Assembly (NCBI RefSeq): GCF_001908275.1
Contig: NZ_CP018620.1
Location: 1,922,001 to 1,986,000 of the forward strand
Length of the DNA stretch: 64,000 bases
Reading direction: 5' to 3'
DNA from: Paenibacillus xylanexedens
GTDB lineage: Bacteria > Bacillota > Bacilli > Paenibacillales > Paenibacillaceae
Below the pieces are notes generated by a model. That model was not told where the DNA came from. It ran no database searches and saw only the letters and a program-made list of their open reading frames with translations. Shown here piece after piece: positions 1 to 64,000 of this stretch (the first letter of the stretch is position 1; every line of letters starts with the position of its first letter). The translations under genes were made by a program, and so were the position numbers.

Positions 1-915
1 AGGCATGTCGGTGACCTCCAGCAATTGCTTGGCCCACTTTATCTTGAGTTTTGCCAGATAGGTGGTGAAGTTCTCGCCCGTTTCCTTGGCAAACAGTCTG
101 CTGAAATAACTCGGACTCAGGTGGCACAGATCGGCCATTTGTTTGAGTGAAACTTGTTCACTCTTGTGACTGTGAATGTATTCAAAAGCAGGCTGAAGTA
201 CCGGACTGGAGCTTTCCGTGTCACTTGGGCTATTTTTGAGATAAGCATCCGCTATCGCATTGGTCATCTCTTTTTTGATCGACTCGATATTACGAATGGA
301 GTAACCCGGCAGAATGGTGGAGAGGTTTAGAGTCTCCTGATTGCCTGAAGCTTTCTCGAACATTTCAACTAACAGATTTTTGTTTAGCGCTTCTTCCACA
401 ATGTAGTTGCAGAGCAGGGATAACATGTTAGAGATTTTCACAATCTCTTCATAGGTCATCACAGGTAGCTGGGCGTAATCATCTTTTAATTCCTCCAGCT
501 TTGCTGCATGCATGGGTACGTTTTTGGATGTGACAATCTGCTCCAAGTCGCTACCCTTTTCCGGATCGGCGAGTTTCACTTGTCCTGCCATGACGGCGCC
601 GATATATTTGCCATCAATCGTGATTGGAATCGCGATATCAATAATATTGAAATGGCATAGGTAGACGTAGGGCTCATTCAACCGAACCGCTTCCAGACCA
701 CCGCGTGAATCACATTTTTGGCAGTAGGGGAGAAGCTCCGGGTCTTTACGGACATTCTGGCAGAAAGCTTGACAGCTACTGTGACTGGTTACGGGAATGC
801 CTTTATAATCAACGGTGAGGATCGCCAGTTTGGTTACTGTTGCAAGAGAATCTTGTAGGCGCTTCCATTTATTAAGGTCGAGAATTTTATTGATATGCAG
901 ATATTCTTTGATCAT
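1..915 (-). CDS. PocR-domain/AraC-type transcriptional regulator (3' end outside window)
   Basis: An open frame of 305 codons runs from ATG at 915 to the left edge with no stop, so the C-terminus is missing. A ribosome binding site GGAGGTTG lies at 921-928. The N-terminal half (about residues 10-150) looks like a PocR-type sensory domain: it has a Cys-rich stretch (CQAFCQNV, then YCQKCDSRGG) and the segment DIAIPITIDGKYIGAVMAGQ. The C-terminal part (about residues 240-305) is the first helix-turn-helix of an AraC family DNA-binding domain (VSLKQMADLCHLSPSYFSRLF). PocR domains are known to sense small diols and related ligands. The gene is divergent from glycerol dehydrogenase and dihydroxyacetone kinase, so I infer that it activates that operon in response to glycerol or a related compound. 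Confidence 0.85.
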   Translation of the reverse strand, partial: MIKEYLHINKILDLNKWKRLQDSLATVTKLAILTVDYKGIPVTSHSSCQAFCQNVRKDPELLPYCQKCDSRGGLEAVRLNEPYVYLCHFNIIDIAIPITIDGKYIGAVMAGQVKLADPEKGSDLEQIVTSKNVPMHAAKLEELKDDYAQLPVMTYEEIVKISNMLSLLCNYIVEEALNKNLLVEMFEKASGNQETLNLSTILPGYSIRNIESIKKEMTNAIADAYLKNSPSDTESSSPVLQPAFEYIHSHKSEQVSLKQMADLCHLSPSYFSRLFAKETGENFTTYLAKLKIKWAKQLLEVTDMP

Positions 916-1220
916 TGGTGCAACCTCCATAGGCTAACCTGATTCATAATTTAGGCCGTTAAAAGTTAGCAAGTTGTACATATTAAGAAGTAATGATGAC
1001 GGGTAATGTATAATGGGAGGTCAAAATTCAACCATCTCATGACAATAAGATACCATGATTGCGCCAAAAAGCAAAAAATTACGATTGTAAATTATAATAA
1101 TTTGTTATCAAAGTCCACTGTAAACCTGTTGCTCATGCGTTATATTAAGGTCAATTGTAAGAAATTAAAATTTGATGTAATCACTACACGATTTCATATC
1201 CTTAGGAGGCATATATTATT
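916..1220. promoter_or_regulatory. Divergent intergenic region between regulator and gldA
   Basis: This 305-base AT-rich gap must hold the promoters of the regulator and of gldA. A TATAAT hexamer lies at 1009-1014 and a TTGTAC at 974-979, but their 29-base spacing is too long for a normal sigma-A promoter. I cannot fix the start site. The gldA ribosome binding site AGGAGG is at 1204-1209. I see no convincing small gene. Confidence 0.4.
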
Positions 1221-2363
1221 ATGAGAAAAGCATTTATCAGCCCAACCAAATATGTACAAGGCGAAGACGAGTTGTTGAACCTGGGGTACTTTGTTAAATC
1301 CTTCGGAGAATCTGCTTTGCTGATTGCACATCCGGATGATGTACAGCGTGTCAAAGCAAAGCTGGATGCAACAGCCGAGAAATTTAATATTACGTTTGTT
1401 GAAAGCGGTTTTAAAGGGGAATGTTCCCGTGAGGAAGTTGCTCGTCTGCAAGCGATCGCGAAGGAAAAAGGATGTGACTCTACCATCGGTCTTGGTGGCG
1501 GTAAAGCCATTGATGCGGCCAAATGTGTAGCAGAAGGCGAAGCACTGATCATCTGCCCAACGATTGCGGCAACAGACGCACCGACAAGTCACTCCGCTGT
1601 ATTGTACACACCGGATGGTTCTTTCGATGACTATGCTTACTTCAAACAAAGCCCAAGTGTGGTTCTCGTGGATACAACCGTAATTGCCAATGCACCAACA
1701 CGTTTCCTCGTATCCGGTATGGGAGATGCGCTCTCTACATACTTCGAAGCAAGAGCAACAGCGAAATCCTATTCCCGTGTGAACGCAAGTCTGCCAATGG
1801 GTTCCCGCGAAGGCTACACACCTTCTGCAGTAGGTACCAATGCGGCACTTGCACTGGCAAAATTGTGTTATGAAATGCTGCTGACTGACGGTGCGAAAGC
1901 AAAAGTAGCCAGTGACAGCAACGTTGTGACACAAGCCTTGGAAAACATCGTTGAGACAAACATTCTGTTGTCTGGGCTTGGATTCGAAAGTGGCGGTCTG
2001 GCCGCAGCACATGCAATTCACAACGGTTTGACTGTTCTGGAAGGCACACATCATTTCTTCCACGGTGAAAAAGTATCCTTCGGTACAATCGCACAGCTCG
2101 TCCTTGAAAATGCACCAACCGAAGAGCTCCATGAAGTCATGGACTTCTGTCTCGAAGTGGGACTGCCGATCAGCTTGGCGGATATCGGTGTAGATACGAT
2201 TAGTCAGGAAGAGTTGTTGAAAGTTGCCGAGATCGCTTGTATTCCGGAAGAATCCATTCACGCGATGCCATTCCCAATCACCGTTCCTGAAGTGGCTGCT
2301 GCCATTGCAGCGGCTGATCGCATGGGCCGTGAGTACAAAGCAGCTCGCAGGGAGGTAAAATAA
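1221..2363 (+). CDS. gldA: Glycerol dehydrogenase
   Basis: A 380-residue, cytoplasmic, NAD-dependent, metal-containing glycerol dehydrogenase that oxidises glycerol to dihydroxyacetone. It belongs to the iron/zinc alcohol dehydrogenase family and has the usual full length. The glycine-rich nucleotide-binding segment GLGGGKAIDAAK is at about residues 91-102. The metal ligands expected from Bacillus GldA are present: Asp in GMGDALSTYFEA, His in AAAHAIHNG and His in THHFFHGEK. AGGAGG precedes the ATG by 11 bases. The stop overlaps the next start (TAATG), so it is translationally coupled to the dihydroxyacetone kinase, which takes its product. This is fermentative or oxidative glycerol use without glycerol-3-phosphate. 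Confidence 0.95.
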   Translation: MRKAFISPTKYVQGEDELLNLGYFVKSFGESALLIAHPDDVQRVKAKLDATAEKFNITFVESGFKGECSREEVARLQAIAKEKGCDSTIGLGGGKAIDAAKCVAEGEALIICPTIAATDAPTSHSAVLYTPDGSFDDYAYFKQSPSVVLVDTTVIANAPTRFLVSGMGDALSTYFEARATAKSYSRVNASLPMGSREGYTPSAVGTNAALALAKLCYEMLLTDGAKAKVASDSNVVTQALENIVETNILLSGLGFESGGLAAAHAIHNGLTVLEGTHHFFHGEKVSFGTIAQLVLENAPTEELHEVMDFCLEVGLPISLADIGVDTISQEELLKVAEIACIPEESIHAMPFPITVPEVAAAIAAADRMGREYKAARREVK

Positions 2364-4132
2364 TGAAGAAAATTATTAACCAGGCCGAACATGTTGTTAT
2401 GGAAATGTGCAACGGGATTGCGCTTGCACACCCGGAGCTTGAATTTCTGAAAAAATATAAAGTCATCAAACGCAGAGAGATCCAGGCGGATAAAGTCAGC
2501 CTGATCAGTGGCGGCGGCAGTGGACATGAACCGGCTCACGCTGGTTATGTGGGTAAAGGCATGCTGGATGCAGCGGTGTGTGGAGATGTATTCGCATCTC
2601 CTTCCCAAATCCAGGTGTATCAAGCGATAAAAGCAACAGCCAGCAACAAGGGTACACTCTTGATCATCAAAAACTACAGCGGCGACATGATGAACTTCAA
2701 GAATGCAGCGCATCTGGCTGAAGAAGATGGCATCGACGTGCAGTATGTGCGTGTTGAGGATGACATCGCTGTACAAGACAGTTTGTATACCGTTGGGCGT
2801 CGCGGCGTTGCCGGAACTGTACTGGTTCACAAGATCGCCGGAGCAGCAGCCGAAGAAGGCCGCAGTCTGGCAGATGTGAAATCCGTTGCCGAGAAAGCAG
2901 CTCAGAACGTGCGCAGTATTGGTTTTGGATTCACATCCTGTACCGTACCCGCCAAAGGCACGCCTACATTCGAAATTGCTGAAGATGAGATGGAATTCGG
3001 CGTAGGGATTCATGGTGAGCCAGGGATTCGCCGTGAGAAAATCGTATCGGCTGATGAATTGGCAGGACGTATGGTCGAAGCATTGCTCGCAGACATGAAG
3101 TTGGATAAGGATACATCCGCTGAGATTGCGGTGCTCGTGAATGGTTTTGGTGCAACTCCACTGCAAGAACTTTACCTGCTCAACAATTCCGTTCAGCGTG
3201 AGCTTGCTGGACATGCAGGTCTGAAGGTCGCTACTACGTTTGTAGGCAACTACATGACAAGTATCGATATGGCGGGTGCATCGGTTACGATCCTGAAACT
3301 GGATGATGAACTAAAAACGCTGTTGTTCAAGGAAAGTGATACACCTGCATTTAAAGTATCCGGCCCTCCAGCAGCACAAGTGGCGTATTCTGAAGCGCTG
3401 GAAGCCGTTGTGGGTGAAGATGCTCCCGTATCTTACGAAGTGGAGACGGATGCATCAGCTGCGGTCATCAAGGCCAATCAATTTTCACTGGACAATGTCG
3501 TCTATCTGATCGATAAGATGGGTGAGATCATCATCAAGAATGAAGTACCATTCTGTGAACTGGATTCCCATGCCGGTGATGGCGATTTCGGTATGAGTGT
3601 GGCAAAAGGCTTCCGCCAGTTGAAACGCGAATGGAATCACATCATTAACGAAGATAAAAAAGACATTGGATCATTCCTCGATGCATGTTCCTTGGTCATC
3701 ATGGAATATTGTGGCGGCGCATCCGGCCCAATCTGGGGTTCGGCATTCCGTGCGGCTGGCAAAGCTGTAGGGGATAAACAGCAATTAAACGTTGCTGAAT
3801 TTGCTGAGATGATCCATGCAGCCGTGCAAGGGATTCAGTCCACTGGAGAGCGATCCTTCGGACGTGGTGCCGTTGTAGGTGATAAAACCTTGATCGATGC
3901 ACTCGTTCCGTGTGCCGATTCCTGGACACAAAGTGCGGAGTCTGGCGATGACTTCAAAACCGCATTTGCCAAAGGTGCAGCAGCAGCCGTTGAAGGTGCG
4001 AAGAAAACCGAAGACATCGTGGCACGTATGGGACGTGCAGGTGCCGTCGGCGATCGTAGTCTGGGCTACCCGGATGCTGGTGCGTATGCGCTGGGTGTTA
4101 TTTTCACAGAATTATCTGAGTCGATGAAATAA
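2363..4132 (+). CDS. dhaK: Dihydroxyacetone kinase, DhaK-DhaL fusion (ATP-dependent type)
   Basis: A 589-residue single-chain kinase that phosphorylates dihydroxyacetone. The DhaK domain covers about residues 1-330. It has the GGGSGHEPAHAGYVGKGMLD substrate loop and the GIHGEPG segment, whose His binds dihydroxyacetone covalently. The DhaL nucleotide-binding domain covers about residues 380-589. It has the acidic Mg2+ motif HAGDGDFG and the conserved CGGASGPIWGSAFRAAG loop. The fused arrangement is that of the ATP-dependent Citrobacter-type enzyme and not of the PTS-coupled DhaK/DhaL/DhaM system; no DhaM is nearby. The gene starts inside the gldA stop codon and is followed by a terminator. 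Confidence 0.93.
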   Translation: MKKIINQAEHVVMEMCNGIALAHPELEFLKKYKVIKRREIQADKVSLISGGGSGHEPAHAGYVGKGMLDAAVCGDVFASPSQIQVYQAIKATASNKGTLLIIKNYSGDMMNFKNAAHLAEEDGIDVQYVRVEDDIAVQDSLYTVGRRGVAGTVLVHKIAGAAAEEGRSLADVKSVAEKAAQNVRSIGFGFTSCTVPAKGTPTFEIAEDEMEFGVGIHGEPGIRREKIVSADELAGRMVEALLADMKLDKDTSAEIAVLVNGFGATPLQELYLLNNSVQRELAGHAGLKVATTFVGNYMTSIDMAGASVTILKLDDELKTLLFKESDTPAFKVSGPPAAQVAYSEALEAVVGEDAPVSYEVETDASAAVIKANQFSLDNVVYLIDKMGEIIIKNEVPFCELDSHAGDGDFGMSVAKGFRQLKREWNHIINEDKKDIGSFLDACSLVIMEYCGGASGPIWGSAFRAAGKAVGDKQQLNVAEFAEMIHAAVQGIQSTGERSFGRGAVVGDKTLIDALVPCADSWTQSAESGDDFKTAFAKGAAAAVEGAKKTEDIVARMGRAGAVGDRSLGYPDAGAYALGVIFTELSESMK

Positions 4133-4200
4133 GAATGTTAGTGAAAAATTAGATCATTTCGATGAGAAATATAAATGTATAAAGAGTTCTTACCGCAAAA

Positions 4201-4230
4201 GAAGTATCACACAGTGATGCTTCTTTTTTT
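4201..4230 (+). terminator. Rho-independent terminator of the gldA-dhaK operon
   Basis: A 10-bp stem (GAAGTATCAC with GTGATGCTTC, one G-T pair) and a 3-base loop are followed by seven T, 69 bases after the kinase stop codon. Confidence 0.9.
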
Positions 4231-4318
4231 GTATTGAAATGTCGATTTTTATGCATATAAATACATACAATGGAATATTTGGTTCATAATTTCGCCATGA
4301 ATTAAAACAATTAGGTTG

Positions 4319-4376
4319 TTGAAAATGCCTTCTAACTTGTTATAATATAACCTATTGATATTGATAATCACTATCA
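4319..4376 (+). promoter_or_regulatory. Promoter with Fur box, siderophore importer operon
   Basis: A -35 TTGAAA (4319-4324) and a -10 TATAAT (4341-4346) are spaced 16 bases apart. A Fur box with core GATATTGATAATCACTATC (4357-4375) follows directly and would cover the transcription start. It differs from the classical 19-bp Fur consensus at two positions. Iron repression of the downstream ABC importer is inferred from this site. Confidence 0.85.
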
Positions 4377-4526
4377 TTTGTTGTTTTGTTACTCAGCAAT
4401 ACAGTGAAAAGGGGTTAAGTTTTTCTCTAAAATTTACGTCTGAGGAGGTATATGATACTGAGTTTATCCAACGCAGTACGTTGCGTGGGAATCCAAATTT
4501 TCTAAATCTAGGGGGATATAAATTAC

Positions 4527-5564
4527 ATGAGAAAGTCTATTTCTTCAAAATTAATGTTTATCATGGTTGCAGCTTTAACTTTGGTGTTGGCAGCTTGTTC
4601 AAGTAATGAACCTGCTACGACGGATACTGCGAATACAGAGGCTACAACTTCCGATGCTGCTACTACAGCTACAGCCACAACAGTTGAAATTACGGATGCT
4701 CATGGAACGGTAACTGTGCCTGTAAATCCAACGAAGGTTGTTGCTCTGGATAACAGAACATTTGAGACTCTGTCCACTTGGGGTGTCAAATTAGCAGCAG
4801 CGCCGAAGGATGTAATGCCTGCGGATTCACCATATGTAGCGGATGAATCGGTACAAAATATTGGGAATCATCGCGAACCAAATCTTGAACTATTGGCTTC
4901 GATACAGCCTGACCTTGTCATTGTTGGTCAACGATTTGCTGGCTTCTATGAAGACATCAAAAAATTAGTACCTAATGCAGCAGTGATCGACCTTAATATT
5001 GAGCTTGAAGAAACAGCATCACCTGGAGAAAACTTTGTTAATGGACTTAAAGATGCAACAACCAATTTGGGAAAAGTTTTCGAGAAGCAAGAAGAAGCTG
5101 CCCAACTGATTGCTGATTTTGATAAAGCTATTGAAGAAGCTAAGGCCGCTTATAATGGTGAAGATAAAATTATGAGTGTTGTCGTTTCTGGTGGAAACAT
5201 CGGTTTCTCGGCTCCTCTTACTGGACGTGTGTGGGGACCATTGTATGACATTTTCGGCTGGGTTCCAGCACTAGAAGTGGACAAATCTTCTTCTGATCAT
5301 CAAGGTGATGATATTTCTGTTGAAGCGATCGCCCAAAGCAATCCGGATTGGATTTTCATACTGGATCGGGATGCAGCTGTATCTGCTGAAGAAGGTGCCG
5401 TTCCGGCTCAAGACGTTATTGATAACTCACCTGCGCTGCAAAACACCACTGCTATTACTCAAAAACAAATCGTTTATGCTCCAAACGACACGTACACCAA
5501 TGAATCTATCGAAACATTCTTGGAGTTGATTAACAACCTTACGAAAGCTTTAGCTAAACAGTAA
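4527..5564 (+). CDS. yclQ: Siderophore-binding lipoprotein, YclQ/FatB family
   Basis: A 345-residue extracytoplasmic binding protein for a ferric siderophore. It starts with a lipoprotein signal (MRKSISSKLMFIMVAALTLV then LAAC, lipidated Cys at residue 24) and a Thr/Ala-rich linker. The periplasmic-binding-protein fold follows (NPTKVVALDNRTFETLSTWG, later NPDWIFILDRD). It resembles B. subtilis YclQ, the petrobactin binding protein; the exact ligand here cannot be told from sequence. It is the first gene of a four-gene set (binding protein, two permeases, ATPase) behind a Fur box. The start is supported by GGGGGA about 12 bases upstream. Confidence 0.88.
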   Translation: MRKSISSKLMFIMVAALTLVLAACSSNEPATTDTANTEATTSDAATTATATTVEITDAHGTVTVPVNPTKVVALDNRTFETLSTWGVKLAAAPKDVMPADSPYVADESVQNIGNHREPNLELLASIQPDLVIVGQRFAGFYEDIKKLVPNAAVIDLNIELEETASPGENFVNGLKDATTNLGKVFEKQEEAAQLIADFDKAIEEAKAAYNGEDKIMSVVVSGGNIGFSAPLTGRVWGPLYDIFGWVPALEVDKSSSDHQGDDISVEAIAQSNPDWIFILDRDAAVSAEEGAVPAQDVIDNSPALQNTTAITQKQIVYAPNDTYTNESIETFLELINNLTKALAKQ

Positions 5565-5580
5565 AAAGGAGTATGCTGCA

Positions 5581-6606
5581 GTGCAGAAAAATTTAATATC
5601 AAAATTAGCTGGGGTTGAGAATTCTCAACCCCAACGTCATAATCCGAAAAAGCTATGGACTATACCTTTTATCATTGCGATTCTAGCCACTATTATTTTA
5701 GGCATTACATCACTGCTTATTGGAGTCTATGACATACGAGGACAAGCGGATGGAATGGAGATGTTCTTCATTACTCGTGTCCCAAGAACTGTTGCATTAA
5801 TGCTTACCGGTGCCGCCATGGCAATGGCAGGACTGGTCATGCAGCTTATTACACAGAATCGCTTGGTGGAACCTACGACAACAGGAACAATGGAATGGTC
5901 AGGTCTGGGGATCATGTTTATTTATCTGGTCTTTCCTGCTCCGAGCTTAACGCTAAGAATGACTGGTGCAATCATTTTTTCTTTTATAGGAACGATGATT
6001 TTTTTTATGTTTCTAAAGAAAGTTAAACTCCGTTCGTCTTTAGTTGTCCCGATTATTGGGATGATGCTTGGAGCTGTCATTTCTGCATTTTCAACTTTCG
6101 TTGGGCTTGTGTTCCAAATGACTCAAAATATCGAAAGCTGGTTTGCAGGCTCCTTTTCATCTGTTCAAATTGGCAGGTATGAATATTTATGGCTCATCGT
6201 ATTGGTGACTATTCTTATTTTTGTTTTTGCTGATCGTTTGACTTTAGCCGGACTAGGGGAAGATGTCGCTACCAGTCTTGGCGTAAATTATGACAGGATC
6301 ATTCTTTTGGGTACTGCGCTTATCTCACTGGCCGTTGGAATCGTTGCAGCGGTCATTGGGAACTTGCCTTTTCTGGGGTTAATTGTCCCCAATATCGTTT
6401 CCATGTTTAGGGGGGACGATCTCAGGAGCAATTTGCCATGGGTGTGCTTATTAGGGATGGGCAGTATCATTGTTTGTGATATCCTGTCTCGTGTCATCAT
6501 CATGCCTTTTGAAATACCTGTCTCGATGATCCTTGGAACAGTGGGAGCCGTCGTATTCATTGTCATTTTGTTAAGACAAAGGCGGTCAACAAGGAGGGTA
6601 AGATGA
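5581..6606 (+). CDS. yclN: Siderophore ABC transporter permease, YclN type
   Basis: A 341-residue FecCD-family integral membrane permease with a GTG start after AAAAAGGAG. About nine hydrophobic segments are visible. The family signature region GLGEDVATSLGV is at about residues 222-233, and the loop that contacts the ATPase follows (NLPFLGLIVPNIVSMFRGDD). It pairs with the next gene to form the transmembrane channel for ferric siderophore uptake. Its stop overlaps the next start by four bases (ATGA). Confidence 0.9.
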   Translation: MQKNLISKLAGVENSQPQRHNPKKLWTIPFIIAILATIILGITSLLIGVYDIRGQADGMEMFFITRVPRTVALMLTGAAMAMAGLVMQLITQNRLVEPTTTGTMEWSGLGIMFIYLVFPAPSLTLRMTGAIIFSFIGTMIFFMFLKKVKLRSSLVVPIIGMMLGAVISAFSTFVGLVFQMTQNIESWFAGSFSSVQIGRYEYLWLIVLVTILIFVFADRLTLAGLGEDVATSLGVNYDRIILLGTALISLAVGIVAAVIGNLPFLGLIVPNIVSMFRGDDLRSNLPWVCLLGMGSIIVCDILSRVIIMPFEIPVSMILGTVGAVVFIVILLRQRRSTRRVR

Positions 6607-7667
6607 GCGACTTAGCAAGTAGAAATCCACTGAATATCGAAATCGATTCTAGCCGTCGTCCTAAAAAAAGATCAGCTAGAGCCTTCCGTACCAAGAAAGA
6701 AGAAAAGCGCTATTGGATTTTGCTGATAACATTAATTGTTCTGGGCGTTTTTGCATCGGTTGGACTACTGGTTTATAACAATCCCGTCCCGGTGTCGTCT
6801 CCTTCTTTCATACCTGTTGTTACAAGAAGGGTAGTTGCTCTGGTTTCAATGCTGATCGCTGCAATTTGCCAAAGTTTATCCACGGTTGCTTTTCAATCGA
6901 TTACGAATAACAGAATTATAACTCCGTCCCTTTTAGGTTTTGATGCTATTTATTCAACCATTCATACGAGTACTATATTTTTCCTTGGTGCTACGGTATT
7001 TGTGAATTTTAGCGGTGTTGATTCCTTTTTATATCAAGTTGCTGCAATGGTCATCATGTGTTTAATCCTTTATGGATGGCTGCTTTCCGGAAAGTACGGC
7101 AATTTACAACTTCTGCTTCTGGTCGGTATTATCATTGGGACCGGGCTGAGATCCGTATCTTCATTTATGAGAAGACTTCTTGCACCGTCTGAGTTTGATA
7201 TTTTGCAGGCAAGAATGTTTGCTTCCGTGAATAATGCGGATTCTGCCTATTTCCCGATTGCGATTCCTATCGTCATCATTGCAGCAATCCTGCTGCTCGC
7301 TAATGCCAAGAGGCTAAATGTACTGTCGCTGGGTAAGGATGTCTCGACTTCCTTGGGAACTAAACATCAAAGTAGTGTTATTTATACGCTGGTTCTGGTT
7401 TCCATATTGATGGCCATTTCGACGGCTTTGGTTGGACCACTTACATTTTATGGATTTTTAGTTGCGATTTTGAGTTATCAGGCCGCGCAAACCTATGATC
7501 ACAGATATGTTTTCCCAATGGCTCTTGCGATAGGGTTTGTGATCTTAACCGGTGCATACTTTATTATGAATCATGTTTTCAATGCCCAAGGTGTTGTCTC
7601 CATTATTATAGAATTGGTTGGCGGACTAACATTTTTAATTGTGATTTTAAGGAAGGGTTCTTTATGA
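6603..7667 (+). CDS. yclO: Siderophore ABC transporter permease, YclO type
   Basis: A 354-residue second FecCD-family permease. It has a basic cytoplasmic N-terminal extension of about 40 residues (PKKRSARAFRTKKEEKRYW) before the first membrane segment. The signature LGKDVSTSLGT is near residue 240. It is joined to the genes on both sides by ATGA overlaps, so expression is coupled. It heterodimerises with the preceding permease. Confidence 0.9.
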   Translation: MSDLASRNPLNIEIDSSRRPKKRSARAFRTKKEEKRYWILLITLIVLGVFASVGLLVYNNPVPVSSPSFIPVVTRRVVALVSMLIAAICQSLSTVAFQSITNNRIITPSLLGFDAIYSTIHTSTIFFLGATVFVNFSGVDSFLYQVAAMVIMCLILYGWLLSGKYGNLQLLLLVGIIIGTGLRSVSSFMRRLLAPSEFDILQARMFASVNNADSAYFPIAIPIVIIAAILLLANAKRLNVLSLGKDVSTSLGTKHQSSVIYTLVLVSILMAISTALVGPLTFYGFLVAILSYQAAQTYDHRYVFPMALAIGFVILTGAYFIMNHVFNAQGVVSIIIELVGGLTFLIVILRKGSL

Positions 7668-8416
7668 TACAGATCAATAATGTCAAAAAAACCTATGCAG
7701 CCGAGGTAGAGATTGGCCCTTTGAATATTCATATACCCAAAGCCGGTCTTACTTCTTTAATTGGACCCAACGGTGCGGGGAAATCTACGACACTTCTGAT
7801 GATCGGGAGACTTTTGGATTTGGACGAAGGTCAGATCAAGGTTGCCAATATGGATGTTTCCACTTCCAAATCAAGGGACCTGGCCAAGATTGTAACGGTT
7901 TTACGACAAGAGAATCATTTTGTCACAAGGCTTACCGTTAGACAACTTGCTGGATTCGGACGGTTTCCTTATTCTAAGGGAAGATTAACGGATGAGGATG
8001 AAGCTATTATTTCTAAATATATTGATTTTCTAGACTTAACTGATCTGGAAAATAGATACTTAGATGAGCTTTCTGGTGGTCAAAGGCAAAGAGCTTATGT
8101 CGCAATGGTTTTGTGTCAGGAGACGGAATATGTACTTTTGGACGAGCCTTTGAACAATCTGGATGTTGCGTGTTCTGTTCGGATGATGGAGCATTTGAGA
8201 TATGCCGCTAATGAATTCGGAAGAACCATTCTGACGGTTATGCATGATATCAATTTTGCCGCCAAATATTCGGATCGAATATGTGCCATGAAAGATGGTC
8301 AAATCGCCGCTTTTGGAACCGTAGAAGAAGTGATGGACCCCGCAATTTTAACAGATATTTTTGAAACGAAAATTGAAATTATCGATGGTCCGTATGGACC
8401 GATAGCGATCTATTAG
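7664..8416 (+). CDS. yclP: Siderophore ABC transporter ATPase, YclP type
   Basis: A 250-residue cytoplasmic ATPase that powers siderophore import. The Walker A motif GPNGAGKST is at about residues 34-42. The ABC signature LSGGQRQRAYVAM is near residue 137, and the Walker B motif YVLLDEPLNNLD is near residue 156, followed by the switch His (TVMHD). It has the usual length for FecE/YclP proteins. It starts inside the stop of the permease gene and is the last gene before a terminator. Confidence 0.93.
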   Translation: MIQINNVKKTYAAEVEIGPLNIHIPKAGLTSLIGPNGAGKSTTLLMIGRLLDLDEGQIKVANMDVSTSKSRDLAKIVTVLRQENHFVTRLTVRQLAGFGRFPYSKGRLTDEDEAIISKYIDFLDLTDLENRYLDELSGGQRQRAYVAMVLCQETEYVLLDEPLNNLDVACSVRMMEHLRYAANEFGRTILTVMHDINFAAKYSDRICAMKDGQIAAFGTVEEVMDPAILTDIFETKIEIIDGPYGPIAIY

Positions 8417-8463
8417 CTACAAGAGTTTAATGAAAAGTTGTTTGTTAAAATGGTTTTCAGAAA

Positions 8464-8493
8464 GTAGAGTGATTATTCACTCTGCTTTTTTTT
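8464..8493 (+). terminator. Terminator of the siderophore importer operon
   Basis: The stem GTAGAGTGA / TCACTCTGC (one G-T pair) with loop TTAT is followed by eight T. The rest of the gap up to 8735 shows nothing I can name. Confidence 0.88.
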
Positions 8494-8735
8494 ATTAAAG
8501 TCGAACAAGACAGTTTGAATGTTTATCTTAAAAACATCATAGAACGATAAGTCTTTACTAGAAGCATCTTCTTGCAAACGTTCCTTTCTCGATTAATAGC
8601 TATTTTCGCTCACAGAGTAGTCTTTTGGATATGAAAAGGGGATACTCTATGCCATAAATTGGCTTGAAGGTTCCAGATAGTGTAATCTTGAGATTATGAA
8701 AACTCATTTGAACGAGAAGGGATCGGGATGATTCA

Positions 8736-9914
8736 ATGACGCAAAAAATCTATTATGACTCTGCTTACACAAGAGAGTGGCATACAACGATTACAGGCAG
8801 AGTGGACAAGGAAGACGGCGTATATGTCACATTGGCGGAGACTGCTTTTTACCCGCATGGGGGCGGACAGCCTTGTGATCTGGGACATATTGGTGGCATC
8901 GCTGTTCTGGATGTGAACATTGAAGATGGTGACGTATGGCATAAGCTGGAACGCGCCCCTGAAGAGACTAAGGTACATTGTGAGATTGACTGGGAGCGCA
9001 GATTCGATCATATGCAGCAGCATACGGGTCAGCATTTGTTATCGGCAATCACTCTAAAGCTGACTGAAGCGATGACCCTCAGTTTCCATCTTGGTACGGA
9101 GTATGACACGATTGATGTGGCTGCGGCTGAACTGTGAGCGAATCAATTAACCGCCATTGAACAAGAAGTGAATCGCCAGATCTATCGTAACGCTCGTATC
9201 AACACGTCTTGGGTTACAGCAGAAGAGGCCGCACAATTGCCACTGGTGAAGCAGCCTACGGTAACGGAGGACATTCGCATCGTCGAGATCGAGGGTGTGG
9301 AGTATAACGCCTGCGGCGGAACGCATGTGTCGGCGACGGGTGAGATCGGCATCATCAAACTGTTGAAAACTGAAAAAGTGAAGGGCGGCACCCGCATTTA
9401 TTTCAAATGTGGGACAAGGGCGCTGAATGAATTCACAACTACACAAAACGTGCTCAATAGCATCATGGTTAAATTAAAGACAAGTAAGGACGAATTATTG
9501 GAGCGTATTGAGAAAATGGAACTGGAGCAAAAACAGCTGCAAACCGAGCTGAATGCAGTGAAAACAACCAACGATGCCTATTATGCGGAGGAACTTCTCG
9601 CCGCTCGGCAGGGGCTGGTCATTGCTCAGGTCTTTGAAGACAAATCGCTCAAGGATATGCAGAGTCTTGCTACCAAGCTGACGGCAGACCACGAGGGTCT
9701 TGTACTCTTTGCCAGCATCTCAGAGGCCAAAGTTGTTCTGGCACAGAACGGACAGCCGCCCGAATGGGCCTGTGGACCTTTCTTTAAAGGCAATCTTGGA
9801 GCCTACCAAGGCAAAGGTGGCGGTAGTGAAAAGATGGCTCAGGCAGGTTTTGCCAGCAGTGAAGATGCACTCGCCTTTTATGAATTCACCAAGGACCAGT
9901 TGGGACATCACTGA
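8736..9914 (+). pseudogene. Alanyl-tRNA editing protein (AlaX/DHHA1) split by an in-frame TGA
   Basis: This is one continuous reading frame interrupted only by TGA at 9135-9137. The first part (133 codons) has the AlaRS-like N-terminus with AFYPHGGGQPCD and the zinc motif HTGQHLLS. The second part continues in the same frame (EQEVNRQIYRN) through the second zinc motif CGGTH, a coiled-coil stretch and a C-terminal DHHA1 domain (GGGSEKMAQAG). Full-length members hydrolyse mischarged Ser- or Gly-tRNA(Ala). The TGA removes the second half of the zinc site, so the product is probably inactive unless the stop is read through. The downstream GTG at 9168 has no ribosome binding site. A single point mutation or a sequencing error is the simplest explanation; I see no evidence for selenocysteine. 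Confidence 0.82.
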
Positions 9915-10022
9915 TGTGTGTTTTCTAATATAAGATCGGCAGGCATTTAAATATGGAGTAAGGAACAAGCACGTCACATTGTGGCGTGTTTTCCATTGCC
10001 AATAGATGAAGGAGGTTGGAGC

Positions 10023-11327
10023 ATGACAGAACGAATTCCGTGTATACGAGAAGAGTGTGCAAATACCATTTTACCAGCAACAGCGTTGAAAACGGGTGGT
10101 TATTGCATGCCTTGCAAGCAGGAGATGGAACGCGAGGAGCGTCAGAGATACATTGAAGCGAATCGACGTGACGTGAACTTGTATGCAGGTATCACAGACC
10201 CGGTCGAAATTTTGAAAATCATGCACAAACCTCAGGTTCGCGATCCACTAATTCGTTATACGCCCTATGAACAATCCGAGGAACAGGTATATCTATCTTT
10301 GTCTGTAGAGCAACAAGATCAGATGAAGGATTACGCGATGCAACGGATTCGTACAGGTGATGAAGATACGGGCAAAGACATTCTGGTATATCTGGTCTGC
10401 TACCATGATATATCGTTGACTGTCGAAATTCCTGAGCTGCTGGAACAGGAGATCTATTATCCTGCCATTTTGTATAAAAGTGCCTCGGGTGAGGTTCGTG
10501 ATCATCTCTTGCAGCAGGTGAATACCGATGATGAGAATCGGAACCACATATTGCTCATGCTGGCCCATATCGGAGATGATGTTGTCGTGCAGCAGTTCCG
10601 GCAGTGGAGACAATCTCCTCCATCTTGGGCGAACGAGTTATACGTGGCACCTGAGCATTACACCACTGAAGCTGGTTGGGAGCTTACAAAAGACGGGCAG
10701 CGCAGGGAATTATTCATCACCCCAAGTTATTCACTCTATAAAGAAAAAGAGAATGAAGGACCTAACGTGGAGTTAAGCGGAAGTTCACTATCGATGCTGA
10801 ACCCTAGCACCAATTGCTGTCCATGGTGTGGCAATGCGTTAACCACCTTAATTAGTCTGGATGTTAAGCATCCAGCATTGAATGACGTTTCTTGGCATGC
10901 TCAGCAACTTCAGATACGGACTTGCGTGATATGCAGCAGTTACGGTGTGGTTTACATGGAGATGGACGCGGGAGGGGAACCGTTATGGAGTTCACATAAT
11001 GTCATGCCTGCGGGAATGGACGAGATTGACCTGGACGACTATGGTAAACTTGCACCGGATGTTGGCCAGCAGTTTGGGATTGCGAATGCATCACGTCATG
11101 CATTCCATGCCAGTGAGTGGGCGATGGAGCCATCGTTATCTCAGGTCGGCGGCCATCCGGGATGGGTTCAAGATGCGGAGTACCCAACATGTCCACGCTG
11201 TTCCACGAGAATGAAGGCTGTCGCACAACTGGACTGGGGCGAGGTTGAGAAATATGGTGAGGGTATGTATTACATGTTCATATGTGAGCCATGTCAGATG
11301 ACCGCCGTATCGTACCAGCAATCTTGA
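10023..11327 (+). CDS. Zinc-ribbon protein with YwqG/DUF1963-like C-terminus
   Basis: A 434-residue predicted cytoplasmic protein of unknown function. The start is the ATG at 10023, with GAAGGAGG seven bases upstream; an upstream in-frame start has no such site. It contains three Cys clusters that look metal-binding: CIREECANT with YCMPCKQ near the N-terminus, CCPWCGNAL with CVICSSYG in the middle, and CPRCSTRM with CEPC near the end. The C-terminal segment SQVGGHPGWVQDAEYP resembles the YwqG/DUF1963 family. No partner genes suggest a pathway; it stands alone with a hairpin downstream. Confidence 0.75.
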   Translation: MTERIPCIREECANTILPATALKTGGYCMPCKQEMEREERQRYIEANRRDVNLYAGITDPVEILKIMHKPQVRDPLIRYTPYEQSEEQVYLSLSVEQQDQMKDYAMQRIRTGDEDTGKDILVYLVCYHDISLTVEIPELLEQEIYYPAILYKSASGEVRDHLLQQVNTDDENRNHILLMLAHIGDDVVVQQFRQWRQSPPSWANELYVAPEHYTTEAGWELTKDGQRRELFITPSYSLYKEKENEGPNVELSGSSLSMLNPSTNCCPWCGNALTTLISLDVKHPALNDVSWHAQQLQIRTCVICSSYGVVYMEMDAGGEPLWSSHNVMPAGMDEIDLDDYGKLAPDVGQQFGIANASRHAFHASEWAMEPSLSQVGGHPGWVQDAEYPTCPRCSTRMKAVAQLDWGEVEKYGEGMYYMFICEPCQMTAVSYQQS

Positions 11328-11433
11328 TGGTGGAAGCTAGTATAAAACATTATAAGCAATTATAAGCAGTCATCTTATTATGATATTACACCGCTTTTAA
11401 GGTTGGAATGACAGTAGTAGACAGACTATAACC

Positions 11434-11476
11434 AAGGGGCATCCCGAAGTTCTTGGAACTTCATGGGATGCCCCTT
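11434..11476. terminator. Long hairpin downstream of zinc-ribbon gene
   Basis: A 19-bp stem (AAGGGGCATCCC then GAAGTTC, with the complementary arm at 11456-11476) has a 3-base loop and a two-base AT bulge. It is followed by only three T on the + strand and preceded by AA on the other side. It is probably a bidirectional-type terminator. It lies 130 bases from the left end of IS copy 1. Confidence 0.6.
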
Positions 11477-11719
11477 TGCCCTGCGCAGGATGGATGTGAG
11501 ATATCTTTGCTACAGCCAGTCGTTTATGCTATTTATTTAGCCGCCAGAGTGAGAATGGGTTGTTTTTTCTACATGCAGAAGAAGCTTGTCGTACTCACAC
11601 TATCTAGCTATGATGAACGTAACCGCAAAAATAGCCCTCCATATTGCTGCACATCGTAGGTTAAAATGGACAGTAAGAACCACCATTTCAGAGCTACACA
11701 GCAAAGGAGAGCTATCCCT

Positions 11720-12838
11720 ATGAAGTCTACCACAAAATTCATTGGTTTAGATGTATCCAAAGAAAAAATTTCTGTCGCTATTGCTGACGAGGGTAAAGAC
11801 AAGCCGCGGTATTACGGTACCATTGCTCATGCGCCTGCTGCCTTACGCAAACTCATCAAAGAGTTGGGTCCGGCAAGCTCCCTCTCGTTTTGTTATGAGG
11901 CCGGTCCTACAGGATACGAAACCTACCGCTGGATCGAATCCATGGGGGCCCATTGTGTCGTCATTGCCCCTTCACTCATCCCCAAACGCTCCGGCGATCA
12001 CGTGAAAACCGATCGACGGGATGCCGAGCAACTGGCACGTCTGTTCCGTGCAGGCGAGCTTACGCCGATTTACGTTCCAGCACGTGAAGATGAGGCGCTT
12101 CGTGAATTGGTTCGGGCACGCGAATCGGCAAAAGAAGATGCTCACCGGGCTCGTCAACGCGTGCTCAAATTTTTATTGCGTCACCAGATCCATCCGCCTG
12201 AACAACTCAAACGTCGCTGGACGAAAAAATATCGCGTATGGCTTGGACAACTGACCTTCCCGAATGCGCCTATGCAGATTGCGTTTACAGAGTACCTTCA
12301 TGCCATGGACGAGATCGAGCAACGCATCGGTCGACTGGAAAAAGCCTTGATTGAAGAGGCAGCGACCAGTTCCAAAGCCGATTTGATTCAGATTTTACAG
12401 TCTCTGCGTGGCATTGGATTTCTCACGGCCATCACGCTTGCTGCGGAGATCGGTTCCTTTGCCCGGTTCCGTTCTCCTGCTCAGCTCATGGCTTACTTAG
12501 GCCTAGTTCCGCGTGAGCATTCGTCTGGAGTCCGTACCCAACGAGGCTCGCTCACCAAAGCGGGAAATGGACGATTGCGTCGCACCTTGATTGAATCGGC
12601 ATGGAGTTACCGCCATCGGCCTGCGATTAAAGGGGACTTGGCCCGCCGTTTGGAAGGTCTGCCTGCGGACATACAGCTCATTTCATGGAAAGCCCAGGAA
12701 CGGCTGCACCGAAAATTCCGCCGTTTAGTTTATGGATTAAACAAACACAAAAATGTCGCGGTCACCGCGGTGGCCAGGGAACTGACCGGGTTCATTTGGG
12801 CGATCGCCCGAACGTTGGAGCTACCGAACGCTCAGTAA
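11720..12838 (+). CDS. IS110/IS1111-family transposase (DEDD recombinase), copy 1
   Basis: A 372-residue recombinase. The N-terminal RuvC-like DEDD domain shows FIGLDVSKEKISVAIAD (first Asp), YEAGPTGYETYRW (Glu) and DHVKTDRRDAEQLARL (two Asp). The C-terminal Transposase_20 domain shows LRGIGFLTAITLAAEIG and the Ser-containing LVPREHSSGVRTQRGSLTKA with GNGRLRR. The start ATG at 11720 is preceded by AAAGGAG and matches copy 2. It differs from copy 2 at three residues only (Lys/Gln, Leu/Ile, Ile/Val). Both copies are intact and probably active. Confidence 0.95.
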   Translation: MKSTTKFIGLDVSKEKISVAIADEGKDKPRYYGTIAHAPAALRKLIKELGPASSLSFCYEAGPTGYETYRWIESMGAHCVVIAPSLIPKRSGDHVKTDRRDAEQLARLFRAGELTPIYVPAREDEALRELVRARESAKEDAHRARQRVLKFLLRHQIHPPEQLKRRWTKKYRVWLGQLTFPNAPMQIAFTEYLHAMDEIEQRIGRLEKALIEEAATSSKADLIQILQSLRGIGFLTAITLAAEIGSFARFRSPAQLMAYLGLVPREHSSGVRTQRGSLTKAGNGRLRRTLIESAWSYRHRPAIKGDLARRLEGLPADIQLISWKAQERLHRKFRRLVYGLNKHKNVAVTAVARELTGFIWAIARTLELPNAQ

Positions 12839-13140
12839 TCTGTTATTCATCTTGAAGAGACGGATGGTTTAAACGGAAAAAGGGGAAAACCCCGGAGCCC
12901 TAAGCCCGGGAGTTCATGGAAGGTTCAGGAGAGAATGTACGAGGTTCGTTTGCACTAGGCTTTTAATGGGCTGAACGTGCGTGGCTAGCTTGTAACAGCT
13001 CTCCTTGACGAAGGCATACCATGTGGTAACCAACCCACGGATAGCAGCGTGCCAACCGTCGCTCGCATATGGACTCCCGCGCTTAGGGCTTCGGCGAAAA
13101 GCAGCATTTTGTGCTGGGCTTGACAAAAACGTTCATAGCA
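12839..13140 (+). ncRNA. Candidate guide (bridge/seek) RNA region of IS copy 1
   Basis: This is the non-coding 3' end of the element. It holds an inverted pair of 28-bp segments (12892-12919 and 13067-13094, 23 of 28 positions complementary, core GCCCTAAGC) that encloses about 147 bp. The same structure is kept in copy 2. IS110-family elements are known to encode a structured RNA that recognises donor and target; in IS1111-like members it lies 3' of the transposase. Assignment here is by position and structure only, and exact RNA ends are unknown. Confidence 0.5.
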
Positions 13141-13332
13141 ACGAACCTGGCACGTCTTATTTGGCGAATATGCAGCACTGTAGAATTCTAACGAATCGTA
13201 GCCACGTTATTTCTCCAATTGTCAGGGTTTTTCGAAGAAAATCCAAGTTTTTTTCTGTCATAAGACTGCTGAGATTCGTTAGAATTTCATATGCTTGTAA
13301 AACTGCGACATAAGGTGTGTCCGATTCGTTAG
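13140..13332. repeat. Palindromic four-motif element, copy A
   Basis: Four 9-bp motifs are arranged forward, forward, reverse, reverse: AACGAACC at 13140, TAACGAATC at 13189, GATTCGTTA at 13273 and GATTCGTTA at 13323. Each is followed on its inner side by an ACGTTATT-like or CTTAT-like block. Spacings are 49, 84 and 50 bases. Copies B (48038-48232) and C (27125-27320) have the same layout. The first motif abuts the right end of IS copy 1. The remaining stretch to 13460 is C-rich and shows no gene. Confidence 0.8.
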
Positions 13333-13460
13333 CGCTTGCCCCAAACCCAAACCCACCCCATACACACTACCCGCACATTACGGCCCACACCATACGTTCC
13401 ACACATTACCACCTAAATTACTACTGCTTCGTATGAACGTCGTCTCTTCACTACATCCGT

Positions 13461-13808
13461 CTACAATTCCGCAGATGCCTGCTTCAACAAACCAGCCAAC
13501 CATTCATAGTCCGGTGTATCTTTTTCCTTGAGTTTGATCGTTTTTCGTTCTTCCGGGCCTTCAAATATCCCATCGGGGAGATCGAGTCCAGTTGCATGAA
13601 AGATGGTGAAAGACATGGCTTGTTTGGAAGGCGAGATGACCGCAGCGTACTTTCCGTTTTTCAAAAAATGAGGTTTCTTGTATTGCACGCGTTCTTGTAC
13701 GTCAGGGATGGTATCATGCACCAACTGGCGCAATTGTTCAGCGACTTGTATTTGCCAGGGGATCTGAATCTGTTCAATAAACGCAGTAACTTCTGCATTC
13801 TTGGTCAT
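13461..13808 (-). CDS. DUF1801-family protein (YdhG-like)
   Basis: A 115-residue cytoplasmic protein of the DUF1801 family. The N-terminus resembles that family (VTAFIEQIQIPWQIQVAEQL), as does the segment VQYKKPHFLKNGKYAAVIS. The molecular function is unknown. Its start overlaps the stop of the upstream acetyltransferase by four bases (ATGA on the minus strand), so the two form a small operon. Confidence 0.75.
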   Translation of the reverse strand: MTKNAEVTAFIEQIQIPWQIQVAEQLRQLVHDTIPDVQERVQYKKPHFLKNGKYAAVISPSKQAMSFTIFHATGLDLPDGIFEGPEERKTIKLKEKDTPDYEWLAGLLKQASAEL

Positions 13809-14380
13809 ACTTGTTTACCCTCCGTATGGATCTGATTGTGTGTTTCCCATTCTGGTCTTAGGATTCCCATCATCAAGCGGTCGTAACGCTTACCATCACG
13901 ATATACAGCGGAGCGTGCCCGACCTTCCAACTGAAAACCAACCTTCTCATAGGAACGGATTGCTTTGGCATTGTAGGCGATGACATCGAGGCCAACCCGG
14001 TCCAGATTCATCTCATGGAACGCATATCGTAAAATAAGATTCAACGCTTCCGTGCCATATCCCTTGTTGCGATGTTTGGCAAGTCCGATGCCAATGGCAA
14101 GCTGTCCGCAGCGGTTGTTCCATTCAATGCCATGAATGACGACAAAACCAATCAGCGTATCCTCTTCATGCGTGCGAAGTCTGAAGTAAACTTCCTTGTT
14201 CTTCGTTTCGCCCTCATCCTCCAACTGTTTCTCCGAATAGGGAATGGCCAGATCAGTATCCACATTCCGAAGGTACTCCGGGTCTTCGTTCCATTGCAGC
14301 ATGGTCTGCACGTCTTCAGTTCGTGGTGGCGTCATCTTTAATCGTTTGCTATAAAACAGGTTATCCGTAGTGAGTGTCAT
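13805..14380 (-). CDS. GNAT acetyltransferase, RimJ/RimL type
   Basis: A 191-residue GNAT protein. The N-terminal segment KMTPPRTEDVQTMLQWNEDP and the acetyl-CoA loop region GIGLAKHRNKGYGTEALNL with NLDRVGLDVIAYNAKAIRSY are typical of RimJ/RimL-like enzymes that acetylate amino groups of proteins or small molecules. The substrate is unknown. GGAGACCCCT precedes the ATG. It is coupled to the DUF1801 gene by a four-base overlap. Confidence 0.85.
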   Translation of the reverse strand: MTLTTDNLFYSKRLKMTPPRTEDVQTMLQWNEDPEYLRNVDTDLAIPYSEKQLEDEGETKNKEVYFRLRTHEEDTLIGFVVIHGIEWNNRCGQLAIGIGLAKHRNKGYGTEALNLILRYAFHEMNLDRVGLDVIAYNAKAIRSYEKVGFQLEGRARSAVYRDGKRYDRLMMGILRPEWETHNQIHTEGKQV

Positions 14381-14635
14381 AGGGGTCTCCTTTAAATTAA
14401 GTTAAGCTTGCTTCACCTTAGTTCCACGTTTAACTCTATGTATATTGCGCAATAGACCTCGCCCCTTTGGCATATGATAGCCTCATCATACTGGAAATTA
14501 CAGGTGGATCACAATAGCGTATTTCAGTGGATATAAGTAACCTCTTGTCATAAAACCTAACACGGTAGTAAGATAAAATGATTGATATACATTCAGTGAT
14601 AAAACCAATAAAAATGTCGGCGGGAGTGGTACGTT

Positions 14636-15091
14636 ATGGAGATCAAAGTGGATGATTTGAGTGGAGTCCAAGTTAAGGCTTTAATTGCAGAGCACCTGCA
14701 AGGGATGGCAGCAGATTCGCCTCCAGAGAGTATTCATGCGTTGAATCTGGATGGACTCAAGGAGCCCGAAATTACTTTCTGGTGTGCTTGGGAAGGGGAC
14801 GACTTGCTCGGCTGCGGGGCTATCAAAGAACTTGATTCAGAGCATGCAGAGTTGAAGTCAATGCGTACCGCTTCGGCTCATCTGAGAAAAGGCGTAGCGA
14901 GAAAAATTTTGGCTCATATTATGGAGGTTGCCATAGACCGTGGTTATAAGCGAATCAGTCTGGAGACGGGTTCAATGGATTCATTTATCCCGGCACGGAA
15001 GTTGTATGAAGATTTCGGATTTGAATATTGCGAACCATTCGCGGATTATGTATTGGACCCGAACAGCACGTTTATGACGAGAACAATTTAA
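14636..15091 (+). CDS. ysnE: GNAT acetyltransferase, YsnE-like
   Basis: A 151-residue GNAT protein that resembles B. subtilis YsnE in length and in several segments (SPPESIHALNLDGLK, LLGCGAIKELDSEHAELKSM, RGYKRISLETGSMDSF, FGFEYCEPFADY). The acetyl-CoA loop is LRKGVARKIL. YsnE homologues have been linked genetically to auxin (indole-3-acetate) formation in plant-associated Bacillus, but the reaction is not firmly established. It is monocistronic, with a terminator 16 bases after the stop. Confidence 0.75.
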   Translation: MEIKVDDLSGVQVKALIAEHLQGMAADSPPESIHALNLDGLKEPEITFWCAWEGDDLLGCGAIKELDSEHAELKSMRTASAHLRKGVARKILAHIMEVAIDRGYKRISLETGSMDSFIPARKLYEDFGFEYCEPFADYVLDPNSTFMTRTI

Positions 15092-15106
15092 ATGGATTTA
15101 CATGAG

Positions 15107-15144
15107 AAACCAGTATTCTGTTTTTTACAGGACGCTGGTTTTTT
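15107..15144 (+). terminator. Terminator of the ysnE-like gene
   Basis: The outer stem AAACCAG (15107-15113) / CTGGTTT (15135-15141) encloses a second pairing, CTGT with ACAG. It ends in a run of T. Confidence 0.8.
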
Positions 15145-15255
15145 AATTTTGCAACATATTGTACATTTTAAAAGTTGGAAAAAGAGTAGAATAAACTCAA
15201 TAATACGCATTAAAACAACATGGCCTTGTGACGAAGAATGTGGAGGGAGTCGTGC

Positions 15256-15537
15256 ATGATTTACTGGTGGTTCGATCATATGAATCCGCTGTTTGCTGTC
15301 TTGGTGTTATGTCCCATCATTGCTGTGGTGCTTGGAGTATGCAGTTATTTTGCCAAATGGTTTAGACTCTGGGTAGCGCTGATTATTTCTTTTATGCTGC
15401 CTTTGTTGTATATTGCGAGTGATCTTTCAACATGGGGAAGTAACGTAGGCGCTTGGTTCATCTATGGGGCAGTGTACAGTTTGCTCAGCTGGATTGTACA
15501 TAGATTGCTTCATGCGATTGTGGGGTATAAAACATAG
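15256..15537 (+). CDS. Small membrane protein, possibly DUF2651/YbeF-like
   Basis: A 93-residue protein with three predicted membrane segments (about residues 11-31, 36-56 and 66-88). I place the start at ATG 15256 because GGAGGGAG lies just upstream of it; an ATG 18 bases earlier overlaps that site. It somewhat resembles the small YbeF/DUF2651 membrane proteins in length and in MNPLFAVLVLCPIIAVVLG. Function is unknown. It precedes the amino-acid permease by about 135 bases and could share its transcript. Confidence 0.6.
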   Translation: MIYWWFDHMNPLFAVLVLCPIIAVVLGVCSYFAKWFRLWVALIISFMLPLLYIASDLSTWGSNVGAWFIYGAVYSLLSWIVHRLLHAIVGYKT

Positions 15538-15674
15538 GTTATGTCCATATATGTTTGGGATGAATTGGCCATAAGGAACTTCTGGGCTGATTGATGGACA
15601 ATAGGGTATACTGGACATTATGTCTATGAAATATGACAGCATTACAGACGTTTTTTACATCAGGAGGACTTGAA

Positions 15675-17027
15675 TTGGCTCAGACAGAAGGAACACTACA
15701 AAAAAAGCTTAAACCAAGACACATCAGTTTTATGGCTATGGGTGGTGTCATTGGAACGGGAATTTTCAAAGGCAGTGCAGAGACGATTGGACTCGCGGGT
15801 CCGGGCGTTATTGTCACATACATTTTTGCCGGATTATTGCTGCTGGTTGTTATGGCCGCGATGGCGGAGATGGCTACGGTGTACAAGAACAAAAATATGA
15901 AAGACTTCGTGCAGGAGGCATTTGGTAGCAGAGTATCTTTTGTTATGGGATGGATGTACTGCTTTCTATGGTTATCGGTGTGTGTCATTGAGGTGATTGC
16001 CGCCGGGAGTTTTTTGCAGTATTGGTTCAGTGAAGTACCGCTGTGGATGCTGAGTCTGGCTTGTGCGGCGTTCATTATACTGGTTAATCTGTTAAGTGTA
16101 GGTGTGTTCGGGGAATTTGAGTTTTGGCTGGCCGGGATCAAAATTGCCATGATCATTATTTTTATCTTCCTGGGTGCAGGATTGATCTTTGGAATTATCC
16201 CAAGTGACAACACCCCTTATCTGCAAAATTATACGCAAGCAGGCGGCTTCTTCCCGAACGGATGGTCTTCGATCTTCTCGGCACTGCTTGTGGTCATGTT
16301 CTCTTATGGAGGATCGGAGCTGATTGGTCTGACCCTGACCGAGACGGAAAATGCAGAAAAAGTGATGCCCAAAATCGTGGGCAATTTCATGCTCAGAATT
16401 ATTCTGTTCTTCACCTTGCCGATTCTCATCATCTGTGGTCTTATCCCATGGAATGAGATCGGGCCGGAGAGCAGTCCATTTGTACAGGTGCTTGCATCCA
16501 CGGGACTGCCGGGAGCAGCACACATAATGAACTTTATTTTGGTGACTGCCGTTCTGTCTGCTGCGAATTCAGGGATCTATGGTGCATCCCGGATGATGCA
16601 CTCCATGGCAGTGGGCGGGGAAGCTCCGAAGGCATTGTCACAGACGAATCGCAACGGTAGCCCTGTTAACACACTTCTGGTGTGTTCAGTAGTTTTGCTC
16701 GGAGGTTCCTTGCTAGGCCTGTTCGCGCAGGATCAACTGTTCCGCGTATTGCTCGCAGTTCCGGGGTTTGTTGTAATCCTTGTGTGGATCTGTATTGCTT
16801 CATCACAGTTGAAATTGCGGAAGAGATATCCGGTTCAACCGACCTTCAAAGTTTGGGGATTCCCTTACATAACCGGAGTCGTTGTATTATGTCTTAGTGT
16901 GATTGCGGTGATGTTTGTATTCGATGAAGGTAATCGGTTCAGCATTAGCATCTGTCTTGCCGTGCTCGCGTTGCTGATTATCTGGTCCCTGATTCGATTC
17001 AGGAAGACGAATGGACGAACAGTTTAG
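15675..17027 (+). CDS. Amino-acid permease, APC superfamily
   Basis: A permease of about 450 residues with 12 predicted membrane helices. The APC signature is near the N-terminus (ISFMAMGGVIGTGIFKG), and the central segments FGEFEFWLAGIKIAMI and SYGGSELIGLT are typical of the AAT family (proline, GABA and related permeases). I choose TTG at 15675 because AGGAGG lies seven bases upstream (15662-15667). An in-frame ATG at 15633 has no ribosome binding site. The substrate cannot be predicted with confidence. A terminator follows. Confidence 0.88.
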   Translation: MAQTEGTLQKKLKPRHISFMAMGGVIGTGIFKGSAETIGLAGPGVIVTYIFAGLLLLVVMAAMAEMATVYKNKNMKDFVQEAFGSRVSFVMGWMYCFLWLSVCVIEVIAAGSFLQYWFSEVPLWMLSLACAAFIILVNLLSVGVFGEFEFWLAGIKIAMIIIFIFLGAGLIFGIIPSDNTPYLQNYTQAGGFFPNGWSSIFSALLVVMFSYGGSELIGLTLTETENAEKVMPKIVGNFMLRIILFFTLPILIICGLIPWNEIGPESSPFVQVLASTGLPGAAHIMNFILVTAVLSAANSGIYGASRMMHSMAVGGEAPKALSQTNRNGSPVNTLLVCSVVLLGGSLLGLFAQDQLFRVLLAVPGFVVILVWICIASSQLKLRKRYPVQPTFKVWGFPYITGVVVLCLSVIAVMFVFDEGNRFSISICLAVLALLIIWSLIRFRKTNGRTV

Positions 17028-17064
17028 TAATTGGTTGGGTAGTATGCAAATGTAGAACAACATG

Positions 17065-17096
17065 ACATCTCGGCGCTTGCGGCGGGGTGTTTTTTT
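17065..17096 (+). terminator. Terminator of the amino-acid permease
   Basis: The stem ACATCTCG / CGGGGTGT (three G-T pairs) is followed by seven T, about 38 bases after the permease stop. Confidence 0.75.
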
Positions 17097-17254
17097 GTTT
17101 GCACTAAGGGAACGATCTTATTTCGGAATGGGAAGTTCTGTTTTTGTTATATTTGCCTGAACAGTTGATATCTGTCTCGAAACAATTTACAACAGCTCAG
17201 AATCAGGTTTTTCAGATGAATAACATCTTGAAACAACATTTATTCGAAATCTAA

Positions 17255-17530
17255 AGACAGTGGGATGGTACTATAGCTCATGAGATTATTGGACATTATG
17301 AAGCGTTTAAAAGCGGAAAAGCTTTTGAACTATATAATCTTGATGATGCAACGTATGCGCGAAATTTTGCGTTGGACGAAGCACAAGCCAGTATAAGAGC
17401 GGCGAGATTTGCCCCAGAGTTAACTTCTGTAGAGAGAATGACACTACTCAGAGATGCGATTACGAGATTGAAAAATGCAGATCTCCGTGTAAAGGATGTA
17501 AAAAACGAACTTTATATTCAACATAGATAG
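17255..17530 (+). pseudogene. Truncated C-terminal toxin domain with HExxH motif
   Basis: A frame of 91 codons has no start codon and is preceded in frame by TAA at 17252. It begins RQWDGTIAHEIIGHYEAF and ends in a helical segment (LDEAQASIRAARFAP, RMTLLRDAITRLKNA). HEIIGH is a zincin-type metal motif, and the short length and Ala/Arg-rich tail look like the C-terminal module of a polymorphic or secreted toxin. The long N-terminal carrier is absent. Upstream, 17108-17254 reads open in the same frame for about 48 codons (QFTTAQNQVFQMNNIL) and may be more debris. Immediately downstream is a small gene in the position of an immunity gene. Confidence 0.55.
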
Positions 17531-17550
17531 AAGGAGAAGGGATTGTAATT

Positions 17551-17841
17551 ATGTATAAATTAATGAATGTTGGAGATATTTTTGAATCGTCAGAACATGG
17601 CACTATTTTAGTGGGAATCAATCCTGATCTTGATAATCTGAGCCATGATCAAATTAAAAAGCGAATCAATAATTATATTTTTGTACGAACACCTGACAAT
17701 AAAGAATTTTCAATAGAAGTGGTTTCAATACAAATCTCAAGTTCGTTAATGAATAAAAAAAGTATTGGTATATGTGTTGGTAAATCAATAAGCCAATCCG
17801 AGATCCCTATTAACTCAGTAGTGTATACACAAAACTCCTAA
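17551..17841 (+). CDS. Small protein, probable immunity partner of the orphan toxin fragment
   Basis: A 96-residue acidic to neutral protein without signal peptide or membrane segment, rich in Asn, Ser and Ile (MYKLMNVGDIFESSEHGTIL). AAGGAGAAGG lies upstream with loose spacing. The toxin-like fragment ends 20 bases before it, in the order toxin then immunity that is usual for polymorphic toxin loci. I do not recognise its family. The base composition is more AT-rich than its neighbours, which fits recent acquisition. The immunity role is an inference from position. Confidence 0.6.
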   Translation: MYKLMNVGDIFESSEHGTILVGINPDLDNLSHDQIKKRINNYIFVRTPDNKEFSIEVVSIQISSSLMNKKSIGICVGKSISQSEIPINSVVYTQNS

Positions 17842-17946
17842 TACTGATCCAATGAACAAAGCTACCACGGCCATGATAGCGTTTTTATGTAAACCCAATA
17901 TTTTCTTGCCTAATTCGACATATTCGTTTACTATTTTCCCATACAT
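17815..17946 (-). CDS. Possible 43-residue membrane peptide, antisense to the previous gene's end
   Basis: A minus-strand frame from ATG 17946 to TGA 17815 encodes a short peptide with a charged N-terminal half (GKIVNEYVELGKKILGLHKN) and one hydrophobic helix (AIMAVVALFIGSVLGVLC). This layout is like small type I toxin or holin-like peptides. It overlaps the 3' end of the 96-residue gene by 27 bases. No clear ribosome binding site is visible, so it may be chance. Confidence 0.3.
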   Translation of the reverse strand: MYGKIVNEYVELGKKILGLHKNAIMAVVALFIGSVLGVLCIHY

Positions 17947-18021
17947 AGTGCTTCAAGCATGCGTTTTTTGGGTAGCGCCTAGTCAAAAAGGCTTGGGTTC
18001 ACGGGAGAGGAAGAGGAGCGG

Positions 18022-19776
18022 ATGATTGGTTTTTTTAGAAAACGTTTGGTTGTGCGCATTGTTGCAGTAGTTACACTGGTCATTACGATTATAGCCATTG
18101 GTAGCATGTTGTTACAGGTGGCCAATATGAAACTAGCTGCGCAGGAGGCCATTTCGAGTTACAACATCCAGATTGCTCAGAGTTATGTGAATCAGCTGGA
18201 TACAGCATCTTATGCCGAGTTTGCCAAGGACCCCAAGGAGAATGACGAATTCTTGAAGATTCGTGATGAACTGGATGACTTTCGCGTAAGCATTGGTGCA
18301 ATGTATGTGTATTTCGTCAAAATAGATGACAAAGGTACGCCACTTATTATGGTGGATGGCATGAAGGATGTAGATAAAGCCTCACCGATTAATGAAGTTA
18401 CGGATGTCCCTCAGGAGGCTGTGCAGAAGCTGTTACAGGGGCAAACAGCCAGTTCTTCGATCATTAACAATGAGGAGTATGGTGACTATATTTCCTCATA
18501 CGCTCCCATGCTGGATAGTAATGGCGCTGTAACAGGTGTAATTGGTATCGATACGGCGGTATCGGTAATCGGAAGCATTGAATCGGATATTATGAAATCG
18601 AGTATTCCCTTCTATGCCTTATTGCTACTAATTACACTTATAGGCATTGCTGTTGTCACGTGGTTTATCGTAAGAGGACTGCGACCACTTCAACCGCTGA
18701 AGGCGAGTGTGGAAAAAATGGCACAGGGTGAGCTTGCAGACGCGAATCAAATTTTGACGTCGTATCGTTTGCGCAGCCAAGATGAGATTGGAACCACATA
18801 TCAAGCGATGATACATATGTCCGGGAACTTGAATAAGATTGTGAGTAACATGGTTGAAGGCGTAGCAGTAACCACAGGTATTTTATCAGAATCAACGAAG
18901 GAATTTAATCGCAGTACCGAAGAGATGCTTGAGATGGGCAAGACGGTTGATCAATCTGTCGAACAGATTAGGCAGGGTGCACATACGCAGAAGCAGGGTG
19001 CAAGCGATAGCGCGAATGCGATGGAAGAGATTGCAAAAGGCATAACGGATATTTCCGAATCCTCGATGATTGTATCGGATGCAGCAACAAGTGCGCTTTC
19101 TACGGCGGAGTCCGGTAAACAGAGCATGACAATGATGAAAACACAGATGGAGAGCATCTCAAATGTCTCAAGTGAAGTTGTAGCGATGGTCCAGGTGCTG
19201 AACAACTACTCCCAGGAAATTGGTGGTGCGCTGCATACGGTTCGTGATTTTGCGAGTCAGACGAAGCTGCTTGCGCTTAATGCATCCATAGAGGCAGCAC
19301 ATGCAGGAGAACACGGCAAAGGTTTTGCGGTTGTGGCGGATGAAGTTCGGAAGCTTGCTGAGGCCTCAAGCACATCCATGGAACGGATCTCCGACTTGCT
19401 GCTTCGTATTCAACAAGAATCACAGCAAATTGGCTCACAGATGGGGGTTACTGCAACCGAGATTGGACAAGGTGTTACGATTACCGCAGAAGCGGAGCAA
19501 GCTTTCGCTCATGTAGTTGATGCGTTCCAACTGGTGACCAGCCGCATTCAGGAAGTCTCCGCTGCAGCAGAGGAAATCTCGGCAGGATCGGAAGAGGCTG
19601 CAGCCTCCGTCAATACGATCTCGCAGATATCAGCCGGGGTGTCGGATCATTCGGATGAAATCTATCGCTTGATGCGTGAACAGTCGGCTATGTTCAACAG
19701 GGTGGCGCAGACCTCCACCATGCTGGAGCAGCAGACGAACGAGATGAGTGAAGCCGTACGTAAAGTTAAAGTATAG
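18022..19776 (+). CDS. Methyl-accepting chemotaxis protein
   Basis: A 584-residue chemoreceptor in the inner membrane. TM1 is at about residues 9-31 ([20 protein letters not shown]) and is followed by an extracellular sensor of about 160 residues, probably of Cache type. TM2 is at about residues 193-216. A HAMP domain ([20 protein letters not shown]) and the long antiparallel coiled-coil signalling domain follow. The hairpin tip contains [20 protein letters not shown], the most conserved CheA/CheW contact. A GAGG-rich ribosome site lies upstream. The ligand is unknown. The transcript ends in a hairpin shared with the convergent LysR gene. Confidence 0.93.
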
Positions 19777-19816
19777 TTTGAGTAAGGTGTAGTAATAGTA
19801 ACGCAAGAGATAGTCA

Positions 19817-19886
19817 GAAAAGTGTTCCGCTCTTGGAGAAGTTGGTGTTCATCCCAAACTTCCTTCAAAGGGTGGAGCACTTTTTT
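19817..19886. terminator. Bidirectional terminator between chemoreceptor and LysR gene
   Basis: The arm AAAAGTGTTCCGCTC (19818-19832) pairs with GGGTGGAGCACTTTT further on (G-T pairs included). It is A-rich on one side and has a T6 run on the other, as expected between convergent genes. An inner AAGTT/AACTT pairing sits in the loop. Confidence 0.75.
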
Positions 19887-19890
19887 AGAT

Positions 19891-20802
19891 TTAAATTTTT
19901 AATTGATCCAGCTCTATCGCCTGTCTGAAGCGTTGGGCGAATCGTTCTGCAGCTACGGCGGACTCCTTGGACTCCGTCTGCACGAAGCCAATTTGCATTT
20001 TGGGTTGATCGATTCCAGCGATCTCTACCATCTTCACCAGACCTTCTTTCCATAATGGATTCTGGTGAAAGGAAAAGTCGTGACCAATCGTGGCGGCAAT
20101 ATCGTTTCTTAACACCATGTTGATGGCTTCTGAATTATTTGTTTTAAACAGAATGGACAGAGATCCATGATCATAGGTGAATTCCTTTATGAAGTCTTCG
20201 ATGAAACCATCTCGATACAGTGCCAGCTTGTGTTCTTTTAATTGATCCGGTGTAACGCGGCTGTGCTTGGCAAGTTCAGACAGGTGATGAGTACCAACTA
20301 CCAGCTTGCCCGAGTACATGGGACTGAAGTGAAGTCCATCGAATTCCCGCAATTGTTTGGCATAGATCGCGATAAAGCCCAGATGGGTTTTGTTATTGCG
20401 AATATCCTCGATAATTTCCATGGACCCTTTCTCTTCAATGGAGATGTTAAGTTGCGGGTGCTCACGCTTCATATCCGCAGCAGACTGGACAAGATAGGGC
20501 ATGACACTTGGAAAAGTAGCCACATGAAGCTCTCCGCTAAGTGAGGAGGCTTCTGCGTTCAGGGATTTTAATTCATCAATTCGCTGCAAAATGTCCAGTG
20601 CCTTGGCAATGAATTGTTTGCCTTCGGGAGTGGGATGAGTTCCCTGCCGCGAGCGTTCGAACAGGATGATACCCAATTCTTTCTCCAGACGATGAACCGA
20701 CTGGCTGATCGCCGATTGTGTGACATGTAGATGCTCCGAGGCGGCGGAGAATGATTGCGTTTTCGCAATTTCAACGACATATTCGAGCTGTTCCAGATTC
20801 AT
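19891..20802 (-). CDS. LysR-family transcriptional regulator
   Basis: A 303-residue regulator. I start at the Met of MNLEQLEYVVEIAKTQ because the LysR helix-turn-helix begins there and CGGAG lies about 10 bases upstream; an ATG 42 bases earlier is less likely. The winged HTH covers residues 1-60 (FSAASEHLHVTQSAISQSVH) and the periplasmic-binding-like effector domain about residues 90-300. It is divergent from butanediol dehydrogenase, across the MITE-like repeat at 20915-21108, and may control it. AlsR-like roles in overflow metabolism are possible but not shown. Confidence 0.87.
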   Translation of the reverse strand: MNLEQLEYVVEIAKTQSFSAASEHLHVTQSAISQSVHRLEKELGIILFERSRQGTHPTPEGKQFIAKALDILQRIDELKSLNAEASSLSGELHVATFPSVMPYLVQSAADMKREHPQLNISIEEKGSMEIIEDIRNNKTHLGFIAIYAKQLREFDGLHFSPMYSGKLVVGTHHLSELAKHSRVTPDQLKEHKLALYRDGFIEDFIKEFTYDHGSLSILFKTNNSEAINMVLRNDIAATIGHDFSFHQNPLWKEGLVKMVEIAGIDQPKMQIGFVQTESKESAVAAERFAQRFRQAIELDQLKI

Positions 20803-20914
20803 GATTTCATCTCCGTTTAGCATTAATACAACTAATGTTAACATTATTATCTATAAATATGAATAATACATGAACAGCGATATAATATATAGACAAGCGT
20901 TATAGTTCTTTACG

Positions 20915-21108
20915 ATATAAGTAGAACCTTAACTTTTACACCAGAAACGCAGAGTGCAGAACCAATCTGAAGAAGCAGAGCGTGCGCCTTTATCACCGGA
21001 TTTTTCCCTTGCATCAAGGGAATGAAGAAAATCTGGGGATAAGAGTGATCGAAAGATGGTACTGCAATCAGCGTGATCAGGTGTAACATATCTAGTTCAA
21101 CTTATATA
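20915..21108 (+). repeat. Fold-back MITE-like element, copy 1
   Basis: It begins ATATAAGTAGAAC and ends GTTCAACTTATATA, so the ends are inverted repeats. Inside are blocks shared with five other copies in this window: TTTACAC, GAAGAAGCAGAGCGTGCGCC, TTTATCACCGGATTTT, then AAGGGAAT, AATCTGGGGATAA and GATCGAAAGATGGT. It ends 28 bases before the butanediol dehydrogenase start codon. The rest of 20803-20914 must hold LysR and bdhA control signals but shows no site I can name. Confidence 0.8.
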
Positions 21109-21135
21109 GACAATCATATAAAGGGGATGAGCTTC

Positions 21136-22179
21136 ATGAAAGCAGCAGTATGGTACGGCCATAAAGACGTTCGTGTAGAAGAACGGGAGGTTCCGGTTGC
21201 TCAAGCGGGTCAGGTCAAAATCAAAGTGGAATACGCGGGGATCTGCGGCAGTGACTTGCATGCCTATCATCATGGTGTGGGGATTCAAGAAGGCGAGAAT
21301 CATCCGCTCTCAGGACAGAAAGCACCGCTGACATTGGGTCATGAATTTGCAGGAACCGTGAGTCAATTGGGGAATAATGTAAGCGGTATCAGTGTAGGGG
21401 ATCGAGTCGTGGTAGAGCCGTTGTACCATTGTGGAAAATGTGAGTACTGTATCCAGGGTCGTTACAACCAATGTACTCAATTTGGATTCGTTGGACTGAA
21501 TGGTGATGGTGGTTTTGCGGAGTACGTTGTTGTTGAAGCATACATGGTTCACCCCATACCGGATAACGTAACTTTCGAAGAAGGCGCGCTCGTTGAGCCC
21601 ACGGCAGTAGCCTTTCACGCGGTTCGTCATAGCAAGCTGAAAGTGGGAAACAAGGTAGCTGTATACGGAGCCGGTCCAATTGGATTATTGACGATTCTGT
21701 CAGCCAAAGCAGCAGGAGCCTCTGAAATCTATGCAGTCGATGTTTTTGAGGAACGTCTCGACCTGGCAGGCAAGCTGGGAGCGATTCCGGTGAACAGTGC
21801 CAAAGTTAATGCAACAGAGGTGATCTTGCAGCAATCGGGCGGCATTGATGTGGCTTATGAAGCAGCGGGTGTGCAACCAACGATGGATAGCGCCATTGCG
21901 GTTGTCAAAAAAGGTGGAGAAGTTGTTGTCATCGCTGCGATACCCAATCCGCTTCAAGTGAACTTCTTCGATCTTCTGATCAAAGAAGCGAATCTAACGG
22001 CAACGCTGGCATATCGCCACATTTTTCCTGAAGTGATTTCATTGATTGCTGAAGGGGCGCTCGATGTGAAACAGGTCATCACCAAGAAAATCAAACTGGA
22101 TGACATCGTACAGGAAGGACTTGAGCTGCTGATGAGCGACAAGAGCCATGCGAAGATTTTGGTAGAGATTGGCGGCTAA
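21136..22179 (+). CDS. bdhA: (R,R)-butanediol dehydrogenase / Zn-dependent alcohol dehydrogenase
   Basis: A 347-residue zinc-dependent medium-chain dehydrogenase, most like BdhA (YdjL) enzymes that interconvert acetoin and 2,3-butanediol. Catalytic zinc ligands are Cys in GICGSDLHAY, His in GHEFAGTV and Glu in LVEPTAVAFHAV. The structural zinc is bound by the Cys-rich lobe CGKCEYCIQGRYNQC. The Rossmann motif is VYGAGPIGLL. The start is ATG 21136 with AAGGGGATGAG upstream; an upstream in-frame start would lie inside the repeat. Related sorbitol or threonine dehydrogenases are a less likely alternative. Confidence 0.88.
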   Translation: MKAAVWYGHKDVRVEEREVPVAQAGQVKIKVEYAGICGSDLHAYHHGVGIQEGENHPLSGQKAPLTLGHEFAGTVSQLGNNVSGISVGDRVVVEPLYHCGKCEYCIQGRYNQCTQFGFVGLNGDGGFAEYVVVEAYMVHPIPDNVTFEEGALVEPTAVAFHAVRHSKLKVGNKVAVYGAGPIGLLTILSAKAAGASEIYAVDVFEERLDLAGKLGAIPVNSAKVNATEVILQQSGGIDVAYEAAGVQPTMDSAIAVVKKGGEVVVIAAIPNPLQVNFFDLLIKEANLTATLAYRHIFPEVISLIAEGALDVKQVITKKIKLDDIVQEGLELLMSDKSHAKILVEIGG

Positions 22180-22228
22180 AAAATCAATAGCGATGTATCA
22201 TTTCAAATGTTGATTGATCATTTATAAA

Positions 22229-22269
22229 CGTAAAACAGACCGTCATGAAGATGATTGGTCTGTTTTACG
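22229..22269. terminator. Symmetric hairpin terminator between bdhA and a GNAT gene
   Basis: A perfect 13-bp stem (CGTAAAACAGACC with its complement) and a 15-base loop lie between two convergent genes. The arms themselves contain the A and T tracts. Confidence 0.75.
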
Positions 22270-22311
22270 ATTCATTCTCCGCTGCTGACCGCGTGTTGCT
22301 GTTACCCAACA

Positions 22312-22824
22312 CTAGGAATCATAACGGTAACAGATCGCCTTGCCCTCGCTACTCTCGGAGCTGAATTCCTCATCCTCTGTAAATCCAAAACGCTCATATA
22401 AACGGATGGCATTGACCATCTGACCGCCCGTATATAAATACACCGTATTTTTGCCCATGTCCTTGGCAGATTCTACGCATTGCTGGAGCAATTCTCTGGC
22501 GATCCCATGACCTCTCCATTTTGGATCAACACCCAACAGCCGAATAAACGGATAATCGATCGGCAATTCAAAGTTTGGATAAGCCTTGCGTGCTGTTTCG
22601 AATAATTGGACTGTACCGACAATCTGATCATCAATCTTGGCGATCCATAATTGTGTCAGGTACGGATTAACCACAGACTCTCTAATATCTTTGAGGTAGG
22701 CCTCCCATCGTTCATTTTGTTCAAAAGTCTCCCGATACTCGGCGTAACTTGCAACAAGGATATCTACAATCTCTGGATGGTCCGTTTCTGTGGCAGGGTG
22801 AATCGTAACGGCAGCCGTTGTCAT
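22312..22824 (-). CDS. GNAT acetyltransferase
   Basis: A 170-residue GNAT protein. The acetyl-CoA site is LGVDPKWRGHGIARELLQQC, and the C-terminal fold segment AIRLYERFGFTEDEEF is typical. The N-terminus TIHPATETDHPEIVDILVAS is the usual first strand and helix. The substrate is unknown. It is monocistronic. Confidence 0.85.
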   Translation of the reverse strand: MTTAAVTIHPATETDHPEIVDILVASYAEYRETFEQNERWEAYLKDIRESVVNPYLTQLWIAKIDDQIVGTVQLFETARKAYPNFELPIDYPFIRLLGVDPKWRGHGIARELLQQCVESAKDMGKNTVYLYTGGQMVNAIRLYERFGFTEDEEFSSESSEGKAICYRYDS

Positions 22825-22953
22825 CTTATAATTCCCCTTCTCTTATGGGTTAAGTATGGAATGTAGTTTTCTTGCATTTTACCATAACGGATTCAATCCG
22901 ATTCATTCAAATTTTCTATAGTTAACTCAGTCATTTCTATAGATCAAAGTGCA

Positions 22954-23718
22954 TCAGCGATTGAGCTGTGTGGAATACAGATGATTGCGATATTCGGTTG
23001 GCGTATTGCCTTCGTATTGCTTGAACATGCGCAGGAACAGCTTGTAGTCGGAGAAGCCGCATTGTCCGGCAATTTCTTTTACACTGGCATTGGTGTTCAG
23101 CAGCAGCTGTTTCGCCCGGCGAATACGTTCTGTGAGGATATAGGTTTTGAGTCCAGTACCTTTCTCACGTTTCACCATTTTGGAAATATAGTCTTTGTTA
23201 AAATTAAAATTTTCTGCAATCTGACTCACTGTGATGTTTGTATGCAGATGAATATCCACCCACTTGCAGATATGGTCCACAATCGCATTGTGCGGGCGAT
23301 AATCGGCCTCTATATTGCGTTCCAGCTCTTTGAACAACAATAACAAAGCAGCATTGGCTTCCTCCGTTGAAAAGGATGACACATGCAGCAATTGCTTGAA
23401 TAACTGATTGGCCATGGAAGGTACCTGAATGGTGGCATGTGTCCTAAAGAGGCTGAATTCTGCCTGCACGGCATCATAGTGAACCCAGTAGAAACTGACG
23501 GGTGTGTCGCTGATCTGGTAGCCGTAATGGGTGCGACCGGCGCGCAGAAACAACAGATCGTTGGCACGAACTACATATTGTTCCTCTTCTTCCGCGATGT
23601 ACATCTCACCTTCCAGCATCAAAATGATCTCGTGAACGGGCATGCTGCGTCTCATGTGGCTCCAGTTGCCGTCGGATATGAACTTGCCGCACAGGTAATG
23701 TTCCAGTGGCTTTTGCAT
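22954..23718 (-). CDS. AraC-family regulator with cupin sensor domain
   Basis: A 254-residue regulator with an N-terminal cupin-like ligand domain (about residues 25-95, VHEIILMLEGEMYIAEEEEQ) and a C-terminal AraC double helix-turn-helix (about residues 155-250). The first HTH is NITVSQIAENFNFNKDYISK; the second contains ASVKEIAGQCGFSDYKLFLR. It is divergent from the GH127 gene, so I infer that it responds to an arabinose-containing sugar and controls that gene. Confidence 0.87.
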   Translation of the reverse strand: MQKPLEHYLCGKFISDGNWSHMRRSMPVHEIILMLEGEMYIAEEEEQYVVRANDLLFLRAGRTHYGYQISDTPVSFYWVHYDAVQAEFSLFRTHATIQVPSMANQLFKQLLHVSSFSTEEANAALLLLFKELERNIEADYRPHNAIVDHICKWVDIHLHTNITVSQIAENFNFNKDYISKMVKREKGTGLKTYILTERIRRAKQLLLNTNASVKEIAGQCGFSDYKLFLRMFKQYEGNTPTEYRNHLYSTQLNR

Positions 23719-23878
23719 AGGACGGATTTATCCACCTTTTCTTGGATTATGAGTCTGATGTAATTGTATTTTATTTGATACTATGGGGATATTCAAGCTC
23801 TACAGTGGATTGATGAGTATTAGTCTTGTAGCTAATAAAACGGATTTTACCCCTCAAGAATGAATGGATATCTATATC

Positions 23879-24070
23879 TATATAAGTTGAACTAATCATT
23901 TACATGATAACGGAGAGGACAGAAAAAACCTGAAAAAGCGGAGCGTTCGCCTTTATCCCCGGATTTTCCCCTTCGGAAAAGGGAATCAAAAAATCTGGGG
24001 GTAACAGCGATTGGAAGGTTATTCTGTCATCGTAGTGTCAGTGTAAATAATCTTTAGTTCAACTTATATA
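23879..24070 (+). repeat. Fold-back MITE-like element, copy 2
   Basis: The ends are TATATAAGTTGAACTAA and the inverse TTAGTTCAACTTATATA. The inner blocks are ATTTACA, GATAACGGAGAGGACAGAA, AAGCGGAGCGTTCGCC, TTTATCCCCGGATTTTCCCC, AAAAAATCTGGGGGTAACAG and TTCTGTCATCGTAGTG. The long arms (about 45 bases, with gaps) are complementary to each other. The element ends 26 bases before the GH127 start codon and occupies half of the 23719-24096 intergenic space. This is the cleanest copy. Confidence 0.85.
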
Positions 24071-24096
24071 TTACATCCCGAGAAGGAGTGAGTGTC

Positions 24097-26418
24097 ATGA
24101 TTGATACGAAAAAAGGATTTCTGGGACCGGAACATGTAGATCTGTTAAATGGTGTGTTCCAAACATCACAAGAGGTGGGGGAGCGGTACCTGTTATCGCT
24201 GGATATTGATCGATTCCTGGCTCCATGCTTCGAAGCTCATGGTTTACCTGCCCGAAAAGAGCGTTACGCGGGTTGGGAGGCACGTACCATCAGCGGACAT
24301 TCCCTCGGACATTATCTGTCTGCCCTGGCTGTGACGTATCAGGCAACCGGGAATATCACGTTAAAAGAAAGACTGGATTATGCTGTCACCGAGCTGGCGA
24401 GAATCCAGCAGACCACGGGGAGTGGGTATATCGGTGGTTTGTCCGAAGAACCTTTCCACATGGCTTTTCGAGCAGAGAATATCGGTGGATTCAATATCGG
24501 TGAATACTGGGTTCCCTGGTACAGTGTGCACAAAATCTATCGCGGCCTGATTGATGCCTATAAACTCACTGGCAACGGACAGGCACTTGATGTCGTTACT
24601 CGATTTGCAGACTGGGCGGTTGAAGGTTTGCTCCCGATGACAGAAGAACAGATGCAGACGATGCTTCAAAGTGAACACGGGGGCATGAATGAAGTATTTG
24701 CACATTTGTATGGGATTACCGGCAAAGCCTTATATCTTGAGATCGCTAACAAGTTTACCCATCAATTGATCCTGAGACCCTTGGAGCACAAGCAGGACGA
24801 TCTTCAAGGCAGACACGCCAATACGCAGATTCCCAAAGTGATCGGTGCAGCCGAAATCTATAACCAGGACCATACCCATGAGAGTTATCGGACAGCGGCA
24901 GAGTTTTTCTGGAATACCACGGTGCATCATCGTTCTTACGTATTTGGTGCGACGAGCATTTCGGAGCATTACGAAGCAAAGGGCATGGAGAGTCTTGGCA
25001 TCAAAACAGGAGAGAGCTGCTGTACTCACAACATGTTGCACCTTACCAAGCAACTCTTCGCCTGGAATCACGATAGTGCCTACATGGACTATTATGAAAA
25101 CGCCATCTATAATCACATCCTTGGCACGCAGGACCCGGATACGGGGAACAAAACGTATTTTGCATCAACGCTGCAAGGCCACTACAAAATCTATGGTACT
25201 CACGATACCGCTTGGTGGTGCTGTACAGGATCAGGCATGGAGAACCCGGGCAAATATGCCGAGGCGATCTATTTTGAAGATGAACAGGACCTGTACGTCA
25301 ACCTGTATATCGCTTCCCAGCTGGATTGGACGTCTCAGGGAATATCCCTGAAGCTCGAAACCGACTTTCCTTATTCGGAAAAGGTGACCCTGACGATCAC
25401 CGGAGGCAGCGCCTCGGCCCATCTAAGACTACGCGTACCCTCATGGCTGCAAGAGCCAATGACGGCAACAGTTAACAGGGATACGGAACATCCGTATACA
25501 CGGATGGAACCCGGCTATCTTTCCATCGACCGCACATGGACAACGGGCGATGTCATCACCATCACACTGCCGATGTCACTCCGCCAGTACACTGCCCGGG
25601 ATGATTCCCACAAAGTGGCATTCCTGTACGGCCCGATAGTACTCGCTGGTGCACTAGGAAACGAGGGTCTTCCGGAGGATACGATTGTGGATGAAACAGC
25701 TCTAAATCCCAAGACTGCACCTGTGCCTGTGATCTGGACGGAGCAGGATGATGTACGAGAGTGGATCAAGGTTGTGGATGCAGACACGTTAACATTTGAA
25801 CTTAGCAAAGATGTTACTTCCACAGGCGAAGCCGTGAAGCTCATTCCGTTCTATGATGTGCATCACGAATTTTATACCGTGTACTGGCCGTTTAACGATG
25901 AAGGGGATGCGCTGGAGAAAGAGTTGAACGATATCACGATCGACAGGGTTCAAGCGGATGGTCAGCAGGATGAGATTGGACATCAACTAGATAGCAATTG
26001 CCGTGGGGAGCATCATAATGGTTCTACCACGGATGGCCGTAAGAAGTTGCATATGTGGCGAGAGGCTTTTGGCGTCAGTGGAGCTTACTTCAGTTACCAA
26101 CTGGCGGTGGATCGTAAAGCAACCAATTATCTATGTGTGGCCTATTGGGGCGGAGATCATTCCGCGTTTAAACGGGAAGGTAAGTTATATGACAGACAAT
26201 TCGCTATTACCGTGGATGGAACACTCATTGGCGAGCAGAGAATTCACATGAATAAAATTGGCGACGTGTTCTATGTGACCTACGATATTCCTGAGGCCGT
26301 AACATCAGGCAAAAACAGCGTTACAGTAATGTTCCAGGCGAAGGGAGACAATGGCTGTGCCGGGAAAGTTGTAGAGGTGCGCACCACGCGAAGTAAACGG
26401 GAATCCATCTTTTCATAA
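24097..26418 (+). CDS. GH127 beta-L-arabinofuranosidase
   Basis: A 773-residue glycoside hydrolase of family 127 that releases beta-L-arabinofuranose from plant glycans or glycoproteins. It has no signal peptide, so it is probably cytoplasmic. The zinc/catalytic cysteine motifs are present: GESCCTHNMLHLTKQLF and WWCCTGSGMENPGKYAEAIY. N-terminal helical-barrel segments include SGHSLGHYLSALAVTYQAT. I start at ATG 24097, with AAGGAG eight bases before it. The divergent AraC regulator probably controls it. The C-terminal 150 residues (HSAFKREGKLYDRQFAITVD) form a beta-sandwich. Confidence 0.92.
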   Translation: MIDTKKGFLGPEHVDLLNGVFQTSQEVGERYLLSLDIDRFLAPCFEAHGLPARKERYAGWEARTISGHSLGHYLSALAVTYQATGNITLKERLDYAVTELARIQQTTGSGYIGGLSEEPFHMAFRAENIGGFNIGEYWVPWYSVHKIYRGLIDAYKLTGNGQALDVVTRFADWAVEGLLPMTEEQMQTMLQSEHGGMNEVFAHLYGITGKALYLEIANKFTHQLILRPLEHKQDDLQGRHANTQIPKVIGAAEIYNQDHTHESYRTAAEFFWNTTVHHRSYVFGATSISEHYEAKGMESLGIKTGESCCTHNMLHLTKQLFAWNHDSAYMDYYENAIYNHILGTQDPDTGNKTYFASTLQGHYKIYGTHDTAWWCCTGSGMENPGKYAEAIYFEDEQDLYVNLYIASQLDWTSQGISLKLETDFPYSEKVTLTITGGSASAHLRLRVPSWLQEPMTATVNRDTEHPYTRMEPGYLSIDRTWTTGDVITITLPMSLRQYTARDDSHKVAFLYGPIVLAGALGNEGLPEDTIVDETALNPKTAPVPVIWTEQDDVREWIKVVDADTLTFELSKDVTSTGEAVKLIPFYDVHHEFYTVYWPFNDEGDALEKELNDITIDRVQADGQQDEIGHQLDSNCRGEHHNGSTTDGRKKLHMWREAFGVSGAYFSYQLAVDRKATNYLCVAYWGGDHSAFKREGKLYDRQFAITVDGTLIGEQRIHMNKIGDVFYVTYDIPEAVTSGKNSVTVMFQAKGDNGCAGKVVEVRTTRSKRESIFS

Positions 26419-26500
26419 TAAGAGGCACGGTGTGAAAAGGCGCAAACACAATGTTATAATGAAAATAAATTACGGTTAGTTGGAAGAGGAGGTTGGAAGT

Positions 26501-27067
26501 GTGGCAAAACCCGATAGTAAAGGTACTTATAACTTTCAGGATTGGTTAACTTGGGAGGGGGCATGGGAATTAATTAACGGCAAAGCTTTTAATATGTCCC
26601 CAGCACCCACTTCATTGCACCAGTTTATTGTGGGTGAGCTGCACTTCTCTTTACGGACTTTTTTTCAGAATCGGAAATGTTTTGTGTTTGTTGCCCCTTT
26701 TGATGTGTATTTTAGCGAAAATGAACAATATGACCTACCAGATCAAGTTGTACAGCCTGATTTATCGGTAGTGTGCTCCAAAGACCAGATATCCAAAAGT
26801 GGCTGTCACGGTGCGCCTTCTTTAATTATTGAGGTGTTATCACCTTCGACTGCGTTAAAGGATTTTAACGAAAAATTTAACTTGTATCAGAAATATGGTG
26901 TGAACGAATACTGGATTGTTGACCCCGGCAATCAAACCGTCCATGTGTACACGCTGGAGGAAGGCAGTTACCAGACCCGTCATCTGTATACAGAGCAGGA
27001 AACGATTCAATCAGTTATATATCCCGAACTGGTAATTCCGTTGGATTCGCTGTTCAAGTTCAGGTAG
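26501..27067 (+). CDS. Uma2-family (DUF820) PD-(D/E)XK nuclease-like protein
   Basis: A 188-residue protein of the Uma2/DUF820 family with a restriction-endonuclease-like fold. The putative active-site residues are Asp in VVQPDLSVV and Glu in PSLIIEVLSPST, with the following KYGVNEYWIVDP typical of the family. I start at GTG 26501 because GAGGAGG precedes it by 8-9 bases; an in-frame ATG at 26480 has none. The biological role of the family is unsettled. It follows GH127 by 82 bases. Confidence 0.85.
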   Translation: MAKPDSKGTYNFQDWLTWEGAWELINGKAFNMSPAPTSLHQFIVGELHFSLRTFFQNRKCFVFVAPFDVYFSENEQYDLPDQVVQPDLSVVCSKDQISKSGCHGAPSLIIEVLSPSTALKDFNEKFNLYQKYGVNEYWIVDPGNQTVHVYTLEEGSYQTRHLYTEQETIQSVIYPELVIPLDSLFKFR

Positions 27068-27124
27068 TGCGAAGCGTCAATCTGTCTGCTACAGACGAAG
27101 CAATAAGGCGGCCATTTTTTTATT

Positions 27125-27320
27125 CTAACGAACCGTACACGTTTTATATGGGCAATATTGATGTGGTGGAAAATGTAACGAATCTCAGCGATGCTATTTC
27201 ATTCGAAATAGGCGATAAACAACGTTTTTACACCTAATACGCGAACATAACGTGTCTCAGGTTCGTTACATTTTCAGATGAGCTGAAATACACCAAATAG
27301 CGTCACCTCAGTTCGTTAGC
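27125..27320. repeat. Palindromic four-motif element, copy C (no IS inserted)
   Basis: Forward motifs TAACGAACC at 27126 and TAACGAATC at 27176 and reverse motifs GGTTCGTTA at 27260 and AGTTCGTTA at 27310 give spacings of 50, 84 and 50. The segment GAAAATGTAACGAA recurs on both arms (27170 region and, inverted, near 27262). Here the outer motif is intact (TTCTAACGAACC), which gives the empty-site sequence for the IS element found in copies A and B. Confidence 0.8.
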
Positions 27321-27816
27321 CGTAGAATACATTATTGTGGAAATTACTGCGCAGCGTAGAAGATGCACCTTTTTGTATCGTTGGGCATCGGCTCACCGGA
27401 TCACTGGGGCAGCAAAATTATCAATAAGAACACGAAAAATAATGAACCAACGTAAAAGGGACGAAAGCGGATGATCTCCGATTCGTCCTTTTTGGATTGC
27501 TCCTTTTTCAGACAAGTCTTATATAAAAAATGACACGCGTAGCTATTTTCCACGTATTACCTGATAACATTTCTTCTCCACAATCTGCTGTCTCGTAAAA
27601 CTCACTTTTTATGGATTGACCACAAAATTTCCTGCCAAGTTCCACGTTGTCCCTGAAAATATGAAATGGGATAAGCCCAAACCACGTATATTATGAGTAT
27701 TCAAATATCCAATCATATCCACCTGAGAGCGTTAACATCATGTACAATAAGAATAAGTTGAATAGGAAAATTACGACATGAAGCACCAATATATAACATG
27801 AAAGGAGGTCGGATGA
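27321..27816. other. Intergenic region with one hairpin
   Basis: About 500 bases without a convincing gene. A hairpin at 27454-27493 (AAAAGGGACGAA with TTCGTCCTTTTT, one G-T pair) has the form of a terminator but is nearly 400 bases from the nearest upstream gene. The promoter of the following operon must lie in the AT-rich part after 27660, but I cannot fix it. Confidence 0.5.
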
Positions 27817-28554
27817 TTGAACATGATCAAGTACATAAAATTGTTGGGATTAATCCTCGGTATTGTGGTTGTGAATGTTCTCGCATTCTCACCCGGCTTT
27901 ATCGGGCTGAATTTCGAGGAGGGTGCATTCACAACTGCGCTATCCGTCACCCTTCTGTTCGGCAGTGCAATGGCACTCTTGTATGGGAGTTACACCTTGC
28001 TGTTCAGACAACCGGTAGTCCTGCCCGTGAAGCATATCGAAACGCATGAAGATTATGTGGAAGCACTATCTTTTTATAGGCGCATTAAAGTTCTCGAAGA
28101 AGATATTACGCTGGGGCTGTCCCAACTTAGTCGAATGAAAAAGAAAAAAGAAACCCTCCTGAACGTGCTTCATCAACGGTTTGATCCCGGGGAACTGAGC
28201 TACAAGAAATTTGCTTCGGTCACACTGGAAGTGGAGAAGTTGTTGTACCTGAACATCCGCAGTGTGCTGAACCGGTTGAATGTATTTGATGAAGCTGACT
28301 ATGCCAACATGATGAAATCCAAATCCGAAAGCATTCCCCAGAAGCTTTTTCAGGAAAAAACCAAGGTATACAACGATTATCTGTCTTATGTAAAAAATGC
28401 ATTACACACCAATGAGGAAATTTTGCTCAAGCTCGATCAGTTGTTACTGGAGATTTCACGTCTCGACAGCTTTGAAGCCGGAGATATTGAACAGATGCCT
28501 TGTATGCAGGAGATTGATCAGTTAATCAAGCACACCAAATTATACAGACAGTGA
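27817..28554 (+). CDS. Membrane-anchored coiled-coil protein in the VWA-TelA operon
   Basis: A 245-residue protein with two membrane helices near the N-terminus (about residues 7-27 and 38-62). A long charged helical region follows (YRRIKVLEEDITLGLSQLSR and MKKKKETLLNVLHQRFD). The TTG start at 27817 is favoured by AGGAGG eight bases upstream (27803-27808); ATG 27823 is an alternative. I do not recognise its family. Its position upstream of a VWA protein and TelA suggests a role like that of XpaC-type partners of TelA, but similarity to XpaC is not evident. Confidence 0.7.
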   Translation: MNMIKYIKLLGLILGIVVVNVLAFSPGFIGLNFEEGAFTTALSVTLLFGSAMALLYGSYTLLFRQPVVLPVKHIETHEDYVEALSFYRRIKVLEEDITLGLSQLSRMKKKKETLLNVLHQRFDPGELSYKKFASVTLEVEKLLYLNIRSVLNRLNVFDEADYANMMKSKSESIPQKLFQEKTKVYNDYLSYVKNALHTNEEILLKLDQLLLEISRLDSFEAGDIEQMPCMQEIDQLIKHTKLYRQ

Positions 28555-28566
28555 GGGGTTGCTCGT

Positions 28567-30255
28567 ATGGCCAAGAAGGGAAAGTTTTTTTTCATATCGA
28601 TTGTAATGCTGGTACTCGTATTTGGTCTGGTCTATGCAGGGATTACACTGACGTCGAACTTTGGCAAGTCAACTACACAGGTGAGCACAGAGAATGCAGG
28701 TAAGGAACTGGGAAAACTGTACGCGGACATTGCGCCAGCGACGGCGGAACCGGTCAAAGGACAGATTGATCTCGACCCGGTCGATGTGGCAGAATCACTG
28801 CCGGATATCTCCAAATTTGCAATTGCCGTAGAGAATACAACAAATGATTACGTCGAAATCTTCTCTTCCCCAGAGAAGTCGGGCAGCGGGGTAGATGGCT
28901 GGTTAACCGAAGTAGGCGAGGAGTTCAACAAAGCGAATATCACCGTTGGCGGGAAACAAGTATCGGTCAAAATCCGCAACATTGCCTCCGGTACGGCCAC
29001 CGATTATATCAAGTCTGGTAAGTATATGCCGGATGCATTCACACCTTCCAATGAACTATGGGGCGAGATGGTTGAGGCCAGTGGGGTGAAGACAGAGATG
29101 GTATCCGAGCGATTGGTCGGGAATGTTCCGGGTATTGTCATCTCCAAAGCGAAATACGATGCACTGGTTGATACGTACGGCTCCGTTAATGTAAAAACCG
29201 TAACCGAAGCGATTGCCAACAATGAACTCGCGATGGGATATACCGATCCATTTGCCAGCTCCACAGGACTGAATTTCCTGGTGACCGCACTGAATACGTA
29301 TGACAGCGCCAACCCACTTGGCGAGAAGGCTATTGAAGGGTTCGAAAAGTTCCAGACGAATGTACCGTTTACAGCGTCAACAACGATTCAGATGCGGGAA
29401 GCTGCCAAGTCAGGCAGACTGGATGCCTTTGTACTCGAATACCAGACGTATGTGAATACCGCCGACCTGAAGAGTGGTTACGTTTTTACACCATTTGGCG
29501 TGAGACATGATAGCCCGCTGTATGCATTGGGACAATTGCCGCAGAACAAAAAGGAGATTATCCAGAAATTCGCGGAATTCGTAACCCAAGCAAAGTACCA
29601 ACAATCGGCGGAGGAGTTCGGTTTCAACGGGTTACAGGATTACAAATCCGAGCTGGCTACTGTGGATGGCGGCACGTTGTTGTCTGCACAGAAAGTATGG
29701 AAAGAGAAGAAAAACGGCAGTAAACCTATTGCTGCCGTGTTCGTGACAGACGTATCCGGAAGCATGGACGGCGAACCGCTTAACCGACTGAAGGAGTCCC
29801 TACGCAAAGGTCAGAAGTACCTGGGCACTGAGAATAGTATCGGCCTGGTTTCTTATTCTAGCGGGGTAACCGTGAATCTGCCGATTGCCAAGTATGATAC
29901 GAACCAGCAGTCCATGTTTGTCGGAACAGTTGATAGTCTGCAAGCTGGCGGTGGTACGGCGACCTTTGACGGGATCGTGGTGGCGATGAAGATGCTGGAA
30001 GATTATATGGCTGCTGATCCAAACGTGAAGCCGCTGATCTTTGTCCTAAGTGATGGCGAGACCAACGAAGGTCATACCCTCAAGGATATCCGGGATCTGG
30101 TCGAGACGTACAAAGTGCCAATCTACACGATTGGGTACAACGCGGACATCAAGGCTTTGGAGAGCATCTCCAGCATTAACGAAGCCGCAAGCATCAATGC
30201 CGATACCGACGATGTCGTGTACAAGATCGGTAACCTGTTTAACGTACAGATGTAA
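28567..30255 (+). CDS. Solute-binding/VWA-domain fusion protein
   Basis: A 562-residue membrane-anchored protein. An N-terminal signal or anchor helix covers about residues 8-30. A type-2 solute-binding-like domain follows at about residues 80-350 (SGTATDYIKSGKYMPDAFTP, ELAMGYTDPFASSTG). A C-terminal von Willebrand factor A domain has an intact MIDAS motif (VFVTDVSGSMDGEPL, DxSxS), then GGGTATFDGI and FVLSDGETNEG. No lipobox Cys is present. VWA/binding-protein fusions beside TelA occur in tellurite/stress (Ter-like) settings; the ligand is unknown. It is 12 bases downstream of the coiled-coil gene and 19 bases upstream of telA. Confidence 0.82.
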   Translation: MAKKGKFFFISIVMLVLVFGLVYAGITLTSNFGKSTTQVSTENAGKELGKLYADIAPATAEPVKGQIDLDPVDVAESLPDISKFAIAVENTTNDYVEIFSSPEKSGSGVDGWLTEVGEEFNKANITVGGKQVSVKIRNIASGTATDYIKSGKYMPDAFTPSNELWGEMVEASGVKTEMVSERLVGNVPGIVISKAKYDALVDTYGSVNVKTVTEAIANNELAMGYTDPFASSTGLNFLVTALNTYDSANPLGEKAIEGFEKFQTNVPFTASTTIQMREAAKSGRLDAFVLEYQTYVNTADLKSGYVFTPFGVRHDSPLYALGQLPQNKKEIIQKFAEFVTQAKYQQSAEEFGFNGLQDYKSELATVDGGTLLSAQKVWKEKKNGSKPIAAVFVTDVSGSMDGEPLNRLKESLRKGQKYLGTENSIGLVSYSSGVTVNLPIAKYDTNQQSMFVGTVDSLQAGGGTATFDGIVVAMKMLEDYMAADPNVKPLIFVLSDGETNEGHTLKDIRDLVETYKVPIYTIGYNADIKALESISSINEAASINADTDDVVYKIGNLFNVQM

Positions 30256-30274
30256 TCTAAAGGGGGAACTGTAG

Positions 30275-31414
30275 ATGTCATTTTCAATGGAAATACCGAG
30301 CCAGAAGGAAATTCAGAAGGTGATCGAAGAAGAGGTGAAACCCGTGCCCGCCGAGGTCGCGGAGCTTCAACAAGTGGCAAATGCCAACGTAGAGATGATC
30401 ATGACACTGGATCTCGAATCCCTGGAGAAGCGCAAAGAAATTTTGCAATCCATTGACGGCTTTGGCATGAACACGATGAGATCCTCTTCTGAGAAAAACG
30501 CCTTGCTTCAAGTCTCCGTTGGACATCTGTCCAAGACGGGAGACGAGGGCGGTCAGGTCGCCAAAGGTTTGACCGAGCTGCATATGCAACTGAAGGATCT
30601 CGACCCGAGCGTGGTCGACTTTGCCAAGACCGGTTTCCTCGGGAAATTGTTCAATCCGCTTCGCGCCTATTTCCTGAAATACCAGAAGGCTGACGCAGTC
30701 ATTGCTGACATCGTAACCTCTTTGGATAAAGGCAGATCCACCCTGCGTAACGATAATACAACGCTGGAGATTGAACAGCAGAACCTGCGGGAACTCACCA
30801 AGCGATTGCAAAAGGAGATTCAACTTGGCGTGCTCATGGATGAGTCCATCGATGCGCAGATTGAAGCGGCCAAGGTCCGCAATGAGGACCCTGAAAAAGT
30901 CCGGTTTATTACCGAAGAAGTGCTGTTCCCGCTCCGTCAGCGGGTCATGGATCTGCAACAAATGCTGGTCGTGAATCAGCAGGGCATTATGGCAATTGAA
31001 GTAGTCATCCGCAATAATAAGGAACTAATCCGAGGCGTGGACCGTGCGAAGAATGTAACGATCTCGGCATTGAAAATTGCCGTTACGGTAGCAAGTGCTT
31101 TGTATAATCAGAAGATTGTATTACAGAAAATTGAGTTGCTGAACCAGACAACCAACGATCTAATCGCAGGAACATCCAAGATGCTCAAGGATCAGGGGAT
31201 TGCCATCCAGAAGCAGGCGTATGAAGCCAGCATCTCCGTGGATACGATGAAACAGGCGTTCACCGATGTGCTGTCGGCGCTCGATTCGATTAGTCTTTAT
31301 AAGCAGGAAGCTCTGCCAAGAATGCGTGAGACGATTAACCAGTTCCGTGAACTTGCGGATACCGGCGAGCAACAGATTCAGCGGTTGGAGAAAGGGCAGA
31401 AGCTGGGGCTGTGA
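30275..31414 (+). CDS. telA: TelA-family toxic-anion-resistance protein
   Basis: A 379-residue soluble, almost wholly helical protein of the TelA family. Characteristic segments are SQKEIQKVIEEEVKPVPAEV at the N-terminus, LGKLFNPLRAYFLKYQKADA and RNDNTTLEIEQQNLRELTKR, with QIEAAKVRNEDPEKVRFITE further on. AAAGGGGG precedes the ATG. TelA proteins are linked to resistance to tellurite and to cell-wall-active compounds, but the mechanism is not known. It is the last gene of a three-gene operon that ends in a terminator. Confidence 0.9.
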   Translation: MSFSMEIPSQKEIQKVIEEEVKPVPAEVAELQQVANANVEMIMTLDLESLEKRKEILQSIDGFGMNTMRSSSEKNALLQVSVGHLSKTGDEGGQVAKGLTELHMQLKDLDPSVVDFAKTGFLGKLFNPLRAYFLKYQKADAVIADIVTSLDKGRSTLRNDNTTLEIEQQNLRELTKRLQKEIQLGVLMDESIDAQIEAAKVRNEDPEKVRFITEEVLFPLRQRVMDLQQMLVVNQQGIMAIEVVIRNNKELIRGVDRAKNVTISALKIAVTVASALYNQKIVLQKIELLNQTTNDLIAGTSKMLKDQGIAIQKQAYEASISVDTMKQAFTDVLSALDSISLYKQEALPRMRETINQFRELADTGEQQIQRLEKGQKLGL

Positions 31415-31469
31415 TCAGAAGAGTGAAATAAATTTTACGTATTAGATTGTTATCATAATTCAGAATTAG

Positions 31470-31513
31470 AAAAAGCGACCGTTCTCCATTAAGCTTGGGG
31501 ATGGTCGCTTTTT
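31470..31513. terminator. Bidirectional terminator between telA and a secreted-protein gene
   Basis: The outer stem AAAAAGCGACC / GGTCGCTTTTT is perfect (11 bp), with a partly paired inner region (TCC...GGA). A-tract and T-tract flanks serve both convergent genes. Confidence 0.88.
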
Positions 31514-31533
31514 GGCTTCTATGAAGATAGGTA

Positions 31534-32079
31534 CTAACTGTCATACCCCAAGCTTCTTGCATAGGCGTATAACTGTTGTTCGCATTGATCCATTAGAACA
31601 CTAGCGGTGTTTACTTTGGCATTACCCTGTTTTAGTAACGTGTAATTCACTTTGTTCTTGGATACTGCCTTTTGGTACAACAGGTACCCTTCGAGCTGAG
31701 TGTAACTTGCCTTAACAAATGTGGCGTGAATTTTCTTGATTTGCGGGTTGGTAGGCTTGATTTGTTTTGCCTTGGATACCAATTTTGTATAATTGGGGAT
31801 TACCGTATTCGTAAGTTTAAGATACATGGACTTGCGATTGGTTGAAGTTACCTGGGTGTCGATGCTTTCCAAAGCTGTGAAGGCTTTGGCCTCATAAGTT
31901 TCAAGAGAAAATAACTGATTAGTGTACTCTTTAAATTCTTCGTAACTCTGGTCTGAGTCTGAATCTGAATATGTAGAGGTTGCTACTTTGGCTGCATCAG
32001 CAGAAGCGGCTGGAGAGAGAAGCACTCCCCCTAGTAAAACAAAACTGGTAATCAATGATATAATCCACGACTTCTTCAA
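31534..32079 (-). CDS. Secreted protein, paralogue of the product at 51963-52541
   Basis: A protein of about 181 residues with an N-terminal signal peptide (KKSWIISLITSFVLLGG then SPAASADA). The exported part has the shared core RKSMYLKLTNTVIPNYTK, KQIKPTNPQIKKIHA, SYTQLEGYLLYQKAVSK and LLKQGNAKV, all strongly matched in the paralogue. I place the start at TTG 32079 because it aligns with the paralogue's start; ATG 32091 directly follows the AAGGAGG and is too close. The function is unknown. A helical, secreted, possibly surface-associated protein is all that can be said. Confidence 0.7.
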   Translation of the reverse strand: MKKSWIISLITSFVLLGGVLLSPAASADAAKVATSTYSDSDSDQSYEEFKEYTNQLFSLETYEAKAFTALESIDTQVTSTNRKSMYLKLTNTVIPNYTKLVSKAKQIKPTNPQIKKIHATFVKASYTQLEGYLLYQKAVSKNKVNYTLLKQGNAKVNTASVLMDQCEQQLYAYARSLGYDS

Positions 32080-32235
32080 ATGTAATGTCATCCTCCTTTT
32101 GTTTGTATTCCAATGCATAATTTATCATATCATTACCAGAAATTACAGGAATGTATTTACATAATTTTGGTGGTCAAGCTTTATTAAAATTAATCTCAAT
32201 CACCCTACTATAGGGAATTAAGACGATTCAAAATT

Positions 32236-32829
32236 TCAGTTTTTTAACACGACATTATCCGGCTTGTAATGGATGATTTTGAACAACTCCTCGGCCATGT
32301 AAGCGGGGGTGTGCTTGAAATCTTGTCTGATCCACTCCATGATCATGCCAAATATCGCATGAGATTGGTAGCTTGCCAATATTTCATGGTTGATGTGCGG
32401 AGGGAAGATATGGTTCAGATCCTGTAAAGCGAGATCCCGAAGGACATCACAGATCATGCGCTGGAAGTTGGAGGAAGCCTCAGATTTCACAACCAGTGTG
32501 TAGAATTGTGCGTGTTGGTGCACATGCTCAAATATAGTGATCGCCGAAGAGGGCATCAGATTGACTTCAAACTCTTCCTCATCCTGATAAGGTTTGCGGA
32601 AAGAAGTTACCAGATCCTGAATCACATCATCGATGATTTCGTTGAACAGGTCTTCTTTGTACTGATAATGCCTGTAGAAAGTTCCCCGATTCAGGTCGGC
32701 TCGCTGCACAATATCCGTAATCGATATTTCTTTAAAGGGATGTTTCTGCATCAAATGGATGAGTGCATCCTTCAGTGCAGCTTTTGATTTTTTAATTCTT
32801 CGGTCCATCGAATTCAGAGTTTCAGACAT
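32236..32829 (-). CDS. TetR-family transcriptional regulator
   Basis: A 197-residue repressor. The TetR helix-turn-helix is at about residues 14-60 (AALKDALIHLMQKHPFKEIS, ITDIVQRADLNRGTFYRHYQ). The C-terminal domain is of the AcrR/DhaS-like helical type. It is divergent from the SDR dehydrogenase gene at 33208, with MITE-like copy 3 between them, so regulation of that gene is likely. GAGGAGG lies upstream of the ATG. Confidence 0.88.
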   Translation of the reverse strand: MSETLNSMDRRIKKSKAALKDALIHLMQKHPFKEISITDIVQRADLNRGTFYRHYQYKEDLFNEIIDDVIQDLVTSFRKPYQDEEEFEVNLMPSSAITIFEHVHQHAQFYTLVVKSEASSNFQRMICDVLRDLALQDLNHIFPPHINHEILASYQSHAIFGMIMEWIRQDFKHTPAYMAEELFKIIHYKPDNVVLKN

Positions 32830-32845
32830 CTATTTTCCTCCTCGC

Positions 32846-33035
32846 TATATAAGTTGAACTAAAGAATATTTACACTGGCCACTCCGATGACAGAACAACC
32901 TTCCGATCGCTGTTATCCCCAGATTTTTTTGATTCCTTTTGTAAAGGGGTAAATCCGAGGATAGCATATGCTTCCGATGAAGCTTTCTTCCAGAAAGCTT
33001 TTAGGCGAACGCTCCGCTTCTTCAATTTATATAGT
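32846..33035 (-). repeat. Fold-back MITE-like element, copy 3 (reverse, internally deleted)
   Basis: It is inverted relative to the other copies. Read on the minus strand it carries GAAGAAGCGGAGCGTTCGCC, an extra block AAAAGCTTTCTGGAAGAAAG, then GCATATGCTATC, AGCGATCGGAAGG and the end TAGTTCAACTTATATA. The other arm is truncated: the ACTAA...GACAGAA block of about 45 bases is missing. It lies between the divergent TetR and SDR genes, 16 bases upstream of the TetR start. The rest of 33036-33207 shows AAAGGAGG before the SDR start and no other site I can name. Confidence 0.78.
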
Positions 33036-33207
33036 TCACTTTATTAATTAAAGTACATTCGGGCTTATTAGTGTTGTTTAACGTACAACTGGACACGCTT
33101 TTACTGATTGAAGTGAAACGCTATGACTTATTATACTAAGGAGAGGAGTTAATGAACAATTGTTTGTTAACTTATTGTAAACGAATACACAAAGGAGGAT
33201 ACATGGA

Positions 33208-33966
33208 ATGAAACTTCAAGATAAAGTTGCAGTTGTTACAGGTGCTGGTTCAGGTATGGGGAAAGCAATTGCCACGTTGTACGCCCAAGAAGGCGCGAAA
33301 GTAGTCGTATCGGATATTAACGAAGAATCCGCACAAGCGGTAGTGAATGATATTAAGGCACAGGGCGGAGAAGCGATTGTCGTTCTGGCCAATGTAGCCA
33401 AAGAAGAAGATGTGCAAAATCTGATCGATACGACGGTTAGCACATACGGTACAGTAGATATTCTGATTAACAATGCGGGAATTATGGATGGCATGGAGCC
33501 GGCAGCAGATATAACGGATGAGAAGTGGGAGAGATTGTTTGCTGTAAATACAACCAGTGTGATGCGGACAACGCGTAAAGTATTGCCGATCTTCCTGGAA
33601 AAACAAAAAGGCGTCATCGTGAACATTGCTTCGGCAGGGGGCCTACACGGCGGACGTGCAGGCGCAGCCTATACAGCTTCCAAACATGCGGTCGTAGGCT
33701 TCACCAAAAATACAGGGTACATGTATGCTGAGCAAGGCATTCGCTGTAATGCGATCGCTCCAGGAGCCGTAGCAACCAACATCAGCGCATCTATGGCTGG
33801 TATTAGCCCATACGGTGCAGGTCGGCAACAGCTGGGCATGGCAATCAACCCACGCATCGGGACCAGCGAAGAGATCGCCAAAGTGGCTTTGTTCCTTGGA
33901 TCTGACGAGTCCAGCTTCGTGAACGGAACTGTCGTTACAGCAGATGCTGGCTGGAGCTCGTATTAA
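33208..33966 (+). CDS. Short-chain dehydrogenase/reductase (SDR)
   Basis: A 252-residue classical SDR. The cofactor motif TGAGSGMGKAIA is near the N-terminus, followed by NNAGIMDG and the catalytic Ser/Tyr/Lys set (NIASAGGLHGG, then YTASKHAV). The C-terminal FVNGTVVTADAGWSSY is standard. It probably uses NAD(P)(H), but the substrate is unknown. AAAGGAGG precedes the ATG. The divergent TetR gene suggests inducible expression. Confidence 0.9.
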   Translation: MKLQDKVAVVTGAGSGMGKAIATLYAQEGAKVVVSDINEESAQAVVNDIKAQGGEAIVVLANVAKEEDVQNLIDTTVSTYGTVDILINNAGIMDGMEPAADITDEKWERLFAVNTTSVMRTTRKVLPIFLEKQKGVIVNIASAGGLHGGRAGAAYTASKHAVVGFTKNTGYMYAEQGIRCNAIAPGAVATNISASMAGISPYGAGRQQLGMAINPRIGTSEEIAKVALFLGSDESSFVNGTVVTADAGWSSY

Positions 33967-34017
33967 TCCATTCAAGCACAGTCGAGCATGGAGTACGGAA
34001 ATAGTGTGTGAATTAAG

Positions 34018-34051
34018 GAAGCCGCATGAGTATATGCGGCTTCTTTTTTTT
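34018..34051 (+). terminator. Terminator of the SDR gene
   Basis: The stem GAAGCCGCAT / ATGCGGCTTC with a short loop is followed by eight T. Confidence 0.92.
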
Positions 34052-34095
34052 TGCACCTATGCACGGTGGATAACAGCATCATATTCCGTGTAGGA

Positions 34096-34105
34096 CAAAC
34101 GTTTG
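34096..34105. promoter_or_regulatory. LacI-type operator core downstream of the lacI gene
   Basis: The perfect palindrome CAAACGTTTG (in GGACAAACGTTTGCATT) is identical in its core to the two operators upstream of the maltodextrin operon. It lies 28 bases past the 3' end of the repressor gene. A third operator at this distance could support DNA looping; it could also be chance. Confidence 0.5.
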
Positions 34106-34132
34106 CATTACTACACGGATACCCGAAATGAA

Positions 34133-35167
34133 TCAATCTGAGGGTGGCCTTGGTTTGGAAAAGAGTGAGGATTCACGCACGATCAGACGATGGGGGATAA
34201 TGACCGGATTATGAAGCTGTGGTTCCCCATTAAGAATTTTTAACAATACCTGAACGGCTGTATAACCAAGCTGATAAGTCCCGATGTCGATAGAGCTTAG
34301 GGGTGGAGAAGCCAGTTCCGATAATGCAATATTGTTAAAACTGACCACACTGATATCTTCAGGCACCAGATAATGAAGCTCGGCAAGAGCTCTCAATACT
34401 CCAAAGGCCACGTTGTCATCGATGACAACAATTGCGGTGGGTCTGTCCGGCAAGGACATGAACAGCGACATCGCTCTGAATCCACTTTCCTGCAGAAATT
34501 CTCCTTCCACAATCCAATCACTATCCGCATCCAGCCCGGCTTGGGCAAGCGCTTTTTGGTATCCTAACATGCGATCATGCGATAACGTAATGTCCGGAGG
34601 ACCGCTGACAAATCCGATTCGCGTATGTCCTTGGGCGATCAGATGATGAGTCGCATCATAAGCGGTCTGCAAATTATCGTTATCCACCATGGGGGCATTT
34701 GGATGAGCTTCACTGCGACCGATTAACACAAAAGGAAACTTTTCCGCTTCCAAAAATGAAATGATGGGATCGTCTCGCTTGGACCCAAGCAGCAAAATAC
34801 CATCAACTCTACGGCCATGCACAAGGCGTGATATCGCATGCAGTTCATTGTCTGATGATGTTTCGGTTGTTAGCAGCAATTCATAATTCATTCGGGTGGC
34901 ATGTGTAATAATACCTCGGAGCAGTTCCCCGAAAAAGTAATTTTGAAACAACTCTTCTGCAGGACGCGGGAGCATAATGCCAAGGGTGTGTGTTGTTTTG
35001 GAAACTAGGCTCTTCGCGATGATGTTGGGATGGTAGTTCAATTCTTTCATAATTTGTTTCACTTTGAGAGATGTCTTGGTGCTGATTCTGGGATGGTTGG
35101 AAATCACCCGTGACACTGTAGAAGGGGAAACACCCGCCAATTTGGCAATATCCTTGATCGTAATCAT
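34133..35167 (-). CDS. LacI-family repressor of the maltodextrin/cyclodextrin genes
   Basis: A 344-residue LacI-family regulator. I start at MITIKDIAKLAGVSPSTVSR because the helix-turn-helix begins there and GAAGGGA lies upstream; the frame is open 69 bases further. The C-terminal sugar-binding domain shows HTLGIMLPRPAEELFQNYFF, VDGILLLGSK, IVVIDDNVAFGVLRAL and PPLSSIDIGTYQLG. It resembles maltose-responsive MalR repressors. It is divergent from the ABC importer operon and very likely binds the CAAACGTTTG sites in between. Confidence 0.88.
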   Translation of the reverse strand: MITIKDIAKLAGVSPSTVSRVISNHPRISTKTSLKVKQIMKELNYHPNIIAKSLVSKTTHTLGIMLPRPAEELFQNYFFGELLRGIITHATRMNYELLLTTETSSDNELHAISRLVHGRRVDGILLLGSKRDDPIISFLEAEKFPFVLIGRSEAHPNAPMVDNDNLQTAYDATHHLIAQGHTRIGFVSGPPDITLSHDRMLGYQKALAQAGLDADSDWIVEGEFLQESGFRAMSLFMSLPDRPTAIVVIDDNVAFGVLRALAELHYLVPEDISVVSFNNIALSELASPPLSSIDIGTYQLGYTAVQVLLKILNGEPQLHNPVIIPHRLIVRESSLFSKPRPPSD

Positions 35168-35363
35168 GTAAAAAATCCCTTCTGAACAATCGTATAAATA
35201 TTCTCCTATGGTAATCCAAAGGATACGAGAAATCAATTGCTAACTGCCGAGTAAGGGATGCGCGTGAAGTGAAATTAAGGAAGAAAGAGTCAGAACAAGG
35301 AAACAGGAAATTACTGTAGGTAGAAGAAGGAAATTGGTTAAAATTGAGCAAATATGGCTTGTG

Positions 35364-35400
35364 CAAACGTTTGTGCAAATAAAGATCGTTATTGTATGAT
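35364..35400 (+). promoter_or_regulatory. Maltodextrin operon promoter with LacI operator
   Basis: The operator core CAAACGTTTG (35364-35373) overlaps a -35-like TTGTGC (35371-35376). A -10 TATGAT follows at 35395-35400 (18-base spacer). Repressor bound here would block RNA polymerase. Confidence 0.7.
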
Positions 35401-35410
35401 GTGATTGTTA

Positions 35411-35424
35411 TTGTAGCGCTTACA
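35411..35424. promoter_or_regulatory. Candidate cre (CcpA) site, maltodextrin operon
   Basis: TTGTAGCGCTTACA, read on the reverse strand as TGTAAGCGCTACAA, fits the 14-bp catabolite-responsive element consensus at 12 positions by my count. It lies just past the -10, where CcpA would repress in glucose. Confidence 0.6.
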
Positions 35425-35500
35425 TCTGTGGATTTACATGCTTATTGACTTGTTTACCCCTACATATTGAACGGAGAGGTCATCTTGTCTTCCATTTGAG

Positions 35501-35510
35501 CAAACGTTTG
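35501..35510. promoter_or_regulatory. Second LacI-type operator, maltodextrin operon
   Basis: The core CAAACGTTTG (within GAGCAAACGTTTGTAC) lies 137 bases downstream of the first operator and about 100 bases before the first gene. Two identical operators flanking the start region suggest a repression loop. Confidence 0.7.
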
Positions 35511-35611
35511 TACAAAAGGGATATGGGATGCAAAACCTGACAACATACGCAGACAAAAGGGTGAAAAGCGCGAACTTTGTTGGACCAAGCAGAGGGAAGG
35601 GGACATTTTAC

Positions 35612-36898
35612 ATGAGAAAATGGCAAGGGGCAACATTGTCCGTCATGATGGCTTTTACACTGGCTGCGTGCGGGGCTGGAGGCGGAAGTCCATCTCCAAC
35701 TACGGCAGGTGAGAATCCGGAGGAAGTTGTAGAGCTGACAGCCGAGAACCTTCAACCGGAAGAAGGGGCAACTCTGGTGATCTGGGAGGATAAAAATCAA
35801 AGCAGCTTTATTGAGCAAAGGGTCAAAAAATTCGAAGAGAAGTATGGGATAACGGTCAAAATGGAGGAATTACCTCCAACCGATCAGGTAACCAAGCTGA
35901 CGACGGATGGCCCAGCGGGTCTGGCGGCAGATGTGGTTGTTTTCCCACATGATAAGATTGGTAGCGCTTCAGAAGCGGGACTTATTCTGCCCAATGACAT
36001 ATTCGAAGCAGAGACCGTAGAGAATACCAGCGACAACGCGCTGAAAGCGGTGACATTCAAGGATATTTTGTACGGCTATCCGTACAGCGTGGAGACCTAT
36101 GCTCTTTTTTACAACAAAGCATTGTATCCAGAAGCTCCGAAAAACTTTGATGAGATTATCAGTTTCGCCAAGACGTTCAATAATGTGAAGTCCAATCAGT
36201 ATGCGCTGATGTGGGAATTGCAGCAATTTTACTATAACTATGCGTTCCTGGCTTCACAGGGTGGTTATATTTTTGGGGACAACGGGATGGATAGCGCCGA
36301 TCTCGGTCTGAATAACGAAGGAGCCCAGAAGGGTGGACAGTTCTTGCAGACACTGAAGTCGGAAGTGCTGCCGCTCAAGATGGGTGACGTGAACTATGAT
36401 ATCAAAAAAGGATTATTCTCCAGCGGCAAGCTGGCTATGGACATTAACGGTCCGTGGACCATTGCCGATTATCGCAATGCAGGTATTGATTTTGGCGTTG
36501 CTCCGCTTCCGGCAATCGATGGCAAACCGATGACCTCCTTCTCAGGTGTTAAAGCCTATTATGTGAATGCATTTACACAATACCCGAATGCGTCGAAGCT
36601 CTTGGCAGCGTTCCTTTCCAATGAAGAAGCTCAGATGGAGAACTTTGACCTGAACGGTACACTTCCTGCGAACAAAAACGTGGCTGCTGATCCGAAGCTG
36701 CAAGAGGACCCAATCAACAAGGCGTTCCTGGAACAGTTCAACAACTCAACACCGATGCCTTCGCTTCCTGCCATGGACAGCGTATGGGGACCAATCACGT
36801 CGGCCATTACGGATATATGGGATACCGATAAGGACGTGAAGGCATCGCTGGACAATGCTGTGAAACAGATCCAGGAAAGCCTTGCTACCGTCCAATAA
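35612..36898 (+). CDS. Maltodextrin/cyclodextrin-binding lipoprotein (ABC importer)
   Basis: A 428-residue extracellular solute-binding protein of the MalE family. The start MRKWQGATLSVMMAFT is supported by AAGGGGA; the frame is open upstream. The lipobox is LAAC, giving a lipid-anchored protein. Binding-protein segments include LVIWEDKNQSSFIEQRVKKF, YPYSVETYALFYNKALYPEA and KLAMDINGPWTIADYRN. It supplies the two permeases downstream; no ATPase is in the operon, so a shared MsmX-type ATPase elsewhere is expected. MITE-like copy 4 sits between this gene and the permeases. Confidence 0.9.
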   Translation: MRKWQGATLSVMMAFTLAACGAGGGSPSPTTAGENPEEVVELTAENLQPEEGATLVIWEDKNQSSFIEQRVKKFEEKYGITVKMEELPPTDQVTKLTTDGPAGLAADVVVFPHDKIGSASEAGLILPNDIFEAETVENTSDNALKAVTFKDILYGYPYSVETYALFYNKALYPEAPKNFDEIISFAKTFNNVKSNQYALMWELQQFYYNYAFLASQGGYIFGDNGMDSADLGLNNEGAQKGGQFLQTLKSEVLPLKMGDVNYDIKKGLFSSGKLAMDINGPWTIADYRNAGIDFGVAPLPAIDGKPMTSFSGVKAYYVNAFTQYPNASKLLAAFLSNEEAQMENFDLNGTLPANKNVAADPKLQEDPINKAFLEQFNNSTPMPSLPAMDSVWGPITSAITDIWDTDKDVKASLDNAVKQIQESLATVQ

Positions 36899-36934
36899 GG
36901 ACGAACGACGAATGCGAAGATATGCATAAGAGCT

Positions 36935-37114
36935 GCATAATTGAACTTCATATTTACACCAAAACGGAGAGGACAGAAGGAAGCTGAAGAAGTAAAACTA
37001 AAAGCTTTCTGAAAGAAAGCTACTTCGGAAGCATAGGCTTGCCTTTATCACCTATCGGAAGCTTGTTCTGTCATCAGAGTGGTCAGTGTAAGTACACTTT
37101 TGTTCAATGTATAC
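36935..37114 (+). repeat. Fold-back MITE-like element, copy 4 (inside the ABC importer operon)
   Basis: It starts GCATAATTGAAC (degenerate end), then ATTTACACC, AACGGAGAGGACAGAAGG, the extra block AAAAGCTTTCTGAAAGAAAG, GGAAGCATAGG, CTTTATCACC, TTCTGTCATCAGAGTGGTCA and the end TTGTTCAATGTATA. It lacks the AATCTGGGG part. It separates the binding-protein gene from the permease genes and ends 31 bases before the permease start. Confidence 0.75.
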
Positions 37115-37145
37115 AGGTTAGCACTAGGCGGGGAGGAGAGAGCGA

Positions 37146-38501
37146 ATGCAACAGCAGCATGTCCCGGTGCCCGTTGGACCGAACAGGGAAAGACAACATC
37201 GGATGACAGCGACCATATGTTCCATCATACTGCAAGGTCTTGGACAGCTGTACAATCGACAATGGATTAAGGGGATTTGTCTACTGTTACTGGAGGGAGC
37301 AGGGCTTGCGTACCTGCTTCCTCGCCTGTCGCAGGCCGTATGGGGCATATGGACACTGGGGGAAAATACACAGCGTTTTGTCAAAGTGAATGGGTCCACC
37401 GTACTTCAAAGGGGAGACCATTCCATCTTTTTGCTGCTTGATGGCATTATCATACTGCTGGTGTTTTTTGTGTTTATTCTGATCTACATCCTGAATATCC
37501 GGGATGCGTACGTCACGGGACTTGCGAGGGAAGAAGGCAAGCAGACCCTGGGTGCAGCGGCTTCGCTTCGGAACATGATGGACAAAAACTTTCCGTATCT
37601 GTTCCTGTCCATCCCGGCGCTGGGCATTCTTTTCTTCACCGTTATGCCCATCCTGTTTACGATCACGATCGCGTTTACCAACTATTCGGCCCCGGATCAT
37701 ATTCCGCCAGCCAAACTCGTGGACTGGGTGGGCTTCAAGACGTTCAGTGATCTGATTCAGCTCAAATCCTGGAGCCAGACATTTTACGGCGTGCTTACTT
37801 GGACGATCATCTGGGCCATCCTGGCTACAGTCACCACCTATTTTGGCGGTGTGCTTGTAGCGCTGTTGATTGAACAGAGGGGCATACGCTTCAAAAAGCT
37901 GTGGCGGACCATTTTTATTCTGCCTTATGCGATCCCGCAGATCATATCCTTGCTGCTCATGCGTAATCTGTTCAATGGTCAGTTTGGTCCGATCAATACG
38001 TACATGAGAGCATTTGGGCTGGAGGGATTACCTTGGCTGACAGATCCGTTCTGGGCTAAAGTCACCGTCATTGTTGTCAACATGTGGATTGGTATTCCGG
38101 TCAGTATGGTGCTGATTCTGGGTGTATTGACAGCCATCCCTCGTGATCTCTACGAGGCTGCCGAAGTGGACGGAGCATCTGCGTTTCAGAAGTTCAGGAT
38201 CATTACGATGCCGTTCATTCTTTTTGCCACAACTCCGGTACTCATCATGCAGTTCGCCGGAAATTTCAACAACTTCAATGTCATCTTCCTGCTGACCAAC
38301 GGGAATCCATTGCGTGGAGACTACCAGTATGCAGGGGCGACGGACCTGTTGGTGACCTGGCTCTACAAGCTCACGCTCGACAATAACAAATTCAACATGG
38401 CTTCAGCGGTAGGTATTATCATCTTCCTCATTATCGCTTCATTCTCTATCTGGAACTTCCGCCGCTCCAAATCATTCAAGGAGGAGGACATGATTCAATG
38501 A
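37146..38501 (+). CDS. Maltodextrin ABC transporter permease, MalF type
   Basis: A 451-residue integral membrane permease. The N-terminal extension with hydrophobic segments (about residues 20-140) is as in Bacillus/Paenibacillus MalF proteins. The binding-protein-dependent transport domain follows, with the EAA loop EAAEVDGASAFQKFRIITMP near residue 340. GGGGAGGAG precedes the ATG. Its stop overlaps the next start (ATGA). It forms a heterodimer with the following MalG-type permease. Confidence 0.9.
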   Translation: MQQQHVPVPVGPNRERQHRMTATICSIILQGLGQLYNRQWIKGICLLLLEGAGLAYLLPRLSQAVWGIWTLGENTQRFVKVNGSTVLQRGDHSIFLLLDGIIILLVFFVFILIYILNIRDAYVTGLAREEGKQTLGAAASLRNMMDKNFPYLFLSIPALGILFFTVMPILFTITIAFTNYSAPDHIPPAKLVDWVGFKTFSDLIQLKSWSQTFYGVLTWTIIWAILATVTTYFGGVLVALLIEQRGIRFKKLWRTIFILPYAIPQIISLLLMRNLFNGQFGPINTYMRAFGLEGLPWLTDPFWAKVTVIVVNMWIGIPVSMVLILGVLTAIPRDLYEAAEVDGASAFQKFRIITMPFILFATTPVLIMQFAGNFNNFNVIFLLTNGNPLRGDYQYAGATDLLVTWLYKLTLDNNKFNMASAVGIIIFLIIASFSIWNFRRSKSFKEEDMIQ

Positions 38502-39334
38502 AGACACGTAATAATCCGCTGCGTTTGGCCCTGAGTTATGTGCTATTGCTGATCATCGCCGTTGTCTCCATCTACCCGGTGCTCTGGATCTTTCTCTCTT
38601 CCCTGAGACCCGGCGCGGCATTGTTCAGTGAACGGTTGTGGCCCGAAGCATTTACGCTGACCCATTACGGTGAGCTGTTCAATAACCCGTCCTTTATGTA
38701 CGGCAGATGGTATATGAATACGCTGAAGATTGCCTTTTTTACGATGATCTTCTCCACGTTGATGGTGACACTTGGGATGTATGCCTTGTCCCGTTTCCGC
38801 TTCCGTGGACGTAAAACGATTCTCTCCACCATGCTGATCCTTGGCATGTTCCCGAGCTTCATGAGCATGATCGCAATCTATATCATTTTACTGCAAATTA
38901 AATTGCTCGACACCCATGCTGCGCTCATCCTGGTCTATTCTTCAGGGGCGGTACTGGGCGGATTTATCGTCAAAGGTTTCTTTGATACCATCCCGCGCAG
39001 TCTGGACGAAGCGGCGCGCATGGATGGTGCGAGTCACCTGCGGGTATTCACCAGCATTATCCTGCCCTTATCCAAGCCAATGCTGACTTATGTGGCACTA
39101 ACCAGTTTCACTGGTGCGTGGATGGACTTTATCTTCGCCCGCCTGGTGCTGCGGACGAAGGAGAACTGGACACTTGCAGTAGGCATGTGGGATCTGGTCA
39201 ACAGGTATCAGGACAGTAACTTTACGATGTTTGCTGCGGGGGCGGTTTTGATCGCTATTCCAATTACCCTGCTGTTTGTTTTCCTGCAACGATTCCTTGT
39301 TCAGGGTCTGACAGCAGGAGCTTCCAAAGGGTAA
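38498..39334 (+). CDS. Maltodextrin ABC transporter permease, MalG type
   Basis: A 278-residue permease with six predicted membrane helices. The EAA loop is DEAARMDGASHLRVFTSIIL near residue 170, and the C-terminus is FLQRFLVQGLTAGASKG, typical for MalG. It is translationally coupled to the MalF-type gene by a four-base overlap. It is the last gene of the importer operon before a hairpin. Confidence 0.92.
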   Translation: MKTRNNPLRLALSYVLLLIIAVVSIYPVLWIFLSSLRPGAALFSERLWPEAFTLTHYGELFNNPSFMYGRWYMNTLKIAFFTMIFSTLMVTLGMYALSRFRFRGRKTILSTMLILGMFPSFMSMIAIYIILLQIKLLDTHAALILVYSSGAVLGGFIVKGFFDTIPRSLDEAARMDGASHLRVFTSIILPLSKPMLTYVALTSFTGAWMDFIFARLVLRTKENWTLAVGMWDLVNRYQDSNFTMFAAGAVLIAIPITLLFVFLQRFLVQGLTAGASKG

Positions 39335-39433
39335 ACGCAGACTCAGCAAGAAACATTATAGGTCCAGAGACAATATCATCAGCTAAGCTAACGACGGCAT
39401 GATTAGTCTCGATAGCGTAACACTCACTTAACT

Positions 39434-39489
39434 CAGGCACTTCCGTATTGTCATGTCTTTATCGACTGGCAATGCTGCGGAAGTGCCTG
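39434..39489 (+). terminator. Hairpin after the ABC importer operon
   Basis: A perfect 12-bp stem CAGGCACTTCCG / CGGAAGTGCCTG encloses a 32-base loop. The T-tract after it is weak (GTTCTG), so termination efficiency is uncertain. Confidence 0.6.
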
Positions 39490-39532
39490 GTTCTGTATGG
39501 GCTCGAATGATGATAAGGGAGGAACGAGATGT

Positions 39533-40819
39533 ATGGGCATGAACCCGTCCAGTGAGCCCGAGATTATCGGATACCAAGATGGACAAGCAGCATTGCATGA
39601 TACTAAAGCTCCGCCAACACTATGGCGTAATGTTACCTTTCGAAGGATTTTGTACGGCTATGGCATCTCGATTTTTGGGGATTGCTTCAATGGGATTGCG
39701 ATCAGTCTGTGGGTGTTACAGACCACAGGGAGTGCAAAGAGCATGGCAGCCGTACAGATCTGCAATATGGCTGTCAGCTTTCTGTTTGGATCGGTGGCGG
39801 GTACGGTTGCAGACCGATTGGATCGCAGGAAGCTGATGCTGACCTCGGATCTATTTCGGGGCGTAATGGCTGTACTGATTGCAGTAAGCTTGTTCGGCTG
39901 GCATGCTCCGTTTCCGGTGGTGCTGCTGTTGCTCTCACTCTCCATGTTTTCAAGTCTGTTTCAGGCCCCTGCATTCCACGCCTCTGTAGCAAGTATGGTT
40001 GGCAGAGAACATATTCAACAAGCGACCGGAACCATTCATATGGTGGATAATCTTGCCCGAATCAGTGGACTAGCCGCTGCGGGAGTGGCTGTTGCTGCTT
40101 TTGGCGGATTCGTTGCCATATTAATTACGGGGGCAACCTTCCTGATGTCGGCAGTCTGTGTGCTGATGGCGGGCCGCTTTCCAGAGGTACGGCGATCCGT
40201 TAGTCAGCAAACTACGTTTGCTCAGGAATGGCGTAGTTCGTTTGCCTACATCTATCGGAATCGTCTGATCCGTTCCATCGTCTTGCTCAATCCGGTGCTG
40301 ATTTTGTTTTTCATGTCGGCCATGATGCTGGTTCAAGTGATGGCGGTCAAGGTATGGGAGGCGAATCCGGTGCAGTTTGGATTAATTGAGACCTGTATTC
40401 CGCTGGGATACATGATTGGCTCTGCGTTGTTGATTGCTTCGGGAAAACGATTGAAGCGAAGAGGGAGATGGGTATTTATCGGACTGATTGTATTAGGGCC
40501 GATTTATATTTTTTTATCGAACGTATCCTCGCCAATCATGGCACTGCCGTTAATCGTAGGAGGTGGAGCGATGTTTGCGTGCTGTACGATGCTCACCCAG
40601 ATTATGCTGAGGACAGCCGTTCCAGACGAACTGCAAGGAAGAGTCTATGGCGTGGTTGGAACAATTACCAGTACGGCGCCCATTCTGGGATTGACGGTTG
40701 TCTCCGTATTGGCTGATCAATGGGGGGCAGCTTCTGTGCTGCAAGGCGTGGGCATATTACTGCTGGCGACAGGTATTCTGGCCGCTACAACATTGAAGTC
40801 GATCCGAACCTATCATTAG
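39533..40819 (+). CDS. MFS transporter (MFS_3/EntS-like)
   Basis: A membrane transporter of about 428 residues with about 12 helices. The N-terminal segment ILYGYGISIFGDCFNGIAIS and the loop GTVADRLDRRKLM are typical of MFS exporters of the EntS/MFS_3 type. I start at ATG 39533 with AAGGGAGG upstream; an earlier in-frame ATG at 39497 lies before that site. The substrate is unknown. Its place between sugar genes might mean sugar efflux, but that is a guess. Confidence 0.82.
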   Translation: MGMNPSSEPEIIGYQDGQAALHDTKAPPTLWRNVTFRRILYGYGISIFGDCFNGIAISLWVLQTTGSAKSMAAVQICNMAVSFLFGSVAGTVADRLDRRKLMLTSDLFRGVMAVLIAVSLFGWHAPFPVVLLLLSLSMFSSLFQAPAFHASVASMVGREHIQQATGTIHMVDNLARISGLAAAGVAVAAFGGFVAILITGATFLMSAVCVLMAGRFPEVRRSVSQQTTFAQEWRSSFAYIYRNRLIRSIVLLNPVLILFFMSAMMLVQVMAVKVWEANPVQFGLIETCIPLGYMIGSALLIASGKRLKRRGRWVFIGLIVLGPIYIFLSNVSSPIMALPLIVGGGAMFACCTMLTQIMLRTAVPDELQGRVYGVVGTITSTAPILGLTVVSVLADQWGAASVLQGVGILLLATGILAATTLKSIRTYH

Positions 40820-40842
40820 AAATGTGATATATAGATCCAATC

Positions 40843-41072
40843 TATATTAGTTGAACTATAAACATTTACACGATAACGGAGCAGTCAGATGCAATCCGGA
40901 AAAGCGAAGCGTTCGCCTAAAAGATTTCTAAAAGAAAGCTACATTGGAAACATATGCTATCTCCAGATTTTCCCTGTATAGAAGGGAATCAAAAAAACTG
41001 GGAGTAACAGCGATGGGAGATGGTTCTGACCGTGTAGCGGTCAAGTGTAGAGTCATTTGTTCAATTTATATA
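40843..41072 (+). repeat. Fold-back MITE-like element, copy 5 (long form)
   Basis: It runs from TATATTAGTTGAACTATA to TTTGTTCAATTTATATA. It has ATTTACACGATAACGGAG, AAGCGAAGCGTTCGCC, the extra block AAAAGATTTCTAAAAGAAAG, ACATATGCTATCTCC, AGATTTTCCC, AAAAAACTGGGAGTAACAGC and GGTTCTGACCGTG. At 230 bases it is the longest copy. It lies between the convergent MFS and CGTase genes. Confidence 0.82.
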
Positions 41073-41079
41073 GCATAAT

Positions 41080-41137
41080 CCACAAGCTAAACCCGGAGCA
41101 TACGCTGCGTTAGCGTAACTCCGGGTTTAGCTTGTGG
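41080..41137. terminator. Long perfect hairpin at the 3' end of the CGTase gene
   Basis: A 19-bp perfect stem (CCACAAGCTAAACCCGGAG and its complement) plus an inner TACGCT/AGCGTA pairing lies 11 bases past the CGTase stop codon. There is no T-run on the minus strand, so it may act as a 3' stabiliser as much as a terminator. Confidence 0.7.
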
Positions 41138-41147
41138 ACTGGATATT

Positions 41148-43304
41148 CTATTGCCAGTTTACATTTACTGTGGCTGTACCGCTGGTTGGTGTGGTGAACG
41201 TGTGGTTGGAACCACCTTCCCACGTAATGGTTGCCCCATTTTTCTTGAAGAATTTGAACTCCAGTTGTTTCCCGGCTGGCACGCTCACATCATAGTACCA
41301 AGTTGGATAGGCATGGATAACCTGATTGAAAGCAGGACCGATAGCTGTTGTGCCCGTACTCCAGTTGCCCAGTTCTGCCACGTTACCTGTCAGATAGATG
41401 TTCTGACCCAGTGTGGTGGACGCATTGTTGATAACGAAACGTACAGTGACCTGATCACCCGTAAGGATGGTAAAGTTGTTATATGCATTGCTGTTGACAC
41501 CATTCGCAGCTACTTTCACAGCATAATTGCCTGCGGCAACAGCTGGGATCGTCACTTTGATCTGTGTATCTTCCCAGGATGTGATCGCAGCACCGGTAAC
41601 GGCTGTTGTACCGAAGTATACGGTACCTTTGGTGGATCCAAATCCACGTCCGCTAATAGTAACGACATTACCCGGTTTACCCATCACCGGACCTACATGT
41701 CCGATCGTTGGTGTTGTCTCGCTTGTTGTATATTGCCATACTGCTGTTGCTCCGGCAGCCAGTGTGAAGGATGAGATATTACCGTTGCTGGAAGTGATGT
41801 TATTACCGTTCAGTGCGCCGCCCAGTACATCGGTGTAGTTGCCTGTTGGCAGTGAAGTGCTTAGATTCGCAATGCTTGCTGGTGTGGAGAGATTACGGTT
41901 CACTGCAACAACAGCTACACTTTTGCCAAATTTGCGTTCATAAACGTACACATCATTATTGATCCAGCGTTGCTGAGTAGAGCCATAGGCGATTGCTGGA
42001 TTGGATTTGCGCAGAGGGGCCAGCTTGCTGATCACGTTAAAAGCAGTGGTTGTTTTGGAGAAGGAAGGCATTTTGGCTCGATTATCAGGGTCTCCGTTTC
42101 CAGTCAGATACTGCTCGGTACCATAATAGATGGCAGGTACGCCGCGTGAAGTCAGCGTGAAAGCCAGCGCTTGTTCAAGACGACGGTTGTTGACGGCACT
42201 TGTTTTGAACCGATCCATATCATGGTTGTCGATGAACGTGACTTGGTCATTCACCTGATTGTAATCTGCGGCTGTGCCTGTAATCATTGAATCGAGGGCA
42301 TACATGTTGGATGTGTTATCCCGGAAGACATCACGTACGGCAGAGTTAAAGCGGAAATCGAGCAGGCTCATTCCAGATTCGTTGGCAAATTCCGTGTTAT
42401 CCGCATCAGATGCAGCAGATCCCAGGAACCATTCACCGAAAGTGAATACAGGTTTATGTGCATAGATGGAGGACATCCAGCTCTTTTGCCAGCCGAGAGG
42501 CATATGTTTCACCGCATCAACGCGAATGCCATCCACGCCCATATCAAGCCATAGCTTGATTGCGTCTTTGAAATATTGATCAATGGTACTGTTATTGTGA
42601 TTCAGGTCAGCGAGGTCATAGAGGTTTTTGTAGATACCATTCTCCAGGGAGGAAAAATCGGAGCCGCCGTTGTGATGGAAATATCCATTTGTATCATTTG
42701 TGTATCCGCCAACAAGATTACCGTTATCGTACAACTTGCCATTCTCAGCAAAGGTCGTATCGGTTTCCATGGCAGGAGACGTATGGTTCGGTGCAAAGTC
42801 AATTACGATCTTGATGCCTTTGGCATGAGCGGTTGTAATCAGATTTTGAAAATCAGCCATCGTTCCGAAATACGGATTGGTCTTCTTGAAATCACGTGCC
42901 CAGTAACCATGATACGCTGTGTTGATCACGCCGCCGTAGTTGATGGTAGCGAAGATATTTTCGACCGGTTGGGAGATCCACAATGCCGTAACGCCCAGAT
43001 CGCTAAAATAGTTATCGTTGATTTTGTTGATCAAACCCTGCCAGTCGCCTCCGCAATACAACTTCAGGTTACTACAAGTGGCATCGTAGGCAGCTCCGGT
43101 AGGATTGTTGGAAGGATTGCCGTCCAGGAAGCGGTCCGTAAAGATCTGATAGATGACGTCTGTACTAAAGTTCTGCTTGTTGGTAACCGCGGTATCTGCA
43201 TCGGCATAGATCGCTGAAGCAGGCAGATAGGGAAGTGCGCCCCCTGCAAGTAAACTGAGTGTCAGTGTTGTGCTGAGGAGTACACGTTTGGCCATTTGAA
43301 ACAT
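41148..43304 (-). CDS. cgt: Cyclodextrin glucanotransferase (CGTase), GH13
   Basis: A 718-residue secreted enzyme that converts starch to cyclodextrins. I start at [19 protein letters not shown] because AAGGGTGG lies about seven bases upstream; the frame is open 75 bases further. The signal peptide ends near [12 protein letters not shown]. Domain A/B motifs are [19 protein letters not shown] (nucleophile Asp), FTFGEWFLG (acid Glu) and [10 protein letters not shown]. The TIG/IPT domain E begins near [17 protein letters not shown], and the C-terminal starch-binding CBM20 is [20 protein letters not shown] to the end. Length and the A-B-C-D-E order match CGTases better than plain alpha-amylases. 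Confidence 0.93.
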
Positions 43305-43517
43305 AGTAATCCACCCTTCTCGTGAATGTAATAGTTTAGATAAACAACCAACCTGGCTCTTGAATAATAGCGCTTTCAATACAGCGGAATGTTACGCAGT
43401 GGATTGAAGACTTCCCTCCTTTTGACACGCCAACAACCCCGGCATCTCCTTCGGGAGTTACCGGGGTTGTCCTAAACCGCTCAGGTTTAAAAGCATGGCC
43501 CTCGAGTTATGATCACA
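43305..43517 (-). ncRNA. Structured 5' leader of the CGTase transcript
   Basis: About 210 bases of leader are predicted from the promoter at 43523-43551. It holds a hairpin with a 10-bp stem (ACAACCCCGG / CCGGGGTTGT, 43433-43470) capped by a TCTCC/GGAG helix over a UUCG-type loop. A second small hairpin (TAAACC/GGTTTA, 43473-43489) adjoins it. The first hairpin is GC-rich and has no T-run, so it is not an obvious terminator. I could not match it to a known riboswitch class; it might stabilise the mRNA or regulate it. Confidence 0.5.
43365..43378. promoter_or_regulatory. Candidate cre (CcpA) site in the CGTase leader
   Basis: On the minus strand TGAAAGCGCTATTA matches the 14-bp cre consensus at 13 positions by my count. 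It lies about 60 bases upstream of the CGTase start codon, inside the transcribed leader, where CcpA would act as a roadblock. Confidence 0.65.
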
Positions 43518-43522
43518 ACGTT

Positions 43523-43551
43523 ATCGTAAGAAATATTGGATCTTATGTCAA
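43523..43551 (-). promoter_or_regulatory. CGTase promoter
   Basis: On the minus strand the -35 TTGACA (43546-43551), a 17-base spacer and the -10 TACGAT (43523-43528) form a good sigma-A promoter for the CGTase gene. Confidence 0.75.
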
Positions 43552-43677
43552 TAACTTTTTTGGGAGCATTTATTTTCTATTTTTATGTTTACAAAAGCAT
43601 GTCCGGGGATTTAAACTATTCGCAGATTCACAATATAAGGGCTATGTATCCCGGGACACTTACGTGTGTTCTGGGAC

Positions 43678-43708
43678 AACCCCGTCTCTTCTGAGGCGGG
43701 GTTATTTG
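43678..43708. terminator. Hairpin upstream of the esterase gene
   Basis: The stem AACCCCG / CGGGGTT with a 12-base loop is followed by ATTTGTATT. It stands alone in the divergent space, 44 bases before the esterase start. It could be a weak terminator or part of that gene's leader. Confidence 0.5.
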
Positions 43709-43751
43709 TATTATGCAGTCGAATTGGGAGAAGAGAGGCGGTTGATGATCG

Positions 43752-45124
43752 TTGAGTACCCATTCTGTCATCGAATGTTTGGAAGGCATTCAGGCGTCGC
43801 GGCTGGGCAATATCCGCAACATTTATGTGTACCTCCCGCCCGGTTACCATGAGCAGACAGCTCGGCATTATCCGGTTCTGTACGTTCATGCGGGGCAGCG
43901 GGCTTTTGGTCCATCCCGGCCAGGCAATGAAACATGGATCAGGCAGCGGACGGACTAATTGCCTCCGGGCAGATTGAATCACTGATTATTGTCGGTATTG
44001 CACATGTCCGTCCAGTCACGCACAACGAATTCTACCACGACATTGCTCCTGAGAGAGAGGCCGTGAGTGTGGGGTGCTCAGGCATCGACTATGAGCATTT
44101 CATCATTCATGAGCTCAAACCGCTCATTGATCATCGATATCGGACGCTGCCGGATAAGTCGAATACCGGGTTGTTAGGTTCATCTGCCGCGGCGCTTTGT
44201 ACATTGCACATGGGGATGCGAAATCCAGATGTTTTCGGAAAACTGATCATGATGTCGCCATTCTATGTGGATGTGCAGCTGGATGACACATTGGAAAGCG
44301 GACTGTTGGAAGAAAAAATGTACCGCTTGCCAGAAGAGGTACCCGACGTTCGAATGTGGATGGATATTGGAGATACAGAAGGTCTGTTTCTACCTTCTCA
44401 GGTCAGAAGGGTAGCTCATCAATTACTTGAACGCGGAGTAGGATCGGATGAGGAATTGGCATTTCTGGAACAGCAGGATGCCTGTCATCAGGAAGGTGAC
44501 TGGGGAGCACGCGTTCATCTCCCGTTACTATACATGTTCGGCCACGTGGGTAAGCCCTCTTCGCTCAAACTGCTTGGAAGGGATGTCATCGGACTACAGG
44601 GTGGAATGACCGTGTGTATCAATGCGCAAATACACTACGAGAGCGGATTGGTTCAGAGTCTGCTGCATGGCAATTATACTTCAAGTGACCCGGGTGTCAT
44701 CCAGGTTCGTTCGAGTGGAGAGCTGGTGCCTGTTGGTATTGGGAGTGCATCCATCACGCTAACTTTGGGGGAACTGTCTACTACACGCATCTACACGGTT
44801 GTTCCTGAATTGTCCACTCATGTGGAGGTCTGCATTCATGCAGAGGTAACCTCAGAGGAAGAGCCGGAGGAAACGATATATGGTGGGAAGGGCATGAAGC
44901 TTGTCCGTTTTGGTAAAGGTCGATATGAGGGTTGTTACCAAGTCCCGCGTGATAGTGGGTTCTCCTTCCGATTTACTCGCGGTTTCCGTCGTTTCGAGAC
45001 CGATGTGGATGGCAAACCTATTGCCAATCGGGTATTTCGAGCGACAGATGATATGTCTGTGCATTACCTAATCCAATCCTGGGGCAGTACGTCAGCCAAA
45101 ACGGGAACAGGAGGCCCAAAATGA
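43752..45124 (+). pseudogene. Esterase-like alpha/beta hydrolase, frameshifted near 43935
   Basis: The first 62 or so codons (TTG start 43752) encode the first strands of an EstD/enterochelin-esterase-like hydrolase (NIYVYLPPGYHEQ, HYPVLYVHAGQRAFG) up to GNETW. The expected continuation DQAADGLIASGQIESLIIVG is one base back in another frame, which then stays open to 45124. That second part holds a nucleophile-elbow-like GLLGSSAAAL and DIGDTEG, followed by a C-terminal beta-rich region of about 170 residues (Big2-like, then a starch-binding-like sandwich). The second frame's ATG at 43934 has no ribosome binding site. Loss of one copy of a 7-bp direct repeat (ACATGGA) would explain the shift. 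It overlaps the next gene by four bases. Confidence 0.7.
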
Positions 45125-46539
45125 TCATTCCTTCATTCGCTCCAGTGCTGGACATTCCCTATTATTATCCCTGCAATTTCCCTCTGATTCATGAAGTGCT
45201 CCATCGACAAGGATCTATCACAAGTCTTGCACTGCTGGCGGCAAGTCGGTTGTACAGCCTTCCTTCGTGCGGGGATAACGGACTGGTGAAGCCTTATTTT
45301 CACAAACTGGATTACGTAGAGCCGATCTGGGAGATGTATGGTCAGCGGCAGCTGGACAGCTTCGAGGAAGGCAAGGCGGAGATCAGGCAGCATATCGGCG
45401 AAGGTGGGCTTTTTCTGGCTACAGGAACCAGTTATCATCTGCCTTACTGTGAGGATTATCAGAATCCCGAGTACATTCGCAAACACGTGAAGCAAGGCTC
45501 CCGACTGCATCTGGTAGATCATTGGATTGCCGTATATGGCTTGGAAGATGAGCATATTCACGTCTATGATCCCGTGCCCTCCAAGTATAAGGGAAAGGTT
45601 ACTCAAGCAGCCTTTCATGATTTCTGGAAAGGGAACCAAAGCATACCCGAGCTTGCTCAGGCCAAGCGCAAAGAAGAACTCCGAACGTATGGAACCATGG
45701 ACATTCGGGCGACTGTAAAGCTTGACTCTGCCGGGTACCGAGACATGTTGACTCAGGCGTTAACAACGCAGATTGAAGAGTTTCTGACAGGCCGGACGAT
45801 TACACAAGGAGAGCGGAATTTTCATTTTGGACATGCGGTGTCTCTGCGGCTCTTAGATGCATTGCATGGGGCGAATGATGAGGATCAGGCCAATGAAATG
45901 TTAATATCGGGTCTGCTGTTTGATATGCGATGGAGTCGATATTTTCTTCGAGATCTTCTTCAGGAGTCTGTCTTATGGCTCGGTTCTCCATTTGATCAAT
46001 ATGCGAGAGAATTCAGCGAGATCATTGTACGTTGGGAGAAGGCCTATAATATGCTTCAGGTCAGTCGGATAAAGCAGCGTGAGCAGTGGAAAGTACAGCT
46101 AACAAGTGTAATTAAAATGTTGGTCACAGATGAATGGCAATGGTATGAGTCACTTCGACAGTCCATACCTCAGGCAGATTGCTTCCCACGTCAGGCCGTG
46201 TTAATGATTGGACAAAAACACAGGGAGGATTTGCTCCGTATCGTATTGGATAGTTGCCGGGAGTTAAACGCGTACCATAATACATCGATTCCACTTGGTG
46301 AGGGTGGTAACGCTCCACTGTACGGACGAAGTGGGCAACTGGATTCGTTGGAACTCGTGTCATTACTTGCAGTGGTAGAGCAGGGAATCGAAGATCGATG
46401 GGGAACAGGAATGGGAGCCGCATTGGCCGAGATGGCTGCTGCTTCCATGCCGGAAAACCCATATCAGACCGTAGGTTCACTTGTTGATTATCTCGCACAG
46501 CAATGGGCGCCTGCCGGTGAGGAGGATGCAAGATGTTGA
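45121..46539 (+). CDS. BtrH-N-like acyltransferase domain fused to a C-terminal acyl-carrier domain
   Basis: A 472-residue cytoplasmic protein. Residues about 5-150 look like the butirosin BtrH N-terminal (Cys-peptidase-like) domain, with a conserved Cys in YYPCNFPLIHEVL and the His/Asp region LHLVDHWIAVYGLEDEHIHV. A helical middle follows (about residues 200-390). The last 80 residues resemble a carrier protein, with the phosphopantetheine-type motif SGQLDSLELVSLLAVVEQGI. In butirosin synthesis, BtrH moves an aminoacyl group from a carrier protein to an amine. Here carrier and transferase would be one chain. The gene overlaps both neighbours (ATGA before, seven bases after), so this is a tight operon with the acyl-AMP ligase. 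Confidence 0.65.
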   Translation: MIIPSFAPVLDIPYYYPCNFPLIHEVLHRQGSITSLALLAASRLYSLPSCGDNGLVKPYFHKLDYVEPIWEMYGQRQLDSFEEGKAEIRQHIGEGGLFLATGTSYHLPYCEDYQNPEYIRKHVKQGSRLHLVDHWIAVYGLEDEHIHVYDPVPSKYKGKVTQAAFHDFWKGNQSIPELAQAKRKEELRTYGTMDIRATVKLDSAGYRDMLTQALTTQIEEFLTGRTITQGERNFHFGHAVSLRLLDALHGANDEDQANEMLISGLLFDMRWSRYFLRDLLQESVLWLGSPFDQYAREFSEIIVRWEKAYNMLQVSRIKQREQWKVQLTSVIKMLVTDEWQWYESLRQSIPQADCFPRQAVLMIGQKHREDLLRIVLDSCRELNAYHNTSIPLGEGGNAPLYGRSGQLDSLELVSLLAVVEQGIEDRWGTGMGAALAEMAAASMPENPYQTVGSLVDYLAQQWAPAGEEDARC

Positions 46540-47912
46540 ACCAATTCTTGCTTGAACGATTCGCGGAACAGGGACAGCAACCTGCGCTGATCTGGAAGGA
46601 AGAGGAGTACAGTTACCGTTGGCTGCTGGAACAGGTTGACATCATGAGTGAGTGGATTACAGCAGAAGGGCTGGCTGGGCAACTTGTAACGCTGGAGGAA
46701 GACTATTCTCCCTATGCAGCGACAGCATTGATTGCTTTGCTCGGACAAGGCTGTATTGTGCTTCCCATGGATCGTTACCTGGTTGAAGCCAAACGAGAGG
46801 AATATATCCAACTGGCACAGGTGAAATGGCGTTTGGGCGTTGAGGAAAGCAAGTTGTGCATTCGGCAAACGTGTGAATTATCTGGAGAGGTTCCTGTGTT
46901 GTTATCCTCGCTGGCACAGGAGGGCGTAGGGGGACTGGTACTCTTTTCATCCGGATCAACCGGAGTGAGTAAAGCGACTGTGCATCGTGCAGATCGGCTG
47001 TTACATCGTTTTCGGCGGCAGGTTCGGCCCTTGCGAACGATTCCATTTATGATGTTTGATCATATCGGCGGTGTGAATACTATGCTGCAATCTCTGTCCA
47101 GTGGGGGCTGTCTCTGTATCATTGCGGATCGATCTCCCGAAGAAGTGTGCCGAACGATTGAGAAGTTTCGTGTGCAGGCTCTTCCGGTCTCTCCAACATT
47201 CATGAATCTGTTGCTGCTGGGCAGAAATGATGAAGGGTATGACCTGTCCAGTCTTGAGGTTGTATCATATGGATCGGAAGTGATGCCTGAATCCGTACTG
47301 GCAGCCTGGAACAGGAAATTTCCACAGATCAGGACGATACAAGCCTATGGCATGTCTGAACTTGGTATTCTGCCAACCCGCTCCAAAGAGCTAGGTTCTC
47401 TGCTGTTCTCCATTCAAGATGAAGAGGTCAAGTATCGGGTGGTGGAAGGAGAATTGCAGATTCACACGGAAACCGCGATGATTGGATATTTGAATGCACC
47501 TTCACCTTTTACAGAGGACGGGTGGCTACGTACTGGGGATGAAGCTGTGCTGGAGCAGGGTTACATTCGTATTCTGGGACGTCGTTCCGAGATCATTAAT
47601 GTAGGTGGGCGGAAAGTGTATCCTGCCGAGGTCGAGGGTGTTCTGGAAGAGATGGAATGTATTGAAGCGGCCGTAGTTTCGGGAGAACAGAGTGGTATCA
47701 CGGGTCAGAGGGTGAAGGTGACTATCCGGCTGGCTACAGAATGTACTCTCACCGATCTGCGGCGATCCATCTGGGAATATTGTCAGGACAAGCTGCCTTC
47801 ATACAAGATTCCGCAGAAAATCGTAATTACACAGGGAGCGCTCGTAAGTTCAAGAATGAAGAAAATACGAAAACCGATGACTTCGACACCCTTCGCCTCG
47901 TCTGGGAAATAG
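46533..47912 (+). CDS. AMP-binding acyl/aryl-acid ligase (adenylation enzyme)
   Basis: A 459-residue adenylate-forming enzyme, a little short for the family. The P-loop-like A3 core is VLFSSGSTGVSKATVHR near residue 135. YGMSELGILPTRS and the A7 region WLRTGDEAVLEQGYIRILGR with INVGGRKVYPAEVEGVLEEM follow. The C-terminal catalytic Lys region is SRMKKIRKP. It likely activates a carboxylic acid and loads it on the carrier domain of the preceding gene, with which it overlaps by seven bases. The substrate is unknown. No terminator is visible before the repeat at 48038. Confidence 0.85.
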   Translation: MLNQFLLERFAEQGQQPALIWKEEEYSYRWLLEQVDIMSEWITAEGLAGQLVTLEEDYSPYAATALIALLGQGCIVLPMDRYLVEAKREEYIQLAQVKWRLGVEESKLCIRQTCELSGEVPVLLSSLAQEGVGGLVLFSSGSTGVSKATVHRADRLLHRFRRQVRPLRTIPFMMFDHIGGVNTMLQSLSSGGCLCIIADRSPEEVCRTIEKFRVQALPVSPTFMNLLLLGRNDEGYDLSSLEVVSYGSEVMPESVLAAWNRKFPQIRTIQAYGMSELGILPTRSKELGSLLFSIQDEEVKYRVVEGELQIHTETAMIGYLNAPSPFTEDGWLRTGDEAVLEQGYIRILGRRSEIINVGGRKVYPAEVEGVLEEMECIEAAVVSGEQSGITGQRVKVTIRLATECTLTDLRRSIWEYCQDKLPSYKIPQKIVITQGALVSSRMKKIRKPMTSTPFASSGK

Positions 47913-48037
47913 GTTGCTGCCATCAATGAGTATCAGGCGGGAGAGTAGAGTAGTGAACTTTAACCTATCTGGAAACACAAAAGGGAACAGAAAAGGTGCT
48001 GCCTCGAAGAGTTTTATCTCGCTTGAAAGGCTATCGC

Positions 48038-48232
48038 TGAACGAACCTCAAACATCGTAATGAGGGGATAATCAAGAAAAGTAAAACCTAACGAATCTCA
48101 GTAACGTTATTGCTTCAAAAATACGGCCTCTGCTCTCGAAAATCGACTTATTGGACGAAATAAGGTCTCTCTGATTCGTTAGGCATTTAGCCCGCGTATT
48201 AATGAAGCGAATAACGTGTGCTGGGTTCGTTG
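48038..48232. repeat. Palindromic four-motif element, copy B
   Basis: The forward motifs are GAACGAACC at 48039 and TAACGAATC at 48089; the reverse motifs are GATTCGTTA at 48173 and GGTTCGTTG at 48224. Spacings are 50-51, 84 and 51. The last motif abuts the right end of IS copy 2, in the same orientation relative to the IS as copy A. The gap 47913-48037 shows nothing else. Confidence 0.8.
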
Positions 48233-48532
48233 CTATGAACGTTTTTGTCAAGCCCATCACAAAAAGCTGCTTTTCCCCGAAGCCCTAAGCGCGGGAGTCC
48301 ATATGCGAGCGACGGTTGGCACGCTGCTATCCGTGGGTTGGTTACCACATGGTATGCCTTCGTCAAGGAGAGCTGTTACAAGCTAGCCACGCACGTTCAG
48401 CCCATTAAAAGCCTAGTGCAAACGAACCTCGCACATTCTCTCCTGAACCTTCCATGAACTCCCGGGCTTAGGGCTCCGGGGTTTTCCCCTTTTTCCGTTT
48501 AAACCATCCGTCTCTTCAAGATGAATAACAGA
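48231..48532 (-). ncRNA. Candidate guide (bridge/seek) RNA region of IS copy 2
   Basis: This is the non-coding 3' region of the element, equivalent to 12839-13140 in copy 1. The same 28-bp inverted pair is conserved. Only scattered substitutions separate the copies (for example in the segment next to the terminus), with no length change. The assignment rests on position and structure. Confidence 0.5.
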
Positions 48533-49651
48533 TTACTGAGCGTTCGGTAGCTCCAACGTTCGGGCGATCGCCCAAATGAACCCGGTCAGTTCCCTGGCCA
48601 CCGCGGTGACCGCGACATTTTTGTGTTTGTTTAATCCATAAACTAAACGGCGGAATTTTCGGTGCAGCCGTTCCTGGGCTTTCCATGAAATGAGCTGTAT
48701 GTCCGCAGGCAGACCTTCCAAACGGCGGGCCAAGTCCCCTTTAATCGCAGGCCGATGGCGGTAACTCCATGCCGATTCAATCAAGGTGCGACGCAATCGT
48801 CCATTTCCCGCTTTGGTGAGCGAGCCTCGTTGGGTACGGACTCCAGACGAATGCTCACGCGGAACCAGGCCCAAGTAAGCCATGAGCTGAGCAGGGGAAC
48901 GGAAACGGGCAAAGGAACCAATCTCCGCAGCAAGCGTGACGGCCGTGAGAAATCCAATGCCACGCAGAGACTGTAAAATTTGAATCAAATCGGCTTTAGA
49001 GCTGGTCGCCGCCTCTTCAATCAAGGCTTTTTCCAGTCGACCGATGCGTTGCTCGATCTCGTCCATGGCATGAAGGTACTCCGTAAACGCAATCTGCATA
49101 GGCGCATTCGGGAAGGTCAGTTGTCCAAGCCATACGCGATATTTTTTCGTCCAGCGACGTTTGATTTGTTCAGGCGGATGGATCTGGTGACGCAATAAAA
49201 ATTTGAGCACGCGTTGACGAGCCCGGTGAGCATCTTCTTTTGCCGATTCGCGTGCCCGAACCAATTCACGAAGCGCCTCATCTTCACGTGCTGGAACGTA
49301 AATCGGCGTAAGCTCGCCTGCACGGAACAGACGTGCCAGTTGCTCGGCATCCCGTCGATCGGTTTTCACGTGATCGCCGGAGCGTTTGGGGATGAGTGAA
49401 GGGGCAATGACGACACAATGGGCCCCCATGGATTCGATCCAGCGGTAGGTTTCGTATCCTGTAGGACCGGCCTCATAACAAAACGAGAGGGAGCTTGCCG
49501 GACCCAATTCTTTGATGAGTTTGCGTAAGGCAGCAGGCGCATGAGCAATGGTGCCGTAATACCGCGGCTTGTCTTGACCCTCGTCAGCAATAGCGACAGA
49601 AATTTTTTCTTTGGATACATCTAAACCAATGAATTTTGTGGTAGACTTCAT
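48533..49651 (-). CDS. IS110/IS1111-family transposase (DEDD recombinase), copy 2
   Basis: A 372-residue intact recombinase, three residues different from copy 1 (Gln, Ile and Val in place of Lys, Leu and Ile). All DEDD residues and the C-terminal Ser motif (EHSSGVRTQRGS) are present. AAAGGAG precedes the ATG at 49651. Confidence 0.95.
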   Translation of the reverse strand: MKSTTKFIGLDVSKEKISVAIADEGQDKPRYYGTIAHAPAALRKLIKELGPASSLSFCYEAGPTGYETYRWIESMGAHCVVIAPSLIPKRSGDHVKTDRRDAEQLARLFRAGELTPIYVPAREDEALRELVRARESAKEDAHRARQRVLKFLLRHQIHPPEQIKRRWTKKYRVWLGQLTFPNAPMQIAFTEYLHAMDEIEQRIGRLEKALIEEAATSSKADLIQILQSLRGIGFLTAVTLAAEIGSFARFRSPAQLMAYLGLVPREHSSGVRTQRGSLTKAGNGRLRRTLIESAWSYRHRPAIKGDLARRLEGLPADIQLISWKAQERLHRKFRRLVYGLNKHKNVAVTAVARELTGFIWAIARTLELPNAQ

Positions 49652-49792
49652 AGGGATAGCTCTCCTTTGCTGTGTAGCTCTGAAATGGTGGTCTTCTTAC
49701 TGTCCATTTTAACCTACGATGTGCAGCAATATGGAGGGCTATTTTTTGCGGTTACGTTCATCATAGCTAGAATATGACGTATAAGATACAGA

Positions 49793-49896
49793 AGAGGCTG
49801 TCCTTGGTCTGATATGCTACCCATACAGTAACAGGATTTTATTATTTTACCTGTCTACTTTATGGGGAGCATATCACCTAGGGGACAGCCTTTTTG
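49793..49896. repeat. Nested inverted repeat of about 100 bp, possible relic element or terminator
   Basis: Three nested pairings are seen: AGGCTGTCC (49795) with GGACAGCCT (49883), GATATGCT (49811) with AGCATATC (49868), and ACAGG with CCTGT in the middle. Five T follow on the + strand. It sits between IS copy 2 and the cyclomaltodextrinase gene. It may be a decayed miniature element or a bidirectional terminator. Confidence 0.55.
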
Positions 49897-49927
49897 AAGT
49901 TATTTTCCCTTGTTAGCTGTATTTATC

Positions 49928-51700
49928 TCAGGCCTCAGCTGGTTGTTTCACCTCAAGTTGCATGAGGGAGAATCCGTATGCTTCCAAATCGAGGGTCAGT
50001 TTATTTTGCCGAGCTTCCACGGTGTTTGATGTGAACAGGTTTCGCCAGACGTTACGATCTCCCAAAGGGAGTTCAAGGGTACACGGCTCATCACCTGCAT
50101 TCAGTACAAGAAGCATGCGCTCTCCCGTCTGCGAATCCAATCGTTCGATGGCAAGACAAGGGTCTCCGGCTTTTGCATATACAATCTTCAGTTCTGTGCT
50201 GCGCAGGGCAGGGTGCTCTTTACGAAGGGCAATGGTACGGGTGAAGAATTCCAGAAGCTCGCGATTCTGCTTGGTCTCATCCCATTCCATACACTTGCGG
50301 CAACCCGGATCATATCCCCCATCAAGTCCCACTTCGTCTCCATAATAGATACATGGCACACCTGGATACGTAAGCAACAACGTAACGGCAAGTTTCATCT
50401 TGCGCTCGTCTCCATCACACAAGGTCAGCAGTCTGGGTGTATCATGACTTCCGAGCAGATTGAAGGACGCTTCGGTCACAGGCTGTGAATAGGCTGCGAG
50501 CAGTTTGCCGATCTCATTGGCAAATGCGAGTCCGTCGAGCTTGCCGTGCACCGTATAGTCCAATACAGAATTGGTAAACGGATAATTCATCACGGCATCG
50601 AACTGGTCTCCCTGAAGCCACATGAGCGAATCATGCCAGATCTCACCGAGCAAATAGGCGTCAGGTTTGATGGCTTTTACTGTCTGACGGAATTCGCGCC
50701 AGAACTGATGATCTACCTCGTTGGCTACATCGAGCCTCCAGCCGTCAATGTCCATCTCCTCTATCCAGAAACGTCCTACCTCTAATAGGTATGCCTTCAC
50801 TTCAGGGTGTTCCGTATTCAGCTTCGGCATGAGCGGTTCAAAGGCAAAGGTGTCATAAGTCGGTATGCCATCCTCCACACGTGGCGGCCAGTCTTTGATA
50901 TAGAACCAGTCTGCGTAGGGGGAAGAGGCTCCATTCTTCATGACATCGACAAAAGGAGGGAACTCTCTGCCGGAATGGTTGAACACCGCATCCAGAACAA
51001 CGCGTATACCGCGCTGATGACAGGCATCCACGAAGGCCTTGAACTGTTCATTGGTTCCAAAGTGAGGATCAACCTTCATGTAATCGCCTGTATTGTATTT
51101 GTGGTTCGTCGTGGCCTCGAACAGCGGACAAAAGTAGATGGCATTGATGCCGAGCTGACTTATATGATCCAGGTGATCCAGCACACCTTGGAGATCGCCG
51201 CCGAAGAAGTTCACCGGTGTAGGTTCTCCTCCCCAGGGTTCAGCATTTTTGGGACTGATGGATGGATCACCATTGGCATAACGTTCCGGGAAAATCTGAT
51301 AAAATATAGCGTCCTTAACCCAAGCAGGCGGTTCAAAAATGTCGACCGGATTCATAAATGGAAAATCAAAGAATTCGAGCGGATGATCAGGCAGCGACTG
51401 CTCGAATCCGCGCTCCGTCATCCAGATCGATTCCTCTCCCTGAATCAGTTGGAAACCATACCGTAATCTGCGATAGGGAGGTGAAGTCTCAGCTTCCCAA
51501 TAATCGAACATTTCATCCCGGGCAAAGATGTGCATAGGGATGTGTGTGATCGTCCGATCCCAGGCATATTTGTCTCCGGTAATGGCAATCACCGCATCCA
51601 GGTCTCCGCGTTTGGACCGAAGTCGGAGGTGCATGGTCGAGCGGTCATAAGCATAAGACCAATTGAGTTTTGGGCGATGGTAAATGGCTTCAAGAATCAT
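49928..51700 (-). CDS. Cyclomaltodextrinase/neopullulanase-type glucosidase (GH13_20)
   Basis: A 590-residue protein without signal peptide, so cytoplasmic. The N-terminal CBM34-like domain (LNWSYAYDRSTMHLRLRSKR) is followed by a GH13 barrel with INAIYFCPLFEA, VLDAVFNHSG, GWRLDVANEVD (nucleophile Asp), LLGEIWHDS (acid Glu) and LLGSHDTPRLL. This is the neopullulanase/cyclomaltodextrinase subfamily, which linearises cyclodextrins and pullulan fragments. I start at ATG 51700, with AGGAGTG six bases upstream; the GTG at 51709 is part of that site. With the CGTase and ABC importer it completes a cyclodextrin route. Confidence 0.92.
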   Translation of the reverse strand: MILEAIYHRPKLNWSYAYDRSTMHLRLRSKRGDLDAVIAITGDKYAWDRTITHIPMHIFARDEMFDYWEAETSPPYRRLRYGFQLIQGEESIWMTERGFEQSLPDHPLEFFDFPFMNPVDIFEPPAWVKDAIFYQIFPERYANGDPSISPKNAEPWGGEPTPVNFFGGDLQGVLDHLDHISQLGINAIYFCPLFEATTNHKYNTGDYMKVDPHFGTNEQFKAFVDACHQRGIRVVLDAVFNHSGREFPPFVDVMKNGASSPYADWFYIKDWPPRVEDGIPTYDTFAFEPLMPKLNTEHPEVKAYLLEVGRFWIEEMDIDGWRLDVANEVDHQFWREFRQTVKAIKPDAYLLGEIWHDSLMWLQGDQFDAVMNYPFTNSVLDYTVHGKLDGLAFANEIGKLLAAYSQPVTEASFNLLGSHDTPRLLTLCDGDERKMKLAVTLLLTYPGVPCIYYGDEVGLDGGYDPGCRKCMEWDETKQNRELLEFFTRTIALRKEHPALRSTELKIVYAKAGDPCLAIERLDSQTGERMLLVLNAGDEPCTLELPLGDRNVWRNLFTSNTVEARQNKLTLDLEAYGFSLMQLEVKQPAEA

Positions 51701-51751
51701 GTGAATCACTCCTCGTCAGATGATGAAATTTCAGATCAATGCGGCCATAAA

Positions 51752-51795
51752 CGCAAAAAAGGCACAACCTCTATTGTTCACGAGGTTGTACCTTT
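51752..51795 (-). terminator. Terminator of the secreted-protein gene at 51963
   Basis: Read on the minus strand, the stem AAAGGTACAACCTC / GAGGTTGTGCCTTT (one mismatch or wobble) is followed by a T-run. It lies between the secreted-protein gene and the cyclomaltodextrinase start, so it separates the two transcripts. Confidence 0.78.
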
Positions 51796-51962
51796 CGGCA
51801 GCATAGCCTTTTGATTATAGTGCTATTATACGAACTAACTCAGCAAAAGAAAACACTTTTTTTCCTTAAATTTCAAAATATTTAAAAAGTATAAAGCGGT
51901 GAATCCATTCACACGGTGAACGCCAGAATAGTGCAATCTGACGTTATACATGTGTGGCTGTT

Positions 51963-52541
51963 TTACATTTGGTAGCCGAGTTTTTCGCCGTAGGCTTTGA
52001 TTTCAGCATGATATTGTTGAATGTTTTTAATTCCTGATGCAATCTTGTCATTACCTTGTTTAAGGAGCGTGCTGTTTACTTTCGTTTTGGCAACAGACTT
52101 TTTGAACAATTGATATCCTTCAAGCTGAGCATAGCTGCCTTTGATCAGTTTGGCATGGATTTTTTTCAGTTCAGCATTCTCCGGTTTGATCTGTTTCAGC
52201 ATGGAAACATACTTGGTGTAGTTAGGGATTGCTGTATTGTTCAGTTTCAAATAAAAGGACTTGCGATTGGAAGATGTAATGTATGTATTGCCACCCACTG
52301 CATCCATTGCTTTCTTCTCGTATACCGCTGGATCAGTCAATGCATCCAGATAGTTCAGGAAATCTTCTTCTTCGGCTGTAAGTTCCGGTTCTTCTTCTGA
52401 CGTGTCAACTTCATAGTATTCGTCTTCCGAATATGTAGTGGTTGAGTCATCCGCAGCAGCGGCATAGGACCATGCAGGTGCGAATACCCCACCGAGCAAA
52501 ACAAAACTCATAATGATTGATAGTACCCATGATTTCTTCAC
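51963..52541 (-). CDS. Secreted protein, paralogue of the product at 31534-32079
   Basis: A 192-residue protein with a GTG start at 52541 and AGGGGAA upstream. The signal peptide MKKSWVLSIIMSFVLLGG then PAWSYAAA is followed by an acidic Glu/Asp/Tyr-rich linker (about residues 33-62). The conserved core follows: RKSFYLKLNNTAIPNYTK, LKQIKPENAELKKIHA, SYAQLEGYQLFKKSVAK and LLKQGNDKI. The same core is in the paralogue. Function is unknown. It carries its own downstream terminator. Confidence 0.78.
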   Translation of the reverse strand: MKKSWVLSIIMSFVLLGGVFAPAWSYAAAADDSTTTYSEDEYYEVDTSEEEPELTAEEEDFLNYLDALTDPAVYEKKAMDAVGGNTYITSSNRKSFYLKLNNTAIPNYTKYVSMLKQIKPENAELKKIHAKLIKGSYAQLEGYQLFKKSVAKTKVNSTLLKQGNDKIASGIKNIQQYHAEIKAYGEKLGYQM

Positions 52542-52917
52542 GTGCTAAATTCCCCTATCTATAGATGTGATTTTATTCCAATGGATAATCTAACATAGTA
52601 CGACAAGAAATTACAGGAATTGTTTTACAGTAAATAACTCTCTTGAATGCATATGAATGAATAATGATCCACCAGCAAAAAGGACATGTATTAGATGAAG
52701 CTAGAAGTAAGAAGAGGTTTTTGCATGTTAAGTTAGTGAGAATAAATTTACATATATGGGTTATGTAGAGGCGTATTGTATCGATATATATTGTATTGGT
52801 TTAGTTAATATATCTTTATTTAATGTTGTTTTATGAAGTTACAGAGTTCGACATGGAGTGATAATTTTTTCCAAATAAAATGCTTGTATAATGATTTCAT
52901 CTCCATTACAATTCAAT
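52542..52917. other. AT-rich intergenic region
   Basis: About 375 very AT-rich bases between the secreted-protein gene and the Fur box at 52918. I see no gene, hairpin with T-run or repeat here. It should hold the promoter of the minus-strand gene. Confidence 0.5.
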
Positions 52918-52938
52918 TGATAATGAGTTTCAATATCA
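52918..52938. promoter_or_regulatory. Fur-box-like site before an ABC ATPase relic
   Basis: The core GATAATGAGTTTCAATATC matches the 19-bp Fur consensus at about 15 positions. It lies 28 bases before the truncated ATPase fragment, so it is probably the leftover control region of a lost iron-uptake gene. Confidence 0.65.
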
Positions 52939-52965
52939 TTTATAGGGAAAAGGGCAAACGGGTTA

Positions 52966-53133
52966 CATCACATTGTGGCTGTTCACAACAAGTCCATTTA
53001 CGCAGAAGGTAAACCGGAAGATCTCGTTACACTGGACATGGTCCGGAAGGTTTTCCAGATGGAGTGTGAGATTGCGGTCGGTCCACTGTCCGGCACACCA
53101 ACCATTATCCTGCATGGAAGGCAAGGAAGCTGA
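52966..53133 (+). pseudogene. C-terminal fragment of a siderophore ABC transporter ATPase
   Basis: The frame reads HHIVAVHNKSIYAEGKPEDL, then VTLDMVRKVFQMECEIAVGP, LSGTPTIILHGRQGS and TGA at 53131. This is the C-terminal end of FecE/FepC-type siderophore ATPases; Walker A, signature and Walker B are all missing. A 27-codon frame directly follows (53134-53217) and may be debris of the next gene. The region 53218-53500 shows nothing else. It is probably the scar of a deletion in an older iron-uptake operon just upstream of the siderophore biosynthesis genes. Confidence 0.8.
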
Positions 53134-53500
53134 ATGGAGAACAGCGTTACACTCAGCTGGCCTGAGGATCTGAAGATGCAGATTTTGGCTGCGGAATATC
53201 GACTGACGAAGATCTAAAGGATTACTGTCCGACCTGTCTCAATTTAAACCATTAAGTTTTTCGCTACGTGTTCCATGATTATTTGAATAATGATTCGACG
53301 AATGATTCAAGCTATATCCCTATTTCTAACCTCCTCGTCAACGCTTCTGCGTTCACTGCAAATAACAGGAACAGGCAAACTCTTGGTTTCATCTGATCCA
53401 GAGATTGCCGCGTTTGTTGTACCTGTTATTCGATGTAACAAAACCACGCCTACATAAACTCATGTTAAAATCAATCTTATTTTTCCTTAAAAGTTTATTA

Positions 53501-53561
53501 TTGACAACAAAGAACAAATTGCCATAAAATAGATTTTATATGATATTGATAATCATTATCA
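53501..53561 (+). promoter_or_regulatory. Promoter with Fur box, NIS siderophore operon
   Basis: The -35 TTGACA (53501-53506) and -10 TAAAAT (53525-53530) have an 18-base spacer. The Fur box core GATATTGATAATCATTATC (53542-53560) differs from the 19-bp consensus at one position. This is the strongest Fur box in the window. Transcription would then run through MITE-like copy 6 before the first gene. Confidence 0.9.
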
Positions 53562-53600
53562 ATATAAAATTACAATAAAAATTGATGAAAGTATGAGCAA

Positions 53601-53788
53601 TATAAGTTGAATTCAAATTTCACACGTTAACGGAGGGGGCAGAACAGATCTGAAGAAGCGTAGCGTGCGCCTTTATCACCGGATTTCCCCTTTGTATAAG
53701 GGATTCAAAAAATCTGGGGATAACAGCGATCGGAAGATGGTTCTGACCGCGCAGTGATTTCGTGTAAAAACTCTATTCAACTTATATA
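53601..53788 (+). repeat. Fold-back MITE-like element, copy 6 (in the siderophore operon leader)
   Basis: It runs from TATAAGTTGAATTCAAA to TATTCAACTTATATA with all main blocks: CACACGTTAACGGAG, GGCAGAACAG, GAAGAAGCGTAGCGTGCGCC, TTTATCACCGGATTTCCCC, AAAAAATCTGGGGATAACAG and CGATCGGAAGATGGTTCTGA. It lies between the Fur-controlled promoter and the first gene, 37 bases before its GTG, so it must be part of the mRNA leader. Confidence 0.85.
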
Positions 53789-53825
53789 GGAGCGAGTACT
53801 TTCATTCAATCGAGGAGGATTTTCA

Positions 53826-54851
53826 GTGTTTCCGAAAGGGATTCATAATCTGCAAAACCGACTCATTATAAGCAAAGCGAGAGAAATGGGCATCACCTGT
53901 GAGCCACTTCTTGAGGGATGCGAAGATTTTCTGAAGCTGTCCGTAGGGGACCAAGAGATCATCATTAACAAAACCAGATCTCATCGTCTGCCGTTAATCG
54001 CTGGACTGCTCGCGAAGAACAAGCAGGCATGTAATATGTTGCTGCATGAACAGGGAATGCCTGTACCGTCATTTATCGTGATCCCGGAGATGGGAAGCGA
54101 AGCAGTAGCTTTTCTAAATAGATACGGCTCTATTGTAGTGAAACCACTGGATGCGAGCAGCAGCATGGGCGTGACGCTGGATGTGCGTACTGAAGAAGAA
54201 CTGGAGGCAGCCATTCATCTTGCGAGTGTCCACGGCAGCAGCATTATGTTACAGCAATATGTGACCGGAATCGATTACAGAGTGCTGATCATTAACGGTG
54301 AAGTGGTGGCTGTGAATGAGTATCGGCCTGTCTATGTCGAGGGAGACGGAACTTCAACCGTTCGGGCGTTAATCGAGCAGTTGAATCAGGAACGAATCGA
54401 GATGACACCCATTGGCGAGTATGAAGCTTTTCCCCAGATTGATGCAGAAGCTGAACGTCTGTTAGAGGTATTACGTGCACAAGGGACAACACTGGATGAA
54501 GTTCCTGCCGCCGGAAAAGAAATCGAGTTATATGATCTCCGTAACTCAGCCGCCGGAAAAATCAGTGAATTCTACAAGGATTGTACCGAAATCATTCATC
54601 CCGATAATGCGCGAATGATCATTCAAGCGGCCAAAACTCTTCAGATCGATGTAGCAGGGGTCGATGTTCGTTGTTGTGATATCCGCACTCCGATCTCCAG
54701 AGAACAGGGAGGCATCCTGGAAGTGAACGCTTTGCCGGATCTGACACACCACGTCTTCCCCCATGGTGGGACAACTCGTGATGTGGTTCGGTTATATCTG
54801 GAATACCTGTGCCAGGAACAACTTAAATATAAGACGTATAACAACGTATAG
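53826..54851 (+). CDS. ATP-grasp ligase in the siderophore operon
   Basis: A 341-residue ATP-grasp enzyme similar to the C-terminal part of cyanophycin synthetase or to glutathione-type ligases. The ATP-binding segments are GSIVVKPLDASSSMGVTLDV and SIMLQQYVTGIDYRVLIING. The Mg2+ site region is GVDVRCCDI with GGILEVNALPDLTHH. The GTG start at 53826 has AGGAGG 8 bases upstream. It would form an amide or peptide bond with an amino acid; such an enzyme is not part of the S. aureus sbn set, so it may add an extra building block to the siderophore or make a precursor. The substrate is unknown. Confidence 0.8.
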   Translation: MFPKGIHNLQNRLIISKAREMGITCEPLLEGCEDFLKLSVGDQEIIINKTRSHRLPLIAGLLAKNKQACNMLLHEQGMPVPSFIVIPEMGSEAVAFLNRYGSIVVKPLDASSSMGVTLDVRTEEELEAAIHLASVHGSSIMLQQYVTGIDYRVLIINGEVVAVNEYRPVYVEGDGTSTVRALIEQLNQERIEMTPIGEYEAFPQIDAEAERLLEVLRAQGTTLDEVPAAGKEIELYDLRNSAAGKISEFYKDCTEIIHPDNARMIIQAAKTLQIDVAGVDVRCCDIRTPISREQGGILEVNALPDLTHHVFPHGGTTRDVVRLYLEYLCQEQLKYKTYNNV

Positions 54852-55007
54852 ATGACAATATATAACGGATAACAGATGACGAATACCATCATTTAATTCG
54901 GACTTTACCATGATTTTGAACCAATACCATGTCATATGCAAAATGAAGAACAAGAATCACAGGCAGCAGGTTCAGCCTGAATCGATTATAAGGAGCGTTA
55001 GAAGGCT

Positions 55008-56363
55008 ATGTCAGTAGAGGTGCAGACGGAATATCTGAAGATGCAAAATGAGAAGGAATCCAATGCAAGATCGTACCCCAGACATTTCCCGCTTGTCATT
55101 AACAAGGCCCATGGGGTGAAGGTTACCGATACGGAAGGCCGCGTATTCTACGATTGCCTGGCTGGTGCAGGAACATTGGCGCTGGGGCATAACCATGACA
55201 CGGTGGTCAACGCCATTCGCGATGTTCTGGATCAGCAGATTCCGCTTCATACACTGGATCTGGCAACACCGCTGAAGCTTTCATATATGCAAGAACTGTT
55301 TTCCATTCTCCCGGCCGAGATGCGAGACAAAGCCAAAATCCAGTTCTGTGGTCCAACGGGGGCCGATGCAGTTGAAGCAGCCATTAAGCTGGTCAAACAT
55401 GCTACAGGTGGCAAGTCTATTCTTGCCTTTCAGGGAGGTTATCACGGTTCGACCCAAGCGACAATGTCGATGAGTGGCAACCTGAGCAAGAAACAACATC
55501 TGCAAAGCCTGCTGCCCGATGTACATTTCCTGCCGTTTCCTTATGAATACCGCTGCCCATTTGGTGTTGGTGAGGGCATGACGGCCCAATTAAGCGCACA
55601 GTATATCGAGAACTTGCTCGATGATTGCGAGAGCGGTATTGCCGCACCGTGTGGGGTCATTGTGGAGACGGTGCAGGGTGAAGGTGGAGCCATTCCGGCA
55701 GATATCGAATGGCTGAGGGAGCTGCGGCGAATCACAGCAGAGCGAAGTATTCCCCTCATCATCGACGAAGTGCAGACAGGCATTGGACGGACAGGCCGAA
55801 TGTTTTCGTTTGAACATGCCGGAATTGTACCCGATGTAATCATCTGCTCCAAAGCAGTTGGCGGAAGTCTGCCGATGTCTGTCGTCATCTACCAAGGAGA
55901 ACTGGATCAATGGCAACCTGGTGCACACACAGGTACGTTCCGTGGCAATCAGCTGGCCATGGCAGCGGGACTTGCGACACTTCGTTATATTCGGGAACAG
56001 GATGTTCTACACAACGTACATCTGCGCAGTGAGCAGTTCATGAATCAACTGAATGCATTGAAAGAGCGATATGCAGAGATTGGTGACGTGCGAGGCAGAG
56101 GATTGATGATTGGCGTTGAAGTGGTTGATCCAACAGGACGCAAGGATCGTCTGGGACATTATCTGCCTAATGGTGCGCTGGCTGAGTCTATTCAGCGTGA
56201 ATGTTTCAAGAATGGATTAATTGTAGAACTGGGCGGGCGTCATTCAGCTGTTGTTCGTTTTCTGCCGCCGCTGAATATTACGGAGCAAGAATCGGGTGCA
56301 ATCCTTGTGATCTTTGAGAAATCGGTAGCTGAAGCGATTGCCTTAGCAACAGCCGCATGCTGA
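55008..56363 (+). CDS. dat: Diaminobutyrate-2-oxoglutarate aminotransferase
   Basis: A 451-residue class III PLP-dependent aminotransferase. Segments KIQFCGPTGADAVEAAIKLV, FQGGYHGSTQATMSMSG and IIDEVQTGIGRTGRMFSFEH, and the PLP Lys in IICSKAVGGSLPMSVV, match the RhbA/EctB/Dat group. These enzymes make L-2,4-diaminobutyrate from aspartate semialdehyde and glutamate. Here it likely supplies the diamine for the NIS synthetases, in the place that SbnA/SbnB (diaminopropionate) have in staphyloferrin B clusters. AAGGAG precedes the ATG. Its end overlaps the exporter gene by seven bases. Confidence 0.88.
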   Translation: MSVEVQTEYLKMQNEKESNARSYPRHFPLVINKAHGVKVTDTEGRVFYDCLAGAGTLALGHNHDTVVNAIRDVLDQQIPLHTLDLATPLKLSYMQELFSILPAEMRDKAKIQFCGPTGADAVEAAIKLVKHATGGKSILAFQGGYHGSTQATMSMSGNLSKKQHLQSLLPDVHFLPFPYEYRCPFGVGEGMTAQLSAQYIENLLDDCESGIAAPCGVIVETVQGEGGAIPADIEWLRELRRITAERSIPLIIDEVQTGIGRTGRMFSFEHAGIVPDVIICSKAVGGSLPMSVVIYQGELDQWQPGAHTGTFRGNQLAMAAGLATLRYIREQDVLHNVHLRSEQFMNQLNALKERYAEIGDVRGRGLMIGVEVVDPTGRKDRLGHYLPNGALAESIQRECFKNGLIVELGGRHSAVVRFLPPLNITEQESGAILVIFEKSVAEAIALATAAC

Positions 56364-57790
56364 AGCTTTCCCTGATGAAGAGGCATGCAGTATTACTCGC
56401 GATTCTGATCGGTGCCTTTTCGCTGGTACTGACCAACAGTGCATTTAACCTGCTGCTGCCTTATTTTGTGCAATATTATCAGATCTCTACGACAGCAGGC
56501 GGGTGGATTATCGCGCTGTACATGCTGGCTATGACGTTAACGATGCCGCTGGCTTCCCTGATTGTGGACCGACTAGGGCGTAAGCAGACGTATATGTTGG
56601 GGATCAGTATCTATGGACTGTTCTCGGTGGCAGGTGCATTGTTTTATCACTCCATCGAAGTACTGTTGCTGGTCCGTTTTATGCATGGCGTTGCCGCGGG
56701 GCTGATGATTCCGTTATCACTTGTGCTGCTGTTTGATGTATACGGACCGGAGGTAAGAGGGCGAATTACCGGAGCGTGGGGCTTGCTGCTTATGCTGGCT
56801 CCGGCTGCTGGGCCAACGCTGGGTGGCTTCATCATACAGTATGGACGGCTTGAAATGTTGTTCTGGCTCAATGTGCCACTGGCTATATTCTCGTTGATTG
56901 GGTGTGGTCGAGTCATTCAGACCTATATCCCTGCTCGCAGGAAAAAATGGCATCCATCCAGTGTCATGATGCTGATCTGCGCGGTAGGTGCCCTTAGTCT
57001 GGGGGTACAGTTGTACGCAAGTCCTGTCGTGGCAGTATGGGTACCTTGGATGCTAATTGCGCTCGGTGTGGTGTTGCTCATTCGTTTTGTCCAGACCGAG
57101 AACGGTCGGAAGGAACCACTCATCCGGTACCAGTTACTGCGACGTAATGCCGTCTTTCCGCTGACCGTATGGATCTCGACGATTCAGGATTGTGTCATGT
57201 TTGGTGTGATCTTTGCATTGCCACTATTGTTCCAGGACGTCTTCCACCTGTCACCGGCCCTGTCCGGTGTGTTGTTCATTCCCTTGTCGATCTGTACAAG
57301 TCTGTTTATGTGGATTGGCGGCAGCTTGCTGGATCGCGGTCGGTCCATGCATTTTATCGCATGGGGGACGTTGCTGGTGTCGATATCGATCTTATCGTTT
57401 GCGGTTCTGCCCATGGGAGCGTCAATATGGATCATCGGGATGCTCATGGCGTGTCGGGGAATTGGCGTTGGTCTGTCAGGCATGAGTATCTCTGCAATTG
57501 GTCTGCAAGCATTACCGGACGAAGATATGCACGAAGGGTCGGTGTTATCAACCACGATTGAGCGGCTGGCTTCTTCGTTTGCGGTGATGGGCTTGACCCT
57601 GTATTACGATATGCGTTGGCAATGGCTTGCCGGGGCAGGAACCTCCATGGAGATGGCAAAATGGGGAGCACTCAAAGAGATCTGTATCGGACTTGGCTGC
57701 GCCATACTGCTTACACTTCCCCTGGTCTTACTTATAACCCGAAAGAAGGTTGGCATCATTGTTCGAGATGGAAAACAAGCTCCGGTCTGA
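56357..57790 (+). CDS. MFS exporter (DHA2/EmrB-like), probable siderophore exporter
   Basis: A 477-residue transporter with about 14 membrane helices. The DHA2 segment GGWIIALYMLAMTLTMPLAS, the motif A loop DRLGRKQTYMLG and the motif C-like GLLLMLAPAAGPTLGGFI are typical of drug and siderophore exporters. It occupies the position of SbnD in the staphyloferrin B operon, so export of the finished siderophore is inferred. It overlaps the genes on both sides. Confidence 0.85.
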   Translation: MLKLSLMKRHAVLLAILIGAFSLVLTNSAFNLLLPYFVQYYQISTTAGGWIIALYMLAMTLTMPLASLIVDRLGRKQTYMLGISIYGLFSVAGALFYHSIEVLLLVRFMHGVAAGLMIPLSLVLLFDVYGPEVRGRITGAWGLLLMLAPAAGPTLGGFIIQYGRLEMLFWLNVPLAIFSLIGCGRVIQTYIPARRKKWHPSSVMMLICAVGALSLGVQLYASPVVAVWVPWMLIALGVVLLIRFVQTENGRKEPLIRYQLLRRNAVFPLTVWISTIQDCVMFGVIFALPLLFQDVFHLSPALSGVLFIPLSICTSLFMWIGGSLLDRGRSMHFIAWGTLLVSISILSFAVLPMGASIWIIGMLMACRGIGVGLSGMSISAIGLQALPDEDMHEGSVLSTTIERLASSFAVMGLTLYYDMRWQWLAGAGTSMEMAKWGALKEICIGLGCAILLTLPLVLLITRKKVGIIVRDGKQAPV

Positions 57791-59555
57791 AGCTGAGCAG
57801 CAGGCGCATGAACATTCGTGCAAACTGCTGCTGAACTGTTACATCCGTGAACTTGCGCTAGAGAAGAAAAGCGATATTTGGATCAATCCAAATACGCTGA
57901 CGTACACTGTTGCTTTTCAAGCTAGTAGGGTGAAGGTGACAGGACGCTTGTCTTATTACTCTGCCATAGGGGAGCATGAATACCTCAGCATGGAATCTGG
58001 CGGGGAAACGGTGCATTATGGCGACCTGGTTCGCTGGATCACATCTGAGCTAAGCGGGAATGGGGAACAGGGAGCGAGTTCGGATCAACATGGAATGAAG
58101 AAAAGTGTGATGGAGATGAAGCGTTCACTTGAGCTGGAGAATGTACATCCATGGGGTGAGAATACGAATCGCGTAGAGCTGGCGTATGCCAGAGATTTTG
58201 CACAAAAGGTAGATAACAGTGTCGGTAACCTTACGTTGTATATCGAACAAGCAGCCGGTCTCGACATCCACGACTATCGGACATCGGAACAGTCACTGTT
58301 GTATGGTCATCCGTTCCATCCGTTTCCGAAGAACTCCAAAGGCTTCAGCGAGCAAGATGTTCAGAACTACAGCCCGGAGTTACGGACATCGTTTCAACTC
58401 TGTTATATCGCCGTGAGGCAGGATGTCTACGTGCAGGAATGGGTGGATAACGAGGCGGCAATGGATTTGCATGACCTCCTGCGGAGCCATGTGGAGCCTA
58501 TTTTAAAAGAAAAGAGTGAAATGTATGGGCTGCTGCCTGTCCATCCATGGCAATACGCGTACATATCACGGTTGACCGAGATACAGTCCTATTTTCGAGA
58601 TGAAAAATTAATCCTGCTTGGCAGTGCGGGGCCAACCGTCTATCCAACTTCTTCGGTCCGTACAGTTTATGTTCCTGAATGGAACTGCAATATCAAGCTG
58701 TCACTGAACATGCAGATCACGAACATGATTCGCACCAACAGTGCTGAGCAGATGCGCAGAACACTGGATGCCTCCAAGTACGTCAGGCAGCATGACTGCT
58801 TCGGTGCTGAACCGAACACACATATTGCGTATGAGACAGGTGTAGCGACATGTGCCTTTGATAATGAAGAGTTAACCAGTCTATTCACGATAGCTTATCG
58901 GCCCATTGAGTTCGACCCTGCGAATACGTATGTCTTATCCAGTCTGGTTGAGGCACCGCTTCCTGGGATGCGGTCGCGACTGATGACGATGCTGGGTGGT
59001 GGACGTGACATTGCCGAGCGTTGGCTGGATCGATATCTGAAGTGTTCTCTGCTGCCGATTGTACGGGCGGCGGGTGAGAAAGGCATTCATTTTGAAGCTC
59101 ATTTGCAGAATACCCTTGTGACCTTAAAGGATGGGTTGCCTGTGGATTTTATCGTCCGCGATCTGGAAGGGGTCAGTGTGGATGAGGAACTTATAAGTGA
59201 GCAGGATCGTGCAACGTCCGATTTATTATTTTATTCGCGAGAGAAAGCCTGGGCGCGGACATCGTACTATTTTATCGTCAATCACCTTGGGTCTCTGATT
59301 CATGCCATGGCGCGAGATGTGAACCTCCCGGAGGAGCATTTCTGGAAGCAAGTACGTGAGGTGCTTGTGGAGGAACTGGAACGAACGGGCAATGCATATG
59401 TGCAACATCTGCTGACGACGGATGCATTTCTGGCCAAACAAAATTTGGTGAGTTGTCTAAGGGGTATCAGCCAAACCCCGGCCTACGTGCCGGTGAGCAA
59501 TGTAATGAAACGAATAGGGAGTGAAGTGCGTGGGAGTCGTGGGATACAGGGCTGA
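57759..59555 (+). CDS. sbnE: NIS siderophore synthetase, IucA/IucC family, SbnE-like
   Basis: An NIS synthetase of about 598 residues that adenylates a carboxylate (citrate) and couples it to an amine. Typical motifs are EQSLLYGHPFHPFPKNSKGF, SFQLCYIAVRQDV, LLPVHPWQYAYI, SVRTVYVPEWNCNIKLSL and GIHFEAHLQNTLV. These resemble SbnE, which adds the first diamino acid in staphyloferrin B. The start is uncertain: AAGAAGG at 57744-57749 favours the TTG at 57759; TTG 57750 is too close and ATG 57768 is somewhat far. It overlaps the exporter gene by about 30 bases and the next gene by about 25. Confidence 0.85.
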   Translation: MFEMENKLRSEAEQQAHEHSCKLLLNCYIRELALEKKSDIWINPNTLTYTVAFQASRVKVTGRLSYYSAIGEHEYLSMESGGETVHYGDLVRWITSELSGNGEQGASSDQHGMKKSVMEMKRSLELENVHPWGENTNRVELAYARDFAQKVDNSVGNLTLYIEQAAGLDIHDYRTSEQSLLYGHPFHPFPKNSKGFSEQDVQNYSPELRTSFQLCYIAVRQDVYVQEWVDNEAAMDLHDLLRSHVEPILKEKSEMYGLLPVHPWQYAYISRLTEIQSYFRDEKLILLGSAGPTVYPTSSVRTVYVPEWNCNIKLSLNMQITNMIRTNSAEQMRRTLDASKYVRQHDCFGAEPNTHIAYETGVATCAFDNEELTSLFTIAYRPIEFDPANTYVLSSLVEAPLPGMRSRLMTMLGGGRDIAERWLDRYLKCSLLPIVRAAGEKGIHFEAHLQNTLVTLKDGLPVDFIVRDLEGVSVDEELISEQDRATSDLLFYSREKAWARTSYYFIVNHLGSLIHAMARDVNLPEEHFWKQVREVLVEELERTGNAYVQHLLTTDAFLAKQNLVSCLRGISQTPAYVPVSNVMKRIGSEVRGSRGIQG

Positions 59556-61509
59556 AGCAGGCGGCAGGACAGAAGCAGTCTACGTGGGTGTACAGGAACG
59601 GATCATGCGTCAGACGTTGGAGGCGATGTGGTTCGAAGGCATTCTGGACAGTCATGTAAGTGGGAGCGAATGGCGAACCAGCGGCCTTACATCTTCCGGC
59701 GATTCTGTGGCGTACACGTGTGAAGCGGAGCGGAAGTTTTCGTTCGGCCGGGTGAAGGTGAAGAAGGGTTCGATTCAAAGGGATGGCGTACTCTGCACCG
59801 ATCTGGATCTGTTTTTGGAGGAAATTGTGCTGAACGCTTTGAAGGGTGCAAATGTGACGGCTTTTATCCAGGAACTGCTCGAAACGATGGCAAAGGACAG
59901 CCAGTGCCAAGCTATGTTGCCCTTGAACATTCCGAATGAAGATCGACATTATGATGCGCTCGAAAGTCATATGACTGATGGTCATCTGTACCACCCGAGT
60001 TATAAGTCGAGGCTGGGATTTTCTTTGAAAGACAATCTGGCCTATGGCCCTGAATTTAACTCGAAGGTTTCATTAGTCTGGGTTGCTGTGAAAAAAGATT
60101 TGGCTCAGATCGCTGTATCCGCAGGGTATAGCTCTGAAGAACTGATAGGGCAACATCTGACCGCAGAGGATATGCAGCGATTTCAACAGATCCTGCAACA
60201 ACAAGGTTTTACGGACACGGGTGAGAACGTCAACGCATATGCGGCGAGTGCAGATCAGCTTGAGAGCAGTGCCGAGGTTGGTGAAATAACAGCTGTTCAA
60301 GATAGCTTAATAGGCTCTAGCGTTGGCAGCAAAGACAGCAAGGTAGATGGGGAAATAGGTTCTGAAGCGGATGATCGCTATGTGTTCATTCCAGTTCATC
60401 CATGGCAATGGGAGCATCAGTTGGAATCGGTATATGCCCGTCAGTTGATGGATAGAGACATCGTGTATCTTGGTCCATCGTCTTCGCCCTATCGTGCGCA
60501 GCAGTCGATCCGTTCGCTGTCGAATCGGGTGAACCCGGAAGCCCCTTACATCAAGCTGGCCCTTAGCATCACCAACACATCGAGCACGCGTATTCTGGCA
60601 CAGCATACGACCCAGAACGCGCCGCTGATCAGTGATTGGTTGGAAGAACTTGTTCGTGAAGATGAGCTGTTGCAGCAGGCGCAGTTTGCCATTTTGAAAG
60701 AAATCATGGGACTGTCTTTCCGTTATGAAGAGTTGCCTGTAACTCAGTATGGACGAGCCTACGGCACACTTGGTGCGATCTGGCGGGAGAATGTATCGGT
60801 TCATCTAAAGCAAGGTGAGACCGCGTGGCCTCTGAATGCACTGATGTTGGTACAGCCGGATGGTGTTCCATTTATCCAGGATGCTGTAGAACGACATGGT
60901 GTGGAAAAGTGGAGCGAGGCCCTTGTACGCACAGTTACACTGCCGATTATACATCTGCTCTATGCACACGGGATTGCGCTGGAATCTCATGCCCAGAATA
61001 TCATTTTGGTCCTGGAAGACGATCTGCCGAAACGAATCATTATCAAGGATCTGCATGATGGTGTTCGTTATGTACCGGATCAACTGTTGCACCCGGAACG
61101 GGCACCGAAGCTGAACCCAGAACCGGAAACCCATCGCAAGTTCAATCGGTATTCCTTCATCTATGCCGGCGATGTGTCGGAAGTCCGTGACTATACGTAT
61201 GATGCTTTCTTTTTTATCTGCATGACGGATATTGCGCTGGCTTTGGAGAAGTTTGGTCTGTCGGAGGAAGCGTTCTGGCAGCTGTGCGCAGGTGTAATTG
61301 TGGATTATCAGCGAGAGCACCCGGAGTATACGGAACGGTTTGTGGCATTTGACCTTTTTGCCGAAGATGCACTGATCGAAGAGATGACCAAGCGCCGTCT
61401 GTATGGGGATGGAGAGTTATATTTCCGCAAAGCGAGCAATCCGCTCAAGATATCAAAGGATGCACTTGAATCAAAGAGAACACCCGAATTAAAGGGAATC
61501 GTCGAATGA
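59530..61509 (+). CDS. sbnF: NIS siderophore synthetase, IucA/IucC family, SbnF-like
   Basis: A synthetase of about 659 residues most like SbnF. Motifs are HLYHPSYKSRLGFSLKDNLA, FIPVHPWQWEHQ, SNRVNPEAPYIKLALSITNT, GTLGAIWRENVSVHL, LESHAQNIILV and IIKDLHDGVRY. It should attach a second amine to the citryl intermediate. I prefer GTG 59530, with GGGAG eight bases before it; GTG 59521 overlaps that site. An insertion of about 45 Ser/Gly/Glu-rich residues (encoded near 60230-60370) precedes the VHPWQ motif and is absent from my recollection of SbnF. It is coupled to the next gene by ATGA. Confidence 0.87.
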   Translation: MGVVGYRAEAGGRTEAVYVGVQERIMRQTLEAMWFEGILDSHVSGSEWRTSGLTSSGDSVAYTCEAERKFSFGRVKVKKGSIQRDGVLCTDLDLFLEEIVLNALKGANVTAFIQELLETMAKDSQCQAMLPLNIPNEDRHYDALESHMTDGHLYHPSYKSRLGFSLKDNLAYGPEFNSKVSLVWVAVKKDLAQIAVSAGYSSEELIGQHLTAEDMQRFQQILQQQGFTDTGENVNAYAASADQLESSAEVGEITAVQDSLIGSSVGSKDSKVDGEIGSEADDRYVFIPVHPWQWEHQLESVYARQLMDRDIVYLGPSSSPYRAQQSIRSLSNRVNPEAPYIKLALSITNTSSTRILAQHTTQNAPLISDWLEELVREDELLQQAQFAILKEIMGLSFRYEELPVTQYGRAYGTLGAIWRENVSVHLKQGETAWPLNALMLVQPDGVPFIQDAVERHGVEKWSEALVRTVTLPIIHLLYAHGIALESHAQNIILVLEDDLPKRIIIKDLHDGVRYVPDQLLHPERAPKLNPEPETHRKFNRYSFIYAGDVSEVRDYTYDAFFFICMTDIALALEKFGLSEEAFWQLCAGVIVDYQREHPEYTERFVAFDLFAEDALIEEMTKRRLYGDGELYFRKASNPLKISKDALESKRTPELKGIVE

Positions 61510-62282
61510 GGATTAACACGCTGAAGGAAAAAATTGCACGCAAACAGCCTGTTTATGGCCTTTTTGTATCGATCCCGCACCCGGTCATTATCGAGATGAT
61601 CGGACATGCGGAATATGATTTTGTCATTATTGACCTGGAACATGCCGCAACATCGATGGAATCGGTGGAAGAGTTGATCAGGGCGGCGGAACTCGTGGGC
61701 CTAACCCCGTTGGTTCGAATTTCTAAGGTGGAGCGAGCGGAGATTCTGAAAGTGCTGGACTGTGGCGCACAAGGTATCGTCATTCCACATGTCGAGCAAC
61801 TGGAGCAGGTGGAGGAAGCGGTTCGTCACGCCTACTATCATCCGGTTGGCATGCGTAGCTTGAATAGCGGTCGTCCCGGTGTATTTGGGAAATATCCGCT
61901 CACTGAATACATTGGGGAAGCGAACGAACAAGTGATGGTTGTACCCATGATCGAAAGTGTGGAGGGCGTTCGGCAAAGTGCACAGATTCTGTCTCACCCT
62001 CAGGTGATTTTTGTATTGGAAGGGGCAGCAGATCTGTCGCAATCCCTCGGTGTGCCATGGCAGACAGAGCACCCGGATGTGAGACGTGCGCTGGATGAAT
62101 TGCACGCTACTGCCCAGCAGTGCGAAGTACCTTATGCAACGGTCACCAGAGGTGTGGAGGATATGTCTCTCTGGGCTGAGCGGGGAGTACATATATACGT
62201 GCTTGGTGATGATCGGAATACGGCGTTTCGGGCATTTACCCAAAAACGGAATGACTACAGGAATGCGGGTGGGCAGATATGA
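61506..62282 (+). CDS. sbnG: HpcH/HpaI-family aldolase, SbnG-like citrate synthase
   Basis: A 258-residue class II aldolase-type enzyme. Key segments are HPVIIEMIGHAEYDFVIIDL with EHA, PLVRISKVERAEILKVLDCG, AQGIVIPHVEQLEQ and the late acidic region FVLEGAADLSQSLG. In S. aureus, SbnG makes citrate from oxaloacetate and acetyl-CoA for staphyloferrin B when the TCA cycle is low. The same role is inferred here from the operon. The ATG overlaps the preceding stop (ATGA). Confidence 0.88.
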   Translation: MRINTLKEKIARKQPVYGLFVSIPHPVIIEMIGHAEYDFVIIDLEHAATSMESVEELIRAAELVGLTPLVRISKVERAEILKVLDCGAQGIVIPHVEQLEQVEEAVRHAYYHPVGMRSLNSGRPGVFGKYPLTEYIGEANEQVMVVPMIESVEGVRQSAQILSHPQVIFVLEGAADLSQSLGVPWQTEHPDVRRALDELHATAQQCEVPYATVTRGVEDMSLWAERGVHIYVLGDDRNTAFRAFTQKRNDYRNAGGQI

Positions 62283-63628
62283 AACCTAGTGTATGGCAGG
62301 CGATTGATGAACTACAACGCGGAAAGGAAGACCCGGTATGTGCGTATGTCTACGATCTGGCCGGCATTCAGGAACAGGTAGGTCAGATGCTGGGCAGCAT
62401 GCCCGGAAACACAGAATTGTTTTACGCCATTAAGGCGAATCCAGATCCGCGAATCATTGAGGCGTTGCTACCATTGGTGAAGGGCTTTGAAGTGGCTTCA
62501 AGTGGAGAGTTGCTCAAGGTTAGAGCGGTAAGTCGCGAGGTTCCGATTCTGTTTGGAGGTCCGGGTAAGAAGGAGAGCGAACTGAGATTAGCGATGGAAC
62601 ATGGCGTGAGTTACATTCATGTGGAAAGTTTGCTGGAGCTGCGGCGTATCATTGCGATTGCGAAAGAGAGAGCGATGGAGCAGGAGCAGGTGCAGGGGAG
62701 CAGGCAGAAGCAAGAATGGGAGCAAAAACCGGGACATGAGCCGAAACACAAACAACAACAGAAGCAAGCGCAGGAGGTGCGCATTCTGCTCCGAATCAAT
62801 CTGCGAAGCAGTACGTTACCCCGGACGAAGATTGTTATGGGCGGCGGACCGAGTCCTTTTGGTATCGATGAAGAGGCAGTGGAAGAAGCCGTCGAACTCA
62901 TTCGTGTGGAAGGCGCGGGTGTAGTTCGGTTAAGCGGGTTCCACTTTCATTCCTTGTCTAACAATATGGATGCCAGGCTGCACGCCGAGATGATCGAACT
63001 GTATTTGCAAAAGGTGGAGCAATGGCAGCAACAGTATGATCTTCCTGTGGAAGTGGTGAATGCAGGAGGTGGGTTCGGTGTTACGTATGATGGCAGCCCC
63101 GGATTCGACTGGCCCTTGTTCACTTCCCTGCTGGAGCAAAGTGAAGCCAGAGAGCGCCTTGCTTCACGCGGAGGTCAGCTGTATTTTGAAACGGGTCGAC
63201 TACTGGTGGCAGACCATGGGTACTACGTAGCAGAAGTTACGGATATCAAAACCTCTCATGATCAGTATTTTGCCGTGTTAAGAGGAGGTACGCACCACAA
63301 TCGTCTGCCTGCTTCATGGGGGCATAACCACCCGTTCCAGATTATGGAGACGGACCGTTGGAAGCATTCATTTGCCCGTCCAGAGGTAAGAGATCGTCGA
63401 GTCCATATCGTAGGTGAGCTATGCACACCTAAGGATCGCATGCATTCTGATGCGGAGGTAGCACTGCTGCGCGTGGGAGATATTGTTTTGTTTGAAAAGT
63501 CTGGGGCTTATTGCTGGACCATCTCGCATCATGATTTTCTGGGGCATCCGCACCCGGCATTCCATTATCTAACGGAGGACAATAATCATGTCAACACTGA
63601 TGAAACGTTCCAGTCTGCAAGCCGCTGA
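62279..63628 (+). CDS. sbnH: PLP-dependent type III decarboxylase, SbnH-like
   Basis: A 449-residue fold-III decarboxylase (DapDC/ornithine type). The PLP Lys is in ELFYAIKANPDPRI, and the glycine-rich phosphate site (VVNAGGGFGVTYDG), GQLYFETGRLLVADHG and a late Cys-containing GELCTPKDRMHSDAE are present. SbnH decarboxylates a citryl-diamino-acid intermediate. If the amine here is diaminobutyrate, the product would carry a diaminopropane unit. An unusual Gln/Lys/Glu-rich insertion of about 40 residues (near nt 62660-62780) interrupts the barrel. It overlaps the SbnG-like gene by four bases and the next gene by 41. Confidence 0.88.
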   Translation: MKPSVWQAIDELQRGKEDPVCAYVYDLAGIQEQVGQMLGSMPGNTELFYAIKANPDPRIIEALLPLVKGFEVASSGELLKVRAVSREVPILFGGPGKKESELRLAMEHGVSYIHVESLLELRRIIAIAKERAMEQEQVQGSRQKQEWEQKPGHEPKHKQQQKQAQEVRILLRINLRSSTLPRTKIVMGGGPSPFGIDEEAVEEAVELIRVEGAGVVRLSGFHFHSLSNNMDARLHAEMIELYLQKVEQWQQQYDLPVEVVNAGGGFGVTYDGSPGFDWPLFTSLLEQSEARERLASRGGQLYFETGRLLVADHGYYVAEVTDIKTSHDQYFAVLRGGTHHNRLPASWGHNHPFQIMETDRWKHSFARPEVRDRRVHIVGELCTPKDRMHSDAEVALLRVGDIVLFEKSGAYCWTISHHDFLGHPHPAFHYLTEDNNHVNTDETFQSASR

Positions 63629-64000
63629 ACGCCGGATTATGGCGGATCTGATGAATTCATTCTTGTCGGAGCAATTACTCCCACTGGAGGATCACCCATT
63701 CATTGATTTTACCGCATCACCTGCACCGTTCCGTCGATTGTACAAGGGATATGACAGCGAAGAGCATAATCATAATGTAGCTTCTCGCTATAGATTGCAC
63801 ACTCAAGGTATACTCTGTCTGGTTGAAACAGGAGTAAGACAGGGGACTCAGTGGGTTCAGGGTTCACCGATCTACGAGGAGAAAACTGATGGAAGCTGGG
63901 TTCTCCTTGATACTCCGGCAGAAGTTGGACGTGCGGTGTTACAGAGGGCTTTGTCGGATAAGGCCTATGCGCAGCCTGGGGTGGCGGAATTCCTGGTTAG
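63588..64000 (+). CDS. Third NIS siderophore synthetase (IucA/IucC family), 5' part
   Basis: 137 codons are visible before the right edge. The ATG has CGGAGG ten bases upstream and overlaps the decarboxylase gene. The N-terminus (QAAERRIMADLMNSFLSEQL, PLEDHPFIDFTA, SPIYEEKTDGSWVLLDTPAE) resembles the start of IucA/IucC proteins. By its place after the SbnG/SbnH-like genes it may be the third synthetase (SbnC role). The diagnostic HPxHP-type motifs lie beyond the window, so the assignment is moderate. Confidence 0.65.
   Translation, partial: MSTLMKRSSLQAAERRIMADLMNSFLSEQLLPLEDHPFIDFTASPAPFRRLYKGYDSEEHNHNVASRYRLHTQGILCLVETGVRQGTQWVQGSPIYEEKTDGSWVLLDTPAEVGRAVLQRALSDKAYAQPGVAEFLV

Follow-up and report, generated by a model that had tools for sequence, protein, structure and literature searches.

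The window (by which we mean the whole stretch of 64,000 nucleotides that was analysed, from Paenibacillus xylanexedens) ends within a run of siderophore genes, and these raise the question of which molecule such a gene set would make. The host is a soil bacterium with a genome of 7.1 Mb. An initial annotation had proposed staphyloferrin B-type logic, adapted to L-2,4-diaminobutyrate (DABA) in place of 2,3-diaminopropionate (Dap), an idea that gains support from the tree of the first NIS synthetase, the lack of an SbnB match and of an over-cut-off SbnA, and the residues around the synthetase's acceptor site. Taken together, the evidence makes it likely that this is an iron-repressed operon for a citrate siderophore assembled by the logic of staphyloferrin B, with DABA replacing Dap.

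The open reading frames of the window and its right flank include eight genes of this kind, all on the forward strand (Table 1), and their order, from an ATP-grasp ligase to a third NIS synthetase, is the one previously described. The proposed end at position 64,000 proved to be the edge of the window, beyond which the operon extends by 1.4 kb. Families were assigned with NCBIfam and Pfam models for the first seven genes, with PF04183 for the three NIS genes and with PDB sequence searches for six of the eight. NIS2 scored 479 bits against the SbnF model (below its 'exception' cut-off of 900), the SbnG-like protein matched 4tv5 (E 5e-60), and the top PDB match of NIS3 was 7cbb (E 1.5e-79), which we take to be SbnC. 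The decarboxylase matched 6knh (E 6e-101) and also 6knk, an entry identified as SbnH in PMC7857480. The called frames overlap from DAT onward; the true start of NIS1 is probably 57768, judging from homologues of 595 amino acids, and that of NIS2, which carries a variable low-complexity insert, is uncertain. The arrangement is not a product of chance, since the identical order was found again in loci assigned by name to Paenibacillus, to Cohnella and to several genera of Bacillaceae.

Table 1. Features of the operon and its upstream region (window positions; biosynthetic roles are proposals)
Feature	Positions	Strand	Description
ATPase remnant	52966..53162	+	C-terminal end (residues 208-273) of an importer ABC ATPase, split over two frames
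Promoter	53501..53530	+	Sigma-A-like, TTGACA-18-TAAAAT, 11/12 match
Fur box	53547..53561	+	TGATAATCATTATCA, exact to the 7-1-7 pattern
ATPG	53826..54851	+	Stand-alone ATP-grasp ligase related to the cyanophycin synthetase ATP-grasp domain
DAT	55008..56363	+	Diaminobutyrate--2-oxoglutarate aminotransferase (AcsF/Dat type)
MFS exporter	56357..57790	+	DHA2/EmrB-like; counterpart of the exporter of the achromobactin-type cluster
NIS1	57756..59555 (frame used)	+	SbnE-type synthetase; putative first citrate-DABA amide
NIS2	59521..61509	+	SbnF-type synthetase; putative addition of second DABA
SbnG-like	61506..62282	+	HpcH/HpaI-fold enzyme (SbnG/AcsB position)
SbnH-like	62279..63628	+	PLP decarboxylase; putative citryl-diamino-acid decarboxylase
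NIS3	63588..64000, continuing past the window end to 65435	+	SbnC-type synthetase; putative 2-oxoglutarate step
Hairpin	65441-65471		Terminator-like, 13 pairs, just 3' of NIS3

The resemblance to the staphyloferrin B genes of Staphylococcus aureus (sbnA-I) is extensive: counterparts of SbnC, E, F, G and H are present, NIS1 falls in the SbnE-type part of its tree, and the order exporter-E-F-G-H, which we take to be that of S. aureus, is retained. The window operon differs in that the SbnC counterpart stands at its end, the exporter is of the EmrB type, an ATP-grasp gene is added, the acceptor-site residues of NIS1 are different, and a DABA aminotransferase occupies the place of SbnA and SbnB. 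This last substitution had been claimed from the outset, and it stands: DAT exceeds the cut-off of NF005393 (725 bits against 671), and model searches of the whole genome returned no match to SbnB and no SbnA above the cut-off (best 252 bits, cut-off 350). An alternative source of DABA, EctB, was over its cut-off in all nine genomes checked that carry a cluster lacking DAT, versus 5 of 12 with DAT, a pattern confounded by halophily and kinship.

The route that these genes suggest would begin with the formation of DABA by DAT and the supply of citrate by the SbnG-like enzyme (presumably the function of SbnG itself). NIS1 would join citrate and DABA through an amide, the SbnH-like enzyme would convert citryl-DABA to citryl-1,3-diaminopropane, NIS2 would place a second DABA on the other arm, NIS3 would attach 2-oxoglutarate, and the MFS protein would export the product. 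Its core, a 'homo-staphyloferrin B', would be C18H28N4O11 (calculated [M+H]+ 477.183), and may be extended by ATPG. The annotation had offered a diamine unit one carbon longer and a diaminopropane unit as two options; the underlying logic was supported, and the separation was not, since decarboxylation of citryl-DABA yields the diaminopropane half and the two belong to one pathway. The gene set and order, the families, the tree position of NIS1, the absence of SbnB and of over-cut-off SbnA, the Fur box and the association of ATPG with the cluster are read directly from sequence; from these we infer all of the reaction steps and the product. NIS1 might instead take a different acceptor (serine or imported Dap), which would leave DABA to the NIS2 step only.

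The product of the added gene, ATPG, shows the fold, the conserved lysines and the E-x-N site by which an ATP-grasp amide ligase can be recognized. Its predicted structure (mean pLDDT 92.8) is closest to cyanophycin synthetase (7wae; TM 0.80 by query length, 32% identity), whose ATP-grasp domain is also its nearest sequence family. It differs from that enzyme in standing alone (341 amino acids, against 585-877 residues in the ten best-matching chains) and in its linkage to siderophore genes. K66 and K106, which we take to be the conserved ATP-grasp lysines, and E299 and N301, the presumed E-x-N metal site, are invariant in 28 aligned sequences. Fold and residues are thus compatible with an amide ligase, and ATPG probably makes one more amide bond, for example between an amino acid and a carboxylate of the scaffold. 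A vibrioferrin-like plasmid cluster (pvsABCDE type) similarly places an ATP-grasp gene first, followed by NIS synthetases, an MFS exporter and a decarboxylase; it differs in having two NIS enzymes and neither DAT nor an SbnG-like gene. PvsA was rejected as a model for ATPG: although the clusters are similar, the PvsA-position protein has no significant similarity to ATPG (E 6.4), and the best NCBIfam models of the two differ.

A less probable reading, yet the strongest of the rivals, places ATPG outside assembly, as a precursor maker, a modifier on the importer side or of a stored form, or a neighbour without a siderophore role. In its favour, 10 of 49 close loci lack ATPG, nine of these ten having an RraA-like gene instead, a gene that in achromobactin loci is located past the importer genes. 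Neither gene was found in the compared stretch of loci L104, L105, L106, L109 and L110 (all DAT-bearing) or of L101, L127 and L092. The alternation was discarded as statistical evidence, with a sign test that was not significant and two changes on the tree for ATPG, three for the RraA-like gene and two independent pairs. Against the reading stand the invariant ATP-grasp residues, the position of ATPG as the first gene behind the Fur-box promoter, and its distribution: ATPG was found in 32 of 75 genomes of the genus, within about 5 kb of NIS1 in all 32 and together with DAT in 31.

The annotation had held that a characterized cluster with the same gene set and a known product would speak against it, and it had missed one. 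Achromobactin (acsA-F and yhcA; Dickeya, Pseudomonas syringae), in which O-citryl-serine is decarboxylated to ethanolamine and DABA and two 2-oxoglutarates are then added, has the same seven families, including an AcsF-type aminotransferase, with counterparts of AcsA/AcsC, AcsB, AcsE and YhcA in the operon. All seven genes that follow ATPG find their reciprocal best matches, among 16 proteins compared, in a Sodalis cluster that is called achromobactin-type by gene content. That the operon makes achromobactin itself, with NIS1 a diverged AcsD, was first considered from this gene set, and was set back by the tree of NIS1. Identity to the Sodalis proteins is 50-51% for DAT, 49% for the SbnG-like enzyme, 38% for NIS2, 35-37% for NIS3, 36-37% for the decarboxylase and 32-34% for the exporter, and drops to 23% between NIS1 and the AcsD ortholog. 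Counting against the DABA reading, the top PDB match of NIS1 was IucA, which ranked above AcsD.

In the tree, NIS1 groups with synthetases of SbnA/SbnB-bearing (Dap-type) clusters; the opposite side holds two enzymes of AcsD type together with the one at the PvsD position of the vibrioferrin-like cluster (SH-aLRT 97 in the 51-row tree, 100 in a reduced set). The SbnE-type references are counterparts from SbnA/SbnB clusters of Bacillota and one Pseudonocardia, rather than S. aureus SbnE. Forcing the NIS1 clade onto AcsD cost 81 log-likelihood units (p-AU 1.7e-68), in a test whose group was named after the first tree had been viewed. It kept 37 of 51 rows: the PvsB-position and Pseudonocardia rows were omitted because of long-branch warnings that the 51-row tree had drawn for them among others, as were 12 rows with close neighbours in the set. 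The match in gene set therefore does not refute the DABA proposal, because the position of AcsD, the serine ester former, is occupied by a different lineage.

The acceptor site bears on the same choice. Equivalents of AcsD E442, R501, K563 and R305 are conserved in 84 of 84 NIS1-family sequences, so that an acceptor bearing amino and carboxylate groups is expected; that NIS1 keeps E442, R501 and K563 is also what a diverged AcsD would do. The flanking residues are unlike those of AcsD. In this first tally, all 67 DABA-type sequences have Thr after R501, where all 14 Dap-type sequences have Leu or Phe and the two AcsD-type and one PvsD-position sequences have Ile; the position before E442 is Phe in all 67 DABA-type sequences (and in the PvsD-position row) and Leu or Met in 13 of the 14 Dap-type ones. 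Twenty further loci of the genus (three identical to earlier rows, one lacking a usable ORF, 16 scored) gave Thr and Phe in six of six DAT-type and Leu and Leu in ten of ten SbnA/SbnB-type cases, bringing the residue after R501 to Thr in 73 of 73 DABA-supplied and Leu or Phe in 24 of 24 Dap-supplied sequences. A sequence is labelled 'DABA-type' on the basis of genes close to its cluster or, for nine genomes, of EctB elsewhere. In these alignments the acceptor-site residues of NIS1 track diamine supply; as the DABA-type enzymes form one side of the 37-row tree, the differences may be inherited marks rather than determinants of substrate.

Several residues of the other synthetases are shared with achromobactin-type rows, which suits both the DABA reading and achromobactin, though not every site agrees. 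At sites chosen by a scan of all alignment columns, the two such rows of NIS2 are window-like or within the DABA-type range at four of seven (402, 494, 567 and 635), Dap-like at 619 and different from the window at 534 and 636; in NIS3 the achromobactin-type residues fall within the DABA-type range at five of five, and in the decarboxylase the sole such row is Dap-like at 185. The window operon further departs from achromobactin in its gene order, in the presence of ATPG and in the absence of an RraA-like gene (PF03737, no match in the whole genome), which ends the achromobactin-type loci of Sodalis and Thalassospira and is presumably also Psyr_2595 (annotated 'Menaquinone biosynthesis'). Achromobactin as the product is, on balance, improbable.

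Whether the operon is functional and iron-regulated was considered from its flanks. The Fur box is the sole zero-mismatch site in the window for the 7-1-7 pattern, taken as the form of a Fur box for the scan; at up to three mismatches, eight sites occur against 4.5 expected, and 6 of 100 shuffles reach eight. The promoter is one of the two best among 19 promoter-like matches, a number not above that of shuffles (mean 20.3), so that score and position are what favour it; position and length likewise favour the hairpin, with eight terminator-like sites in the stretch against 11.4 in shuffles. The operon is accordingly predicted from its sequence to be iron-repressed. The strain has no linked importer: the binding protein and permease had no match at window positions 40000-53826, whereas the binding-protein gene adjoins the operon in 27 of the 32 genus genomes with ATPG. 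The frameshifted ATPase remnant, and damaged operon copies in two of the genus relatives inspected, would fit a decaying locus without a product; this is very unlikely, as the locus retains the promoter match, the Fur box and the hairpin, and all eight biosynthetic frames are open, encoding proteins 79-98% identical over nearly full length to their counterparts in loci L049-L057 (the split decarboxylase of L051 excepted).

Least credible of all is ordinary staphyloferrin B from Dap supplied outside the operon: SbnC-H homologues are present and the genus does contain the Dap variant (10 of the 20 further loci are SbnA/SbnB-type), but no Dap source was found elsewhere in the genome (no SbnB match, no SbnA over its cut-off), DAT heads the biosynthetic block behind ATPG, and the NIS1 acceptor-site residues are not Dap-type. 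A hydroxamate route (schizokinen, rhizobactin 1021, aerobactin), for which the annotation had advised inspection of the right-hand region, was rejected: no hydroxylase or acetyltransferase gene lies beside the operon. In genome searches the IucD-type family (PF13434) had five weak matches, scoring at most 40 bits; all passed the low Pfam cut-off of 21.3, a result shared by 12 of 14 control genomes. The IucB-type family (PF13523) had seven, of which the best (88 bits) lies some 740 kb from the operon. No match of either family is adjacent to it.

With a longer building block and an extra linking enzyme, the product of the DABA pathway is probably an undescribed siderophore; no description of such a cluster came up in searches of the open-licence PMC library. 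More tentatively, and with the odds somewhat against so broad a statement, Paenibacillaceae and some Bacillaceae may share an undescribed 'homo-staphyloferrin B' family, with 1,3-diaminopropane and DABA arms, an amino acid attached by ATPG, and a two-residue rule (Thr/Phe) distinguishing DABA from Dap. The choice of diamino acid in staphyloferrin B has been called 'an intriguing biological question' (PMC3179956), and it is testable in these clusters, because Dap and DABA versions coexist in one genus. If the reading is right, a single swap of diamine supply, together with changes beside the NIS1 acceptor site, would connect two well-known citrate/2-oxoglutarate siderophores and provide a simple sequence rule for interpreting such clusters, and ATPG, if its proposed role is true, would be a new tailoring step for NIS siderophores.

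The gene families of the operon are identical to the achromobactin set, and they match those of staphyloferrin B except for the source of the diamine. All eight genes listed in the initial annotation (an ATP-grasp ligase, ATPG; the diaminobutyrate aminotransferase DAT; an MFS exporter; the SbnE-like and SbnF-like synthetases NIS1 and NIS2; SbnG-like and SbnH-like enzymes, the latter a decarboxylase; and a third synthetase, NIS3, here typed as SbnC-like) are real: NCBIfam and Pfam gave families for the first seven, the three synthetases match PF04183, and six of the eight genes have PDB sequence matches. The main inference drawn there, a staphyloferrin B logic with diaminobutyrate (DABA) in place of diaminopropionate (Dap), stands up better than the neglect of achromobactin there would lead one to expect; the achromobactin genes in P. 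syringae are given as acsF, acsD, acsE, yhcA, acsC, acsB and acsA (PMC3329529). The gene set is that of achromobactin, the first-step logic would be that of staphyloferrin B, and the building block is probably DABA.

NIS3 extends beyond the window (its end is taken from the whole genome), with a 13-pair terminator-like hairpin six bases 3' of it and then a beta-galactosidase-like gene, named by reading of the stretch and not by family search. The unit from promoter to hairpin measures about 12 kb, with the ATP-grasp gene first. Counts of promoter-like and terminator-like sites were not above those in shuffled sequence, so the weight of this promoter and hairpin comes from score and place rather than from site numbers. 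The gap between ATPG and DAT is 156 bases here, 12 in the related locus L066 and 67 in L052.

Features of the operon and its surroundings (window positions unless stated)
Feature	Position	Remark
ATPase-gene end, remnant	52966-53162	sole importer residue left; also in L049 and L050
Promoter match, 11/12	53501-53530	upstream of ATPG
Fur box, exact	53547-53561	upstream of ATPG; sole exact one in 64 kb
NIS2	59521-61509	low-complexity insert, residues about 215-285
Decarboxylase	62279-63628	Q/K/E-rich insert, residues about 125-168
NIS3, end	65435	
Second Fur-box-like site	4362-4376	1 mismatch; near opposite window end
Collagen-like Gly-X-Y repeat protein	L005:9849-10982	downstream of operon, in stretch L005 of own genome; by reading of stretch

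The NIS2 insert is highly variable in length (71 aa in the window, 79-82 in L049-L051, 85-88 in L061 and L065, 39 in L052, and 18-25 in the remaining 43 of 50 loci). The decarboxylase is conserved outside its insert, and its gene spans 1278-1461 bases among the near relatives L049, L050 and L052-L056. Two loci are damaged: L132 (genome G026) has no DAT, and its exporter gene is for the most part missing, and L133 (G005) has broken frames in several operon genes, for which decay and sequencing error are both possible.

The neighbourhood of NIS1 was sampled in named loci, the best 80 of 575, of which 49 are close (at least 44% identity). The 31 others comprise 13 with SbnA and SbnB counterparts (one representative of each scoring above the NCBIfam cut-off), 13 with DAT, four from halomonads with neither but with EctB present, and L122, a short contig kept unlabelled. 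DABA is also a product of EctB, which occurs in all nine genomes that have the cluster without DAT (and no other match to the EctB model at the strength of DAT) and in five of 12 with DAT; since these genomes include relatives and halophiles, the pattern is correlative and does not amount to proof. The genome of the window strain has no match to SbnB, and for SbnA it yields only scores below the cut-off, taken as cysteine synthases. Ten same-genus genomes (L146-L155) carry a separate NIS cluster of the SbnA/SbnB (Dap) type, in which the SbnE-like gene is transcribed away from the others.

Two trees, one with 51 sequences and one with 37, place NIS1 among synthetases of SbnA/SbnB-type clusters, apart from two AcsD-type enzymes and one in the PvsD position. 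PvsD, like AcsD, reportedly esterifies serine. AcsD is described as esterifying serine, with use of L-DABA barely above background (PMC3323832), so that a different pocket is expected in a DABA-using first enzyme; for the vibrioferrin steps, a review gives a different assignment, termed untested there (PMC5577590). As the achromobactin-type reference we used a Sodalis plasmid cluster, assigned by gene content, which we take to be an achromobactin producer. Six of its seven genes are 32-51% identical to those of the window and reciprocal best matches (16 proteins compared), and NIS1 is 23% identical to its counterpart. The alignment of Dickeya AcsD with its Sodalis counterpart is gap-free across residues 2-593; therefore, AcsD numbering is usable. 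Equivalents of E442, R501, K563 and R305, important in AcsD (PMC3323832), are conserved throughout the 84 tallied sequences, and the neighbours of the E442 and R501 positions split these by diamine supply. The rule agreed in 16 of 16 non-duplicate loci beyond the first set, four of them 87-94% identical to first-set rows and the remaining twelve 40-43%. In the unlabelled L122, Phe follows the R501 position, which is also seen in some Dap-type rows.

A scan of all alignment columns found ten sites splitting DABA-type from Dap-type rows in NIS1, seven in NIS2, four in the decarboxylase and five in NIS3. Achromobactin-type enzymes should use serine in the first step and DABA in NIS2. Their rows are Dap-like at most NIS1 sites (for example, 314 Phe and 569 Arg), DABA-like at four of seven NIS2 sites and Dap-like at 619, and inside the DABA-type range at all five NIS3 sites; at site 185 the sole such decarboxylase row resembles the Dap type. 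The pattern fits the DABA reading, but the sites were chosen post hoc and kinship may still contribute to it.

Sister genomes have linked importer genes (binding protein, permeases and ATPase) upstream of the operon; these are missing from the window, whose strain keeps the whole biosynthetic operon. Of the 32 ATPG-bearing genus genomes, 27 match the gene for the siderophore-binding protein of the L052 importer (E at most 1e-80), always within about 7 kb of ATPG; the five without a match include the window strain, whose ten best matches reach 27-32% identity. Since the remnants in the window, L049 and L050 all start at ATPase residue 208, a single shared deletion is likely.

The structure model of ATPG, which is of high confidence (mean pLDDT 92.8), best matches cyanophycin synthetase chains, and the 28 aligned sequences show no variation at the metal- and ATP-site residues. 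Among 116 proteins found, homologues above about 40% identity are named Paenibacillus, Cohnella or Paenibacillaceae where an organism is given, one labelled Bacillus anthracis having been left out. ATPG occurs in 32 of 75 genus genomes, always within about 5 kb of NIS1, and in 39 of the 49 close loci from the best 80 of 575. An RraA-like gene directly follows NIS3 in nine of the ten ATPG-less close loci (L070-L073, L085, L093, L094, L096 and L102) and in none of the 39 with ATPG; it has no match in the whole genome of the window strain. The achromobactin-type loci of Sodalis and Thalassospira also end with an RraA-like gene. When the three synthetases are concatenated for a tree, ATPG shows two changes along it and RraA three, and in two independent pairs the RraA change is opposite to that of ATPG in a mean of 1.8 of 2, a suggestive alternation with too few pairs for statistics. 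For this extra ligase the simplest guess is that it would join an amino acid to one of the scaffold's carboxylates, much as aspartate is added by the cyanophycin enzyme.
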